Below are positions 1 through 45,327 of a stretch of DNA of 45,327 nucleotides, piece after piece (position 1 is the stretch's first letter; each line of letters starts with the position of its first letter). The DNA comes from Saprospiraceae bacterium (GTDB lineage Bacteria; Bacteroidota; Bacteroidia; Chitinophagales; Saprospiraceae). Both the position numbers and the translations under genes were made by a program. The notes beneath the pieces are model-generated. The model did no database searches. It saw nothing but the letters and a program-made list of their open reading frames with translations, and was not told the origin of the DNA. The stretch is from the NCBI GenBank assembly GCA_022844565.1, contig JALHLK010000040.1, positions 1 to 45,327 on the forward strand. The letters are read 5' to 3'.

Positions 1-101
1 CTATTTCAGCTTTAGTTGCTTATCAAACCTTTGAAAAAAAACCAAGCATCAAAATCAAGCACGAACTTGACTCTTTTAAACCCTTTTTGACTGCAGCTTA
101 A
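1..101 (+). CDS. 3' end of an unidentified gene (partial)
   Basis: The third forward frame is open from the window edge to a TAA at 99-101 and reads ISALVAYQTFEKKPSIK, then a stretch ending in FLTAA. It is only 32 codons, so no family can be named. The amino-acid mix looks like a genuine C-terminus of a soluble protein. It converges with the DUF6090 gene on the other strand, the two stop codons overlapping by a few bases, with no room for a terminator between them. The main gene body lies outside the window. It could be a chance open frame, hence the low confidence. Confidence 0.4.
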   Translation, partial: ISALVAYQTFEKKPSIKIKHELDSFKPFLTAA

Positions 102-676
102 ACATTATTCACGTTATTTAAGATCCTGCTCCTGATGTCCAATGTTTTTTCACGCCTTTCCCTATCACCATTATTCAAACTCCTTACATAATCTTGCCTC
201 GAATAATATGAACTGATTTTATTAACTAGTTCCTGATTTTTAAAATAGCGCAGATTTCCTGACTGAGTGAGCTGAATAAGTGTAGCATCATTCCAAATAA
301 AAATTGGTGAAGTTGTTCCAATTTGAGAATGATAATAAAAGGATCCTGCTACCTTGTTTCCTGAGATTCCTTGATGAATAAAGAAACTAATGCTGTCAAA
401 ACTCTTCTCGATCCTATTGAATTGTTTGATGCCTCTAATAATATTAATGGTATCATTTTCGAGATCTTTGATTAATAGCATTGCATATTCCTTTGCGTAT
501 ATTTTCTCGCTTTGACTATCTCTATAGTTTTCTGCCATAAATCCAAAGAAAACTGCTAGAAACAGCATGAGAAATTCTTTAAAATAGGATGTCCAATCTC
601 TCTTTGAGCCAGATGCCACAATGGATCCTTGGCTTTCTGTATATGGTATTTCAGGGATGTTTTTATTTTCTTCCAT
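98..676 (-). CDS. DUF6090-like membrane protein, short paralogue
   Basis: A 192-aa protein of unknown function. Residues about 28-50 hold a hydrophobic segment (YFKEFLMLFLAVFFGFMAEN) that is probably a single membrane anchor. The motif SGNLRYFKNQELV near residues 137-149 is the hallmark of the DUF6090 family found in Bacteroidota. The start ATG shares one base with the upstream paralogue's TGA, so translation is probably coupled. Its first 53 residues differ from the upstream paralogue at only two positions, while the rest is clearly diverged. It is about 80 residues shorter than its neighbour and stops in an Asn/Val-rich tail, so the C-terminal part may have been lost. Function unknown. Confidence 0.8.
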   Translation of the reverse strand: MEENKNIPEIPYTESQGSIVASGSKRDWTSYFKEFLMLFLAVFFGFMAENYRDSQSEKIYAKEYAMLLIKDLENDTINIIRGIKQFNRIEKSFDSISFFIHQGISGNKVAGSFYYHSQIGTTSPIFIWNDATLIQLTQSGNLRYFKNQELVNKISSYYSRQDYVRSLNNGDRERREKTLDIRSRILNNVNNV

Positions 677-1503
677 CAGTCGACTATGTTATAATCTTTG
701 CGTAAAAGTTTTAATATTTCTGAGTTCAGCTCCTTATAGGCTTGAAAATGAACAGAACGAGTGGAACTTAGGGCATTCACACCATAAATACCAAGTGCGT
801 TGATGGTTCTTTGTTTGTCAAATTTTTCCAAAGATTTAAATTCAAAAGGTATGATTTCATCAGAAGCTTCATATCCTGCCACTGCATTTATGTATGACAC
901 GCTATCTTTTATTAGCATCCTATGAAAATCATAATCGTAATGAAGGACTATGAGTGGGTTTATATACTCCTTTCTGACATCCGTCTCCAGCCTTTGCCTG
1001 TCATTGATATTGTAAATGGCAACTGATAAGTCGCCGATCAGCTTTTGCAATTCCCGATTCTTAAAATATCTAAGAGAACCCGAGTTTTTTAACTGGTCAA
1101 GGATGACTGTCCTAGGTTCAAAAAGAGAAGGCGTTCTGAAACTAATCCCATATGAAAAGTTAACTACAAATGTTTTGGACACATCGGTAAGGCTACTGTC
1201 TTCAAAGTACTGCATCAATTCTTGAAGGGACTTTTCCTGCTTTATTCTGTTCTCAGTTTTTATTTCCACGATGGCAGAATCAACCTTTAACTCTTCGTAT
1301 AGATTGATGGCGAGATCTTTTGCCCATGCTTCTTCAGTGAGCTTATCTCTATAGTTTTCTGCCATAAAACCAAAGAAAACTGCTAGAAACAGCATGAGAA
1401 ATTCTTTAAAATAGGATGTCCAGTCTCTTTTTGAGCCGGAAGCCACAATGGATTCTTGGCTTTCTGTAGTAGGTATTTCTGGGATGTTTTTATTTTCCTC
1501 CAT
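676..1503 (-). CDS. DUF6090-like membrane protein, long paralogue
   Basis: A 275-aa protein of unknown function. It has a short polar N-terminus, one predicted transmembrane segment at about residues 30-50, then a mainly alpha-helical soluble part with the family motif SGSLRYFKNRELQ around residue 142. The following ATG overlaps its stop codon by one base, so the two paralogues form a coupled two-gene unit produced by tandem duplication. The 5' 159 bp is about 93% identical to the neighbour at DNA level (my count by eye), which suggests recent gene conversion limited to the start. I see no catalytic motif. A role in the envelope is inferred only from the membrane anchor. Confidence 0.82.
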   Translation of the reverse strand: MEENKNIPEIPTTESQESIVASGSKRDWTSYFKEFLMLFLAVFFGFMAENYRDKLTEEAWAKDLAINLYEELKVDSAIVEIKTENRIKQEKSLQELMQYFEDSSLTDVSKTFVVNFSYGISFRTPSLFEPRTVILDQLKNSGSLRYFKNRELQKLIGDLSVAIYNINDRQRLETDVRKEYINPLIVLHYDYDFHRMLIKDSVSYINAVAGYEASDEIIPFEFKSLEKFDKQRTINALGIYGVNALSSTRSVHFQAYKELNSEILKLLRKDYNIVD

Positions 1504-1550
1504 GATTATTTGAGATTATTTTTATTTTTTATATCTACCGTATGTGGCCT

Positions 1551-1592
1551 GTCCTGGAAAAACACCATCTACTTTTTAACTTTTTTCAGGAC
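1551..1592. terminator. Imperfect 12-bp hairpin between the S12 gene and the DUF6090 pair
   Basis: GTCCTGGAAAAA (1551-1562) and TTTTTTCAGGAC (1581-1592) form a 12-bp inverted repeat with one mismatch and an 18-nt loop. It lies downstream of the S12 hydrolase gene and upstream of the DUF6090 pair. It may act as a terminator, since the A/T half of the stem gives a short U run on either strand, but there is no GC-rich core followed by a long U tract. Confidence 0.35.
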
Positions 1593-1679
1593 CAACATAG
1601 TTGATTTTCTCTAAGCAAGAACAAAAGGAAGTATGAAAATGCGTAATTATGCAATTTTCAAGCTTAAACCTTCTTTTTC

Positions 1680-3338
1680 CTACTTTATCTTCTTCGCATC
1701 CATCTTCCTGCCTCCTTGCGTCAAGATCAGTTTTTCTACTTTTCCAGATGCTCCTTTGATAAATTCCAATTGTGCATTGATCACCTTTGTAAAAAATTTT
1801 GTTTCCGCTTCGGCAAAAATTTCTATTTTTCCTTGGCCCGTAGCTTGTGTGATCAGTTGATTTTTTTCTCTCGTGATCGTAAGTATAAAATTAGGACCAA
1901 GTTCGTAGTCTCCCACATAAGTATCTAAAATTCGTGTGTCTACGTCGATTTCAATATTCAGTGGCAAAGGTTTGTCTGTTTTTATCCATGTAGTAGGCTC
2001 CTCTCTACCCTTAAATATCATCTTTTCGACTACGCCTGAATTATTTCTTAAAAACTCCACGGTATTCATCATACTTTCAAAATAATATTTGTCCTTCTCA
2101 TATGGTTTGATATTGAATTTAGTATTTTTGTTGCGCTGCGAATACAATTTGCCATCTTCGAAAATTATATATCGTTTGTCATCATTTCCTGCCATTTCAT
2201 ATACACCTGTAAGCTGTTTCATGATCGCCGTATCCATGTTGATTTCTTTATATTCAAAAGGTTTGCCTATCGCCAATGCCCCAAGTTTAGTAGCAATCTC
2301 ACTAGGGGAATTACATTCACAATTGGAAAACACAGCCACAAAAACATCTTCTTTTGGCAGATAAATACCTTGTGTCAAAAACCCAGGAATCCCACCTCCA
2401 TGTTCTATCATCGGACTACCTTGTATATTACCTAATGACCACCCATATCCATAATTTGTCTTCTTACCATCTGCAAGCACATAAGATGTAAACGCTTTAT
2501 CAAGACTTTCTTTTTTGACCAGTTTATAATTTTGTACTGCCTGATTCCATTTGAATAAATCATCAACCGTGGATTGCAGTGATCCCGCAGCATAAGGCAA
2601 AGTCATGCTCAAAGGTTCTGCATTAACAAATTCATTTTCGTTTTTACTGTATGCGGCAGCTCTATTCTTGATGATCTTTGAGTCACTACCATAATAAGAG
2701 TTCGTCATACCTAATGTCTTGAAGAAGTTTTGTTCTACATATTCAGGATATGTCTTACCAGAAATTTTCTCAATGATATAGCCTAATAAAAAATAAGCAG
2801 AATTGTTATAATTCCATTTGGTACCAGGAGCAAATTCCATCGGTTGATTTTTAAAAAAAGAAATCAGTTCTTCCGGTTTTTTGTCTAAGCGACTCATAAC
2901 ACCAAATTCTGGCATATCCGTGTAGCTCTTAATTCCAGATGTATGTGTAAGCAAGTGCTCAATGGTAATCTTGTGCCCATGTGTTGGATAATCTGGAATA
3001 AATTTCGTGATGTCATCCTGCAAATCAAGCTTGCCTTGTTCCATCAGTTGCAATATTGCTATAGCTGTAAACTGTTTGGTGATAGACCCGATTCTAAAAA
3101 CACTTTCGGTTTGCATTGGTATATTCAGTTCAAGGTTTGCCATTCCAAATGCTTTTTTGTAAATGATTTGACCTTTACGAGATATTAAAGCTGTGGCTCC
3201 ACTTTCTCCTGTTTTGAATTGTTCTGAAAGTAATTGGTCAAACTTTGTGGTCAATTGTTTGTCTGCCACCGATTGTGCAACCGACGAATTGATACAGTAA
3301 CTAGAAATCAGTAAAAATGCTAAAATGATTTGTCTCAT
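1680..3338 (-). CDS. Exported S12-family serine hydrolase (beta-lactamase-like)
   Basis: A 552-aa penicillin-binding-protein/class C beta-lactamase-fold hydrolase, probably periplasmic. A signal peptide (MRQIILAFLLISSYCINSSVAQ) is followed by the serine hydrolase domain. The catalytic triplet is visible: SxxK as S85-I-T-K88, YxN as Y177-N-N179, and HGG at 313-315. Residues from about 370 form a C-terminal beta-rich extension like those of Bacteroidota esterases/D-aminopeptidases of this family. Family members act on beta-lactams, D-amino-acid peptides or esters; the actual substrate cannot be told from sequence. It stands outside the main array, and its upstream region has its own promoter-like element and no G-rich leader box. 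Confidence 0.93.
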   Translation of the reverse strand: MRQIILAFLLISSYCINSSVAQSVADKQLTTKFDQLLSEQFKTGESGATALISRKGQIIYKKAFGMANLELNIPMQTESVFRIGSITKQFTAIAILQLMEQGKLDLQDDITKFIPDYPTHGHKITIEHLLTHTSGIKSYTDMPEFGVMSRLDKKPEELISFFKNQPMEFAPGTKWNYNNSAYFLLGYIIEKISGKTYPEYVEQNFFKTLGMTNSYYGSDSKIIKNRAAAYSKNENEFVNAEPLSMTLPYAAGSLQSTVDDLFKWNQAVQNYKLVKKESLDKAFTSYVLADGKKTNYGYGWSLGNIQGSPMIEHGGGIPGFLTQGIYLPKEDVFVAVFSNCECNSPSEIATKLGALAIGKPFEYKEINMDTAIMKQLTGVYEMAGNDDKRYIIFEDGKLYSQRNKNTKFNIKPYEKDKYYFESMMNTVEFLRNNSGVVEKMIFKGREEPTTWIKTDKPLPLNIEIDVDTRILDTYVGDYELGPNFILTITREKNQLITQATGQGKIEIFAEAETKFFTKVINAQLEFIKGASGKVEKLILTQGGRKMDAKKIK

Positions 3339-3373
3339 GATGATTTGATTTATTAAGAACTTTGTAAACGTCG

Positions 3374-3402
3374 CAAATATACAAATAATATTTTGAGCTA
3401 AA
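3374..3402 (-). promoter_or_regulatory. Candidate Bacteroidota-type promoter for the S12 hydrolase gene
   Basis: On the minus strand TATATTTG (3374-3381) matches the TAnnTTTG -7 consensus of Bacteroidota. TTTA (3399-3402) lies 17 nt upstream, a one-mismatch fit to the -33 TTTG. The predicted start lies about 30 nt before the ATG. The match rests on short motifs in AT-rich DNA. Confidence 0.4.
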
Positions 3403-3441
3403 CAGAAAAAAATTAGAGCTAAATTTTAATTTTTATAGGCT

Positions 3442-3795
3442 ATGAATCTTAGGTTATGCATGAAAATTACTCCAAGCTATACAATAGATCAGGAGAAAAT
3501 GAAAATGTGGTTAACAAACAATTTCAGACGGTTTAGTACCGGATCGAGTGAAATCAAACAAATATTTGTTTTCAGACTCCGAAAACATGAAGATTGTACA
3601 AATTGCAAAAAATTCAGCAAAAGTAAGTGCATTCAGGATCCAGGTGCGGATTGCGTTTGTATATCACACTCAGAACCCAATTTACGGACCACTGACTCAA
3701 GTCCTGCAGGATTTATGGTGTTCTTATATGCAACTGAACTAACTGAGTCCAAGGCTTTGGAAATGTCGATGAATGTGATTCAGAATATCAGATAA
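3442..3795 (+). CDS. Possible Cys-rich small protein
   Basis: A 117-aa open frame with no family I recognise. Its middle carries a cysteine cluster (DCTNCKKFSKSKC, then ADCVC) spaced like a small zinc- or metal-binding knuckle, and the C-terminal third (LYATELTESKALEMSMN) looks like normal coding sequence. It lies 51 bp upstream of the methyltransferase gene on the same strand, so the two could be cotranscribed. Against it: a second overlapping frame begins at 3548, there is no recognisable ribosome binding site, and the N-terminus is of low quality. It could be a decayed gene. If it is not real, 3339-3846 holds only the S12 promoter region. Confidence 0.4.
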   Translation: MNLRLCMKITPSYTIDQEKMKMWLTNNFRRFSTGSSEIKQIFVFRLRKHEDCTNCKKFSKSKCIQDPGADCVCISHSEPNLRTTDSSPAGFMVFLYATELTESKALEMSMNVIQNIR

Positions 3796-3846
3796 GATTT
3801 TATGCTAAAAGTTGAATAATTAGTTTTAAAAAGTGATATTTATATC

Positions 3847-4581
3847 ATGAAACTATATACTTCACTTGCGCACATATATCATGCTATGTATCAGGGACTC
3901 TTCGATTATGATGATGAATATCAGTTTTATGATGAGACATTATCGATGGGGCCGGCCAGAAGCGTCATTGAATTTGGATGCGGCAGTGGTAACCTGGCTA
4001 AAAGATTTATTGATAATGGATATTTGTATCACGGTGTAGATTTGAACCAGGAGATGCTTGATATAGCTGCAAGTTACCTCCCAAAAGAAAAATTCTCTCA
4101 GGGAGATATGCGTCACTATGAGTCTGACAAAAAATTTGATGCTTGTCTGATCACAGGTAGAAGCATTAGCTATCTGGTATCAGATGACGATGTGAAAATG
4201 GCATTTGATACGATGTATGGCTGCCTTAATTCAAATGGATTATTGATATTTGATGCCATCGATGCCGAAAAATTGTTTGAAGATTTTGACACTTCTGAAA
4301 AAGTATTGACTGTAGGGAATTATAAGAGAGAAAGCCGATCTGTACCCAATCAAACCGGGCGTCCATGGACGTGGGATTGGTCGTCTGAATACTATATTTC
4401 TGATGGAAATAATTACACCTTGGCAGGGGATGATTTTGCCACGGTTCGCGCATTTACAAAAGATGAATTATATGATTTTTTATCACAGTCAGGATTTGAA
4501 GTCCTAAATATTGTCACCAAAAATACTTATATCTGGGAAGATAACTTTTTTATTGCCCGAAAGCATAATCAAGTGTTCTGA
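3847..4581 (+). CDS. Class I SAM-dependent methyltransferase
   Basis: A 244-aa cytoplasmic protein with a Rossmann-type methyltransferase fold. Motif I is clear as VIEFGCGSGNLAKRF (residues 40-54), and the acidic residue that binds the SAM ribose is D65 in YHGVDLNQEMLD. KFDACLITGRSISYL around residue 95 fits motif IV. Length and layout match small-molecule methyltransferases of the Methyltransf_11/25 type. No signal peptide is present. It is convergent with the S12 lipoprotein gene and is not part of the exported-hydrolase array. The methyl acceptor cannot be inferred. Confidence 0.9.
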   Translation: MKLYTSLAHIYHAMYQGLFDYDDEYQFYDETLSMGPARSVIEFGCGSGNLAKRFIDNGYLYHGVDLNQEMLDIAASYLPKEKFSQGDMRHYESDKKFDACLITGRSISYLVSDDDVKMAFDTMYGCLNSNGLLIFDAIDAEKLFEDFDTSEKVLTVGNYKRESRSVPNQTGRPWTWDWSSEYYISDGNNYTLAGDDFATVRAFTKDELYDFLSQSGFEVLNIVTKNTYIWEDNFFIARKHNQVF

Positions 4582-4731
4582 CTAGATTAAGATTTTAATT
4601 ATAATGGCAGTAATTTTTTATCTTTGTATCTGTGATGTTTTAAAAAATTATCGACAATCCTGGTTTTTATTTTGTAAAATTTGAGGGTCATGATGAATGG
4701 TTAAATATTCTTGCTTTTCTCCCTTCTAAAT

Positions 4732-6156
4732 TTATTTTTGCCTAATAAATTCTGTTTTTACTCCATAATTGATCACCCAGGCTTTGGTCACTTTTTTATT
4801 TGCATCCATTTCGAATTCGACCTGTCTGTCACTGCTATCATCAAAATAAAACTTTGTGGGTGATTCTGGTTTTAGCTCAATTTTATACCCACCAGGATAT
4901 GTTCTGAATAATTTATTTCCTATTCTTTCAAGACTCATTTCGTTTTTGTCCTTATATTTTCCAACAAATTGTTCTATCTCCGTAGAATCCATTTTTATCT
5001 CTTTGTGCTGATAGGGCATGACCATGGGTTTGCCATTAACGATATGCTGTAATGCTTCGGCAATGGCTGGTGAATTAGCATTATTATTAGATAGTACGAT
5101 ATAAGTTTGATCTTTATCCACATTCCTTCCAAGATAGGTAGTATACCCTGGCCATCCTCCCGAGTGAGCAATGATATTTCCCAATTCAGATTTTCGCACA
5201 CCCACACCAAATCCATAATATCCTTTAATGAGCGTGTCAGCAAGTGCGTGCTCTTTCAACATTTCATTTTGTGTTTCCTCATTCAGTAAGGTGTGATTTT
5301 TTACAGCCCTGTCCCACTTTAATAAGTCTGCTGTAGTGGAGTTGACAATGCCATCACCCTGAATACCATCCAGGTAAAAGACAAACTTTAATTCTGCAAC
5401 ACTATCAGGTAGTAGATAGGTCTTTAGACTATCATTGTAGACAAAGCCAAAAGCATAATTGGAAATGGTATCTTTGAGTGATCTTCTGGTATTGTAAATC
5501 CTTGTGCGATTCATCTGTAATGGCTGAAAGATATTCTGAGCCATAAATTCACTAAAAGTTTGACCTGAAACCTTTTCTACGATGCTGGCCAGTATGGCAA
5601 AAGCCGTGTTGCTATACTCCCATTGGGTAGATGGGGGAAAGGAAAAAGGCAGCTTTTCCTTGGCAAGAAAAGCAATCATATCCTTATTGAAAGCAATTTT
5701 GCTGTGATCCCATTTTTCATTCATGGCACGCTCATAGTCTGGCAGCCCTGAAGTGTGAGTAAGCATTTGATAAAGTGTGACACCACTGTAGGGTAGTTCG
5801 GGAAAATACTGTTTAAGCGAATCTGTAAGCTGTAGTTTGCCTTTATCTTTTAGCAAAAGTATAGCGGTTGCCGTAAATTGTTTGCTTACCGATGCTAGTT
5901 CAAATACCGACGAATCATTCAGCATTCTTTTGGTATCAAAGTCAGCAAAACCATACGATTTTTGAAAGATGATTTCACCTTTATCTGCCACCAATACATT
6001 TCCATTAAAACGAAAGTGGGTTGCTTGACCTATAAGGTATTCATCTAGTGTTGTCACAAGGTTGTTGTTTTCCTTCTTTGCCTGACATCCTGGTAAAACA
6101 AACAGAGATAATGCAAAAGATAATAGTATAAGTAGCGTATTAAACTGATTTTTCAT
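4732..6156 (-). CDS. S12-family serine hydrolase lipoprotein (beta-lactamase-like)
   Basis: A 474-aa penicillin-binding-protein-fold hydrolase. The N-terminus is a lipoprotein signal peptide with lipobox LPGC, so C24 is probably the lipidated residue and the enzyme is anchored to the envelope. Active-site motifs are S89-V-S-K92, Y181-S-N183 and the HSGG motif in IAHSGGWPGYT near residue 335. A beta-rich C-terminal domain of about 90 residues follows. Like its paralogues in the window it may cleave D-amino-acid peptides, esters or amides. Beta-lactam hydrolysis is possible but not implied by these motifs. It is separated from the array by the opposite-strand orphan gene at 6533. Confidence 0.93.
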   Translation of the reverse strand: MKNQFNTLLILLSFALSLFVLPGCQAKKENNNLVTTLDEYLIGQATHFRFNGNVLVADKGEIIFQKSYGFADFDTKRMLNDSSVFELASVSKQFTATAILLLKDKGKLQLTDSLKQYFPELPYSGVTLYQMLTHTSGLPDYERAMNEKWDHSKIAFNKDMIAFLAKEKLPFSFPPSTQWEYSNTAFAILASIVEKVSGQTFSEFMAQNIFQPLQMNRTRIYNTRRSLKDTISNYAFGFVYNDSLKTYLLPDSVAELKFVFYLDGIQGDGIVNSTTADLLKWDRAVKNHTLLNEETQNEMLKEHALADTLIKGYYGFGVGVRKSELGNIIAHSGGWPGYTTYLGRNVDKDQTYIVLSNNNANSPAIAEALQHIVNGKPMVMPYQHKEIKMDSTEIEQFVGKYKDKNEMSLERIGNKLFRTYPGGYKIELKPESPTKFYFDDSSDRQVEFEMDANKKVTKAWVINYGVKTEFIRQK

Positions 6157-6180
6157 TTTTAAACTTTGTATTTGTGATTA

Positions 6181-6215
6181 CAAAAATAGGTAAAATAATC
6201 ATACGTTTCAACAAA
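6181..6215 (-). promoter_or_regulatory. Candidate promoter of the S12 lipoprotein gene
   Basis: TATTTTTG on the minus strand (6181-6188) fits the TAnnTTTG -7 element perfectly. A TTG (6209-6211) lies 20 nt upstream and a full TTTG (6212-6215) 23 nt upstream. The rest of the 376-bp gap 6157-6532 is very AT-rich; I see no gene, clear hairpin or leader box in it. Confidence 0.4.
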
Positions 6216-6532
6216 ATGATTAGTTAGTTACGATTATTAAAAAATTAATTAAATGTAAATAAAAAGATTATAAATGTAAAATTTTTAAATGTATTTATAT
6301 TCCAAATACAATCAAGAAATGATTACCTTAGTCCTTTTATTAATAGGCCCAGATAGAAACAATTATTAAATTAATATTTTTTATTCTCAATCATTTTTTG
6401 ATTCAAAAAAAATGGCACATTATACGAGCATTTGAAAATATAATAATTTAAAAAATAGTCCGTGTTTTATCTGGAATTGATCCTGTATTTCCTCAAAATG
6501 GCCAAAATATTAATAGATAATAAATTATATCC

Positions 6533-6952
6533 ATGAACTTTAAAGTATTTTTTTGTGATCCAATTTATCCAGACCGTATTGAACTTGGGGACATTGCACA
6601 TGACAAAATAACTGATCATTTTGAACAAATAGATTGGAGTGGCTATTTGCAAAAAAGTAAAAACGCCAAACTTGATGATATTTATTTTCATCCCACATTT
6701 GAAGCAGAAAATGCGAAAACCAATGAAAAGCTTGGTATTTCAGCAGTTGGTGATCCTGATGATTTTAAATTTAACATCGTTTATACACGTACAAAGAGAG
6801 AAAAAGTAAAATCATTAATTGGACTAAAAGAAGAGGTTACTGAAAACTATTTGACCATGATTCACGGACAAGACAAAAATGATGCTCTTGATTGTTTAAA
6901 AGCATTCACTAGAAACGACAGAGAATATCTTTCGAATAAGATTGGTCAATAA
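6533..6952 (+). CDS. Hypothetical cytoplasmic protein, 139 aa
   Basis: An acidic/polar protein without signal peptide or membrane segment, starting MNFKVFFCDPIYPDRIELG. I do not recognise a named domain. It looks like a small single-domain orphan of the kind seen in Bacteroidota (a C-D-P-x-x-P-x-x-I start, then FEQIDWSGYL and ISAVGDPDDFKFN). It is the only plus-strand gene between the two S12 genes and the long minus-strand array, and its AT-rich flanks suggest independent acquisition. An immunity-type or stress role would be a guess. The stop codon lies inside a small hairpin. Confidence 0.75.
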   Translation: MNFKVFFCDPIYPDRIELGDIAHDKITDHFEQIDWSGYLQKSKNAKLDDIYFHPTFEAENAKTNEKLGISAVGDPDDFKFNIVYTRTKREKVKSLIGLKEEVTENYLTMIHGQDKNDALDCLKAFTRNDREYLSNKIGQ

Positions 6953-6967
6953 TCAGATCATTATTGA
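6946..6967 (+). terminator. AT hairpin overlapping the stop of the 139-aa gene
   Basis: TCAATAAT (6946-6953) and ATTATTGA (6960-6967) pair with a 6-nt loop and include the TAA stop. It is followed by two perfect copies of a 13-bp direct repeat (6969-6981 and 6982-6994, unit ttactgaattgga). The stem has few GC pairs, so termination is uncertain. Confidence 0.35.
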
Positions 6968-6968
6968 A

Positions 6969-6994
6969 TTACTGAATTGGATTACTGAATTGGA
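6969..6994. repeat. Tandem 13-bp direct repeat, two copies
   Basis: The unit ttactgaattgga occurs twice back to back between the convergent 139-aa orphan gene and the S10 peptidase gene. It may be a replication-slippage product; no function is evident. Confidence 0.8.
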
Positions 6995-7023
6995 TTAGTT
7001 ATACTTTGTTAATAAAGAAATAT

Positions 7024-8553
7024 CTATTTTGATAAAAACTTCCTAACATCTGCATTTATCTTGATCAGGTCTGGCTCATGTAAGTACATCATATGGCCAG
7101 CCTCGTAATATGTTTTTGTGACTCTTTCTGGTACTATGCCATGTCTAGCAAAAGTATATTCAGCATCAAAAAACGGACAGATAAGGTCATAATATCCACT
7201 GGCTACTAAAACTTTGAGGTCTGTGTTACGACGCATGGTTTGTCCGAGTTGACGAGCCACATTCACAGGCCATGGCTCCCAATATTTGCCGTCTGGAACT
7301 GTTCTCCATCGCCATTTTTCACCAACTTCGTCATTTGACGTGAGATAAGGTCGAGCCATCGTCACTTTAAGAACGTCCGTAAGGTAATGGTTGAGAGAAG
7401 CGGTAAATGCACTTTCTATTTGATAGCTTGCAGGGTCACCAAGGTGGGGTGTTTGGGTAATGTCATCCGTTTCATCTCCCATATATCTACCATCCAATCG
7501 ACCTATCGCCAGCCCTTGGTCGGCTAAGAGTTGCTTTTGAAAACGAGGCATCAAGATGGTTAGATTAGATGTAAGAATGTAGTCTTTATCCAATCCTGTG
7601 AAATAAGAAAGTTTTTCTGCAATGTTGTTTTTAGTGACTTTATCCAATAAGTTACCTTTGTATAAAGCTGGTGCATAATCATTATACGTAAATTGTCGAC
7701 TCTGCTCTACGAAAGCTTCCAGTGTTAATCCTTGACCTGCTTTCTTGTGATACCAGGCTGTTGCTGCCATAGAAGGGAGGTAAGTCAGATATGAGGTAAT
7801 ATTGTCATTCATTGAGGTAGAGCCTGCATAATCCAATGCTTGAGAAATGAGCACCAAGCCATTCATGGCCATGTTTTGGCCCCCACTTTCGAGAGCATTA
7901 GCTACAGCTACCGCCCGAGTGGTGCCAAAACTTTCTCCAATAATATATTTGGGGGATAGCCATCGTTTATTTTCGGTAACCCAAACCCGGATAAATTTAG
8001 CTATAGAAGCAGCATCTTCATTCAACCCCCAAAAGTCTTCTGATTTTCCTTTGCCAATCGCTTCGCTGTATCCTGTTCCTACAGGATCAATGAAAATAAG
8101 ATCTGTAATATCTAGAAGGGTGTGTTTATTTTCTACTAAGAGGTATGGAGCTGCTCCATCGTCTGTTTTTGCATCGGAGTCAGTCTTAACAATTTGTGGA
8201 CCAAGCATGCCCATATGCAACCATATGGAAGCCGAGCCAGGGCCTCCATTGAATACAAAGGTAACGGGTCTCTTGGTAGGATCTTTCTGCCCATCCATCG
8301 TATAGGCCACTGACCAAATTGAGGCAATAGGTTCACCCTTGTCGTTTTTTAGGTGCATTTCTTCTGCCGTTGCTTTGTAAGCTATTGATTTTCCACCGAA
8401 TGTTCCTGTGTGATTGCTTACAAAACTTTGGGGTTTAGTAATCGCCTTTATACTGTCTTTTTTATCTTGTGCAGATAACGGAAGGACCGATAAGATAAAA
8501 ATTAGGAATTTTAAAGTGCACAAAAGTGATAAGGAGTGAAAATGCTTTGTCAT
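7024..8553 (-). CDS. Exported S10-family serine carboxypeptidase-like peptidase
   Basis: A 509-aa serine peptidase of the S10 family (alpha/beta hydrolase fold), which typically removes C-terminal residues from peptides. A signal peptide ends near VLPLSAQ (residue 29). The oxyanion-hole motif NGGPGSAS lies at 102-109, the nucleophile elbow GESFG places S208, and the Asp and His are D456 (SGYYDLICPF) and H487 (YEAGHMMYLHEPDL). Length is normal for bacterial S10 enzymes. It is the last gene of the minus-strand array, 33 bp behind the deiminase gene, so the two are probably cotranscribed. Confidence 0.95.
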   Translation of the reverse strand: MTKHFHSLSLLCTLKFLIFILSVLPLSAQDKKDSIKAITKPQSFVSNHTGTFGGKSIAYKATAEEMHLKNDKGEPIASIWSVAYTMDGQKDPTKRPVTFVFNGGPGSASIWLHMGMLGPQIVKTDSDAKTDDGAAPYLLVENKHTLLDITDLIFIDPVGTGYSEAIGKGKSEDFWGLNEDAASIAKFIRVWVTENKRWLSPKYIIGESFGTTRAVAVANALESGGQNMAMNGLVLISQALDYAGSTSMNDNITSYLTYLPSMAATAWYHKKAGQGLTLEAFVEQSRQFTYNDYAPALYKGNLLDKVTKNNIAEKLSYFTGLDKDYILTSNLTILMPRFQKQLLADQGLAIGRLDGRYMGDETDDITQTPHLGDPASYQIESAFTASLNHYLTDVLKVTMARPYLTSNDEVGEKWRWRTVPDGKYWEPWPVNVARQLGQTMRRNTDLKVLVASGYYDLICPFFDAEYTFARHGIVPERVTKTYYEAGHMMYLHEPDLIKINADVRKFLSK

Positions 8554-8586
8554 GTTATTCTTTTTTTTGAAGGTAAAAGTATTAAT

Positions 8587-10098
8587 TTATTTTTGGCTGT
8601 AATTGGTATAAAATCCAATGGGAGCCGTTCGAGGCATCGTCTCTGTTTTTCCAGAATTTGATGAAGCGGAGAGGTAATATTCAATTTTATTTGCCGATTT
8701 TGCGGGAATTGATGCTTTAAAATGAGTAGTATGGAAATCCTTTTTAAGTGGGATTTCCTGCCATTTTTGCTCACCTTGTTGTCGCCAATATAATTTTTGA
8801 GCATTGAGCTTTAATCCTTTTTTACTATAATCGAGGATGGTTGTATGAATAGTGAAAGGTTTTTCCGGTGCAGCATCAGAAGAGGGTCGATTTACACTAA
8901 GGTAAAGCATTTCTTTGTCCCATACCGCTCGAGTTCGACAATGCAATGCGTCTCCATAATTCCAACCATACGCTTTATATTTGCTTTTAATCGTTGGGCT
9001 TACCATAGGTTCGTCTTTTAATGCATAGGTAAATCCTTTTACTGTATATCCTGGCATAGCTTGTTGCCAAGATTGTATCGCTAAGCTGTCTTCCTTGATT
9101 TGAAACAACGGTACGTAGATGTTTTTATTAACAATTATCGAGTTGGTATAGGCAGCTAATTTTTCATCTTCGTATCGGCCGATTTTTATTCTAATGATTT
9201 CGTAGGGTTTTCCATAAACTGTTTTCAAGCTTTTTAATTCTTTTTCAACAATATTTTCATAGACACTAAATAATTCATGATCCTTAGGTGGTTCAGCTAC
9301 TAAGATTCTTTCTTCATCCAGCAATTTCATAAAGCAATCTAAGTGTTGGATGCCAAATTCTTCAAAATTTGAAAGAATATGGTAATTTTTCATGCCTAAG
9401 AGGGAATCATTAAGTTTAAAAAATTGTGGATCCGATACCTTAAAAAATCTATTTTCCGCTAAAAGTATACAACTCGAAAAAGCCGTTCCCAACCCATCTG
9501 TCAGCACATTACCACCCGTATTGATAAATGGCAGATCTAAGACAGGTATATTCAATTTTTTTCCAATAGGTCCCGTAGCATTGTCGTCCGTTTCAGTTTT
9601 AAATATAGACTTATCCGCATTCTTATATAAAAAATTCAAAGAATCATCGCATGCTAATCCCGAACTAGGAGTAGCATAAATATATTTACCATCTCCAAGA
9701 TACATATTTCCCTCTGGTGTAAAAACTGCACTTGGGCCCCAATCTCTGGTCCACCAAGCATCTATACCTTGTGGGGCAACAACAAAGCTTACTCTGTTTA
9801 AATCTATACCCCATTCCGTATACCATTTTATTGCTTCTTCTTTGACGGAATCGTTATCAATCAACGTATAAAGATGATTGTCTTTAGCCAGTTCTATAGC
9901 CAATTTGTAAGGGACACACAATGGCCATGTTATCATAGTACCTAGGGCGGGTTCCCATTCAGCAACAGTTCGGTTTGATTTACCTTGGGTATAATACTTA
10001 TTTTCATTAGTATTTTTTTGAGTAAACGTTTTAAGTAATACTAGTGTAATACTTCCCATCAAAAATAAGAATATCACACTTTTTATTGGTAAGTTCAT
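8587..10098 (-). CDS. Exported agmatine/peptidylarginine deiminase-family protein
   Basis: A 503-aa member of the PAD_porph/agmatine deiminase superfamily, which hydrolyses guanidino groups (agmatine or C-terminal/free arginine residues) to ureido products plus ammonia. Catalytic signatures are all present: WTRDWGP with D119, GGN at 195-197, H252-L-D254, and the nucleophile C387 in GDALHCRTRAVWD. An N-terminal hydrophobic stretch (residues 5-23) points to export or anchoring. Residues from about 400 form an extra beta-rich domain, an arrangement also seen in secreted Bacteroidota relatives such as PPAD. A protein-arginine substrate is therefore as likely as agmatine. Downstream lies the S10 peptidase gene, which could supply or use C-terminal arginines. 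Confidence 0.88.
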   Translation of the reverse strand: MNLPIKSVIFLFLMGSITLVLLKTFTQKNTNENKYYTQGKSNRTVAEWEPALGTMITWPLCVPYKLAIELAKDNHLYTLIDNDSVKEEAIKWYTEWGIDLNRVSFVVAPQGIDAWWTRDWGPSAVFTPEGNMYLGDGKYIYATPSSGLACDDSLNFLYKNADKSIFKTETDDNATGPIGKKLNIPVLDLPFINTGGNVLTDGLGTAFSSCILLAENRFFKVSDPQFFKLNDSLLGMKNYHILSNFEEFGIQHLDCFMKLLDEERILVAEPPKDHELFSVYENIVEKELKSLKTVYGKPYEIIRIKIGRYEDEKLAAYTNSIIVNKNIYVPLFQIKEDSLAIQSWQQAMPGYTVKGFTYALKDEPMVSPTIKSKYKAYGWNYGDALHCRTRAVWDKEMLYLSVNRPSSDAAPEKPFTIHTTILDYSKKGLKLNAQKLYWRQQGEQKWQEIPLKKDFHTTHFKASIPAKSANKIEYYLSASSNSGKTETMPRTAPIGFYTNYSQK

Positions 10099-10206
10099 TT
10101 GAAATTGATTTTAATTTGATGTTATAAAATACTAAAGTATTACAATCTTCTCTATTTAACAACTTTGAGCTCATCTAGTTTTTTTGCTCGACCCTTTCAT
10201 TTTCTT

Positions 10207-10310
10207 TTATAGCCAATGCTTTTTCAATTGAGTATTAGCATTTTTTATATTTTTCATTTTAAAAATTACTTTTTTTTTATTGAAAATTAGAAAAAATAGG
10301 GAGGGGTGCT
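10207..10310 (-). pseudogene. Orphan leader with a decayed gene start
   Basis: A full copy of the array leader (10258-10310, including the 15-bp core aaaatagggaggggt at 10293-10307) precedes an ATG at 10257 in the usual place. The frame stops after 16 codons (MKNIKNANTQLKKHWL). The MKN start matches the array's signal-peptide starts, but no hydrophobic core follows. I read this as the remnant of a gene whose body was lost. It could still be expressed as a short peptide. Confidence 0.55.
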
Positions 10311-10313
10311 ATT

Positions 10314-10555
10314 ATCCCAAATTACGCATTAGAAATTAACTGCAAGTAAATTATGCTTCATATTAGTTTCAGTACTCAATTTTCCGTCCTCAATGAAGCT
10401 TAGGCTGCAAAAATTATTGGAAAAGCTAAAATCCAGTTGGTTTTAGTTCGCTGCTAAATTGATATTTCGGATATCAATTTTTTACGCAGCTCATGTGTTT
10501 CACTACTATTTTGCCTAATTTCCTTTCGAATAAAGTCCAATGCGTAATTTGGGAT
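10314..10555. mobile_element. MITE-like element with 17-bp terminal inverted repeats
   Basis: Perfect 17-bp inverted repeats, ATCCCAAATTACGCATT (10314-10330) and its complement (10539-10555), bound 208 bp without coding potential. Inside, GCTGC (10450-10454) and AAATTGATAT (10456-10465) pair with ATATCAATTT (10471-10480) and GCAGC (10486-10490) around a TTCGG loop, forming a strong hairpin. It begins within 7 bp of the orphan leader box. This structure fits a miniature inverted-repeat element; no target-site duplication is obvious. Apart from this element and the orphan leader, the 10.1-10.6 kb gap holds nothing I can name. Confidence 0.45.
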
Positions 10556-10599
10556 TATGATTTTTAAGGCCATCTCTAATTTGCCAGGTACTCATATAA

Positions 10600-12873
10600 T
10601 TATCTTTCTGACAGTCCTTTTGTCCATAATGGTGCTCCATCTTCCCATTTATTATGCGTTAGCCTGATTTTTTTACCTGAGCTAAGATGTAATGCAAATA
10701 TTTCTCCGTAAATCTGAGGCCCAAAAATCACATTTTGAACCAGCGGCTCTTCATCATTAATGCCACCTTCTTCTGAGGTGTATGTGATCCATTCTCCATC
10801 GGGAGAAAAATGTGGATGTGCATCTTGACCCTTATCCGTGGTTATTCTCTTTTCTTCGCTCCAGTTGCCATTCTTATTTAAAGAGATGATGAAAATATCC
10901 ATTGTTTTTACTTTACCTTCTATGTCAGTTCCTAAACGATCTGAGCAGAAAGCAATCTTATCACCTTGTGGAGAAATAATAGGGAAATTGTCTCTGTGGT
11001 CATCTGATGTAAGGTTTTGAACCTTAACCCCTTGTTGTAAGTAAATATCAAAATGACCACTTCTACCACTTCTAAAAACAATTTTTGATTGATCAGCCGT
11101 GATATCGCCAAAGCCATCATTAAAATTGGAGGTGGTGATTCTGTTTGTTTTCAATGTGTTTAAATCAAGTGAGAATACATCGCCTTGATTCAATGGTCCC
11201 CCTCTAAAATTGCCAACGGTATAGATGAGTTCACCTCCAGATGGGTTAAATTTAGTATCAATTACCATCCCATTTAAAGGATTATAATTGGAAGGCTTTA
11301 CAAAAGAAAATATAGGTTTGGTTTCATTTGTTTTGTAATTCACCTCGTAAAACTGAATCGGGATCTCTATCAACTTAGGTAAGATTAGAATTAGGAAAAT
11401 TGTACTTGCAAAGTTTAAAATCAACATATTTCTCAATTGCTTGAATAACATTCGATTGCTCTTGACTTGAGCAATACCAATACCGATTATGAAGCATATT
11501 GCTAAGACTGCAAGGTAACTACGCAAGGTATTAATTGGAGCAAGTTGAATGATGAAGAAATAGTAAAGAAGGAATGTTATTAATGCAAATACTACAACTG
11601 CCAGGATATTGAAAAGCAGAAACGAACTTAGTTTTTCTTTCACTACTTTAAGGTTGCGATTACCAGCCACCATAAAGAAAATATAAATAATAATTATGCC
11701 TAATAAAGAGTAAGACCACGGAGTAATTGCATCTGTCAATTCTCTTACACCCGAATGATCAAAAATAAGTGTGCTGTTATTGGGATTTGGAGGAGCCGCA
11801 AATGCTCTTCTTACAGCGTACAAATCGACTTGATTGAAATTCAGTGGTTTTGAATAAGGAGATCCTTTGACTAACAAATCACCTTCAAATCCTCCCAAAT
11901 TATAAGGCATTTCTAAAGGAGCTTGCCCTCCATATAAAACCATCATTCCATTTTCATGAATCTTCGCTCCTAAAAGATTTTTCGAGGAGTTGAATAAGGA
12001 ATCTATTTTTTTAGATTTAATATTCAAAGACATTAACCTAAACACATCATTTTTGAAAGTGGTAAAGACAATGGTCGAATCACTCAATGGTGAAGGTGAA
12101 ATGGCATTAATGCCTTCAGGCGAAATGGCTACTTGATTCCCACCATCAAGATTCATCGAATAAATTCTATACGCATCTCTCGGCCCGCTGTAAAACAATA
12201 TCTTTTTCCCATCCTTTGAATAGCATGGACTGCCATCCCAATATCCATTTTTGGTTAATCTTGTTTGATGCTCTCCATTGATATTCATACTGTATATATC
12301 ACCTGTCCGGCTCATAGCAAATACAAAAATTGGATGGGCTTTAATTGAATGAGCCCTATCACTAGAAAAAACGATTTGAGATCCATCAGGTGAAAAAGAA
12401 GGTCTAAAATCACCTCCCTTATCTTTTGTGAGATTTACAGCATCATCCAAATTTAATTGCTCATTTGGACGAAACGGTAGCCTGTAAATATCTGATTGCC
12501 CTTCATGCGTTGAAGTAAATACAATCCAATTCCCGTCTGGTGAGATGGCGGCTTGATCCTGCATAGAAGATTCATTGTCTATCAAAAGAGACGTTTCACT
12601 ATTATTTTCCAGAGATTTGATGAAAATTTTAGGATTGCCTAATCGCTCGGAAGTAAATACAATCCACTTTCCATCTGGGCTGATCACTGGATTATATTCT
12701 AACGCTTCATTCGTGGTAATTTTATTAATTTCCTTTGATTTATCATCAGAAATCCAAATGTCCCACCCCTGTGGTCTATATGAAGAAAAGAACAGTCTTT
12801 CATTGCCAATTTGACTAAAAGCAATTGGCGTAAAGAGGATAATTGCCAACAAAAAACAGAAAATCTTTTTCAT
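10600..12873 (-). CDS. Exported PD40 beta-propeller protein split by four membrane helices
   Basis: A 757-aa protein with an unusual layout. A signal peptide (MKKIFCFLLAIILFTPIAFSQ) leads into an N-terminal TolB-type propeller with PD40 repeats near residues 61, 108, 157 and 215 (each xxSPDGxxIVFTS-like). Four hydrophobic helices follow at about 385-404, 416-442, 451-470 and 482-504. A second set of PD40 repeats (IISPQGDKIAFCSDR, HFSPDGEWITYTSEE) runs from about 530 to the end. With four helices both propeller parts would face the periplasm. There is no peptidase domain, so it may bind ligands or partners rather than cleave. The gene lies next to an S9 peptidase that also carries PD40-like propeller blades. 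Function unknown. Confidence 0.85.
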   Translation of the reverse strand: MKKIFCFLLAIILFTPIAFSQIGNERLFFSSYRPQGWDIWISDDKSKEINKITTNEALEYNPVISPDGKWIVFTSERLGNPKIFIKSLENNSETSLLIDNESSMQDQAAISPDGNWIVFTSTHEGQSDIYRLPFRPNEQLNLDDAVNLTKDKGGDFRPSFSPDGSQIVFSSDRAHSIKAHPIFVFAMSRTGDIYSMNINGEHQTRLTKNGYWDGSPCYSKDGKKILFYSGPRDAYRIYSMNLDGGNQVAISPEGINAISPSPLSDSTIVFTTFKNDVFRLMSLNIKSKKIDSLFNSSKNLLGAKIHENGMMVLYGGQAPLEMPYNLGGFEGDLLVKGSPYSKPLNFNQVDLYAVRRAFAAPPNPNNSTLIFDHSGVRELTDAITPWSYSLLGIIIIYIFFMVAGNRNLKVVKEKLSSFLLFNILAVVVFALITFLLYYFFIIQLAPINTLRSYLAVLAICFIIGIGIAQVKSNRMLFKQLRNMLILNFASTIFLILILPKLIEIPIQFYEVNYKTNETKPIFSFVKPSNYNPLNGMVIDTKFNPSGGELIYTVGNFRGGPLNQGDVFSLDLNTLKTNRITTSNFNDGFGDITADQSKIVFRSGRSGHFDIYLQQGVKVQNLTSDDHRDNFPIISPQGDKIAFCSDRLGTDIEGKVKTMDIFIISLNKNGNWSEEKRITTDKGQDAHPHFSPDGEWITYTSEEGGINDEEPLVQNVIFGPQIYGEIFALHLSSGKKIRLTHNKWEDGAPLWTKGLSER

Positions 12874-12925
12874 TTTAAAAACTTGTTGTTTTGATACAAA
12901 AATAGAAAAATAAGGAGTGGGTAAA
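12874..12925 (-). promoter_or_regulatory. Array leader copy before the PD40 gene
   Basis: A diverged copy of the leader: an AT tract next to the ATG, a TATTTTTG -7-like element at 12897-12904, and the C-rich box (aaggagtggg on the plus strand, about 12911-12920). It lies directly after the DUF1624 tail scar that follows the S9 gene. Confidence 0.5.
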
Positions 12926-12933
12926 TGTACAAA

Positions 12934-12969
12934 CTACAAATAACTCAACCACTATTTTTCTTTATGATG
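12934..12969 (-). pseudogene. 36-nt DUF1624 tail scar after S9 peptidase copy 1
   Basis: Directly after the S9 stop codon and in the same frame, the minus strand reads HHKEK-stop-WLSYL-stop. The two intact DUF1624 proteins in this window end KEKWWLSYL. At DNA level about 30 of 31 bases match the DUF1624 gene at 15058. One TGG has become TAG, so the piece is non-coding. Confidence 0.75.
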
Positions 12970-14994
12970 TCACTTTAAATACTTATCTAACCATTCCAAT
13001 ATATATCTATTCATTTCTCTGGTTCTTATTGGATCTGTTGGTATATGACCTGAAATGGGGAAAGCGATAAACTTAGATTCCACACCATTGTCTTGCAATA
13101 CTCTGAAATAGGTATAGGATTGAGAAATAGGCACTCGTTCATCTCCTGTATTAGATAAAATCAAAGTGGGCGTTTTTACATTCTCAGCGTAAGTAATGGG
13201 TGAATTTTTCATCCAATTTTCTTTCACTTTCTTATCGGTGAAAGGAGATTTTCCCTTTCCTTGTTCATACCGAATCTTAAATCCATTATCGCCTTGGGTA
13301 GATTGAGCCATCCAGTCTGTAACGGCTGCACCCGCTACTGCACATTTCCAACCTAGGTAGTTTCCAATCAGCCATGTAGTCATAAAGCCACCATAGCTCC
13401 ATCCTGTAACAGCAATTTTAGTAGTGTCTATATAGCTACGCTTTTTAAGTTCCGCCAAACCTCTAATTACATCTCTACCCGGTCCTTCTCCAGCATCACC
13501 ATTAATAGCTTCCGAAAAACGATAACCCATATTATCACTTCCACGATAATTAGGTTGAAAAACGATATATCCATGTGCTGCTTTTAATTGGGCAGATGGG
13601 TTAAATGACTCTTTGGAGGTTGACCTTGGTCCTCCATGAATTTCTAATACCAATGGATATTTTTTTGCTGGGTCAAAATCGGGTGGGAAAGTAAGAATAC
13701 CATTGGGTGTAAACTCATCTGATTTCCAGCTAAATGTTTCTTGTTTACCAAATGAAATACTTTTTACCTCTTCACTGAAATTGGTTAATTTTTTGGGAGA
13801 TGATTCTGCATTTGCTAAGAAATACAATTCTTGTGGCGACTGAGGAGAACTTGCAATCAAAGCAATTGAATTGTTTTGCCCAATATTGAATTGATACCAA
13901 TATGCACCTGTAATACATAAGTTATTGAGATTTATCTTTTTTGCAGCCCCATTGAGAGGTTGCATCCATAATGAAACTGTATTACCGTCATTAGCTGATG
14001 TAAAAATACTCTTGCTATCGGCACCCCATTCGTGTTTAAAAAAGCATCGGTCGATAGGAGCAGTCAAGTTTCTTTCTATACCTCCTCCATTGGCTGCTGT
14101 AAAATATACATCAGAAGCATTGACCACATTTTCCAAATTACGTTGATATGCTATTGACCTGCCGTCTGGCGAAAAAATTGGTCGATGCTCCAAATGCAAA
14201 GCATCTTTTGCTACCTGCTTGGCTGTAATTCTCTTTGTTATTCCAGTGGCTACTTCTACTGTTTTAGCATAGAAAGCTTTTTCGCCTGAATAAGGTGTTT
14301 CTGCAGTTTCAAATGCGATTAATTTTCCGTCTGGCGACCAAGATATGGGAACAGGAGTAGCACCAAAGGCGGCAGTATTGGGAATTGTCCAATTGCCAGA
14401 CGTCAATCTTTTCGTCTCGCCACCATCGGCTGAAATTAGCCAGATATGAGCTGGGATTGGCCTTTTATTTAAAAACATACCGTTGTACTTTATTTCAAAA
14501 GCATCGTATCCTTTTTCTATTTCTTTTTTATTAGGGACGTCATCTTCCTGCACGAAAGCAAAAGTGCTTGCATCCGGACTCCATGCAAATTGCTGCACAC
14601 CCGTAGGAGAAGAGGTGATTTTCTTTGCCTCACCTCCATTTATTGACAAAACAAATATTTGACTTTTGCCTGCTGCATCAGCCGATATAAAAGCCATAGC
14701 ATTGCCCGTTGGAGACCATCTTGGGTAACTTACAGAGACTCTATCGAATGTGAGTTGCTGGCTTGTTCCCGTTCCTACATCTACATTATAAATAAATGAT
14801 TTGTTTTTATTGCTTATTGTATCGGGTTTCGACACTACAATCAAAATTGATTTACCGTCTGGCGATATTTGTGGGTCGGTTAACGTATATAGTTTATCCA
14901 AATCATTTAACTCAAATTTCTTTTGAGCTGATAGCTGAAGGGAAAATAGATGGAGCAATGTGATAACTACGAGGTTTGTTTTTTTATTTTTCAT
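12970..14994 (-). CDS. Exported S9-family prolyl oligopeptidase-type peptidase, copy 1
   Basis: A 674-aa serine peptidase with a signal peptide (MKNKKTNLVVITLLHLFSLQLSAQ), a beta-propeller made of PD40-like blades (residues about 35-410) and a C-terminal alpha/beta hydrolase domain. The triad is S533 (GWSYGGF), D618 (NTGDERVP) and H650 (SGHIPTD), typical of dipeptidyl/acylaminoacyl peptidases that cleave short peptides. It is a paralogue of the gene at 16339-18339. The catalytic domains are nearly identical while the propellers differ more, including an extra seven-residue insert near residue 207 here. An array leader precedes it and a DUF1624 tail scar follows it. Confidence 0.95.
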   Translation of the reverse strand: MKNKKTNLVVITLLHLFSLQLSAQKKFELNDLDKLYTLTDPQISPDGKSILIVVSKPDTISNKNKSFIYNVDVGTGTSQQLTFDRVSVSYPRWSPTGNAMAFISADAAGKSQIFVLSINGGEAKKITSSPTGVQQFAWSPDASTFAFVQEDDVPNKKEIEKGYDAFEIKYNGMFLNKRPIPAHIWLISADGGETKRLTSGNWTIPNTAAFGATPVPISWSPDGKLIAFETAETPYSGEKAFYAKTVEVATGITKRITAKQVAKDALHLEHRPIFSPDGRSIAYQRNLENVVNASDVYFTAANGGGIERNLTAPIDRCFFKHEWGADSKSIFTSANDGNTVSLWMQPLNGAAKKINLNNLCITGAYWYQFNIGQNNSIALIASSPQSPQELYFLANAESSPKKLTNFSEEVKSISFGKQETFSWKSDEFTPNGILTFPPDFDPAKKYPLVLEIHGGPRSTSKESFNPSAQLKAAHGYIVFQPNYRGSDNMGYRFSEAINGDAGEGPGRDVIRGLAELKKRSYIDTTKIAVTGWSYGGFMTTWLIGNYLGWKCAVAGAAVTDWMAQSTQGDNGFKIRYEQGKGKSPFTDKKVKENWMKNSPITYAENVKTPTLILSNTGDERVPISQSYTYFRVLQDNGVESKFIAFPISGHIPTDPIRTREMNRYILEWLDKYLK

Positions 14995-15045
14995 TATAAA
15001 TATTTATTTTTTGATTAAAAAATTGAAAAAATAGGGAGGGGTATA
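14995..15045 (-). promoter_or_regulatory. Array leader copy before S9 peptidase copy 1
   Basis: Contains the exact 15-bp core aaaatagggaggggt (15028-15042, plus-strand reading). This is followed towards the ATG by the ttgattaaaaaat motif and a short AT run. On the minus strand the core reads as a C-rich box followed by TATTTT, about 45 nt before the start codon. Confidence 0.65.
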
Positions 15046-15057
15046 AATTTGTAGATT

Positions 15058-16242
15058 TCACAAATAACTCAACCACCATTTTTCTTTATTATTGGCTTTG
15101 TAGTGCATATACTTTTTACAAAATGGATAAAGGAATAACACAATGCCAATCCAAACCAAATACACTACAAAAAGAGAGTAGCCATAGGTAATAAGTTTTT
15201 GGCTCATAAATCCTTTGCTTGTTATAATCATATCCTGCCAATCACCTCCAAAAATCAACATGCCAATAATAGCAAAAACGTGAATCACTATCATGTGCAA
15301 AAAGTAATAGAATAGGGGCACTCTTCCATAAACCAAAAAGAAATCTGTTAATCTGTTTTTTGTATTTTCATAAGCATATAAAAACAACATGGCAGGACCA
15401 AGCGTAATGCAAAGAAATAATAAGGAAGGTGGATATTTTGTTACTTTAAAAAATGACAATATTGTTTTGCTTGTAGTATCTTGAACAGTCCATGGTACTA
15501 AGTCGCCATACACATTCAATCCTCTTAAAACAAAGAACAGCATAATACATCCTAAGCCCAGCCTCATTAACCATTTTTTACGAATTATGGCATCAAAATC
15601 TTTTTGATAAAACCCGCCAAACAAATATCCCAATGCCATTAAACCTATCCACGGGATAAGTGGGTATTTAAAATAGACCACATAATCTGAACCAAAGACC
15701 ACCATATTTTCTTGATGGAGGAAATACCAAATAATGGAAATTACACTTTGTCCTTGCATTACAATATTATCCAAAGCATTATGCCCTGCAATTAATATTA
15801 CGCCTAGTATTAAGATCACTTTTTTAGGAAAATAAATGAGCAAGGATAAACATACCATACTAAATCCTATTGCAAAAATTACTTGGAATATTTGAAAGCT
15901 GTAGGCAACATCAAAAGTCCAGATAAAAGTATTCACTACTATTTCAAGAAAAATGAGCCATAAACCACGGGTAAAAAGAAATTTAAAAAGCTGCGGCTTC
16001 GTTTTATTAGTACCATACAAAAAGGCAGAGGTGCCCGATAAAAAAACAAAAACAGGGGCACAAAAATTGGTTATAAAACGGGTGAAAAATAATAGGGGCG
16101 TTGTAGTTTCCAAATTGGTTGGGTCAATAAAAAATGTGCCATAGTGAAAATAATCTCTTACATGGTCTAATGCCATTATTACCATTACCACACCTCGCAA
16201 GACGTCAATGGATTCTATTCTGGGTTTTGTGATTGTTGTCAT
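15058..16242 (-). CDS. DUF1624 / HGSNAT-like membrane acyltransferase, copy 1
   Basis: A 394-aa integral membrane protein with about ten hydrophobic segments. The N-terminus (RIESIDVLRGVVMVIMALDHVRDYF) is the conserved core of the DUF1624/heparan-alpha-glucosaminide N-acetyltransferase family, with the Asp-His pair that is catalytic in HGSNAT. Family members move acetyl groups across the membrane onto amino groups of extracytoplasmic acceptors; the acceptor here is unknown. It is flanked by the two S9 paralogues, and its C-terminal coding sequence (KEKWWLSYL) recurs as scars after both. A second copy lies at 23026-24186. Confidence 0.88.
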   Translation of the reverse strand: MTTITKPRIESIDVLRGVVMVIMALDHVRDYFHYGTFFIDPTNLETTTPLLFFTRFITNFCAPVFVFLSGTSAFLYGTNKTKPQLFKFLFTRGLWLIFLEIVVNTFIWTFDVAYSFQIFQVIFAIGFSMVCLSLLIYFPKKVILILGVILIAGHNALDNIVMQGQSVISIIWYFLHQENMVVFGSDYVVYFKYPLIPWIGLMALGYLFGGFYQKDFDAIIRKKWLMRLGLGCIMLFFVLRGLNVYGDLVPWTVQDTTSKTILSFFKVTKYPPSLLFLCITLGPAMLFLYAYENTKNRLTDFFLVYGRVPLFYYFLHMIVIHVFAIIGMLIFGGDWQDMIITSKGFMSQKLITYGYSLFVVYLVWIGIVLFLYPFCKKYMHYKANNKEKWWLSYL

Positions 16243-16296
16243 TTTGTTTTAATAGTTAATTTTTTGATTAAGGAACAGAGAAAATAGGGAGGGGTA
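16243..16296 (-). promoter_or_regulatory. Array leader copy before DUF1624 copy 1
   Basis: Carries the exact 15-bp core at 16281-16295. In this copy a minus-strand TTTG lies 19 nt upstream of TATTTTCT, a spacing like the -33/-7 Bacteroidota promoter. The TTTG falls inside the DUF1624 tail scar at 16303-16338. The other copies do not keep that spacing, so promoter function is uncertain. Confidence 0.6.
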
Positions 16297-16302
16297 GTAA
16301 TT

Positions 16303-16338
16303 TTACAAATAACTCAACCACCATTTTTCTTTATAATG
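16303..16338 (-). pseudogene. 36-nt DUF1624 tail scar after S9 peptidase copy 2
   Basis: Immediately after the S9 TGA, in frame, the minus strand reads HYKEKWWLSYL-stop, which is the C-terminus of the DUF1624 proteins in this window. Read-through of the TGA would add these 11 residues. The coincidence of frame and full match rules out chance similarity. Confidence 0.8.
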
Positions 16339-18339
16339 TCACTTTAAATACTTATCTAACCAATCCAATATATATCTATTCATTTCCTTGATTCTTATTG
16401 GGTCAGTTGGTATATGACCTGTAATGGGGAAAGCGATAAATTTAGATTCCACACCATTGTCTTGCAATGCTCTGAAATAAGTATATGATTGAGAAATAGG
16501 CACTCGTTCATCTCCAATATTCGATAAAATCAAAGTAGGTATTTTAACATTTTCCACATAAGTTATCGGAGAATTTTTTAACCAGTTTTCCTTTACTTTC
16601 TTATTAGTAAATGGAGATATGCCTTTGCCAACTTCGAACCTAGACATACTTCCCACATCGTTTTGGGTATGTTGAGCCAGCCAATCTGTAACTGCTGCAC
16701 CAGCTACTGCACATTTCCAACCTTGGTAGTTTCCAATTAGCCAAGTAGTCATAAACCCACCATAGCTCCAACCGGTAACTGCAATTTTGGTACTGTCTAT
16801 GTAGTTACGCTTTTTTAGTTCTGCCAAACCTTTCATTACATCTCTGCCCGGTCCTTCCCCTGCATCTTCATTAATAGATTCCGAAAAACGGTAACCCATA
16901 TTATCGCTGCCACGATAGTTGGGTTGAAAAACAATAAACCCACGAGCCGCTTTTAATTGTACCGATGAATTGAATGATTCTTTTGATGTTGACCTTGGTC
17001 CGCCATGTGGTTCCAACACTAAAGGATATTTTTTAGTTGGGTCAAAATCGGGAGGGAAAGTAAGAATTCCGTTGGGTGTAAATTCATCTGATTTCCATGT
17101 AAAAGTTTCTTGTTTTCCTAAAGAAATATTTTGCACTTCATCATTAAAGTTAGTTAGCTTTTTAGGAATGGCTTCTGGAGTTGCCAATACGTATAATTCT
17201 TGCGGAGATTGTGACGAACTAGCTATAAACGCAATAGCATTATTTCTTCCTACATTGTATTCATACCAATAGCTGCCTGCGATGCTCAAATTATTTAGGT
17301 TTAATTTCTTTGCGGCACCTGTAAGCGGTTGCATCCACATTGAAGTAGTATTGAAGTCGTTCGCAACTACAAAAATGGCTTTACTGTCCGAACTCCATTC
17401 TGCCCTAAAGAAACATCGGTCCAATTTAGCAGTCAAATTAATCCCGTTGCCTCCATTGGGTGAGGTAAGAAAAACATCAAAGCCATAACCAACATTTTCC
17501 AGATTGCGTTGATAAACTATTGACTTACCATCGGGAGAAAAAACGGGCAGTCTTTCTTTATGCATTGCATCAGGTGGAATTTGACTGTTGGTAATTCTAT
17601 TAATATTACCACTGGCTATTTCTACAGTTTTAATCATACTAATAAGTTCACCAGAATAAGGCGATTCATTGCTTTGAAATGCAATTTGTTTTCCATCGAT
17701 TGCCCAAGAAATACAGGGGGCAGAGGGGATTGTCCAACTGCCAGCAGTTAGCCTTTTTGCTTCACCACCTTCAGAAGCAATGAGCCAAAGATGAGATGGT
17801 GTCGGTTTGGCATTCATAAACATACTATTATATTTCACCTCAAAAGCATCATAACCTTTCTCCATTTCTTTTTTATTGCTTACTTCGTCTGCCTGAGTAA
17901 AGGCAATTGTATTTCCGTCAGGACTCCAAGCAAATTGGTTTACACCAGTAGGTGAAGAAGTGATTTTTTTAGCTTCGCCTACGTTCATAGACAATACAAA
18001 TAGTTGACCTTTGCCTGCTACATCGGAAGCAATAAAAGCAATAGCATTACCCGATGGAGACCATCTTGGATAACTTACTGAGGTTCTTTCAAAAGTCAAT
18101 TGCTGTTTTGCACCAGTAGCCACATCTACTTTATAAATAAATGGTTTATTCTTATTGGTTGCTGTATCAGGCTTTGATACAACGATTAAAATGGATTTGC
18201 CATCAGGTGATATTTGTGGGTCGGTCAAAGTATATAGCTTTTCCAAATCATTTAATTGAAATGTCTTTTGTGCCAATAGCTGAAGGGAAAATAGATGGAG
18301 CAATGCAATAAATAGGAGGATCGTTTTTTTATTTTTCAT
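16339..18339 (-). CDS. Exported S9-family prolyl oligopeptidase-type peptidase, copy 2
   Basis: A 666-aa paralogue of the S9 peptidase at 12970. A signal peptide (MKNKKTILLFIALLHLFSLQ, then LLAQ) precedes a PD40-type propeller (about 35-400) and an alpha/beta hydrolase domain with S525 (GWSYGGF), D610 (NIGDERVP) and H642 (TGHIPTD). The HGGP oxyanion motif is preceded by Pro instead of the Ile seen in copy 1. It is eight residues shorter, both deletions being in propeller loops. Divergence concentrated in the propeller, which gates substrate entry in this family, suggests the copies have different peptide preferences. An array leader lies upstream and a tail scar downstream. Confidence 0.95.
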   Translation of the reverse strand: MKNKKTILLFIALLHLFSLQLLAQKTFQLNDLEKLYTLTDPQISPDGKSILIVVSKPDTATNKNKPFIYKVDVATGAKQQLTFERTSVSYPRWSPSGNAIAFIASDVAGKGQLFVLSMNVGEAKKITSSPTGVNQFAWSPDGNTIAFTQADEVSNKKEMEKGYDAFEVKYNSMFMNAKPTPSHLWLIASEGGEAKRLTAGSWTIPSAPCISWAIDGKQIAFQSNESPYSGELISMIKTVEIASGNINRITNSQIPPDAMHKERLPVFSPDGKSIVYQRNLENVGYGFDVFLTSPNGGNGINLTAKLDRCFFRAEWSSDSKAIFVVANDFNTTSMWMQPLTGAAKKLNLNNLSIAGSYWYEYNVGRNNAIAFIASSSQSPQELYVLATPEAIPKKLTNFNDEVQNISLGKQETFTWKSDEFTPNGILTFPPDFDPTKKYPLVLEPHGGPRSTSKESFNSSVQLKAARGFIVFQPNYRGSDNMGYRFSESINEDAGEGPGRDVMKGLAELKKRNYIDSTKIAVTGWSYGGFMTTWLIGNYQGWKCAVAGAAVTDWLAQHTQNDVGSMSRFEVGKGISPFTNKKVKENWLKNSPITYVENVKIPTLILSNIGDERVPISQSYTYFRALQDNGVESKFIAFPITGHIPTDPIRIKEMNRYILDWLDKYLK

Positions 18340-18385
18340 TTTAAAAAATTGTTTTTTTTATTAAAAATTAGAAAAAATACGATGG
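18340..18385 (-). promoter_or_regulatory. Array leader copy before S9 peptidase copy 2
   Basis: A leader variant with tacgatgggt in place of the G-rich core (about 18377-18386, plus-strand reading) and the usual AT tract to the ATG. The TATTTTTT element on the minus strand is kept. The C-rich part is weaker than in the other copies. Confidence 0.5.
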
Positions 18386-18405
18386 GTTACATTGTTTTAT
18401 ATGCA

Positions 18406-19890
18406 TCATCGTACCCTATCCGTTCCAGTTTGGGTTAACAACAGATTCAATTCTTTTTTCATCTTTTTAAGTGTTCTATACATTTTCGGATTATCAATTG
18501 AGTTTTGAAGTTCGTAAGGATCCTTAGCAAGATCATAAAGTTCATTCATTCCTTCCAAATCCACATAGTGTATATATTTGTAGCGTTCATTTCGAACTGC
18601 TTTGTAGCCCATTTTTAATATTCTGGGAAATACCGTGTCGCTATAATATTCTACGAGAAAAGATTTTCGCCAATCCTTGACAGATCCGTCAAAAATAGGT
18701 ACCCACGATTTTCCTTGAAGATGAGCACTTGGAGTTTCTCCTGCCATGTCTAGTAAAGTTGAAGCAAGGTCTATACTCAATACCATTTGTTGTGGCTTCG
18801 TTCCTGGTTTGATCATTGGTGGATACCTGACAAGCATTGGAATGCGAAGACCTTCTTCGTAAGCAAGTCTTCGTTCTAAATCAAGGCAATGTTCTCCATA
18901 CCAATAACCATGATCACTAGTGAATACCACAATAGTATTATTTAACGCTCCTTTATCTTCAAGGGTTTTTAATATTGCCCCAAGACCTTCATCTACTGCC
19001 ATCAGCATTTCTGAACGCTCACGGATGGTCTTCTCCTTGGTTGAAGTTTCAGAACTTAAGGGTGGAACACCTTCTATTTTCCGTCTAAGGGCTGGCTTGT
19101 CAAGTGGAATGACATTATAGTTGGGTCTTCGGTTGAATAAAGCAGATTCATACATCCCTAAATGTCTTTCGGCTGGTATAAATTCACCTTCGCCATTATT
19201 TAGAACTTTGCCGTCATCGTGTTGTACTACATTGGGGTGAAGTGACTTGTGAGCAAGATACAGCAAAAAGGGTTGATTCCGCTCTTGATTAATAAATCGA
19301 AGGGAGTGATCAATCAGGATATCTGTTACGTACCCCTTTACAATTTGTTGATTACCATTTATGTTTAAAGAAGGGTCAATTGCTTCTCCTTGTCCTTTTA
19401 ACGAAACCCAATAATCGAATCCGGGCCGTTTTGAATCATCATTGCCCATATGCCATTTACCGATGAATGCAGTGGCATATCCATTAGTATGAAGTTGTTT
19501 TGGAAATGTGTTAAGTTTATGACTTTGTTCATTACGTGCTGTATTGTCAATGATACCATTGGTATGGGCATATTGACCAGTGAGGAAATTTGCCCGACTG
19601 GGCGAACAAAGGGGAGTAATAGCAAATGCATTGACAAAACTGGCACCTTCTTTAGCAAGCCTATCTATGTTTGGTGTCTTTATATAATTATGCCCCACTT
19701 CACCATATTCATCCCATCGCATATCGTCCACGAGGATTACGACTATATTAGGGCGGTTTGGGACTCCAGAAAGTTGGATAGAATTACTACTTTGTCTCCC
19801 CAATTCAAATGCCTTTTGCGCTGATGCTAATTGAAAAGAAAATACATGTATCAATGTAATAAATAGAAGGGTTGTGTTTTTATTTTTCAT
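18406..19890 (-). CDS. Exported type I sulfatase (formylglycine-dependent)
   Basis: A 494-aa arylsulfatase-family enzyme that hydrolyses sulfate esters. The signature CSPSR holds C95, the residue normally converted to formylglycine. Metal-binding D55-D56 (VILVDDMRWDEYG) and the second signature region GYATAFIGKWHMG are present, and TSDHGYWYGEH supplies the C-terminal metal ligands. The first 30 residues (MKNKNTTLLFITLIHVFSFQ, then LASAQKAFEL) match those of the two S9 peptidases, including the residues after the signal cleavage site, although the families are unrelated. The formylglycine-generating enzyme is not in this window. There is no SusC/D or glycosidase nearby, so a polysaccharide-utilisation role is not supported by context. 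Confidence 0.93.
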   Translation of the reverse strand: MKNKNTTLLFITLIHVFSFQLASAQKAFELGRQSSNSIQLSGVPNRPNIVVILVDDMRWDEYGEVGHNYIKTPNIDRLAKEGASFVNAFAITPLCSPSRANFLTGQYAHTNGIIDNTARNEQSHKLNTFPKQLHTNGYATAFIGKWHMGNDDSKRPGFDYWVSLKGQGEAIDPSLNINGNQQIVKGYVTDILIDHSLRFINQERNQPFLLYLAHKSLHPNVVQHDDGKVLNNGEGEFIPAERHLGMYESALFNRRPNYNVIPLDKPALRRKIEGVPPLSSETSTKEKTIRERSEMLMAVDEGLGAILKTLEDKGALNNTIVVFTSDHGYWYGEHCLDLERRLAYEEGLRIPMLVRYPPMIKPGTKPQQMVLSIDLASTLLDMAGETPSAHLQGKSWVPIFDGSVKDWRKSFLVEYYSDTVFPRILKMGYKAVRNERYKYIHYVDLEGMNELYDLAKDPYELQNSIDNPKMYRTLKKMKKELNLLLTQTGTDRVR

Positions 19891-19984
19891 TATTTAAATT
19901 GATTTTATTGAATAAAAAATTGAGAACCTAAGGTTTTAGCATCTATGAAGTATAATATTTGCTGATTATTTCCCCTGTATTCAT

Positions 19985-21403
19985 TTAGTTTTTTGGCAAT
20001 GTCAAATAATCAGGCTCTTCAATTGGAGACCGTGTTTCCATACTTGTATTAAACATATCGGTTTGTAAACGCCAGTTATTTTTCTCCTTCTTGTAGATTG
20101 CTATAAACTTTCCAATGTCTATGATTTCACCTTGCTTATTGTTCATCACATATTTACCTTTTGCGATTATTTTGTCACCACTTTGTTCAAGGTCAATAAA
20201 CTGTAGCTCTATTGTGTGCATTCCTCTTATAGAAACGGTATGCCAAAAACTTGCAATTGCTTTTTGCCCTGTCACCGGGGGTGAGCCAGGAGCCATAATC
20301 ATAGCATCGGTTGCATAAATTGCTGCTACACTGTCCCATGCTGCTTTATTAATTAATCTCACGAGCTCTGTTTCGACTTTAATTACTGCGGCTCTTGCTT
20401 TCAGATATGCAGAACCTTTTACATCAGTTGGCAAAACTAGACCGACACTTTTGGATTCCAAGACTGAATTACTAGGCCACTTATTCTGCAAAAACTGTTC
20501 TACAGCAGTGAAAAAAACTGCCGGTTTATCAACATAGGGAAGGTGACCTGTTCCATCAATAATCAATAATTGACTGTTTGGCAAACTATTTTTCCATTCT
20601 TCCCAAACGTCAATTGGGATTTCATCTTTATCGCCACCTACTATTAGAGTCCTTGACTTTACTTTTGAAAGTTGGGCTGTTATATCCCATTTACCCATTG
20701 ATTGGAGCGAATAAAACAAAATTGGATTTAATAAATTTTGTTGATTACAATTACAGACATCACCCCATATTCTTCTTGCGTGGAGTGGTGTGGGAAATTT
20801 TCCACGAGCCCATACTGCATAATAATCCCAACAAGCCTTAATAGTGTCCGTAGGCGAGGTCCTGTAAATTTTTCTATTCTGCCTGAGAATTAGATTTGAC
20901 ACACTATCCAATCGATTTGAATTCTGCCATTTTTGAGACGCTGCTATTGGATTTATAAGTATCGTTGATTCAATATTGTTGGGGTAAAATATTGCGTAAT
21001 AGCCGAATAATAAGCAACCAAGAGAGTGAGCAAGTACTTTCATTTTTTTTAGGTGAAAATGTTTTCTAACAATCTCCACATCTTGAACAAAGCGGTTAAT
21101 ATTTAGTCTCGCAGTATCTGTAACAACAGATGAAAAACCTGTACCTGGCTGATCAAAAAATAAAAGTGTATGGTGAGCAGCAAGGGGTGTCAAATCAGGA
21201 ACAAGATAACTTGAACCAAATCCGCCACCATGAAACACAACAATGGTGTCTTTTCCTTCTCCAATTAGTCTGTAAAAAAGACGTACGGAATCATTTGTCT
21301 GTATATACCCTTCTGATGATTTTAGTTTTACGGTTTGTGCAACTAATACAATAGGTACGATTAGGGTTAGTGACAGCACAATGAAAAGTGTTCTTATTTT
21401 CAT
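19985..21403 (-). CDS. Exported alpha/beta hydrolase fused to an NTF2-like domain
   Basis: A 472-aa two-domain protein. After a signal peptide (to about residue 23) comes an alpha/beta hydrolase of the proline iminopeptidase type: oxyanion motif HGGGFGS at 58-64, nucleophile S127 in AHSLG, an acidic residue in GDKDEIPID and the His in GTGHLPYVDKP. From about residue 335 to 460 a SnoaL/DUF4440-type NTF2-like domain follows (ARAAVIKVETELVRLINKAA, IYATDAMIMAPGSPPVTG). The hydrolase part resembles the lipoprotein hydrolase at 28394. The NTF2-like part resembles the separate lipoprotein at 41092. The fusion is uncommon and may act as a dimerising or ligand-binding module. Confidence 0.9.
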   Translation of the reverse strand: MKIRTLFIVLSLTLIVPIVLVAQTVKLKSSEGYIQTNDSVRLFYRLIGEGKDTIVVFHGGGFGSSYLVPDLTPLAAHHTLLFFDQPGTGFSSVVTDTARLNINRFVQDVEIVRKHFHLKKMKVLAHSLGCLLFGYYAIFYPNNIESTILINPIAASQKWQNSNRLDSVSNLILRQNRKIYRTSPTDTIKACWDYYAVWARGKFPTPLHARRIWGDVCNCNQQNLLNPILFYSLQSMGKWDITAQLSKVKSRTLIVGGDKDEIPIDVWEEWKNSLPNSQLLIIDGTGHLPYVDKPAVFFTAVEQFLQNKWPSNSVLESKSVGLVLPTDVKGSAYLKARAAVIKVETELVRLINKAAWDSVAAIYATDAMIMAPGSPPVTGQKAIASFWHTVSIRGMHTIELQFIDLEQSGDKIIAKGKYVMNNKQGEIIDIGKFIAIYKKEKNNWRLQTDMFNTSMETRSPIEEPDYLTLPKN

Positions 21404-21457
21404 TTTTAAATTTGTTTTATTGAATAAAAAATAGTGGAAATATTTAGGGTAAAAAAA

Positions 21458-22978
21458 TTATTGCTTCAATACTTTATGATGTAATTCCAAATGTTCTTTT
21501 AATAAATCCTTCCCGTAATCATTGCCATTCGGTGTTCGAACTACCGTATGAATATGCGTTTTGACTGGACCCGGATGTGGCTTCGATCTATCCCATAAAA
21601 ACACAGGTAGTTTGTGGTCAAACTCTATCATAATTACGGGGCTGTGAATACGATAATAAAACGGCCCATCTATTTTATCACCTTGAATCCATGTGAAATG
21701 AGTTTCTTTTAGAAACATTTTCACTTCTTCCATTTTAGTTTTTGAGTGACCTTCTCGTATGTTGCCTACATATTCTTCAATCAAATTAAGCAAAACAGTT
21801 TGTTGTTTTTTTGATAATTCATTGGCAGGAAGTCCTGTTGTTGCAATGATTTCATTGTCGCGAAAAGCTTCACCACGATTAAAATCAAATTCCTTTTTAT
21901 GCCAAAGTGTAGCTTTTTTCTTTTGTTTTGCGTTAAGTGACAAATAAAAATCCAAACCTTTTTTCTCTTCTATTTCGAATGTTCTCAAGCCTTTATGATC
22001 ACCTGTTTCGATGAGCGTTGGTTCAGATCCCATAAAAGTAGGAGTCATTACAATTTGGTCACCTAAAATAAAGTAGTTAATGACCAAATGATGCCCCTCC
22101 ATTTGCCATCCCCAAGGCGCTCTATCAGATGGACTTCCAAAAAAAGTGAACCAATATTTTTCACCCCCCAACCTATCGTTTCCTGGAACTAATGTCGCTA
22201 AATAGGCTTCCATTGACATAATATTCTTAGATTTTTGAAATCCTTTGGCACTTAAACTTTCTTTTAACAATGTAAATAACAAATCTTTTTGAACTTGATT
22301 CATTTCTTCCAAAACAATACCAGCCCTTGGCCAATTTTCTATATTATGCCATCTTCGCCATTCCTCTGATTCAATTGGAAAAGTACAATTTGTTCTTTGT
22401 TGCTCGTTGAGTGATTCGAGTAATGCTGTTGCTGCATTTTTTATAGATGCTGTAGAGAATCCAGTTTTTTTGATTGGAAACAGTTTTTTTACCGGCTTTT
22501 TGTCGGTCGTGATACCTACATAAGGTTTTGCTAATAATGTTCTTTCCTCAGATGATTCGGGAACAATAAAAAGCATTTGAGTTGCTTTCACTTTCATTTC
22601 CATACCGTCTACAAAGCCCCAACTTTCATGCCTGTCTTGGTTTTTACTTTTGTCAAGTACAAAACTCCCTTTATTATCATAATTCTCATGGATTTCTGTA
22701 TAAAAGTATTGGATAGTCTTGCCAATCAAAGAATCGGGGAAACTAAGGGTTTGTTGATAAAGCCCATTTACGTCAGGTGTTTTGGGGAAATATGAAGTAT
22801 TCACAACTGTTTTACCTTCCTCATAAGGCTGAACGAACCATAGAATGCCCACTGAATCAGGGTTTTCCATTTCTGTTATTTTCAACTTAAAGGTTATGTT
22901 ATGGTCTGTGCTATTTTGTTGGGGAAAAGCAAAATTTGACAAAAGGCAAAAACCGAGGAACAAAATTATTTTTTTCAT
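21458..22978 (-). CDS. Exported DUF3500 protein with an extra N-terminal domain
   Basis: A 506-aa protein. A signal peptide (MKKIILFLGFCLLSNFAFPQ) is followed by about 140 residues of beta-rich sequence that could be an immunoglobulin-like fold. The DUF3500 domain runs from about residue 175 to the end. It is recognised by the Trp/His-rich core (WRRWHNIENWPRAGI, PWGWQMEGHHLVINYF) and the C-terminal IHTVVRTPNGNDYGKD. The many conserved His and Trp suggest metal or ligand binding, but no activity is established that I know of. It lies between the hydrolase-NTF2 fusion and DUF1624 copy 2. Confidence 0.85.
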   Translation of the reverse strand: MKKIILFLGFCLLSNFAFPQQNSTDHNITFKLKITEMENPDSVGILWFVQPYEEGKTVVNTSYFPKTPDVNGLYQQTLSFPDSLIGKTIQYFYTEIHENYDNKGSFVLDKSKNQDRHESWGFVDGMEMKVKATQMLFIVPESSEERTLLAKPYVGITTDKKPVKKLFPIKKTGFSTASIKNAATALLESLNEQQRTNCTFPIESEEWRRWHNIENWPRAGIVLEEMNQVQKDLLFTLLKESLSAKGFQKSKNIMSMEAYLATLVPGNDRLGGEKYWFTFFGSPSDRAPWGWQMEGHHLVINYFILGDQIVMTPTFMGSEPTLIETGDHKGLRTFEIEEKKGLDFYLSLNAKQKKKATLWHKKEFDFNRGEAFRDNEIIATTGLPANELSKKQQTVLLNLIEEYVGNIREGHSKTKMEEVKMFLKETHFTWIQGDKIDGPFYYRIHSPVIMIEFDHKLPVFLWDRSKPHPGPVKTHIHTVVRTPNGNDYGKDLLKEHLELHHKVLKQ

Positions 22979-23025
22979 TTTTAAAAATTATTTTTAGATA
23001 AAAAAGTGAGGCTTCTCATGGCATT

Positions 23026-24186
23026 TTATAAGTAACTTAACCACCATTTTTCTTTATGTGACTGTTTATATGTATCAAACCATTTGATTATTGGATACAT
23101 AAGGACAACAATCCCTATCCATACCGCATAAACTACCCAAAGTGCAAAACCAAATCCCTTGGGAATAAACCACTTAGGCAAAATCATAGCTTGCCATCCA
23201 AATCCTGAAAATTGTGCAAAAATCATAGCAACAAAATGTATCAGATACAGGTGAATGATGTAGTAAAAAAAAGGTACCCTACCGAAAGTACAGAAGAAAT
23301 TTACGACTTTTCCCCGTACATTTTCTGTATTGGCTAAAAATAAAAAAGCGGCCCCCAACGTCACCAATAAATATAGTAGTGAAGGTGGATACTTTGTTAG
23401 TTGGAAAAATGACATTACGGATTGAGTGGACATACCAAAATCTTTAAAGTGGATCGACTCTCCATAAATATTAAACGACCTTAAAACTATAAATAAAGAT
23501 ATAGCAGAAATACCAATGATATTGAAAGATTTTTTACGCTTAATGGGGTCAAAAGATGGTTCATAATATGTGCCAAAAAAGTAGCCAAGTGACATCACAG
23601 CTATCCATGGTATGATAGGATATTCAATATAAAAACTTACATCATCTGAGATCTTAAAGATTTTCCGTTCGTGGATGATTGACCAAAACATGTGGCCACT
23701 CATGTGAAAATTGTCCAATAGATTATGTCCAAAAATAAGTATACAACTAAACGCTAAGATAAAATACTTAGAAAAGTGAACCAACACGCCTAAAACAATC
23801 ATACTTATCCCCAAAGACCAGATCACCAGCAATCCAGGACTTCTGAAATAAATATCAAAAAACCATGCAAAATTTACAATAGTCATTTCAATAAATACCA
23901 GCCATAGACCTCGCTTGAAGAGAAATACAGATAACTCTTTTTTGGATTTTCTTTTTCCCACCATAAAAGCAGAAGTACCTGCTAAAAAAGCAAAAGCAGG
24001 TGCGCAAAAGTGCGTAATAAATCTTGTGAAAACTAAAGGTAAATTACTTTGTAAAGGGTCAGATGCATCAAACATAAATGAATCATAATGAAAATAATCC
24101 CTAACGTGGTCGAGAGCCATAATAATCATTGCCAGTCCTTTTAAAAGGTCAATGGATTCTATCCTGGGTTTTGTGATTGTTGTCAT
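23026..24186 (-). CDS. DUF1624 / HGSNAT-like membrane acyltransferase, copy 2
   Basis: A 386-aa multi-spanning protein paralogous to the gene at 15058. The N-terminal RIESIDLLKGLAMIIMALDH core, with the Asp-His pair typical of the HGSNAT-like family, and the C-terminal KEKWWLSYL are shared. The middle is diverged (for example a different loop around residues 100-130). It would acylate an extracytoplasmic acceptor, to judge from the family. It is followed after 47 bp by the DUF3500 gene and preceded by the sterol-desaturase-like gene, which suggests a membrane-lipid or envelope context. Confidence 0.87.
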   Translation of the reverse strand: MTTITKPRIESIDLLKGLAMIIMALDHVRDYFHYDSFMFDASDPLQSNLPLVFTRFITHFCAPAFAFLAGTSAFMVGKRKSKKELSVFLFKRGLWLVFIEMTIVNFAWFFDIYFRSPGLLVIWSLGISMIVLGVLVHFSKYFILAFSCILIFGHNLLDNFHMSGHMFWSIIHERKIFKISDDVSFYIEYPIIPWIAVMSLGYFFGTYYEPSFDPIKRKKSFNIIGISAISLFIVLRSFNIYGESIHFKDFGMSTQSVMSFFQLTKYPPSLLYLLVTLGAAFLFLANTENVRGKVVNFFCTFGRVPFFYYIIHLYLIHFVAMIFAQFSGFGWQAMILPKWFIPKGFGFALWVVYAVWIGIVVLMYPIIKWFDTYKQSHKEKWWLSYL

Positions 24187-24270
24187 TTTAAAAATTTATT
24201 TTTGATTAATACCCATTAAAATATGGAATAGGTCGCCATTCTAAAGCAGGAGATACTGATAGCAATATTT

Positions 24271-25074
24271 TCATTCATTCCTTTTGATATTTATAAATGG
24301 GCTTTTCAATAAAAACCAGAATGATTGTCTTTCGGTAGTATCAAATTCTGTTAACCCATATTTGATTTCACTAACTGGCAAGGTTTTATAGGTGCCAAAA
24401 AGTTTATCCCAAAAGATAAATATATTGCCATAATTGGTATCTGTGAATTCCTGATTTTGATGGTGATGCACTTTATGGAAATTGGGGCTTACGATGATTT
24501 TACCAAAAGTACGATCAAACCATGCAGGAAAAACAAAAAGGCTGTGATGCATTATAAACAAAGGAAGGTACAATATAAAATTGAAAACAACGATATTTAA
24601 ATCCAAACCAAAAATGAAGCATGCCACAAGGACTGAGCTATTATCCAAAAACCAGTCCAATGGATGAAACCTTAAAAAAGTACTGCTATCCATAGTCGTA
24701 TCGCTGTGGTGCACCCGATGTAAACGCCATAAAACAGAAAAGGTATGATAGCCCCTATGAAACCAATACGACACAAAATCTAAACAAAACACACCAATAA
24801 TGATCTTAAATACATAAGGAATCTGGATTTGATTGAATAGCCCAATCTGATTTTCAACTATCCAATTGACACAAAAAACTACCATAAATGCCAAGCCAAA
24901 ATTTAAGATCAAATATCCTACAAATAAAGGAATACCATGTAGCAAATGAGGAATTCGATTAGGTGGTAAAGACGCCCTATTGATGATTTGCTCTACTGTA
25001 AAAAAAAATGTCAATAGAGACAACATTAATATATCGGTATTTACGCTGATGAGTTTTTGAAATAATTCTTCCAT
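24271..25074 (-). CDS. Sterol desaturase / fatty acid hydroxylase-family membrane protein
   Basis: A 267-aa integral membrane di-iron oxygenase. The histidine clusters that bind the two irons are visible: H106 and H110 (HRGYH), H119, H122 and H123 (LHRVHH), H177, H200 and H203-H205 (FHKVHHH). Four to five hydrophobic segments surround them. Family members hydroxylate or desaturate lipids, including alkylglycerol ether bonds and fatty acyl chains. This one is close in layout to bacterial alkylglycerol-monooxygenase-like proteins, but its substrate is unknown. It is one of the few non-hydrolases in the array and sits beside an HGSNAT-like acyltransferase. Confidence 0.9.
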   Translation of the reverse strand: MEELFQKLISVNTDILMLSLLTFFFTVEQIINRASLPPNRIPHLLHGIPLFVGYLILNFGLAFMVVFCVNWIVENQIGLFNQIQIPYVFKIIIGVFCLDFVSYWFHRGYHTFSVLWRLHRVHHSDTTMDSSTFLRFHPLDWFLDNSSVLVACFIFGLDLNIVVFNFILYLPLFIMHHSLFVFPAWFDRTFGKIIVSPNFHKVHHHQNQEFTDTNYGNIFIFWDKLFGTYKTLPVSEIKYGLTEFDTTERQSFWFLLKSPFINIKRNE

Positions 25075-25177
25075 GAAATATTTGTTTAAAATTTGTTTTT
25101 TTGATTGGAAAATAGATAAATTATAGCGTACGGGGACATCCCGAAGTCTTTCGAGGCTTTGGGGTTAAAATTCGTTT

Positions 25178-25195
25178 TATAAATAACTCAAACAC
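25178..25195 (-). pseudogene. Short DUF1624 tail scar after the hydroxyacid oxidase gene
   Basis: Directly after the stop codon of the FMN oxidase gene, TATAAATAACTCAAACAC (plus strand) matches all but two bases of the DUF1624 3' end. Only the last 18-19 bp are recognisable. A hairpin-like, GC-richer stretch (about 25134-25166, acatcccgaagtctttcgag) follows; a related string occurs at 31036-31060 downstream of the C59-like gene's leader. Confidence 0.45.
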
Positions 25196-26347
25196 CTATT
25201 TCCATATTAAAGATTGATCAATACTTGCAATAGTAGCTCTCCCCGTCAATGCCATTGCCATTTCAAATTCTGCTCTTAAAATTTCTAAGGTTTTGGTAAC
25301 CCCTTCTGCTCCAGCCGAAGCCAAACCAAAACAGACAGGCTTTCCAACTAACACGGCATTTGCACCCAGAGCAATCGCTTTTAAAACATCGGTGCCTCGC
25401 CTTATTCCACCATCCATTAAAATGGGTATTCTTTTATTTACGCTTTCAACTATTCGTGGTAAAGCCTCAATCGTGGCAGGAACAGTATCTAAATTTCTGC
25501 CACTATGGTTGGAAACTATAATACCTGATGCTCCAATTTTAATTGCTTTATCTGCATCATCAGGATTTAGAATCCCTTTTAGCAAAACAGGGATTTTGGC
25601 AAATGAAATTAACCATTCCATTTCTTTCCAAGTAAGGGGCATTTTCTGAGTAAATGCACCATTAGCGTAAGGGGCATTTAAACCGTCGGGCAATTTGAAT
25701 TTCACCCTTTCTTGCCTATTTCTTGCACCACTAACTGGTGTATCTACTGTAATACATAAGGCACGGAAACCTAATTCCTCGGCTTTTTGAACAATATTTT
25801 TAGTAAATTCTTTATCGTCTCTCACGTACAATTGAAACCAAAGCGATTCACTTGCTACTTTTTTTATTTCTTCCAAAGGTGTAGTGGTATATGAACTAAC
25901 CACATAGATTGCTTTTGCCTTACCAGCTCCTTTGGCGGTTGCCAATTCGCCTTCGGGGTGCATAATTTTATGAAAAGCAGTTGGTGCTATTAAAATGGGA
26001 TAAGCTAATTTCTGCCCAAAAAGTGTAATGGTTGTGTCCAATTTGCTAACGTCATTAAGAACATTTGGGTTTATTTTAAGGGCATCAAAAGCCTGCCTGT
26101 TCCAACGTACAGTAAATTCATCGGCTGCACCACTTGCGACATATTCATAAGCCATTTTTGTCATTTTCCCTTCTGCCATTTTTTCAAAATCAAACAGATT
26201 GATAATTTTAGATAAGTCAACAGGGTCGCCATTATTAATTGGTAATTTATATTGTCCAACTATTTGGCTTTGTCCACCAGTTGGAATCATTAATCCGCCT
26301 GCCAAAGCCGTGAATGTTTTTAGTAAATCTCTTCTTTTTTGCTCCAT
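25196..26347 (-). CDS. Tat-exported FMN-dependent alpha-hydroxy-acid oxidase/dehydrogenase
   Basis: A 383-aa TIM-barrel flavoprotein of the lactate/glycolate oxidase family, oxidising L-2-hydroxy acids to 2-keto acids. The active-site His and Arg are H281 and R284 in SNHSGRNLD. The FMN-phosphate region is DGGIRRGTDVLKAIALGA. The N-terminus has a twin-arginine motif (KRRDLLK) followed by a hydrophobic, Gly-rich stretch, so the folded holoenzyme is probably exported by Tat, unlike typical cytoplasmic LldD. The C-terminus lacks the usual extended tail and ends SIDQSLIWK. The DUF2306 membrane protein gene lies 44 bp upstream. Confidence 0.92.
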   Translation of the reverse strand: MEQKRRDLLKTFTALAGGLMIPTGGQSQIVGQYKLPINNGDPVDLSKIINLFDFEKMAEGKMTKMAYEYVASGAADEFTVRWNRQAFDALKINPNVLNDVSKLDTTITLFGQKLAYPILIAPTAFHKIMHPEGELATAKGAGKAKAIYVVSSYTTTPLEEIKKVASESLWFQLYVRDDKEFTKNIVQKAEELGFRALCITVDTPVSGARNRQERVKFKLPDGLNAPYANGAFTQKMPLTWKEMEWLISFAKIPVLLKGILNPDDADKAIKIGASGIIVSNHSGRNLDTVPATIEALPRIVESVNKRIPILMDGGIRRGTDVLKAIALGANAVLVGKPVCFGLASAGAEGVTKTLEILRAEFEMAMALTGRATIASIDQSLIWK

Positions 26348-26391
26348 TTTCTTAGCTTTTAAATTATGTCAGTTTTAGCTTTTTCGCTTTT

Positions 26392-27033
26392 TCATTTCCT
26401 ATCCCAACTCAAAACAATTTCAGTAATTAACAAGGGTATTGCCCAACAAAACCAAATGATAGTTACCCCTCTGTCTGTAAATTCTGGCATGATTGATTTT
26501 ACAAAGTCAGAATTATTTAATATCCGAAAAAAGAAGAAACCAAGGGTTACCACATAGCTTCTTATCATCCATTCTTTATGCTGTGTTATACGTCCTCTTC
26601 TCACTGAAAAATAAGCCATCAAAGCGGTCGAAATCCAAGCGAAAGCTAACCCTTGTAGACCGAAAGCCCACGCAAAACTTATCTTATACCCACTCGTCCA
26701 AGCTAAATTGGTTGCGGATATTGTACCGAATAAAATAGCAATAAGATAGATGCGCCCTAACATTCTATGTATTTTGATGTACTTAGCTCTAAATGTCGAC
26801 CAAAATTGAAACGGGCCAATTAGCATGGCAATAAGTCCACAGGAAACATGAAAAAACAATGGGAATTTATAATCCCAAAACCTGCCATAGCTTTCCTTGT
26901 TGAGGTAGAAGTAGGGTAAAATTTCCTTGATAGTAATAGTGCCGACATATAGAATAAGAAGAAAGACGAAGGCGGTTTTAATATATGAGCTAAGCTTGGT
27001 TTGGTTTAATAGGGGTGTTGAACTGTTTTTCAT
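26392..27033 (-). CDS. DUF2306 integral membrane protein
   Basis: A 213-aa protein with five to six hydrophobic helices. The family pattern is recognisable in FHVSCGLIAMLIGPFQFW, then RIHRMLGRIYL and WMIRSYVVTLGFFFFR. The spaced His and Arg residues resemble haem-binding or redox membrane proteins, but no function is established for the family. It is immediately upstream of the Tat-exported hydroxyacid oxidase gene, so it could be a membrane electron acceptor or partner; this is inference from context only. Confidence 0.82.
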   Translation of the reverse strand: MKNSSTPLLNQTKLSSYIKTAFVFLLILYVGTITIKEILPYFYLNKESYGRFWDYKFPLFFHVSCGLIAMLIGPFQFWSTFRAKYIKIHRMLGRIYLIAILFGTISATNLAWTSGYKISFAWAFGLQGLAFAWISTALMAYFSVRRGRITQHKEWMIRSYVVTLGFFFFRILNNSDFVKSIMPEFTDRGVTIIWFCWAIPLLITEIVLSWDRK

Positions 27034-27075
27034 TCTAATACTTGTTTTGTTAATTAAAAATAAAAAATATAGAGG
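27034..27075 (-). promoter_or_regulatory. Array leader copy before the DUF2306 gene
   Basis: A weak leader copy with the TTAATTAAC motif, TATTTTTT and a C-rich box (tagagggtt on the plus strand, about 27068-27076). Confidence 0.4.
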
Positions 27076-27084
27076 GTTATGCTT

Positions 27085-28326
27085 TTATTTTTTAGCACCT
27101 TCCAGCTCTGCCAATTTCTTCCTTGAAACTTCATTTTCTTTAATTTCTAAAGCTTTTTTTAATTGAATAATGGCATTTGCCTTATCATCGATCGCGATCA
27201 AATAATCGGCATAAGAGTCATACACATTATAATTGTCAGGATAATTGTCCACATTAAGTTTGAACAAACGCTCTGCTGATTTATACATTTTCCTTCCCAA
27301 AAAATCATACCCCATGTAATTGATTTCACCTTCATCAGGTTTGATTTGGTAACCCATTTTTTTTGATAAATAGGCATAGTGGTTAAGATACTTTTCAGCG
27401 AGGGCACCTGTAGAATCTTCGAAGTCTCTCATGGTGAGTTTTAATGCAAAACCTTCGAAGAAAAACCGCAAGGCATCATACTCCGTAATGAGGGGGGCAG
27501 AGCCATGCGTGTCATCAGGATAGTATTTCCCTTTGTACTTTAGTCCACTATTTTTGTTCTTTTCAAATGCGGCTTGTAATTTCAAAATGGATCGAATATG
27601 TTCAGTAGCTTTTGCAGTATCTTTTTGAACCGTTTTTATGTCCATTCCTTCCTCCAATGTGTTGGCAATACCTAGATACAGGGATTTTCCTTCAAATTTT
27701 CTTTCTGACAAGGCTTTTTCGGTTTGCTTAAGAAGTGTTTGTTTATCCCACCACATACTCGGGTCTATGCAAATATAGGAATTAAACAGATCTGTGTGGT
27801 GTACGAAAGTCTGCATCACCGCCAATCCGCCAAAAGAATGCCCAATAAGTATTTTATGTGCGGCTGTAGGGTAATTTGCTTCAATATGCGGCATTAATTC
27901 CTTTTCTAAAAAAGCGATAAAGTTTTCGCCCCCTCCTGATGTTTTTGAGAATGTACTATCCATGAAAGGTGGGTCGGCATCAATGTGGGTAGGGGTAAGA
28001 TCTCTTGTTCTATCCGTATTAGGAATGCCAACAACAATCATTTTTGGACACATCGTATTGCCATTGATGGTACTCAATTGCTGAATCATCCCTACTACAG
28101 ATGAAAAATGTCCATCACCATCCAATAGGTACACCACAGGAAAACGTTCTTTATTGGTGGCGGGTACATCAGGCACGTGTACCCAGATTTTTCTGTTTTC
28201 ACCTATTATTTTGGATTGAACGCTGTCAATTTTGCCTATGACAATGTTTTCTTTTTCTATTTTTCCTTGAGAGAAGGTAAGTGTTGCCAAAAGGCAAAAA
28301 GCGAGATGTAAGATTATTTTTTTCAT
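27085..28326 (-). CDS. Exported esterase (Fes/IroE-type) with C-terminal TPR segment
   Basis: A 413-aa alpha/beta hydrolase of the esterase D/enterochelin-esterase-like family. A signal peptide (MKKIILHLAFCLLATLTFSQ) is followed by the hydrolase domain with VVYLLDGDGHFSSV at about 64-77 and the nucleophile S164 in IGHSFGG. The family His is probably in DDTHGSAPL. The last about 100 residues contain a tetratricopeptide-like stretch (YNVYDSYADYLIAIDDKANA). Family members hydrolyse siderophore or other ester bonds; no iron-uptake gene is nearby, so siderophore use is not supported here. The signal-peptide DNA resembles that of the DUF3500 gene. Confidence 0.9.
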   Translation of the reverse strand: MKKIILHLAFCLLATLTFSQGKIEKENIVIGKIDSVQSKIIGENRKIWVHVPDVPATNKERFPVVYLLDGDGHFSSVVGMIQQLSTINGNTMCPKMIVVGIPNTDRTRDLTPTHIDADPPFMDSTFSKTSGGGENFIAFLEKELMPHIEANYPTAAHKILIGHSFGGLAVMQTFVHHTDLFNSYICIDPSMWWDKQTLLKQTEKALSERKFEGKSLYLGIANTLEEGMDIKTVQKDTAKATEHIRSILKLQAAFEKNKNSGLKYKGKYYPDDTHGSAPLITEYDALRFFFEGFALKLTMRDFEDSTGALAEKYLNHYAYLSKKMGYQIKPDEGEINYMGYDFLGRKMYKSAERLFKLNVDNYPDNYNVYDSYADYLIAIDDKANAIIQLKKALEIKENEVSRKKLAELEGAKK

Positions 28327-28380
28327 TTAAAAAATTGATTTTGTTGATTAAAAAAAAAGATGAAATACTGAGCGAGGCAA
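28327..28380 (-). promoter_or_regulatory. Array leader copy before the esterase gene
   Basis: The plus-strand reading catttaaaaaattgattttg followed by ttgattaaaaa is almost identical to the leader at 30988. The G-rich part is degraded (atactgagcgagg). Confidence 0.5.
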
Positions 28381-28393
28381 TCATTATGTATTA

Positions 28394-29461
28394 TCAATAT
28401 CGAGGTGTCGATTTCAAGAAATTGTCTAAGGTATCAATGGCCACTTTTGGTTGATCTAACCAAAACATGTGTCCTGCATTTGGAATCCAAACCATTTTAG
28501 AATTTTTAATATTGTAAACATACTGCATGGTGGCCTCTTTAGGAACTAAAGTTTTCTCACCCTCAATAACAATTGTTGGTACATTTATTTGTTTAAGCAT
28601 TGGACGAAAATCGTAAATTTCCCCAAAAGAACTATAACAATAAACCAGAGTACTATAAATACTTTTTAATGTTAAAGGCGAGTAAGTGTATATTGTTCCT
28701 CTTGCCCTGTCAAAATGAGAAGGGACTAAAACATATGCTGGAGCAATTAATGAATCCAAGGTTTTCCATAAACCTTGAATCTCATCATCTCTTGAAATTG
28801 TCCATAAGCTGTCAATCTTTCGTATTTTTTGATTAGTTTCTTTTCCCAAATGTGAGTTGAATGTTTCCTCACGTTGCTTTTTGTCAATACTGTTTGTCCA
28901 CATTGGGCCTAATAGAGCCATGCACTCAACATTATTTGGGAATTGGTATGCGTAAAAACTGCAGATTCCCGCACCCCATGAAACACCTGCAAGTGATAAC
29001 TTGTTTATGTTGAAGTGTTTTCGCAATGCCTCTAAATCTGCCACAAAACTACTCATTGTCAGTATTGTACTATCCATTACCAATTCTGAACGTCCACAAC
29101 CTCTTTGGTCGTAGCTTATAAAAGTGTAACCCCTTTCAGCAATTAATTCATAGTCTAATGCTGCGTCTTCAATCCCAATAGGTCCGCCATGAACAAAGAC
29201 TAAAGTGTCTTTTCCTGAACCAACTATTCTATAAAAGAGCTGTACCCCATTCTCCCCCTGAAAATATCCTTGTTTTAGTTCCTGTTTGTCGGGTGCTGGT
29301 GGTAATGGTGCTTGTTGGGGTGGCAAAGATGTAGAGAGTGATTTTGAGGGTGGTAATGGAGAAAGACTCATCTGTTTTTGATTTTTATTAGTGCAGCCAA
29401 CAAATAAGTAGAGCACGTTTACCACAAGGCAGAAAGTAAGAAATAAAATTGGATTTTTCAT
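28394..29461 (-). CDS. Alpha/beta hydrolase lipoprotein (proline iminopeptidase-like)
   Basis: A 355-aa envelope-anchored hydrolase. A lipobox FVGC gives C23 as lipidation site. A Pro/Ser-rich linker (about residues 33-58) leads to the hydrolase domain. HGGPIG at 91-96 is the oxyanion motif of the S33 family, DQRGCGRS at 119-125 is the typical S33 element, S161 (GVSWGAG) is the nucleophile, and the His lies in NAGHMFWLDQP near the end. S33 enzymes release N-terminal proline or act on related esters and amides. It is a paralogue of the hydrolase half of the fusion at 19985. Confidence 0.92.
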   Translation of the reverse strand: MKNPILFLTFCLVVNVLYLFVGCTNKNQKQMSLSPLPPSKSLSTSLPPQQAPLPPAPDKQELKQGYFQGENGVQLFYRIVGSGKDTLVFVHGGPIGIEDAALDYELIAERGYTFISYDQRGCGRSELVMDSTILTMSSFVADLEALRKHFNINKLSLAGVSWGAGICSFYAYQFPNNVECMALLGPMWTNSIDKKQREETFNSHLGKETNQKIRKIDSLWTISRDDEIQGLWKTLDSLIAPAYVLVPSHFDRARGTIYTYSPLTLKSIYSTLVYCYSSFGEIYDFRPMLKQINVPTIVIEGEKTLVPKEATMQYVYNIKNSKMVWIPNAGHMFWLDQPKVAIDTLDNFLKSTPRY

Positions 29462-29510
29462 TTATAAAATTGATTTTTTTGATTAAAAAATAGAGAAAAT
29501 ACTGGGGGTA
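29462..29510 (-). promoter_or_regulatory. Array leader copy before the alpha/beta hydrolase lipoprotein
   Basis: The plus-strand reading tagagaaaatactgggggta (29491-29510) is closely matched by the leader at 36271-36290. The ttgattaaaaaa motif and the AT run to the ATG are present. Confidence 0.6.
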
Positions 29511-29580
29511 TCAGTTTTGAATTAAGCCACACTCAAACTTCTAAATTGAACCTTTGCAAGCGGAAAATCCCAATTAGTAT

Positions 29581-30987
29581 CTATAACTTTAATATATTGA
29601 AGTCTGCATAGTCGCCTTTCCATGTTTCTTGATTTTTTATTATGGGCTGTGTGGAGTTAAGGACTCTTTTACCGTCTACATAAAAACAGTAAGTTACCGA
29701 AGTTTCACTTGTATTCATTTTTAACAACCACTCATCTGACGTTTTAGTTAGTACATGGAAGAACCCATAATCACCATTTATTTCCATTAGCACAACTTTG
29801 GCACTTTCAAAGCCTTCTAATTTAAAAATTACATTATTTTCCGTGTTATCAATACCCTGTAATTCGTTCAATAGTATATCTTTCTTTTTAGAACTACCGC
29901 TAATCTTATTTAAACATGCTATTGCATCATCAAAATTGCCAAGTGAACTAAGTGAAAGAGCATTTTGAATTTCAACTGCGACTGTATCATTTTTTTCATT
30001 TGAATAAGCATATTTACTCCAATTAGTAAATGCAATTCGTGCCTTAGCAAAATCATTTTCCAGATAAAAATAATTTATAAAATTTTGTCTTAACATTCTC
30101 TCCTTTTCAGCAGTACTGAATTTACTCCTTATAAGAAAGTCATTTACATTATCCGCATTATTTCCTTTATCGATAAATCTCATCAGTTGGAGTCCATGGT
30201 TTTTTGGGAATTTTGATGCTAATAAAATATGCTGTTCACCCCCTTTAATTAGTTTGTGAATATTGGTTTTCCATGGTTGCTCATAATCTACTGCAAAGTA
30301 TAATGTTATATCTCCGGTAGAAAGATTGTGAATATTTGTATAAAGTGTATTCGTAAAGCCATTTGGTGCTGTGGCTTTTGCAATGGTTAAAAATGTTTTG
30401 AAACTTACGCCATTATCTGCTATTTGCTTTTCTGCGATTGGATATCTATAGCATGCACTCTTCCCTTTCTCATCGCCACAAAGGTTAAAATTTGTAGATG
30501 TAAGGTGTTTGTTTGAAATAATAATGGTGTCAGGTGTTATTACAGCAAGGTTACCAAACTTATCCGCTAAATGCATTTGAGAACTTTGCATTTCTTCGTC
30601 ATAATAAGTCTCCCAAACTTTAAGAAATTCAGGGACTGACTTACAATGTTGAAGAAGATACAGTCCCATATCACCTTCAAATGGTTTTTTACCCTTCTTA
30701 AGTTTATAGTCACTAGTTTTTAATCCATTATAATCAAAAAACAACCCTGCTTCATTTGCACCTCCTTGAATGTTTCCGTTTGGAACGCCATAAGTAAATG
30801 TAATATAACCTAAGGTCGTCTTTGTAGTAGGAAAAACATTGAGATAATTCGTGTAAGTATGAGGGAAGTCCTCATTGTTCATTGCCCAAGTGTTCCCCGA
30901 TTTATCTACTCCAGAAACTATGGTACATGCATTGCTTACTAGATTAACTCCAGCAAGTAAGAGTATAAGAAATGTTATTTTTTTCAT
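29581..30987 (-). CDS. Exported C59/choloylglycine hydrolase-like Ntn-hydrolase
   Basis: A 468-aa linear-amide C-N hydrolase of the N-terminal-nucleophile superfamily. The signal peptide ends VSNA, directly followed by C21 (CTIVSG), so signal cleavage alone would expose the nucleophilic cysteine. The conserved Asn/Asp pair appears in WAMNNEDFP (residues 34-42), and GGANEAGLFFDYNGL is the family's third element. About 130 C-terminal residues form an extra region after the core. Relatives deconjugate bile salts, N-acyl amino acids or carcinine-like amides, or penicillin V. The preferred amide is unknown. It shares its leader type with the genes on both sides. Confidence 0.88.
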   Translation of the reverse strand: MKKITFLILLLAGVNLVSNACTIVSGVDKSGNTWAMNNEDFPHTYTNYLNVFPTTKTTLGYITFTYGVPNGNIQGGANEAGLFFDYNGLKTSDYKLKKGKKPFEGDMGLYLLQHCKSVPEFLKVWETYYDEEMQSSQMHLADKFGNLAVITPDTIIISNKHLTSTNFNLCGDEKGKSACYRYPIAEKQIADNGVSFKTFLTIAKATAPNGFTNTLYTNIHNLSTGDITLYFAVDYEQPWKTNIHKLIKGGEQHILLASKFPKNHGLQLMRFIDKGNNADNVNDFLIRSKFSTAEKERMLRQNFINYFYLENDFAKARIAFTNWSKYAYSNEKNDTVAVEIQNALSLSSLGNFDDAIACLNKISGSSKKKDILLNELQGIDNTENNVIFKLEGFESAKVVLMEINGDYGFFHVLTKTSDEWLLKMNTSETSVTYCFYVDGKRVLNSTQPIIKNQETWKGDYADFNILKL

Positions 30988-31060
30988 TTAAAAAATTGAT
31001 TTTGTTGATTAAAAATAGTTAAAATTTAGAGCTCAACCACATCCCGAATCCTTTCTGGAC
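30988..31060 (-). promoter_or_regulatory. Array leader copy before the C59-like gene
   Basis: The first about 33 bp next to the ATG match the leader at 28327 almost exactly. Upstream lies agctcaaccac (11 bp resembling the DUF1624 tail scar) and acatcccgaatcctttctgg (31035-31054), which resembles the string at 25134-25160. It appears to be a composite junction. Confidence 0.5.
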
Positions 31061-31075
31061 TTAGGAAGATATTTC

Positions 31076-32815
31076 TTATTTATTGATCAGCCTATACATT
31101 CCTTTATCCCCATATTGTGTCGCATCCTTTAGTTTACTTTCATATTCTTTTATCTTTTCAGCATCACCTTTTTTGGTGTAGTTTTTTAATAATTCAAAAT
31201 AAATCATAGCCGACTTTGGAAAACGTTTGAGTAATTCATGATACTTCTCAATTGATTTGTCTAATTCGCCAGCTTTTTCATGCATTTTGGCAATGCTAAA
31301 TGCCACGGGCCTTGCATAAAGAGGTGGCTCCCCATATCCCAACTCTATTTCATTTTTCTCAGCCTTGACTAACAAAATATTAGCTTGATCATAATTACCT
31401 TGATGACTGGCAATACTGCCCTGTAATTCTAAACTTGCCGTGTTTAAGGTGTTTTGATAACCCCATGAAAAACGATCGGGGCCTTGGTTTAAAGAACTAT
31501 CCTTTCCTGTTTGCTTTTCGTTTCGCCACAAGAGGGCATCTAAATTATTAGAAAATTGTATTGCCTCGTTTATTTTATTTTTTTCAAGTGCATCCATGCC
31601 TTTTACAAAAAGGGTAAGACAATTTTTAAATTCCATACTGGCAAAGCTGAATGCAGTGTCCGTATTCGTCACTTTTTCCAATTGCGCTATTGCTTTATCC
31701 CAGTTTCCAAAAGCTACTTCCATTTTGGCGGGTGCTAGTATGCCTTGGTTAAAAAATGTACCATCATAGACTTTCTTTCTTTCTTTATCCACTTTCATGT
31801 TTTTTAGTTTTTCAGCATAAAAAAGGGCAGTATTATGTCTGCCATCGTGAACACAATTATTGATTAAGTAATTGATGTTATGGATATAATTCCAATTATC
31901 TACTTCTTCTATTCCCTCTTTTTTCATGTAGACAGAATCCACTTTTACTGCAGCTACGAAGGCATCATAGGCTCGTTTGTAATCACCTACACGGTTGTAA
32001 ATATGACCAGGCATATGGACAATGTGACCCGAATTGGGAGCAAGGGCCGTCATGACATCAGCACTCGCTAAAGCCCTTTCTGGACAACAATGCTCCATGA
32101 GGTGAATCCAATAATGATGAAAAGCATGGTTATTAGGGTCCATACGTTGCACATCTTTAAGCAAAAACTCGCTGAACATTTGGCCTTCATTTGGGTTCAT
32201 CTTGGTATCAAAACCACTCATTTTACTCAAAGCTAAAAACAATTTCGCATCTATGTCTTCTGGGTATTTGTGGACAATTACCTCATACTTTTTAATCATT
32301 TCAGGATAGGCATTTTCTTTCAGCGAATCACTCAAAAGTGCCATTTCAGCATAAAGTTTTTCATGTTCGTTGGCAGTAGTTACCAATTTTTTTAATTGCG
32401 TTACGGCATTTATTTTCTGACTTGTGAGTACACTGTCTTCTTCGGGACCGGGTGTTTGGAGTAGACCCCAATAGGGCATGATTGCCGTTGAGTCGTGTTT
32501 AATGGCTTCTTTGAAAGCCCGATAGGCTTCTAAATCCCAGAAGTCGTGTAATAGATTTATCCCTTGATTGAAGTAGGCTTGCGTTTTTTCAGATTTGGTC
32601 ACAATCTTCATTTTCGATTGCCCTATACCTGTCATCAATTTGGGCGAAGGCATGTTATGAATATAAAAATTTTGAGCCCTAGATGATTGCATGTGCACAA
32701 GGTGGTTATGACCATGAGATGCTGTTGTTTTGTCATCGTTTGTATGGTGGTCATGTTGTGCGAAGACAAGATTTACCAAGAGGCTAAGGAAAAGGAATGA
32801 GATTAATTTTTTCAT
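31076..32815 (-). CDS. Exported TPR protein with a His-rich N-terminus
   Basis: A 579-aa protein. After the signal peptide (MKKLISFLFLSLLVNLVFAQ) comes a His-rich segment (HDHHTNDDKTTASHGHNHLVH), probably able to bind Zn, Cu or Ni. The rest is tetratricopeptide repeats, for example AYRAFKEAIKHDSTAIMPYW, DYKRAYDAFVAAVKVD and ELDKSIEKYHELLKRFPKS. A Cys pair (HCCPE) and many His lie in the middle repeats (HHYWIHLMEHCC). No catalytic domain is seen. It probably acts as a periplasmic scaffold; metal sensing or storage is a guess from composition. The gap to the M20 gene upstream is about 40 bp, so they are likely cotranscribed. Confidence 0.85.
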   Translation of the reverse strand: MKKLISFLFLSLLVNLVFAQHDHHTNDDKTTASHGHNHLVHMQSSRAQNFYIHNMPSPKLMTGIGQSKMKIVTKSEKTQAYFNQGINLLHDFWDLEAYRAFKEAIKHDSTAIMPYWGLLQTPGPEEDSVLTSQKINAVTQLKKLVTTANEHEKLYAEMALLSDSLKENAYPEMIKKYEVIVHKYPEDIDAKLFLALSKMSGFDTKMNPNEGQMFSEFLLKDVQRMDPNNHAFHHYWIHLMEHCCPERALASADVMTALAPNSGHIVHMPGHIYNRVGDYKRAYDAFVAAVKVDSVYMKKEGIEEVDNWNYIHNINYLINNCVHDGRHNTALFYAEKLKNMKVDKERKKVYDGTFFNQGILAPAKMEVAFGNWDKAIAQLEKVTNTDTAFSFASMEFKNCLTLFVKGMDALEKNKINEAIQFSNNLDALLWRNEKQTGKDSSLNQGPDRFSWGYQNTLNTASLELQGSIASHQGNYDQANILLVKAEKNEIELGYGEPPLYARPVAFSIAKMHEKAGELDKSIEKYHELLKRFPKSAMIYFELLKNYTKKGDAEKIKEYESKLKDATQYGDKGMYRLINK

Positions 32816-32854
32816 TTAAAAATTTGATTTGTAAAAAATAGATTGTCTTGAAGA

Positions 32855-34174
32855 TTACGGTTTGCCCATCATACCATCCAGCATTAAAACTGTATGCAGT
32901 ATTACATTAGCCCCTTTTGCCATTTGTGAAGACGATGAGTATTCTTTGGGATTGTGGCTGATACCGTCTTTGCTTGGGATAAAAAGCAGGCCGACTGGCC
33001 CTAATCTCCCCATTTCCTGTGTGTCATGGCCAGCCCCGCTTTGCATTTTGATGTAGGAAAGTCCCAAGGATTTTGCCGTCTGCATCATCTTGTCCTGAAT
33101 TTCTTGGTTGGTTATGGTCGGCATTGAGCTCCTCAGGTGTTCAAATACGATTTCTGTACGGGTTTCTTTGGCTATTTGGGTGGCACGTTTTTCAATGTCG
33201 GCAAACATTTTCATGACTTTCTCGTGAGATAAATCTCGCATTTGCAAACTCATCGTGACTTTCCCAGGAACAACATTGGGTGCCCCTGGTAGTACGGCCA
33301 TTTTACCCACACTTCCCACCTGTGCACCTTCATAACTATTAACTACTTCGTTGACTGTCAAAACCAATTTGGAAGCCGCAATGAGGGCATCTTGCCTATC
33401 GTTCATGGGCGTACTTCCTGCGTGGTTGGCCATCCCTGTGACGGTAATGTCCCAATCACTAATTCCAACTATTCCTTCTACGACCGCCACATCAATCTTA
33501 CGGGTTTCCAGCACTTTGCTTTGCTCAATGTGAATTTCCAAAAAAGCGGCCAAATCCCCCTTTTTTCTGGCAGCTGTCTCCAATTGCTCTGGATTTCCCC
33601 CGATTGCTTTGATGCCTTCTCCGAAGGTCAATCCACTGGTACTTTTTTGGGACAAAATCTCTTTGGGTAGATTGCCCGTCATGGCTCTACTGCCCACCAA
33701 ACCTCCTTCTTCATTCTGAAAAATCAGAACCTCGAGAGGGTGGTTAGTGGTCATTTTATTTTCGTTCAGGACTTCAATTACTTCGAGGGCACTTATGCTA
33801 CCCAATGGGCCGTCGTAGTTGCCTCCATCGGGTACCATGTCGATGTGGGAACCAAAAGCGATGGGTTTAAGGGATGGATTTTTTCCTTTGCGTTTGCCGA
33901 TGATGTTTCCGCCTGCATCAATACTTACATCAAGGCCTGCTTTTTTCATCACGTCCATAAACCAAGCCCGACCTTCTATGTCACCTTGGGTATAGGCCAC
34001 TCGGTAGCCACGCCCTTTTTCGTCTCGGCCAATTGTTCCCAATTCATTGATACGGCTTAAAATCCTCTGTTCGTTTACCTTTAGATTGAATGGGACAGGA
34101 GAGGTCACCTTAGATTGAGCAAATGTATAGTTGGTGATACATCCTAAAATAAGAAATAAAATTTGTTTTTTCAT
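32855..34174 (-). CDS. Exported M20 Zn-amidohydrolase (N-carbamoylase/hydantoinase type)
   Basis: A 439-aa dinuclear zinc amidohydrolase related to N-carbamoyl-L-amino-acid hydrolase and allantoate amidohydrolase. Metal ligands are visible: H110 and D112 in GSHIDMVPDGG, D121 in NYDGPLG, E155-E156 (QNEEGG), H215 in LEIHIEQ and the His in ISHNPKE. The dimer-lid His is H251 in NHAGSTPMNDRQDA. I start it at the ATG at 34174 because a signal peptide begins there (MKKQILFLILGCITNYTFAQ). An upstream TTG at 34192 would add MLQKKQ and lies inside a -7-like element. Export of this usually cytoplasmic family is unusual. Confidence 0.92.
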   Translation of the reverse strand: MKKQILFLILGCITNYTFAQSKVTSPVPFNLKVNEQRILSRINELGTIGRDEKGRGYRVAYTQGDIEGRAWFMDVMKKAGLDVSIDAGGNIIGKRKGKNPSLKPIAFGSHIDMVPDGGNYDGPLGSISALEVIEVLNENKMTTNHPLEVLIFQNEEGGLVGSRAMTGNLPKEILSQKSTSGLTFGEGIKAIGGNPEQLETAARKKGDLAAFLEIHIEQSKVLETRKIDVAVVEGIVGISDWDITVTGMANHAGSTPMNDRQDALIAASKLVLTVNEVVNSYEGAQVGSVGKMAVLPGAPNVVPGKVTMSLQMRDLSHEKVMKMFADIEKRATQIAKETRTEIVFEHLRSSMPTITNQEIQDKMMQTAKSLGLSYIKMQSGAGHDTQEMGRLGPVGLLFIPSKDGISHNPKEYSSSSQMAKGANVILHTVLMLDGMMGKP

Positions 34175-34189
34175 CTGTTTTTTTTGTAG

Positions 34190-34197
34190 CAAATATA
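34190..34197 (-). promoter_or_regulatory. Candidate -7 element before the M20 gene
   Basis: TATATTTG on the minus strand matches TAnnTTTG, 16 nt before the ATG. No TTTG lies at the usual distance upstream, and the 5' UTR would be very short. This gene lacks the array leader. Confidence 0.25.
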
Positions 34198-34232
34198 ATA
34201 GATCTTTTAACCGAGTATTTTACTTTTTAATA

Positions 34233-34288
34233 GGCCGCACCTTTCAATACGTCAAACTTCTCCATAGCCATTCGAGAGGCCCAAAATT
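34233..34288 (-). pseudogene. DUF418 C-terminal remnant
   Basis: The minus strand reads NFGPLEWLWRSLTY-stop-KV, matching the DUF418 protein at 39281, whose C-terminus is FGPLEWLWRSLTYWKVQ. About 80% of 57 bases agree with the DUF418 gene (my count by eye). A TGG has become TGA. Weak similarity may continue to about 34330. Upstream of it 34330-34449 holds nothing I can name. Confidence 0.7.
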
Positions 34289-34449
34289 AAAAATATTGAT
34301 GTAGTAACTAAATTGAACTTTTTCATACATTATTTCAATAATTAGGGTCGAAGACGGGCTCATGTTAAATTAGGCTATAGTTATTCTTGTCGAAAGTCTT
34401 TGCTGAAAATACTTATAGATAATTCCCATTTGCCCATCTAATTAAAACA

Positions 34450-36240
34450 CTATTTTTTTCTGTTGATAAAAAATGATTTACCATCATATGTCATTTTAAA
34501 ACCTGTTGGTATTGTGCTCTTCGTATCAAAAACAAACTCAACCAATTGGTCTGAAAATTCTCGGATTTTAAAGGTATTCCCTTTATAAGCTTCAAGGTGT
34601 TGGGGTGGTGCACCTTTAATCATCAGTTCTTTACCTGTCAAAACAATCTCCATGGTATTGCCATCAAGCTCATAGAAGCCTGCAAGGTTCTTTAAAAAGT
34701 TCGGGTCAGAGAGTTTAGCCTCTGCTTTTTTGTTAAAAACGACTTCTTTTTCATCCATACTGACCATTACTTGATGAACACTACCTTGTGCATCAAGCCC
34801 AAAGCGCAATGTCCATTTACCCTCTATCTCATCATCCGATGATTGAAAACGGTCGTAATGGTAATGGCTGAGGGGTAGTGTGGTGTTATTAAATGTAAAA
34901 CTTAAATTGTCATTTTTATAGTTGATTTCCATCAATCCGTAAGCTGCATCTTCATATGTTCCTGAATAATCGGCCAAGGCGTGCGACGGTTTTGTGTTAG
35001 GCACTCGGTCGGTATCTGGCTTTTGACGTGATTCTTTGTCCGTCATTTTTCTCTTTATATAATCTTTGAGATTCCTATCACTCCACGGAGTTGCTTCCAA
35101 ATCAAGTACTTTATCATAAACAGTATTGGCAATTATACTTGGAAGGCCCCCTGCATGTGCCCCATTTGTGAACACTATAACCCCAATACTATCGGGCAAC
35201 ATGAGCGATATATGTGAATAAATACCACCAATGGCACCTGTATGTTGGACTCTGTAATGACCTTTATAAATGGATGAGCCTCTACCCATGCCGTATACAG
35301 CATTCATGTTTTCAAAGTATTTGTCAGGGACAGAAGCAGTGATACTAGCAGGTTGCATCGTTTCTTTGATAATACTAAGTGGAATCACTTGTTTTTCCTT
35401 GAATTTCCCGCCATTCATTTGAGCGATCAACCAGTTTGAAAGGTCATTGATATTTGAAATAATGGAACCAGCAGGACCAAGACCTTGTTGCTTGGTGTAA
35501 AATGGATAAGCCAATAAGACATTGGTGTCTCGCTTTTCATAATAAGGAGCCATGAAATCAGCTTTTTTCTGCATTTCTTCCACCACAAACATTGAATTTG
35601 GCATATTTAAAGGTGTGAAAATCTTTTCTGAGGTAAATGTCTCCCATGTTTTTCCCGACAGTATTTCTACAATATGACCTGAGGCAGCATACATCAGGTT
35701 ATTGTACAAGTATCCTGAACGCAAAGGAAGACTCGGCTCCAAATATTTCAATCGGTCAAAGAGTTCTTGGCGATTAAAATCCGATTTATACCATATCCCA
35801 TCATGACGCGAAATGCCTGTACGATGCGACAACATATCGCGGATGGTGACATTGGCATCTAAATTATCATTGTAAAACTGAATTTGTGGTACAGACTTCT
35901 TGATAGGTTTGTCCCACTCCAACTTCCCTTCTTCGACTAAAAAACCAATAGCAGTAGCGGTAAACAATTTTGTATTGGAAGCAATTTGGAATAAAGTATT
36001 GGGCGTTACCGGCAGTTTTTTTTCCAAATTTCGGTAGCCATAACCTTTGGCAAAGACCAATTTGTCTTTATAAACAATGCCAATGCCACAGCCTGGCACA
36101 TTCCAATCTTTTAAAATCTTTTCAATGGTTTGATCAAAGCCTTGAAGCCTTTGTTCTACATTGATATTCTGAGCATTTAAAGAGATGGATGTTATTAACA
36201 ACACACATAACATGCCATACATAATATTTTTATTTTTCAT
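34450..36240 (-). CDS. Exported S12-family serine hydrolase with C-terminal extension
   Basis: A 596-aa beta-lactamase-fold hydrolase. A signal peptide (MKNKNIMYGMLCVLLITSIS, then LNAQ) precedes the catalytic domain. Active-site motifs are S88-N-T-K91 (IASNTKLFTA), YNN in YLYNNLMYAASGH and HTG in VQHTGAIGG. From about residue 420 a beta-rich DUF3471-like C-terminal domain follows (ADYSGTYEDAAYGLMEI). It is probably an esterase or D-stereospecific peptidase; the substrate is unknown. It carries a well-kept array leader, and the gap after its 3' end holds the DUF418 remnant. Confidence 0.93.
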   Translation of the reverse strand: MKNKNIMYGMLCVLLITSISLNAQNINVEQRLQGFDQTIEKILKDWNVPGCGIGIVYKDKLVFAKGYGYRNLEKKLPVTPNTLFQIASNTKLFTATAIGFLVEEGKLEWDKPIKKSVPQIQFYNDNLDANVTIRDMLSHRTGISRHDGIWYKSDFNRQELFDRLKYLEPSLPLRSGYLYNNLMYAASGHIVEILSGKTWETFTSEKIFTPLNMPNSMFVVEEMQKKADFMAPYYEKRDTNVLLAYPFYTKQQGLGPAGSIISNINDLSNWLIAQMNGGKFKEKQVIPLSIIKETMQPASITASVPDKYFENMNAVYGMGRGSSIYKGHYRVQHTGAIGGIYSHISLMLPDSIGVIVFTNGAHAGGLPSIIANTVYDKVLDLEATPWSDRNLKDYIKRKMTDKESRQKPDTDRVPNTKPSHALADYSGTYEDAAYGLMEINYKNDNLSFTFNNTTLPLSHYHYDRFQSSDDEIEGKWTLRFGLDAQGSVHQVMVSMDEKEVVFNKKAEAKLSDPNFLKNLAGFYELDGNTMEIVLTGKELMIKGAPPQHLEAYKGNTFKIREFSDQLVEFVFDTKSTIPTGFKMTYDGKSFFINRKK

Positions 36241-36290
36241 TTTTAATAATTGATTTTTGAATTAAAAAAATAGAGAAAATATTGAGGGGT
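36241..36290 (-). promoter_or_regulatory. Array leader copy before the 596-aa S12 hydrolase gene
   Basis: The plus-strand reading tagagaaaatattgaggggt (36271-36290) is the second best G-box variant, close to the copy at 29491. The AT tract to the ATG is conserved. Confidence 0.6.
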
Positions 36291-36314
36291 GTTTGTTGTT
36301 TTTCTATCATACTA

Positions 36315-37937
36315 TTACAACTTTTCAAATTCTATATTTCTTGCCCTAGCATTACTTACTTTCATGGTTACTATTTCATTTTTCTGGTTCTTTAAGAAAT
36401 ATAGATTGCCACCCAAACCATTAAATCCGTCTTTATAAGTTGGTTTTAATTCATAATCACTGTTTGGTTTTAAATTAATCATCAATTTCCCTTCTTTCAG
36501 ATAAACTGTCATGGTAGAATTCGTTTCAGTGGAAAAGAATTTCCCTGCATATTTTTTCAAATATTGATTGTCAACAATAGGCGTTTCTGCTTTTGAATAA
36601 CGAATGGTATCTCTATCTGGAATAATATAAAGCATTTCTTTTGCACCATTCATCTCAACCAATATTGAAGACCCCGCCATCTTAAACTTTTTCTCTGATT
36701 GTGGTATAAGGAATCTGTTATTCATAAATAAACTATCATTTCTGACTTCCATGTTAGTACCAAAACCATCTCTTTTATTATTATACCAACCAGCATAGGT
36801 ATTCAAAATAGTATTTGAAACAGGAATCTTTTTTTCGGATGTATTTAAGGCCGGTTTGCTTTTTTCATTAATAAAAATATCCCGTATCGTATTTACCAAT
36901 CTAATTTTAGCAGTATCAAATTGTGAAGTATTGCTTAAAAAAGCAACTGAAACATTTATTTCGGGGAATATTTCTAAATAAGCTCTGTAACCAGCAGTTG
37001 CTCCACTATGTTGAATAAGGTTCTGCCCTTTAAATTTCTGAATAAATAAACCTGCACCATAGTCATTCATTATACCATTGTTAAATTTTTCTACATTGAT
37101 TTGTTTTGAAAGTAAGGCGGCTGTTCCGAGTTTCCCTGTCAGATAAAAATCATTCCATTTCAACAAGTCTTCTGTGGTCGTAAGCAAACCACCACCGCCA
37201 TAAGCATCTTCATTAGGCATAAGCGTTTCATAGCCATTTTTTGTCAATCTGTACGCAATTGACCTATCTTTTACAATTCTTTTGTAGTTATCTCGCCATT
37301 CGGTATTTGTCATGCCCACAGGGATAAATATGTTTTGTTTGGTAAACTCCGCAAGGCTTTGTCCACTTACCCTTTGAACTATAATAGAAAAAAGATTATA
37401 GCTTGAATTACTATAAATAAACTCTGCCCCTGGTATATTATTCAGTTTTTTTTGAACCTTCATAATTTCCAAAACATCCTCATTCGAATAGTTTTTTGTG
37501 GTGCTTCCCCAACCAGTCAACTCCATAATAGAACGCCAATCTCTTAAACCGCTGGTGTGGTGCATCATTTGTTCCAGTGTAATAACATTGCCATAATCCG
37601 GTAATTCGGGTAAGTATTTTCTTACATCATCATTCAAAGAAAGTTTCCCTTGTTGCTCCAGCAATAGAATTGCAGCAGCTGTAAACTGTTTTGAAACAGA
37701 GCCAGCTTCAATTTTTGATGTTAATTTTAAAGAGACATCATGCTCCAGGTCTGCCATGCCATAAGCCTTTGAAAAGATGATTTCCCCATTTCTTTTTATA
37801 GACAATTGACAACCTGGGTTTTGTGGTAAGTAAATACGCATTGCTTTGTCAATGAGTGCCAATGTGTCTTGCAGTGTTTGTGAAAAGCAAGATGTTGATA
37901 CTAATAGTAAAAGGTAAAGCAGTAGTTTGTTTTTCAT
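36315..37937 (-). CDS. Exported S12-family serine hydrolase
   Basis: A 540-aa beta-lactamase-fold hydrolase. The signal peptide is MKNKLLLYLLLLVSTSCFSQ. Motifs are S80-V-S-K83 (AGSVSKQFTAAA), YSN in FIYSNSSYNLFS, and HSG in LIQHSGATAGYRAYLE. A C-terminal beta-rich domain starts near residue 380 (LNTYAGWYNNKRDG). It is the fourth such enzyme in the window, and its motifs are most like the lipoprotein at 4732. The gap of 43 bp to the C45 gene upstream suggests cotranscription with it rather than its own promoter. Confidence 0.93.
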   Translation of the reverse strand: MKNKLLLYLLLLVSTSCFSQTLQDTLALIDKAMRIYLPQNPGCQLSIKRNGEIIFSKAYGMADLEHDVSLKLTSKIEAGSVSKQFTAAAILLLEQQGKLSLNDDVRKYLPELPDYGNVITLEQMMHHTSGLRDWRSIMELTGWGSTTKNYSNEDVLEIMKVQKKLNNIPGAEFIYSNSSYNLFSIIVQRVSGQSLAEFTKQNIFIPVGMTNTEWRDNYKRIVKDRSIAYRLTKNGYETLMPNEDAYGGGGLLTTTEDLLKWNDFYLTGKLGTAALLSKQINVEKFNNGIMNDYGAGLFIQKFKGQNLIQHSGATAGYRAYLEIFPEINVSVAFLSNTSQFDTAKIRLVNTIRDIFINEKSKPALNTSEKKIPVSNTILNTYAGWYNNKRDGFGTNMEVRNDSLFMNNRFLIPQSEKKFKMAGSSILVEMNGAKEMLYIIPDRDTIRYSKAETPIVDNQYLKKYAGKFFSTETNSTMTVYLKEGKLMINLKPNSDYELKPTYKDGFNGLGGNLYFLKNQKNEIVTMKVSNARARNIEFEKL

Positions 37938-37980
37938 GATATTGTTTTGCTTTAATGATTTGTTCTAATACTGCATTTAG

Positions 37981-39159
37981 CTATTTACTGTTAGTAAACT
38001 CCATTTTTTTGTACTCCGATGCATCGGGTGAACCAGAAGTAACTTGTAAAAAAGGTGTACCTGTCAAAGTCATAATAACCGAACCAAACGTAAATCCGCC
38101 TCGGCCCAATGAGAGAGAAACACAAACCGGATTTTTCGCATCGTCTTTTGACCGCAAAGTTTCTTTGATGAGGCTATCTTCAATGTTTGTGGCTTCGCTA
38201 ATTCTTTTTTGAACTGATGCCAATCGAATGTAACTATTTGATTGTAGGGGCTTTACATCAACTCTAGGGTTGTATTTTTCAAACCAAGGTTTTACGTCAT
38301 CATTCACAATGGGGTGGTTGGTATGATAGACTGTTCCGTTGGTGTTTTTTGGGTCAAACCTAACAACTTTATTTGCGGAGGCCTCAAAATCAAAGACTTC
38401 TCCTCGTATGCCAATGATGTAGTTTTGTCCAGATGCGTGCGGAATGGTCTGGATGAAGTTCAGTATGTCATTTTTATCGGTTGAGTTGAGAATACGACGT
38501 ACGATAAAAGCTACGGGCAATCCTTTGTTGGAGGCTTTTAGTTGCATAAGCGTATTCATGCAAGCCCCGATCCCCTTTTCGTTCATGCCATTGAAGGCAA
38601 TTGCCCCTGGATGTGTCAGAATAAATTGTTCGGGGCTAGTGGGTGTTCTTTCCAGCCGCATCACCATTTGGTACCCTTCGGTGTAACTCTCAATGTCCAT
38701 ATTTTGGGCAATATAGCCCGTACTTCCGTTGATGGATGGAACGCCCATTCCACTGCAATGGTGTTTTGAGATATCGTCAATATAGACCCAAAATTCGTCC
38801 AACAGATTGAAAACCATGATGTCGTTGAAGGACTGCCCTGAGCCATCAGCCATGCCTCTGATTTCTTCATTCAAGTCGGGTGTGTATTTTTTAATGTCAT
38901 CAGTAAATTGGGCATAGGCCATAAACTCTTTGATGACTTGATCGGCATCTTTTTTCAGGTCATTTGCAGCGGTTTCTTTCATTTTCACCACCAACTCGCC
39001 GATTTCCTTCTTTAAGAGCTTGCCGTGCTGCAAGCCCAATTCGTAGCCCCTGCCCGAAAGCCTGACTTCCCTGATTTCTCTTGGTAAGGATTTGGTTTGA
39101 CCTATTGCTCCCAAGGAGTAAGTGAGCAAGAGTAAAACAATTAAATTGATTTTTTTCAT
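37981..39159 (-). CDS. Exported C45-family autoproteolytic acyltransferase/hydrolase
   Basis: A 392-aa Ntn-hydrolase of the C45 family (isopenicillin-N acyltransferase-like). A signal peptide (MKKINLIVLLLLTYSLGAIG) is followed by a pro-segment. The predicted nucleophile is C135 in KHHCSGMGVPS, exposed by self-cleavage of the preceding bond. The Asn-Asp element is AQNMDIE, and GMNEKGIGACMN near residue 194 is the family's third motif. Members transfer or remove acyl groups on amino compounds. It differs from the C59-like gene at 29581 in needing autoproteolysis rather than signal cleavage to mature. DUF418 lies upstream. Confidence 0.9.
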   Translation of the reverse strand: MKKINLIVLLLLTYSLGAIGQTKSLPREIREVRLSGRGYELGLQHGKLLKKEIGELVVKMKETAANDLKKDADQVIKEFMAYAQFTDDIKKYTPDLNEEIRGMADGSGQSFNDIMVFNLLDEFWVYIDDISKHHCSGMGVPSINGSTGYIAQNMDIESYTEGYQMVMRLERTPTSPEQFILTHPGAIAFNGMNEKGIGACMNTLMQLKASNKGLPVAFIVRRILNSTDKNDILNFIQTIPHASGQNYIIGIRGEVFDFEASANKVVRFDPKNTNGTVYHTNHPIVNDDVKPWFEKYNPRVDVKPLQSNSYIRLASVQKRISEATNIEDSLIKETLRSKDDAKNPVCVSLSLGRGGFTFGSVIMTLTGTPFLQVTSGSPDASEYKKMEFTNSK

Positions 39160-39280
39160 TGATTTGATTTTGATTTATTCTTTAAAAAATAACGGAAATA
39201 CAGAAGTAGGAGCGTTGTTTTAGGGTTAATAAATTTTTTTTTATTTTAGATTAAAACATTTGAAAATAATAAGCGATTAA

Positions 39281-40597
39281 TTATCTCTTCATCGGCTGCA
39301 CCTTCCAATACGTCAAACTCCTCCACAACCATTCCAACGGTCCAAATCTAAAATGCTTCAACCATATAGGACTAATAATTAATTGAAAAATCCAAATCGC
39401 CAAGGCAACATAGTATATTTGATAGTACTCCAACTCACCAAAATAATTAAAGCCGTACCCAAAGAAGAAAAGTGTACAAATGATAGAGTGGGTAATATAA
39501 TTGGTAAATGCCATCTGTCCTACTGCCTCTAGGCGTTTGAATAGTCCCTGCACCAAACCAGATTTGTACAATAAAATGATAGAAGCAGCGTGGCCCATGA
39601 CGATCAAAATACGCTGAAATGGATATATCAAACCAGTCCACACCATAGGAGTCGCTTCCATTGTAGCAAGATTGGCCTCTAAAGTTGAATAATGGGTAAA
39701 ATTGTAGTAAAAACTATACAAGACTAGAGGAATTCCTATACCATATCCAATGGCAATTACCTTCCAATAGTCTTTATTAGCCCAGCTTCCTGTGACAAAT
39801 CCCCATTTGTACAAAGCGAGCCCCAGCAACATCAATGCAAGAGAATCCCACAAAGAAAGTAATAGATATTTCGTCTGTCCTTCGAATGCTAATGGCCTTA
39901 AATAACTGGCTACTGTTGCATAATCAGACTTCATCTTTTCTGTATTTTCTTTGGCGTCTTCCCTGCTTGGTATCATCGTTTTTTCTATTTCCCGCCATTC
40001 GGTTAGCGCCTTGGTTTGATCATCAGTCAATGTCTGATTGGCAGATTTAGCTTTTACAGCATCTACATATTCCAGTCTTTTAGCACGGATATCTTTATAA
40101 AAAATTGTACTTCCCGTAAAATCCATGATAGCCACCAATGGTATGCCCATCACCAAATATTTGGGTTTTACATTCCTGAAAAGATACAATATCATACCAC
40201 ATATACCATAAAGATAGAGGATATCACCAATCCATAATATCAAATGTGCGTGTACGAGGCCAAATAAAACAAGCCAAAACATACGACGATAAAACAAAGC
40301 ATGTGTTGATTTACCTTTTCCTTTATTAGCAATAAATAGTAATACACCTGCACCAAATACCATCCCAAATAAGGCACGCATTTTACCTTCAAAAAATATA
40401 GATATCACCGCATAAACCCAAAAATTGACATTGGATGGGTCATTTTTAAAAGCTTCAAATGAGTAATTAGGCATTGAAAATCCTGGAATGTTCATCAATA
40501 AAATGCCAAGAAGTGCTACACCCCGAAGTGCGTCAATGACTTTAAGGCGGCTCGTTTCAGAGACAGGTAATTTTCCGTTAATTGTTTCTGTGTCCAT
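39281..40597 (-). CDS. DUF418 membrane protein
   Basis: A 438-aa protein with eight to ten membrane helices. The N-terminal RLKVIDALRGVALLGILLMN and the C-terminal FGPLEWLWRSLTYWK are diagnostic of DUF418, which is distantly related to acyltransferase/HGSNAT-like membrane proteins. A polar loop of about 60 residues (around 175-235) lies mid-protein. No biochemical activity is established for the family. It is the first gene of the run of array genes. The 3' end of a second DUF418 gene survives as a fragment at 34233-34288. Confidence 0.88.
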   Translation of the reverse strand: MDTETINGKLPVSETSRLKVIDALRGVALLGILLMNIPGFSMPNYSFEAFKNDPSNVNFWVYAVISIFFEGKMRALFGMVFGAGVLLFIANKGKGKSTHALFYRRMFWLVLFGLVHAHLILWIGDILYLYGICGMILYLFRNVKPKYLVMGIPLVAIMDFTGSTIFYKDIRAKRLEYVDAVKAKSANQTLTDDQTKALTEWREIEKTMIPSREDAKENTEKMKSDYATVASYLRPLAFEGQTKYLLLSLWDSLALMLLGLALYKWGFVTGSWANKDYWKVIAIGYGIGIPLVLYSFYYNFTHYSTLEANLATMEATPMVWTGLIYPFQRILIVMGHAASIILLYKSGLVQGLFKRLEAVGQMAFTNYITHSIICTLFFFGYGFNYFGELEYYQIYYVALAIWIFQLIISPIWLKHFRFGPLEWLWRSLTYWKVQPMKR

Positions 40598-40621
40598 TTT
40601 TTGTTAAATATTTTAGTTATT

Positions 40622-40830
40622 AAATTAATCCTCTAGTGCTCTTCCCGGATAAAATACTAATTTAAATGTCGCTCTTTTTCCAAATCTCTTCGTTATAAAT
40701 GCTAAGCGTAATGCCGCTATTATTGCAGTAGCTGTGTCACGGAGACCACAGGCCCGAACTAAAATCGTTTGCGACGATTTCTTAACGCGCTCCATATTGA
40801 TATTTGAAAAAATTACTGACATTATTATTT
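40622..40830 (-). repeat. Dispersed palindromic repeat, inverted copy
   Basis: Read on the minus strand this segment contains AACGAAGAGATTTGGAAAAAGAGCGACA, then TTTAAATTAGTATTTTATCCGGGAAGAGCACTAGAGGATTAA. The unit at 45100-45250 has AACGAAGAGATATCCAAAAAGAGC and GGACGGAGCACTAG in the same order and spacing. It is a diverged copy in opposite orientation. A 65-codon open frame covers it (40625-40822), but its sequence (Arg/Ala-rich, ending PGRALED) follows the repeat, so I treat the frame as chance. Confidence 0.55.
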
Positions 40831-40929
40831 AAGTCTTTACCTAGTCAAAGTACTAAACTTCTACATTGAATTTAAAATAAAATTTGTGATTTTTAGGCAT
40901 TACCATGTATTAACACCAGCCAAAACCCA

Positions 40930-40961
40930 CTCTAACCCCTCATTTACGAGAGGGGTTGGAG
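40930..40961. terminator. 12-bp GC-rich hairpin downstream of the NTF2-like lipoprotein gene
   Basis: CTCTAACCCCTC (40930-40941) and GAGGGGTTGGAG (40950-40961) pair with one G-U and an 8-nt loop. It lies 130 bp beyond the stop of the minus-strand gene at 41092. On the minus strand TGGGTTTTGG follows the stem, so termination is plausible but the U tract is short. This kind of palindrome is also common as a dispersed intergenic repeat. Apart from it and the repeat at 40622, the 494-bp gap 40598-41091 shows nothing. Confidence 0.4.
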
Positions 40962-41091
40962 CGGCTTGTGAAAGTGTTAAATCATTCAGTATGTGATAAT
41001 TATTTGGGAACTTCATTGGCCAGCGTACATGCTTGGTCTTTTGTTTTTACGCAGAGTACATTCTTATCACTTGTGACTAATTTTTTGTTAG

Positions 41092-41610
41092 TCAAGTGAC
41101 GTCAGGACCGAAATTTTTAATTTCTCTGATACAGAGCCATTTACCCTCTGTTTTCTTCCATATTGCCATATAGTTGATGGTATCAATGATTATTCCTCTT
41201 TTGTCTTTTATAATCATTTTTCCAATTTCTGTAAGAAGTTGGTTGCTGCCAAATACTTCTGCAGTTTCAAATATGACTCCATACCCTTCTTGATATTTTT
41301 CAAACCAAGTTTCGCTGTCATTTATCACCTCATCTTTACCAATGAGTGTTTGCTTCTTTTCGCGAATACAAACAATGTCGTCGGCATAATAATCCAAAAT
41401 GGTAAGCAAGTCATTTGATGAGGCAGCCACTGCTCTGATCGTATTTATCGCCTTAATTTCAGATTTTAACTCATCTAATTCATTTTGGTCCGTGGGTAGA
41501 TTAGCGACTGATTGAACACCATTTTGTGAGTTGGTCGCAGCGCTACCACAACCTAGATTTAAGATTGAAAAAAAATAAATGAACACAGAAAGTAAAGTAA
41601 CTTTTTTCAT
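41092..41610 (-). CDS. SnoaL/DUF4440-like lipoprotein (NTF2 fold)
   Basis: A 172-aa protein with lipobox LNLGC (C21), so probably membrane-anchored. The rest is an NTF2-like domain: EIKAINTIRAVAASSNDLLT at the first helix, YYADDIVCIREKKQTLIGKD, and NYMAIWKKTEGKWLCIREI at the C-terminal strand pair. Such domains bind small ligands or act as isomerases. No catalytic Asp/His pair can be assigned with confidence. It resembles the C-terminal domain of the hydrolase fusion at 19985. It lies between the sensor-regulator and the array. Confidence 0.85.
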   Translation of the reverse strand: MKKVTLLSVFIYFFSILNLGCGSAATNSQNGVQSVANLPTDQNELDELKSEIKAINTIRAVAASSNDLLTILDYYADDIVCIREKKQTLIGKDEVINDSETWFEKYQEGYGVIFETAEVFGSNQLLTEIGKMIIKDKRGIIIDTINYMAIWKKTEGKWLCIREIKNFGPDVT

Positions 41611-41863
41611 AGCAAATTAATTTTTTTTTTAATAACCTATAAAATCTCAAATCGATTTCCATTGTAATTTTGACCTTCCCTATGAGAACCCATTTTTGAT
41701 TTATTGGTACAAAACTATAATACTACAAACATAGGTTAGATCGGCTAAGATGGTCGGGTAATTTAGTTCCCATTTCAGGTAAAATAGAGCTAACACAGTA
41801 TAAATTACAGGTAATTTTGTTGCAAATCTTCGATTTTATAAAATCTATACTATTGTTTATCAA

Positions 41864-44752
41864 CTATTTACGGGTTGCACTTGGCGCCTCACCAAATTCT
41901 TCTTGATACAACTTAGAAAAATACGAAGGATCTTTAAAACCAACATTCCATGCAGCCTCTGAAACATTAGCATCACCACTTACCAACAGTGATTTTGCTT
42001 TATTAAGTCGATGTTTTCTGATGAGATCAGAAGGGGCAATATCTGTAAGCGCTTTCATTTTTCGGAACAACTGTGACCGACTCATACCTACTTTTTGGCA
42101 TAACTGAGGTAAGCCAAAATCATCCTTAGAATAATTGTCCTCTATCACGGCCATCACGTTTTTCAAAAAGATATCTTCTAAATTTATAGATTCTACATTG
42201 GCAGGTGGAAGTTCTTTGTTGAAGATTTTCTGCTGATACTTTTCTTGCAATTTCTTTCTGGTTGACAATAAATTACTTACCGTCACAAGCAACTCTTCTT
42301 GATTAAATGGTTTAGACAAATAAGCATCAGCACCTTCTTTTAATCCTTTGATTCGACTACTAAGATCCGCTTTAGCAGTCAGTAAAATCATAGGGATATG
42401 ACTGGTTCTTTCATCATTTTTTAAAATTTCCACTACTTCAAAACCATCCTTTTCTGGCATCATCACGTCACAAATGATAAGATCAGGAATGTTCACAGTG
42501 GCCTTCTCTACCCCTGCACTACCATTGTATGCATAGTCAAGGACATAATTGTCCTGGAGGCAAGCTTTTAAATATTCTACCACATCAGCGTTGTCTTCTA
42601 TGACGAGCACATGGGGATGGTTCAAATCATTGGTAATGGAATAAATATCTTGAGTCGGTATCTGTTTTATACTAGATAATGCCAAATTACTTAAAGTTTT
42701 TCTTGTACCTATTTCTTCAAAAACACCATTGTTTGTGATAGGTAAATTGACATGGAAAGTACTTCCGTGCCCTAATTTACTTTCTACTGATATGGTTCCT
42801 TCCATAACATTGATCAATTGTGCCACTAAGGAGAGCCCTACACCTGTACCTCCCGTTTTAGAATGATGTTGATTTTTGGCTTGATAAAACCGATCAAATA
42901 AATAAGGTAATTCTGCTTCCGGAATACCTACACCCGAGTCTGTGACAGAAATGTGGAGCCGACTATCTTGGGTGCCAACTCGCAAAACGATTTGCCCTCC
43001 AGAAGGTGTGAAATTAATAGCATTTGATAAAAGATTGTAAACTATTTGAAGCATTCGCTCTGGGTCATAATCCATCACAATAACAACTTCTTCGCTTTCT
43101 ACCCTCAGCATTAGATTTTGGGCATTGGCTAATGAATGTAGACTTTCTGTAATGTATCTTAAGTAAGAAATTATATCTCCTTGAATATAATTGAATTTAA
43201 GCGTTTTTGATTCCAATTTTGCTAAATCAAGGATTTGATTGATGAGGTGAAGAAGATTCTCACCACTGCGCTTGATTAATGCCAGTTGATGTGATTTAGA
43301 TGCATCATTTTCTGAAGATGACAGTCGATCTGTCATGCCTAATATAACGGTCAATGGTGTCCTAAATTCGTGAGACACATTGGTAAAAAAACTACTTTTA
43401 AACTCATTTAGCTCTTTCAATCTTTCTGCTTCTAAATGATCTTGTGCTTGTAACAATTGACTTTCTCTAAGAGCAAAATCTGAAAGTTGTTTATCCACTA
43501 TTTGTTGTCTATTTCGATAAGCTAGTCCCATCGAAAAAATTAAAATTTCTAACAGTGTTCCCATTTTAAGGTAAGAAACCGTAAAAGGAATTTGGGTCAT
43601 TCTAGAATGCAAAGTCAAGATAAAACCAAGACTAAGTATAGCTATACCCGTAGTAATAAAAATACCCTTTTTATCTTTGGTTTTCCATAATGGGTAAATA
43701 AAAATCATTGCTGAAATGGATACCAATAGTATATATACCACGGTAATCCTATCGTCTATTAAATAATTAAAATTGTACCGTATGGCTAAAAAAACAAAGA
43801 CAAAGATAAGTGGCAATCCTAACCAAATAAGAAAACGAAAATATCTATCCCATTTTGGTAAAAGATGCTCTAAATCTAAAAAACTGCGGATGAATGACAA
43901 GTAACTCATCAACCCTACATAAAGCGAAATTTTGAAAAAGCTAAGATAATTTGGATTTTTAACAAATACAAAATCGCCTATCCAATCTTTTAAGTCATCT
44001 GATATATAAGATGTATAAGTCAGCACCATAAATAAATACCCAGAATAATATAAGTAGCTACTATCTTTAATGAAAATAAAATTGAGTAAATTGTAAATCA
44101 ACATCATCGCTAAAAACCCTACAAACAATGTACTCCAAATTTTTGATTCAATTAAATTATCATAAAATGAATCTATCGGTTGGATATTTGCTTGAAACTT
44201 AGGCGGGATACCTATTCGCTCATTCTCTCCTTGAAAATATAATGTTACAACTTTTCCTGGAGGAAAAGCCAATTTAAACCAATTTCCAGTTTTGGTTGGT
44301 ACAAATTTTTTCTTACTTATCTGCTCAGAACTACCATTAATTTCTGCTATCCATTGGCCGTTTTCATCTTGGTAAAATAGTGTAAGCTTTGTAAATGTGT
44401 TGGAAATACTAAAAACCCATTCTAAGTGTTCATTGGCATTTGCCAACTTATTTTCGATTTGAAGCTTACTCCAATAAACTGTATTACTCTTTATCTTTTG
44501 AGTAATCTTACTTGGAGGTAGAAAACGATTTTGTAGATCAGGTCGGGTAATCTCCTCTATAGAAAAATCTGAAATTGTATCATTCAATACAAAAATATGG
44601 GTTTGGAGAGCCTGACTTTTAGCCTCCTTTAAAGTATAAATTTTTGATAACTCGGTAGTAGCTTCTTTAGGTACTTCTAAAGACTTCTGACATCCCCCAA
44701 ATAGAATAATCAAAAAACCAAATATCACACATTTGATAATTTTTTCGAGCAT
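41864..44752 (-). CDS. Hybrid sensor histidine kinase/response regulator with AraC output (7TMR-DISM)
   Basis: A 962-aa one-piece signalling protein. An N-terminal hydrophobic segment with a lipobox-like LFGGC (C21) precedes an extracytoplasmic 7TMR-DISMED2 sensor domain (about 40-185). Seven membrane helices follow (about 205-410), then a coiled linker. HisKA has H461 in NVSHEFRTPL. HATPase_c has N577, D605-x-G-x-G and GTGVGL at 636-640. The receiver domain has D762 in ICDVMMPEKDG and K814. The AraC-type DNA-binding domain occupies about 860-962 (GMSRSQLFRKMKALT, VGFKDPSYFSKLYQEEFG). DISM sensors often respond to carbohydrates or small envelope ligands. Its place upstream of the array and the same direction suggest it controls the array. 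Confidence 0.95.
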   Translation of the reverse strand: MLEKIIKCVIFGFLIILFGGCQKSLEVPKEATTELSKIYTLKEAKSQALQTHIFVLNDTISDFSIEEITRPDLQNRFLPPSKITQKIKSNTVYWSKLQIENKLANANEHLEWVFSISNTFTKLTLFYQDENGQWIAEINGSSEQISKKKFVPTKTGNWFKLAFPPGKVVTLYFQGENERIGIPPKFQANIQPIDSFYDNLIESKIWSTLFVGFLAMMLIYNLLNFIFIKDSSYLYYSGYLFMVLTYTSYISDDLKDWIGDFVFVKNPNYLSFFKISLYVGLMSYLSFIRSFLDLEHLLPKWDRYFRFLIWLGLPLIFVFVFLAIRYNFNYLIDDRITVVYILLVSISAMIFIYPLWKTKDKKGIFITTGIAILSLGFILTLHSRMTQIPFTVSYLKMGTLLEILIFSMGLAYRNRQQIVDKQLSDFALRESQLLQAQDHLEAERLKELNEFKSSFFTNVSHEFRTPLTVILGMTDRLSSSENDASKSHQLALIKRSGENLLHLINQILDLAKLESKTLKFNYIQGDIISYLRYITESLHSLANAQNLMLRVESEEVVIVMDYDPERMLQIVYNLLSNAINFTPSGGQIVLRVGTQDSRLHISVTDSGVGIPEAELPYLFDRFYQAKNQHHSKTGGTGVGLSLVAQLINVMEGTISVESKLGHGSTFHVNLPITNNGVFEEIGTRKTLSNLALSSIKQIPTQDIYSITNDLNHPHVLVIEDNADVVEYLKACLQDNYVLDYAYNGSAGVEKATVNIPDLIICDVMMPEKDGFEVVEILKNDERTSHIPMILLTAKADLSSRIKGLKEGADAYLSKPFNQEELLVTVSNLLSTRKKLQEKYQQKIFNKELPPANVESINLEDIFLKNVMAVIEDNYSKDDFGLPQLCQKVGMSRSQLFRKMKALTDIAPSDLIRKHRLNKAKSLLVSGDANVSEAAWNVGFKDPSYFSKLYQEEFGEAPSATRK

Positions 44753-44896
44753 ATCCCCTATTATATTGCTTTTTTACCGTTCAGGGCACAATTTAAGTAA
44801 TATTCACGTACTAAATAAATTAAGCGGAATAAAAGATAGCTCTTAGTAGAATCTTAATAAATAGGAAATGATCATTTTTATTAAAACCCTTAACTT

Positions 44897-45256
44897 CCAG
44901 TGCTCCGTATAGATAAAGACTTAAATTAAAATACCAATAATTTTTTCACAAATCAAGTCAAAAATTAGAATCATATCAGCGCTACGATGAGAATTTTTAA
45001 CGCTTAGTTTTGGCAAAAGAACAACATTTAATTAGTTTCTTTAATTGGACGGAGCTCTAGTGCTCCGTCTAGATAAAGACTTAAATTAAGTTATGAGTTA
45101 TTTTTGGATAGATCAAGGCGAAAAACGTAGTTGAACTGGCTAGTTCAGCGAGGCTTTTTAACGAAGAGATATCCAAAAAGAGCCACAAATTATTTAATTT
45201 TTTAATTGGACGGAGCACTAGTGCTGCGTCTAATTAAAGATTCAAATTAAAATCGG
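44897..45256. repeat. Tandem palindromic repeat units (about 165 bp)
   Basis: Three junction motifs lie at 44897-44928, 45041-45090 and 45201-45250, each with tgctccgtctagataaagac-type sequence and, in the last two, a perfect or near-perfect palindrome: GACGGAGC (45048-45055) with GCTCCGTC (45062-45069), and GACGGAGCAC (45209-45218) with GTGCTGCGTC (45221-45230). The spacer holds nested hairpins (TTTTTGGATA 45101-45110 with TATCCAAAAA 45170-45179; TGAACT/AGTTCA around 45138). An inverted copy lies at 40622. The rest of 44753-45327 is AT-rich, and I see no gene in it. Confidence 0.65.
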
Positions 45257-45327
45257 GTATTTATTGCTCATTTTGTTCCTTGCTAAGTCCGTTGTAAATG
45301 ACCAAGATATCTTTACAGATTCTTTAT

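Follow-up and report, generated by a model that had tools for sequence, protein, structure and literature searches.

The genes of a contig-long array in a Saprospiraceae bacterium appear to consist of fronts and bodies that evolve separately, by terminal reassortment in an array that would have been repeatedly duplicated and deleted, a reading to which we assign a probability of roughly three in four. Each front would comprise a ~55-nt leader, the start codon, a signal peptide, and a few residues of the mature protein. The sulfatase gene would be a chimera that combines the front of an S9 peptidase copy with a sulfatase body probably acquired from elsewhere, while the front of the array esterase would likewise have reached a DUF3500 gene here and a beta-lactamase gene in another genome (G650). 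The exchange of fronts is well supported: fronts are shared between unrelated genes, relatives of the bodies carry unlike fronts, gene remnants lie in the spacers, and two S9 paralogues are more alike at their ends than in their middle. The window, i.e., the whole 45,327-nt stretch analysed, is an entire contig of a 102-contig assembly (genome 5.6 Mb) and, judged from its gene content, is an array of mostly exported (putative) hydrolases (Table 1). Coordinates initially listed for the two S9 peptidases (S9a and S9b) and the sulfatase agreed with the ORF list, all on the minus strand.

Table 1. Positions of genes, front modules, leader copies, and remnants in the window
Feature	Position	Strand	Basis or remark
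Neighbouring paralogue pair (98-676 / 676-1503)	98..1503	-	5' end in common
Collapsed esterase copy	10196..10319	-	leader, start codon, then C-terminal tail; no body
Acyltransferase 3' tail remnant	12936..12968	-	just past S9a stop (HKEK*WLSYL)
S9 peptidase a (S9a)	12970..14994	-	ORF list, Pfam
Module A on S9a	14908..15033	-	84% to S9b, E 9.5e-33 (whole-genome search)
Acyltransferase 3' tail remnant	16305..16337	-	just past S9b stop (YKEKWWLSYL)
S9 peptidase b (S9b)	16339..18339	-	tandem paralogue of S9a, 75% aa; ORF list, Pfam, blastn
Module A on S9b	18253..18400	-	query of whole-genome search
Sulfatase ORF	18406..19890	-
Sulfatase body (PF00884 + SGSH_C)	18406..19755	-	Pfam; DNA identity to L028
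Module A on sulfatase	19802..19926	-	leader part, start codon, signal peptide, AQKAFEL
DUF3500 gene, module B start	21458..22978	-	84% over 43 nt to esterase start, E 7e-7
Esterase with module B	27085..28326	-	leader + MKKIILHLAFCLLATLTFSQ
Alpha/beta-hydrolase lipoprotein	28394..29461	-	leader + module-B-like start
DUF418 gene tail remnant	34227..34292	-	matches end of 39281-40597 (80%, 66 nt, E 5e-12)
7TMR-DISM histidine kinase/response regulator/AraC HTH hybrid	41864..44752	-	Pfam; array head, candidate regulator
Array leader, best copy	29459..29523	-	R1 model search of own genome
Other leader copies	6154-6203, 10255-10319, 12871-12926, 14992-15055, 16243-16311, 18337-18408, 19888-19947, 21401-21465, 24184-24241, 25082-25132, 27031-27091, 28324-28389, 30985-31044, 36238-36291, 39158-39223		R1 model

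The initial annotation proposed that the sulfatase and both S9 peptidases share a leader, a signal peptide, and the first mature residues. The DNA alignment of sulfatase and S9a indeed spans positions -36 to +89 (local score 114; 99 for sulfatase and S9b), and blastn of the coding regions aligned the sulfatase to both S9 genes at 77.5% identity (bases 1-89 against 1-86, E 8e-14). A whole-genome search with the S9b 5' region, in which the best 40 of 191 candidates were scored, found the sulfatase copy at 76% identity (E 2.4e-16). This common part, module A, measures ~125 nt and encodes 20-21 identical residues out of 29, some of them past the signal; as first noted, the likeness runs beyond the apparent end of the signal peptide (AQK; signal peptides were assigned by eye) into KxFEL/FQL, where it ends. 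Homology between the sulfatase and S9 bodies was not detectable by blastn, and the junction between module A and the sulfatase body would fall between 19802 and about 19755.

As a chance control we compared 61 predicted exported genes from 375 kb of the same genome (1,830 pairs), the genes and their signal peptides being delimited by a simple ORF and hydrophobicity script. Six background pairs scored at least 50, every one inside a single gene family (L114), and the other 1,824 reached at most 33, while sulfatase/S9a and sulfatase/S9b each scored 79 on this scale; that family apart, the match is thus far better than between random exported genes. At the protein level, the first 34 residues of the sulfatase scored 94 and 91 against the S9 genes, whereas none of the 61 background genes scored above 33 against them; background pairs among themselves reached up to 48 outside the L114 family. 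Coding sequences that are otherwise unrelated therefore share a 5'/N-terminal region beyond chance, as in terminal reassortment. Nor does this N-terminus look native to sulfatases, since none of 86 homologues carried it (best score 37, against 91/94 for the S9 genes); together with the background comparison, this supports the original suggestion that a 5' module was joined to a new gene body.

Relatives of the sulfatase and S9 genes speak to the age and direction of the event. In an alignment with its nearest sulfatase (L028) divided into 60-column blocks, the array sulfatase has DNA identities of 0.58 and 0.55 in blocks one and two and then of 0.77-0.95 in every complete block. The start of the L028 gene is degenerate and lies close to the end of a contig. 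The LAQKT codons of this gene agree with S9b over a 17-nt stretch, so the fusion may be older than the split from L028. Behind the L028 sulfatase stop, a leader copy starts at the third base (score 52; maximum elsewhere in the locus 33). Codons at identical residues of the sulfatase and S9 genes agree at 12/19 and 12/20 positions, where codon usage would predict ~9 (p 0.09 and 0.11). Because this is near expectation, the DNA likeness would be largely implied by the amino-acid likeness and the joining event is probably old; codon identity here is no independent proof of exchange (p about 0.1). The F of the F-x-L motif after the signal occurs at that position in 6/12 S9 homologues and thus appears to be at home in the S9 family, which would point to a transfer from S9 to sulfatase. 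We found no genome in which a closely related sulfatase body keeps its native signal peptide intact, and saw no intermediate with an S9 copy adjoining an unfused sulfatase. Among 396 genomes of the order, the best S9 relative is only 38% identical, so no close S9 front was available for comparison; against 398 family genomes, the S9b front had one match outside its own genome at E 1e-7 (G554, 43 nt, E 1.1e-8), which precedes a gene unrelated by eye.

A second group of similar starts (DUF3500 gene, esterase, and hydrolase) had also been flagged and is real: bases 1-43 of the DUF3500 gene are 84% identical to the esterase start, the hydrolase and esterase score 88 over the leader and first bases, and the hydrolase start also matches an M20 peptidase (90% over 29 nt, E 7e-5, blastn). 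Module B appears to be a second front module, with comparative proof from the G650 beta-lactamase. This protein is 74.7% identical over residues 4-359 to its window relative, which lacks module B, while its start matches the esterase of another genus at 50/60 nt and the window relative at 19/60. Codon identity between the G650 beta-lactamase and that esterase is 12/13 at shared residues (6.1 expected, p 0.0002); the other comparisons gave 10/14 for the G650 beta-lactamase and DUF3500 (p 0.08), a marginal 9/12 for DUF3500 and esterase (p 0.03), and 4/7 for hydrolase and esterase (p 0.32). The esterase, hydrolase, DUF3500, and beta-lactamase bodies, among which no homology was detectable, carry one front, though the esterase and hydrolase both belong to the alpha/beta-hydrolase superfamily. 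Module B was absent from 16 other beta-lactamase relatives and from nine DUF3500 relatives elsewhere, and relatives of all three recipient bodies, the sulfatase included (0/86), therefore lack the shared front, as in reassortment. A like module is present on esterase orthologues of genus g18 (four genomes), and the esterase fronts of g57 differ; starts in other genomes were picked by rule, and the choice for L178 is evidently wrong.

Starts of window and context genes were compared in a set of 309, which counts more than one ATG for some genes, and 33 pairs whose bodies show no detectable homology scored at least 44. Two were sulfatase/S9 pairs, one was due to a shared upstream gene, and 30 involved module B, although these 30 are not independent, as several come from one genus, and 13 of them are esterase/hydrolase pairs.

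The spacers hold debris that bears on the route. A blastn comparison of spacers with genes gave 11 rows, six of which represent four remnant places, the other five being set aside (16-26 nt, E 6e-4 to 0.009). The two acyltransferase tails match the end of the gene at 15058-16242 over 33 nt each (93.9%, E 8e-10, behind S9a; 97.0%, E 7e-11, behind S9b), the collapsed copy matches bases 1149-1197 of the 1,242-nt esterase gene (80% over 49 nt, E 9e-6), and a fourth tail comes from a DUF418 gene. We infer a duplication-deletion route in which array genes were duplicated in tandem and a deletion running from inside the 5' end of one copy into the adjoining gene fused the front to the neighbour's body. 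Where such an event failed or stayed partial, a gene tail or a collapsed copy would remain in the spacer, and the ends would later be homogenised by exchange between copies. The benefit would be that a new enzyme receives at once an expressed and exported start under array control.

Short-patch gene conversion between 5' ends, in which the recipient's own front is replaced with no deletion fusion, could also have moved the fronts, and we hold it to be a real but doubtful possibility. It would account for the S9 pair, in which identical codons make up 19/22 in the first 30 residues and 128/183 after residue 450 and 144/281 between (p 0.0014 and 7e-5 for the two ends against the middle). The paralogue pair at 98-1503 fits too, with 93% identity over the first 160 nt and 51/53 identical residues at the front against only 47/136 aligned residues thereafter, as do the differing fronts of some esterase orthologues that keep the leader. 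Conversion, however, requires starting homology, which the sulfatase and S9 bodies do not detectably have; a leader of about 40-60 nt would be the sole anchor, and the gene tails and body-less esterase copy would be left unexplained.

The leader itself extends well beyond the sulfatase and S9 genes. A search of the 5.6-Mb genome with model R1 gave, among the best 150 of 14,275 candidates, 16 matches with E below 0.02, all on the contig; R1 was built from 22 window copies, which makes the window matches circular and only the absence elsewhere informative. Of the 25 contig starts tested, 14 have the leader in common, and when only leaders are compared the sulfatase scores higher with the hydrolase (47) and AB-hydrolase (46) than with S9a (36) or S9b (29). 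The leader likeness described at the outset within the sulfatase/S9 trio is not special to the trio but belongs to much of the array, and the export module need not be bound to one particular leader. In other genomes, the leader scored at least 40 at 6 of 281 context starts (alternative ATGs again counted), all before esterase, hydrolase, or the G650 beta-lactamase, against a maximum of 34 in the 61 background genes, and below 35 at five of ten context esterases (G306, G022, G649, G604, and G453). Leaders that lie far apart in the array were no less similar than close ones (Mantel r -0.06, p 0.33), and nearest-neighbour spread is unsupported.

The leader may act as a promoter, and the signal peptides suggest export of the products. 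Were the leader a regulon promoter held under selection, e.g., by the AraC-type hybrid sensor, and the signal peptides convergent, no exchange would be needed. The candidate regulator does sit at the array head, at least one context (G649) has a 43% regulator relative about 11 kb from the esterase, a CCC in the C-rich leader patch (10/14 array leaders against 6/61 background) and a TATTTT box (12/14 against 14/61) are enriched, and sulfatase/S9 codon identity is near expectation. Convergence nevertheless does not predict 20-21/29 identical residues that continue past the signal, start matches confined to the modules (32/33 pairs), gene tails in spacers, or the unlike front on the G650 relative of the window beta-lactamase, and we consider this account improbable. 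The word TAnnTTTG, a typical Bacteroidota promoter element, is unsupported in the leader (2/14 against 17/61), and a known RNA was rejected as its identity (no Rfam match at gathering score in the window). Less probable still is mis-binning, with the contig stemming from another organism and the leader being the ordinary one of that organism. In its favour, the window is a whole contig, and by tetranucleotide composition its half 20001-40000 ranks as the most atypical among 21 pieces (0.967). Against it, GC (35.9%) falls inside the range of 19 sampled stretches (32.2-36.8%), positions 1-20000 have a typical composition (0.985), the leader in ten other contexts reaches at least 40 only at the starts named above, and mis-binning would leave unexplained why unrelated genes share fronts. 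Plasmid and phage origins were likewise rejected, as 12970-19890 had no blastn match in a plasmid collection and viral contigs held no S9 relative.

In integron gene cassette arrays, unrelated genes point the same way and have a conserved spacer ~60 nt long, and the array resembles them in both respects. Unlike integrons, it has no integrase in the Pfam matches, and its AT-rich spacer is by eye without attC core sites or attC-like ends, and integron-like cassettes were rejected; a recombinase is likewise absent from the Pfam lists (30 of 32 ORFs of at least 120 aa, three of these 30 without any Pfam match). Terminal reassortment as such is known from type III effectors, whose export-signal N-termini have been shuffled onto unrelated bodies (Stavrinides, Ma and Guttman 2006, as cited in PMC2668190 and PMC2935791), and to the extent of those citing accounts the array is alike. 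It differs in its Sec-like signal peptides, hydrolytic enzymes, single chromosomal array, and Saprospiraceae genome, and in keeping tails and a body-less copy in place; Pfam assigns its genes to hydrolases and membrane enzymes, their starts are Sec-like, and no type III secretion cargo is among them. Upstream regulatory sequence of the effectors reportedly moves too. In Rhs C-terminal displacement, as outlined in PMC2935791, a constant front gains new 3' parts and the displaced parts remain as fragments, comparable to the four tail remnants here; in that outline a conserved core provides the homology for crossing-over, whereas the array copies share ~125 nt rather than a long homologous core, and the parts joined to it are entire enzymes from different families. 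Neighbouring tandem paralogues recombine in the cases that PMC9484751 describes, and exchange between neighbours is alike here, but the front is common to unrelated families.

More broadly, leader and signal peptide might form a travelling expression-and-export front, an array-forming element in Bacteroidota that repeatedly captures unrelated enzymes and passes between genera with its cargo, although we offer this only as an unlikely, speculative extension. Separate evolution of fronts and bodies addresses the old question of how a laterally acquired gene comes to be expressed and exported in a new host, and captured fronts are directly readable here, with related bodies bearing different fronts in different genomes, four bodies bearing the same one, and leftovers of events that failed. 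For annotation this carries a warning, since neither signal peptides nor N-terminal resemblance track enzyme descent in such arrays. The array also offers a natural series for testing whether fronts moved by deletion fusion or by conversion, and whether the benefit lies in gaining export and regulation together.

The sulfatase and the tandem S9 peptidases S9a and S9b, all on the minus strand, are alike in DNA from -36 to +89, i.e., through leader, signal peptide, and first mature residues, as the initial annotation had proposed, with 77.5% coding identity between sulfatase and S9 across the first 89 bases (blastn, E 8e-14). Both sulfatase/S9 pairs score 79 over the coding start; of the 253 pairs formed by 23 window genes, just two rank higher, the paralogues S9a/S9b and acyl1/acyl2. 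Against this, 61 exported genes from 19 other stretches of the same genome gave six of 1,830 coding-start pairs at 50 or higher, all within one family at locus L114, and a maximum of 33 among the other 1,824. At the protein level, the first 34 sulfatase residues scored 94 and 91 against the S9 genes and at most 33 against background genes, with background pairs reaching 48, the L114 family aside. The exported L114 genes (C2:180001-200000) have a common start region of their own (MKK..., QNVGIGTTNPQSKLHV; six pair scores of 70-138), possibly a further shared-front family or a common N-terminal domain.

The same N-terminus was not found natively among the 86 sulfatase homologues fetched, all tested (best score 37). 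The nearest, at locus L028 of a Cytophagia MAG (81% amino acid identity), agrees in DNA with the window sulfatase at 0.77-0.95 per complete 60-column block, save the first two (0.58, 0.55). Within this otherwise degenerate start, 17 nt at LAQKT (99-115) are the same as the S9b signal-peptide end, so the sulfatase fusion may predate the split from L028. A leader copy also begins at the third base past the L028 sulfatase stop (1522-1562; score 52, background 25, rest of the locus at most 33), and thus this sulfatase may once have sat in a similar array; the next listed ORF (1605-3224) is on the opposite strand, and the other ORFs show, by eye, no likeness to the array. Phenylalanine at the FxL position just past the AQK signal-peptide end in 6 of 12 S9-family homologues points to transfer from S9 to sulfatase. 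Codon identity at identical residues (12/19 and 12/20, ~9 expected; p 0.09 and 0.11) is near expectation, which means that either the event took place long ago or the DNA tells little that the protein comparison does not.

A second group (DUF3500, esterase, and hydrolase; module B) had been described as showing a similar but weaker pattern, and its shared starts are real. Coding-versus-coding blastn of the window yielded 10 matches at E 1e-3, four of which join unrelated families (S9a/sulfatase, S9b/sulfatase, DUF3500/esterase, and hydrolase/M20), all starting at the first codon, provided that the M20 gene is read from an ATG six codons downstream of its listed start. Among 274 background genes, none of the 13 unrelated matches (30 in total) started at base 1 of both genes, and one lay near both starts (bases 8-32 vs 5-29, 25 nt, E 9e-5).

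Esterase relatives occur at E 1e-60 in 60 other genomes of the family (61/398 counting its own), the best, at 70-81% identity, in other genera; the signal peptide is alike in four g18 genomes and different in genus g57. In genome G650, a beta-lactamase adjoining the esterase is 74.7% identical to window gene 1680-3338 across residues 4-359. Of this beta-lactamase's first 60 nt, 48-50 agree with esterase starts and 19 with its window relative; against the G306 esterase, 12 of 13 codons are identical (6.1 expected, p 0.0002). Module B was absent from 16 other beta-lactamase and nine DUF3500 relatives (best score 31). Comparison of 309 starts from the window and the contexts gave 33 gene pairs that score at least 44 without detectable body homology: two sulfatase/S9, one due to a shared upstream gene, and 30 of module B, which are not independent because G540, G203, G306, and G022 are one genus, and which include 13 esterase/hydrolase pairs, these two enzymes belonging to one superfamily. 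Leader scores of at least 40 occur at only 6/281 context starts (esterases of G273, G654, and G540; hydrolases of G540 and G306; the G650 beta-lactamase), the own-genome background reaching 34 among 61; esterase leaders scored 37 in G650, 36 in G203, and lower in the other five contexts. In the related genomes G540, G203, and G022 (loci L149-L155), the gene pool is in part the same (AAT, DUF418, esterase; in some also PAD, hydrolase, and DUF4440) but arranged in differing orders, the esterase lying upstream of the hydrolase in G540, the reverse of the window.

The leader, which occupies ~55 nt ahead of the start codon, is present at sulfatase and S9 as claimed but is not specific to them: for 14 of 25 window starts (the collapsed esterase copy among them), three or more partners exceed the background 99.5th percentile of pairwise scores. 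With the S9b front as query, the eight best own-genome places (self included) among 40 of 191 candidates scored are all on the window contig, the next-best place off it having E 3e-5; a single hydrolase leader likewise gave its nine best there (22/188 scored). A model of 22 window leaders (150/14,275 candidates scored), circular for the window itself and informative for the rest of the genome, found 16 own-genome matches at E <0.02, all on this contig. One leader-like match lies in another family of the order (G036:C96:1247-1291, E 3.8e-7). The leader is likely a promoter plus 5' UTR, and a shared regulator may be the reason for its conservation.

The window is one complete contig (C40, 45,327 bases) of a 5.59-Mb genome in 102 contigs, and its genes from 44752 to 98 lie on the minus strand with two exceptions (table), a 7TMR-DISM kinase/AraC hybrid being first in the array. 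By Pfam, the array comprises S9 peptidases, sulfatase, esterase and alpha/beta-hydrolases, beta-lactamase-like enzymes, AAT-type acyltransferases, M20 and S10 peptidases, PAD-type deiminase, DUF3500, DUF418, HGSNAT-like membrane acyltransferases, and others.

Exceptional ORFs and gene remnants in the window
Feature	Position	Observation
ORF	3847-4581	off the minus-strand array direction
ORF	6533-6952	off the minus-strand array direction
Collapsed esterase copy	10196-10319	leader and start codon, then almost at once esterase tail (80% across 49 nt)
Acyltransferase-tail likeness	25174-25211	after FMN-dehydrogenase end; weak, 68%
Possible gene tail	29462-29580	spacer; TNWDFPLAKVQFRSLSVA, by eye; no match among window proteins
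DUF418 tail	34193-34449	tail within this spacer; 80% across 66 nt

Acyltransferase tails (last ~10 codons, 33 nt each) directly follow the stop codons of S9a (93.9%) and S9b (97.0%), and the collapsed esterase copy is missing its body. Two paralogue pairs are uneven: S9a and S9b have identical codons at 19/22 positions in the front, 128/183 at the end, and 144/281 in the middle, and the pair 98-676/676-1503 is identical at 51/53 residues in front and 47/136 behind. These two neighbors, which lack Pfam hits and lie outside the enzyme array proper, have 93% identity in their first 160 nt and diverge strongly from there on; the 5' boundary is sharp. The acyltransferase pair shows no end-versus-middle difference at codon level (13/22, 72/146, 5/9).

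Fronts and bodies in the array have separate histories. For the suggested joining of a 5' module to a new gene body, we favor, at roughly three chances in four, terminal reassortment in an array that has undergone repeated duplication and deletion. A chimera would arise when a deletion runs from inside one copy's front into a neighboring gene; deletions starting near a front do occur, as the body-less esterase shows. Fronts are probably also subject to conversion with one another. In Rhs C-terminal displacement (PMC2935791), displaced parts are left behind, as in this array. A limited search of open-access literature found no report of terminal reassortment among Sec-exported Bacteroidota enzymes. 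The process is known from type III effectors, as cited in PMC2668190 and PMC2935791.
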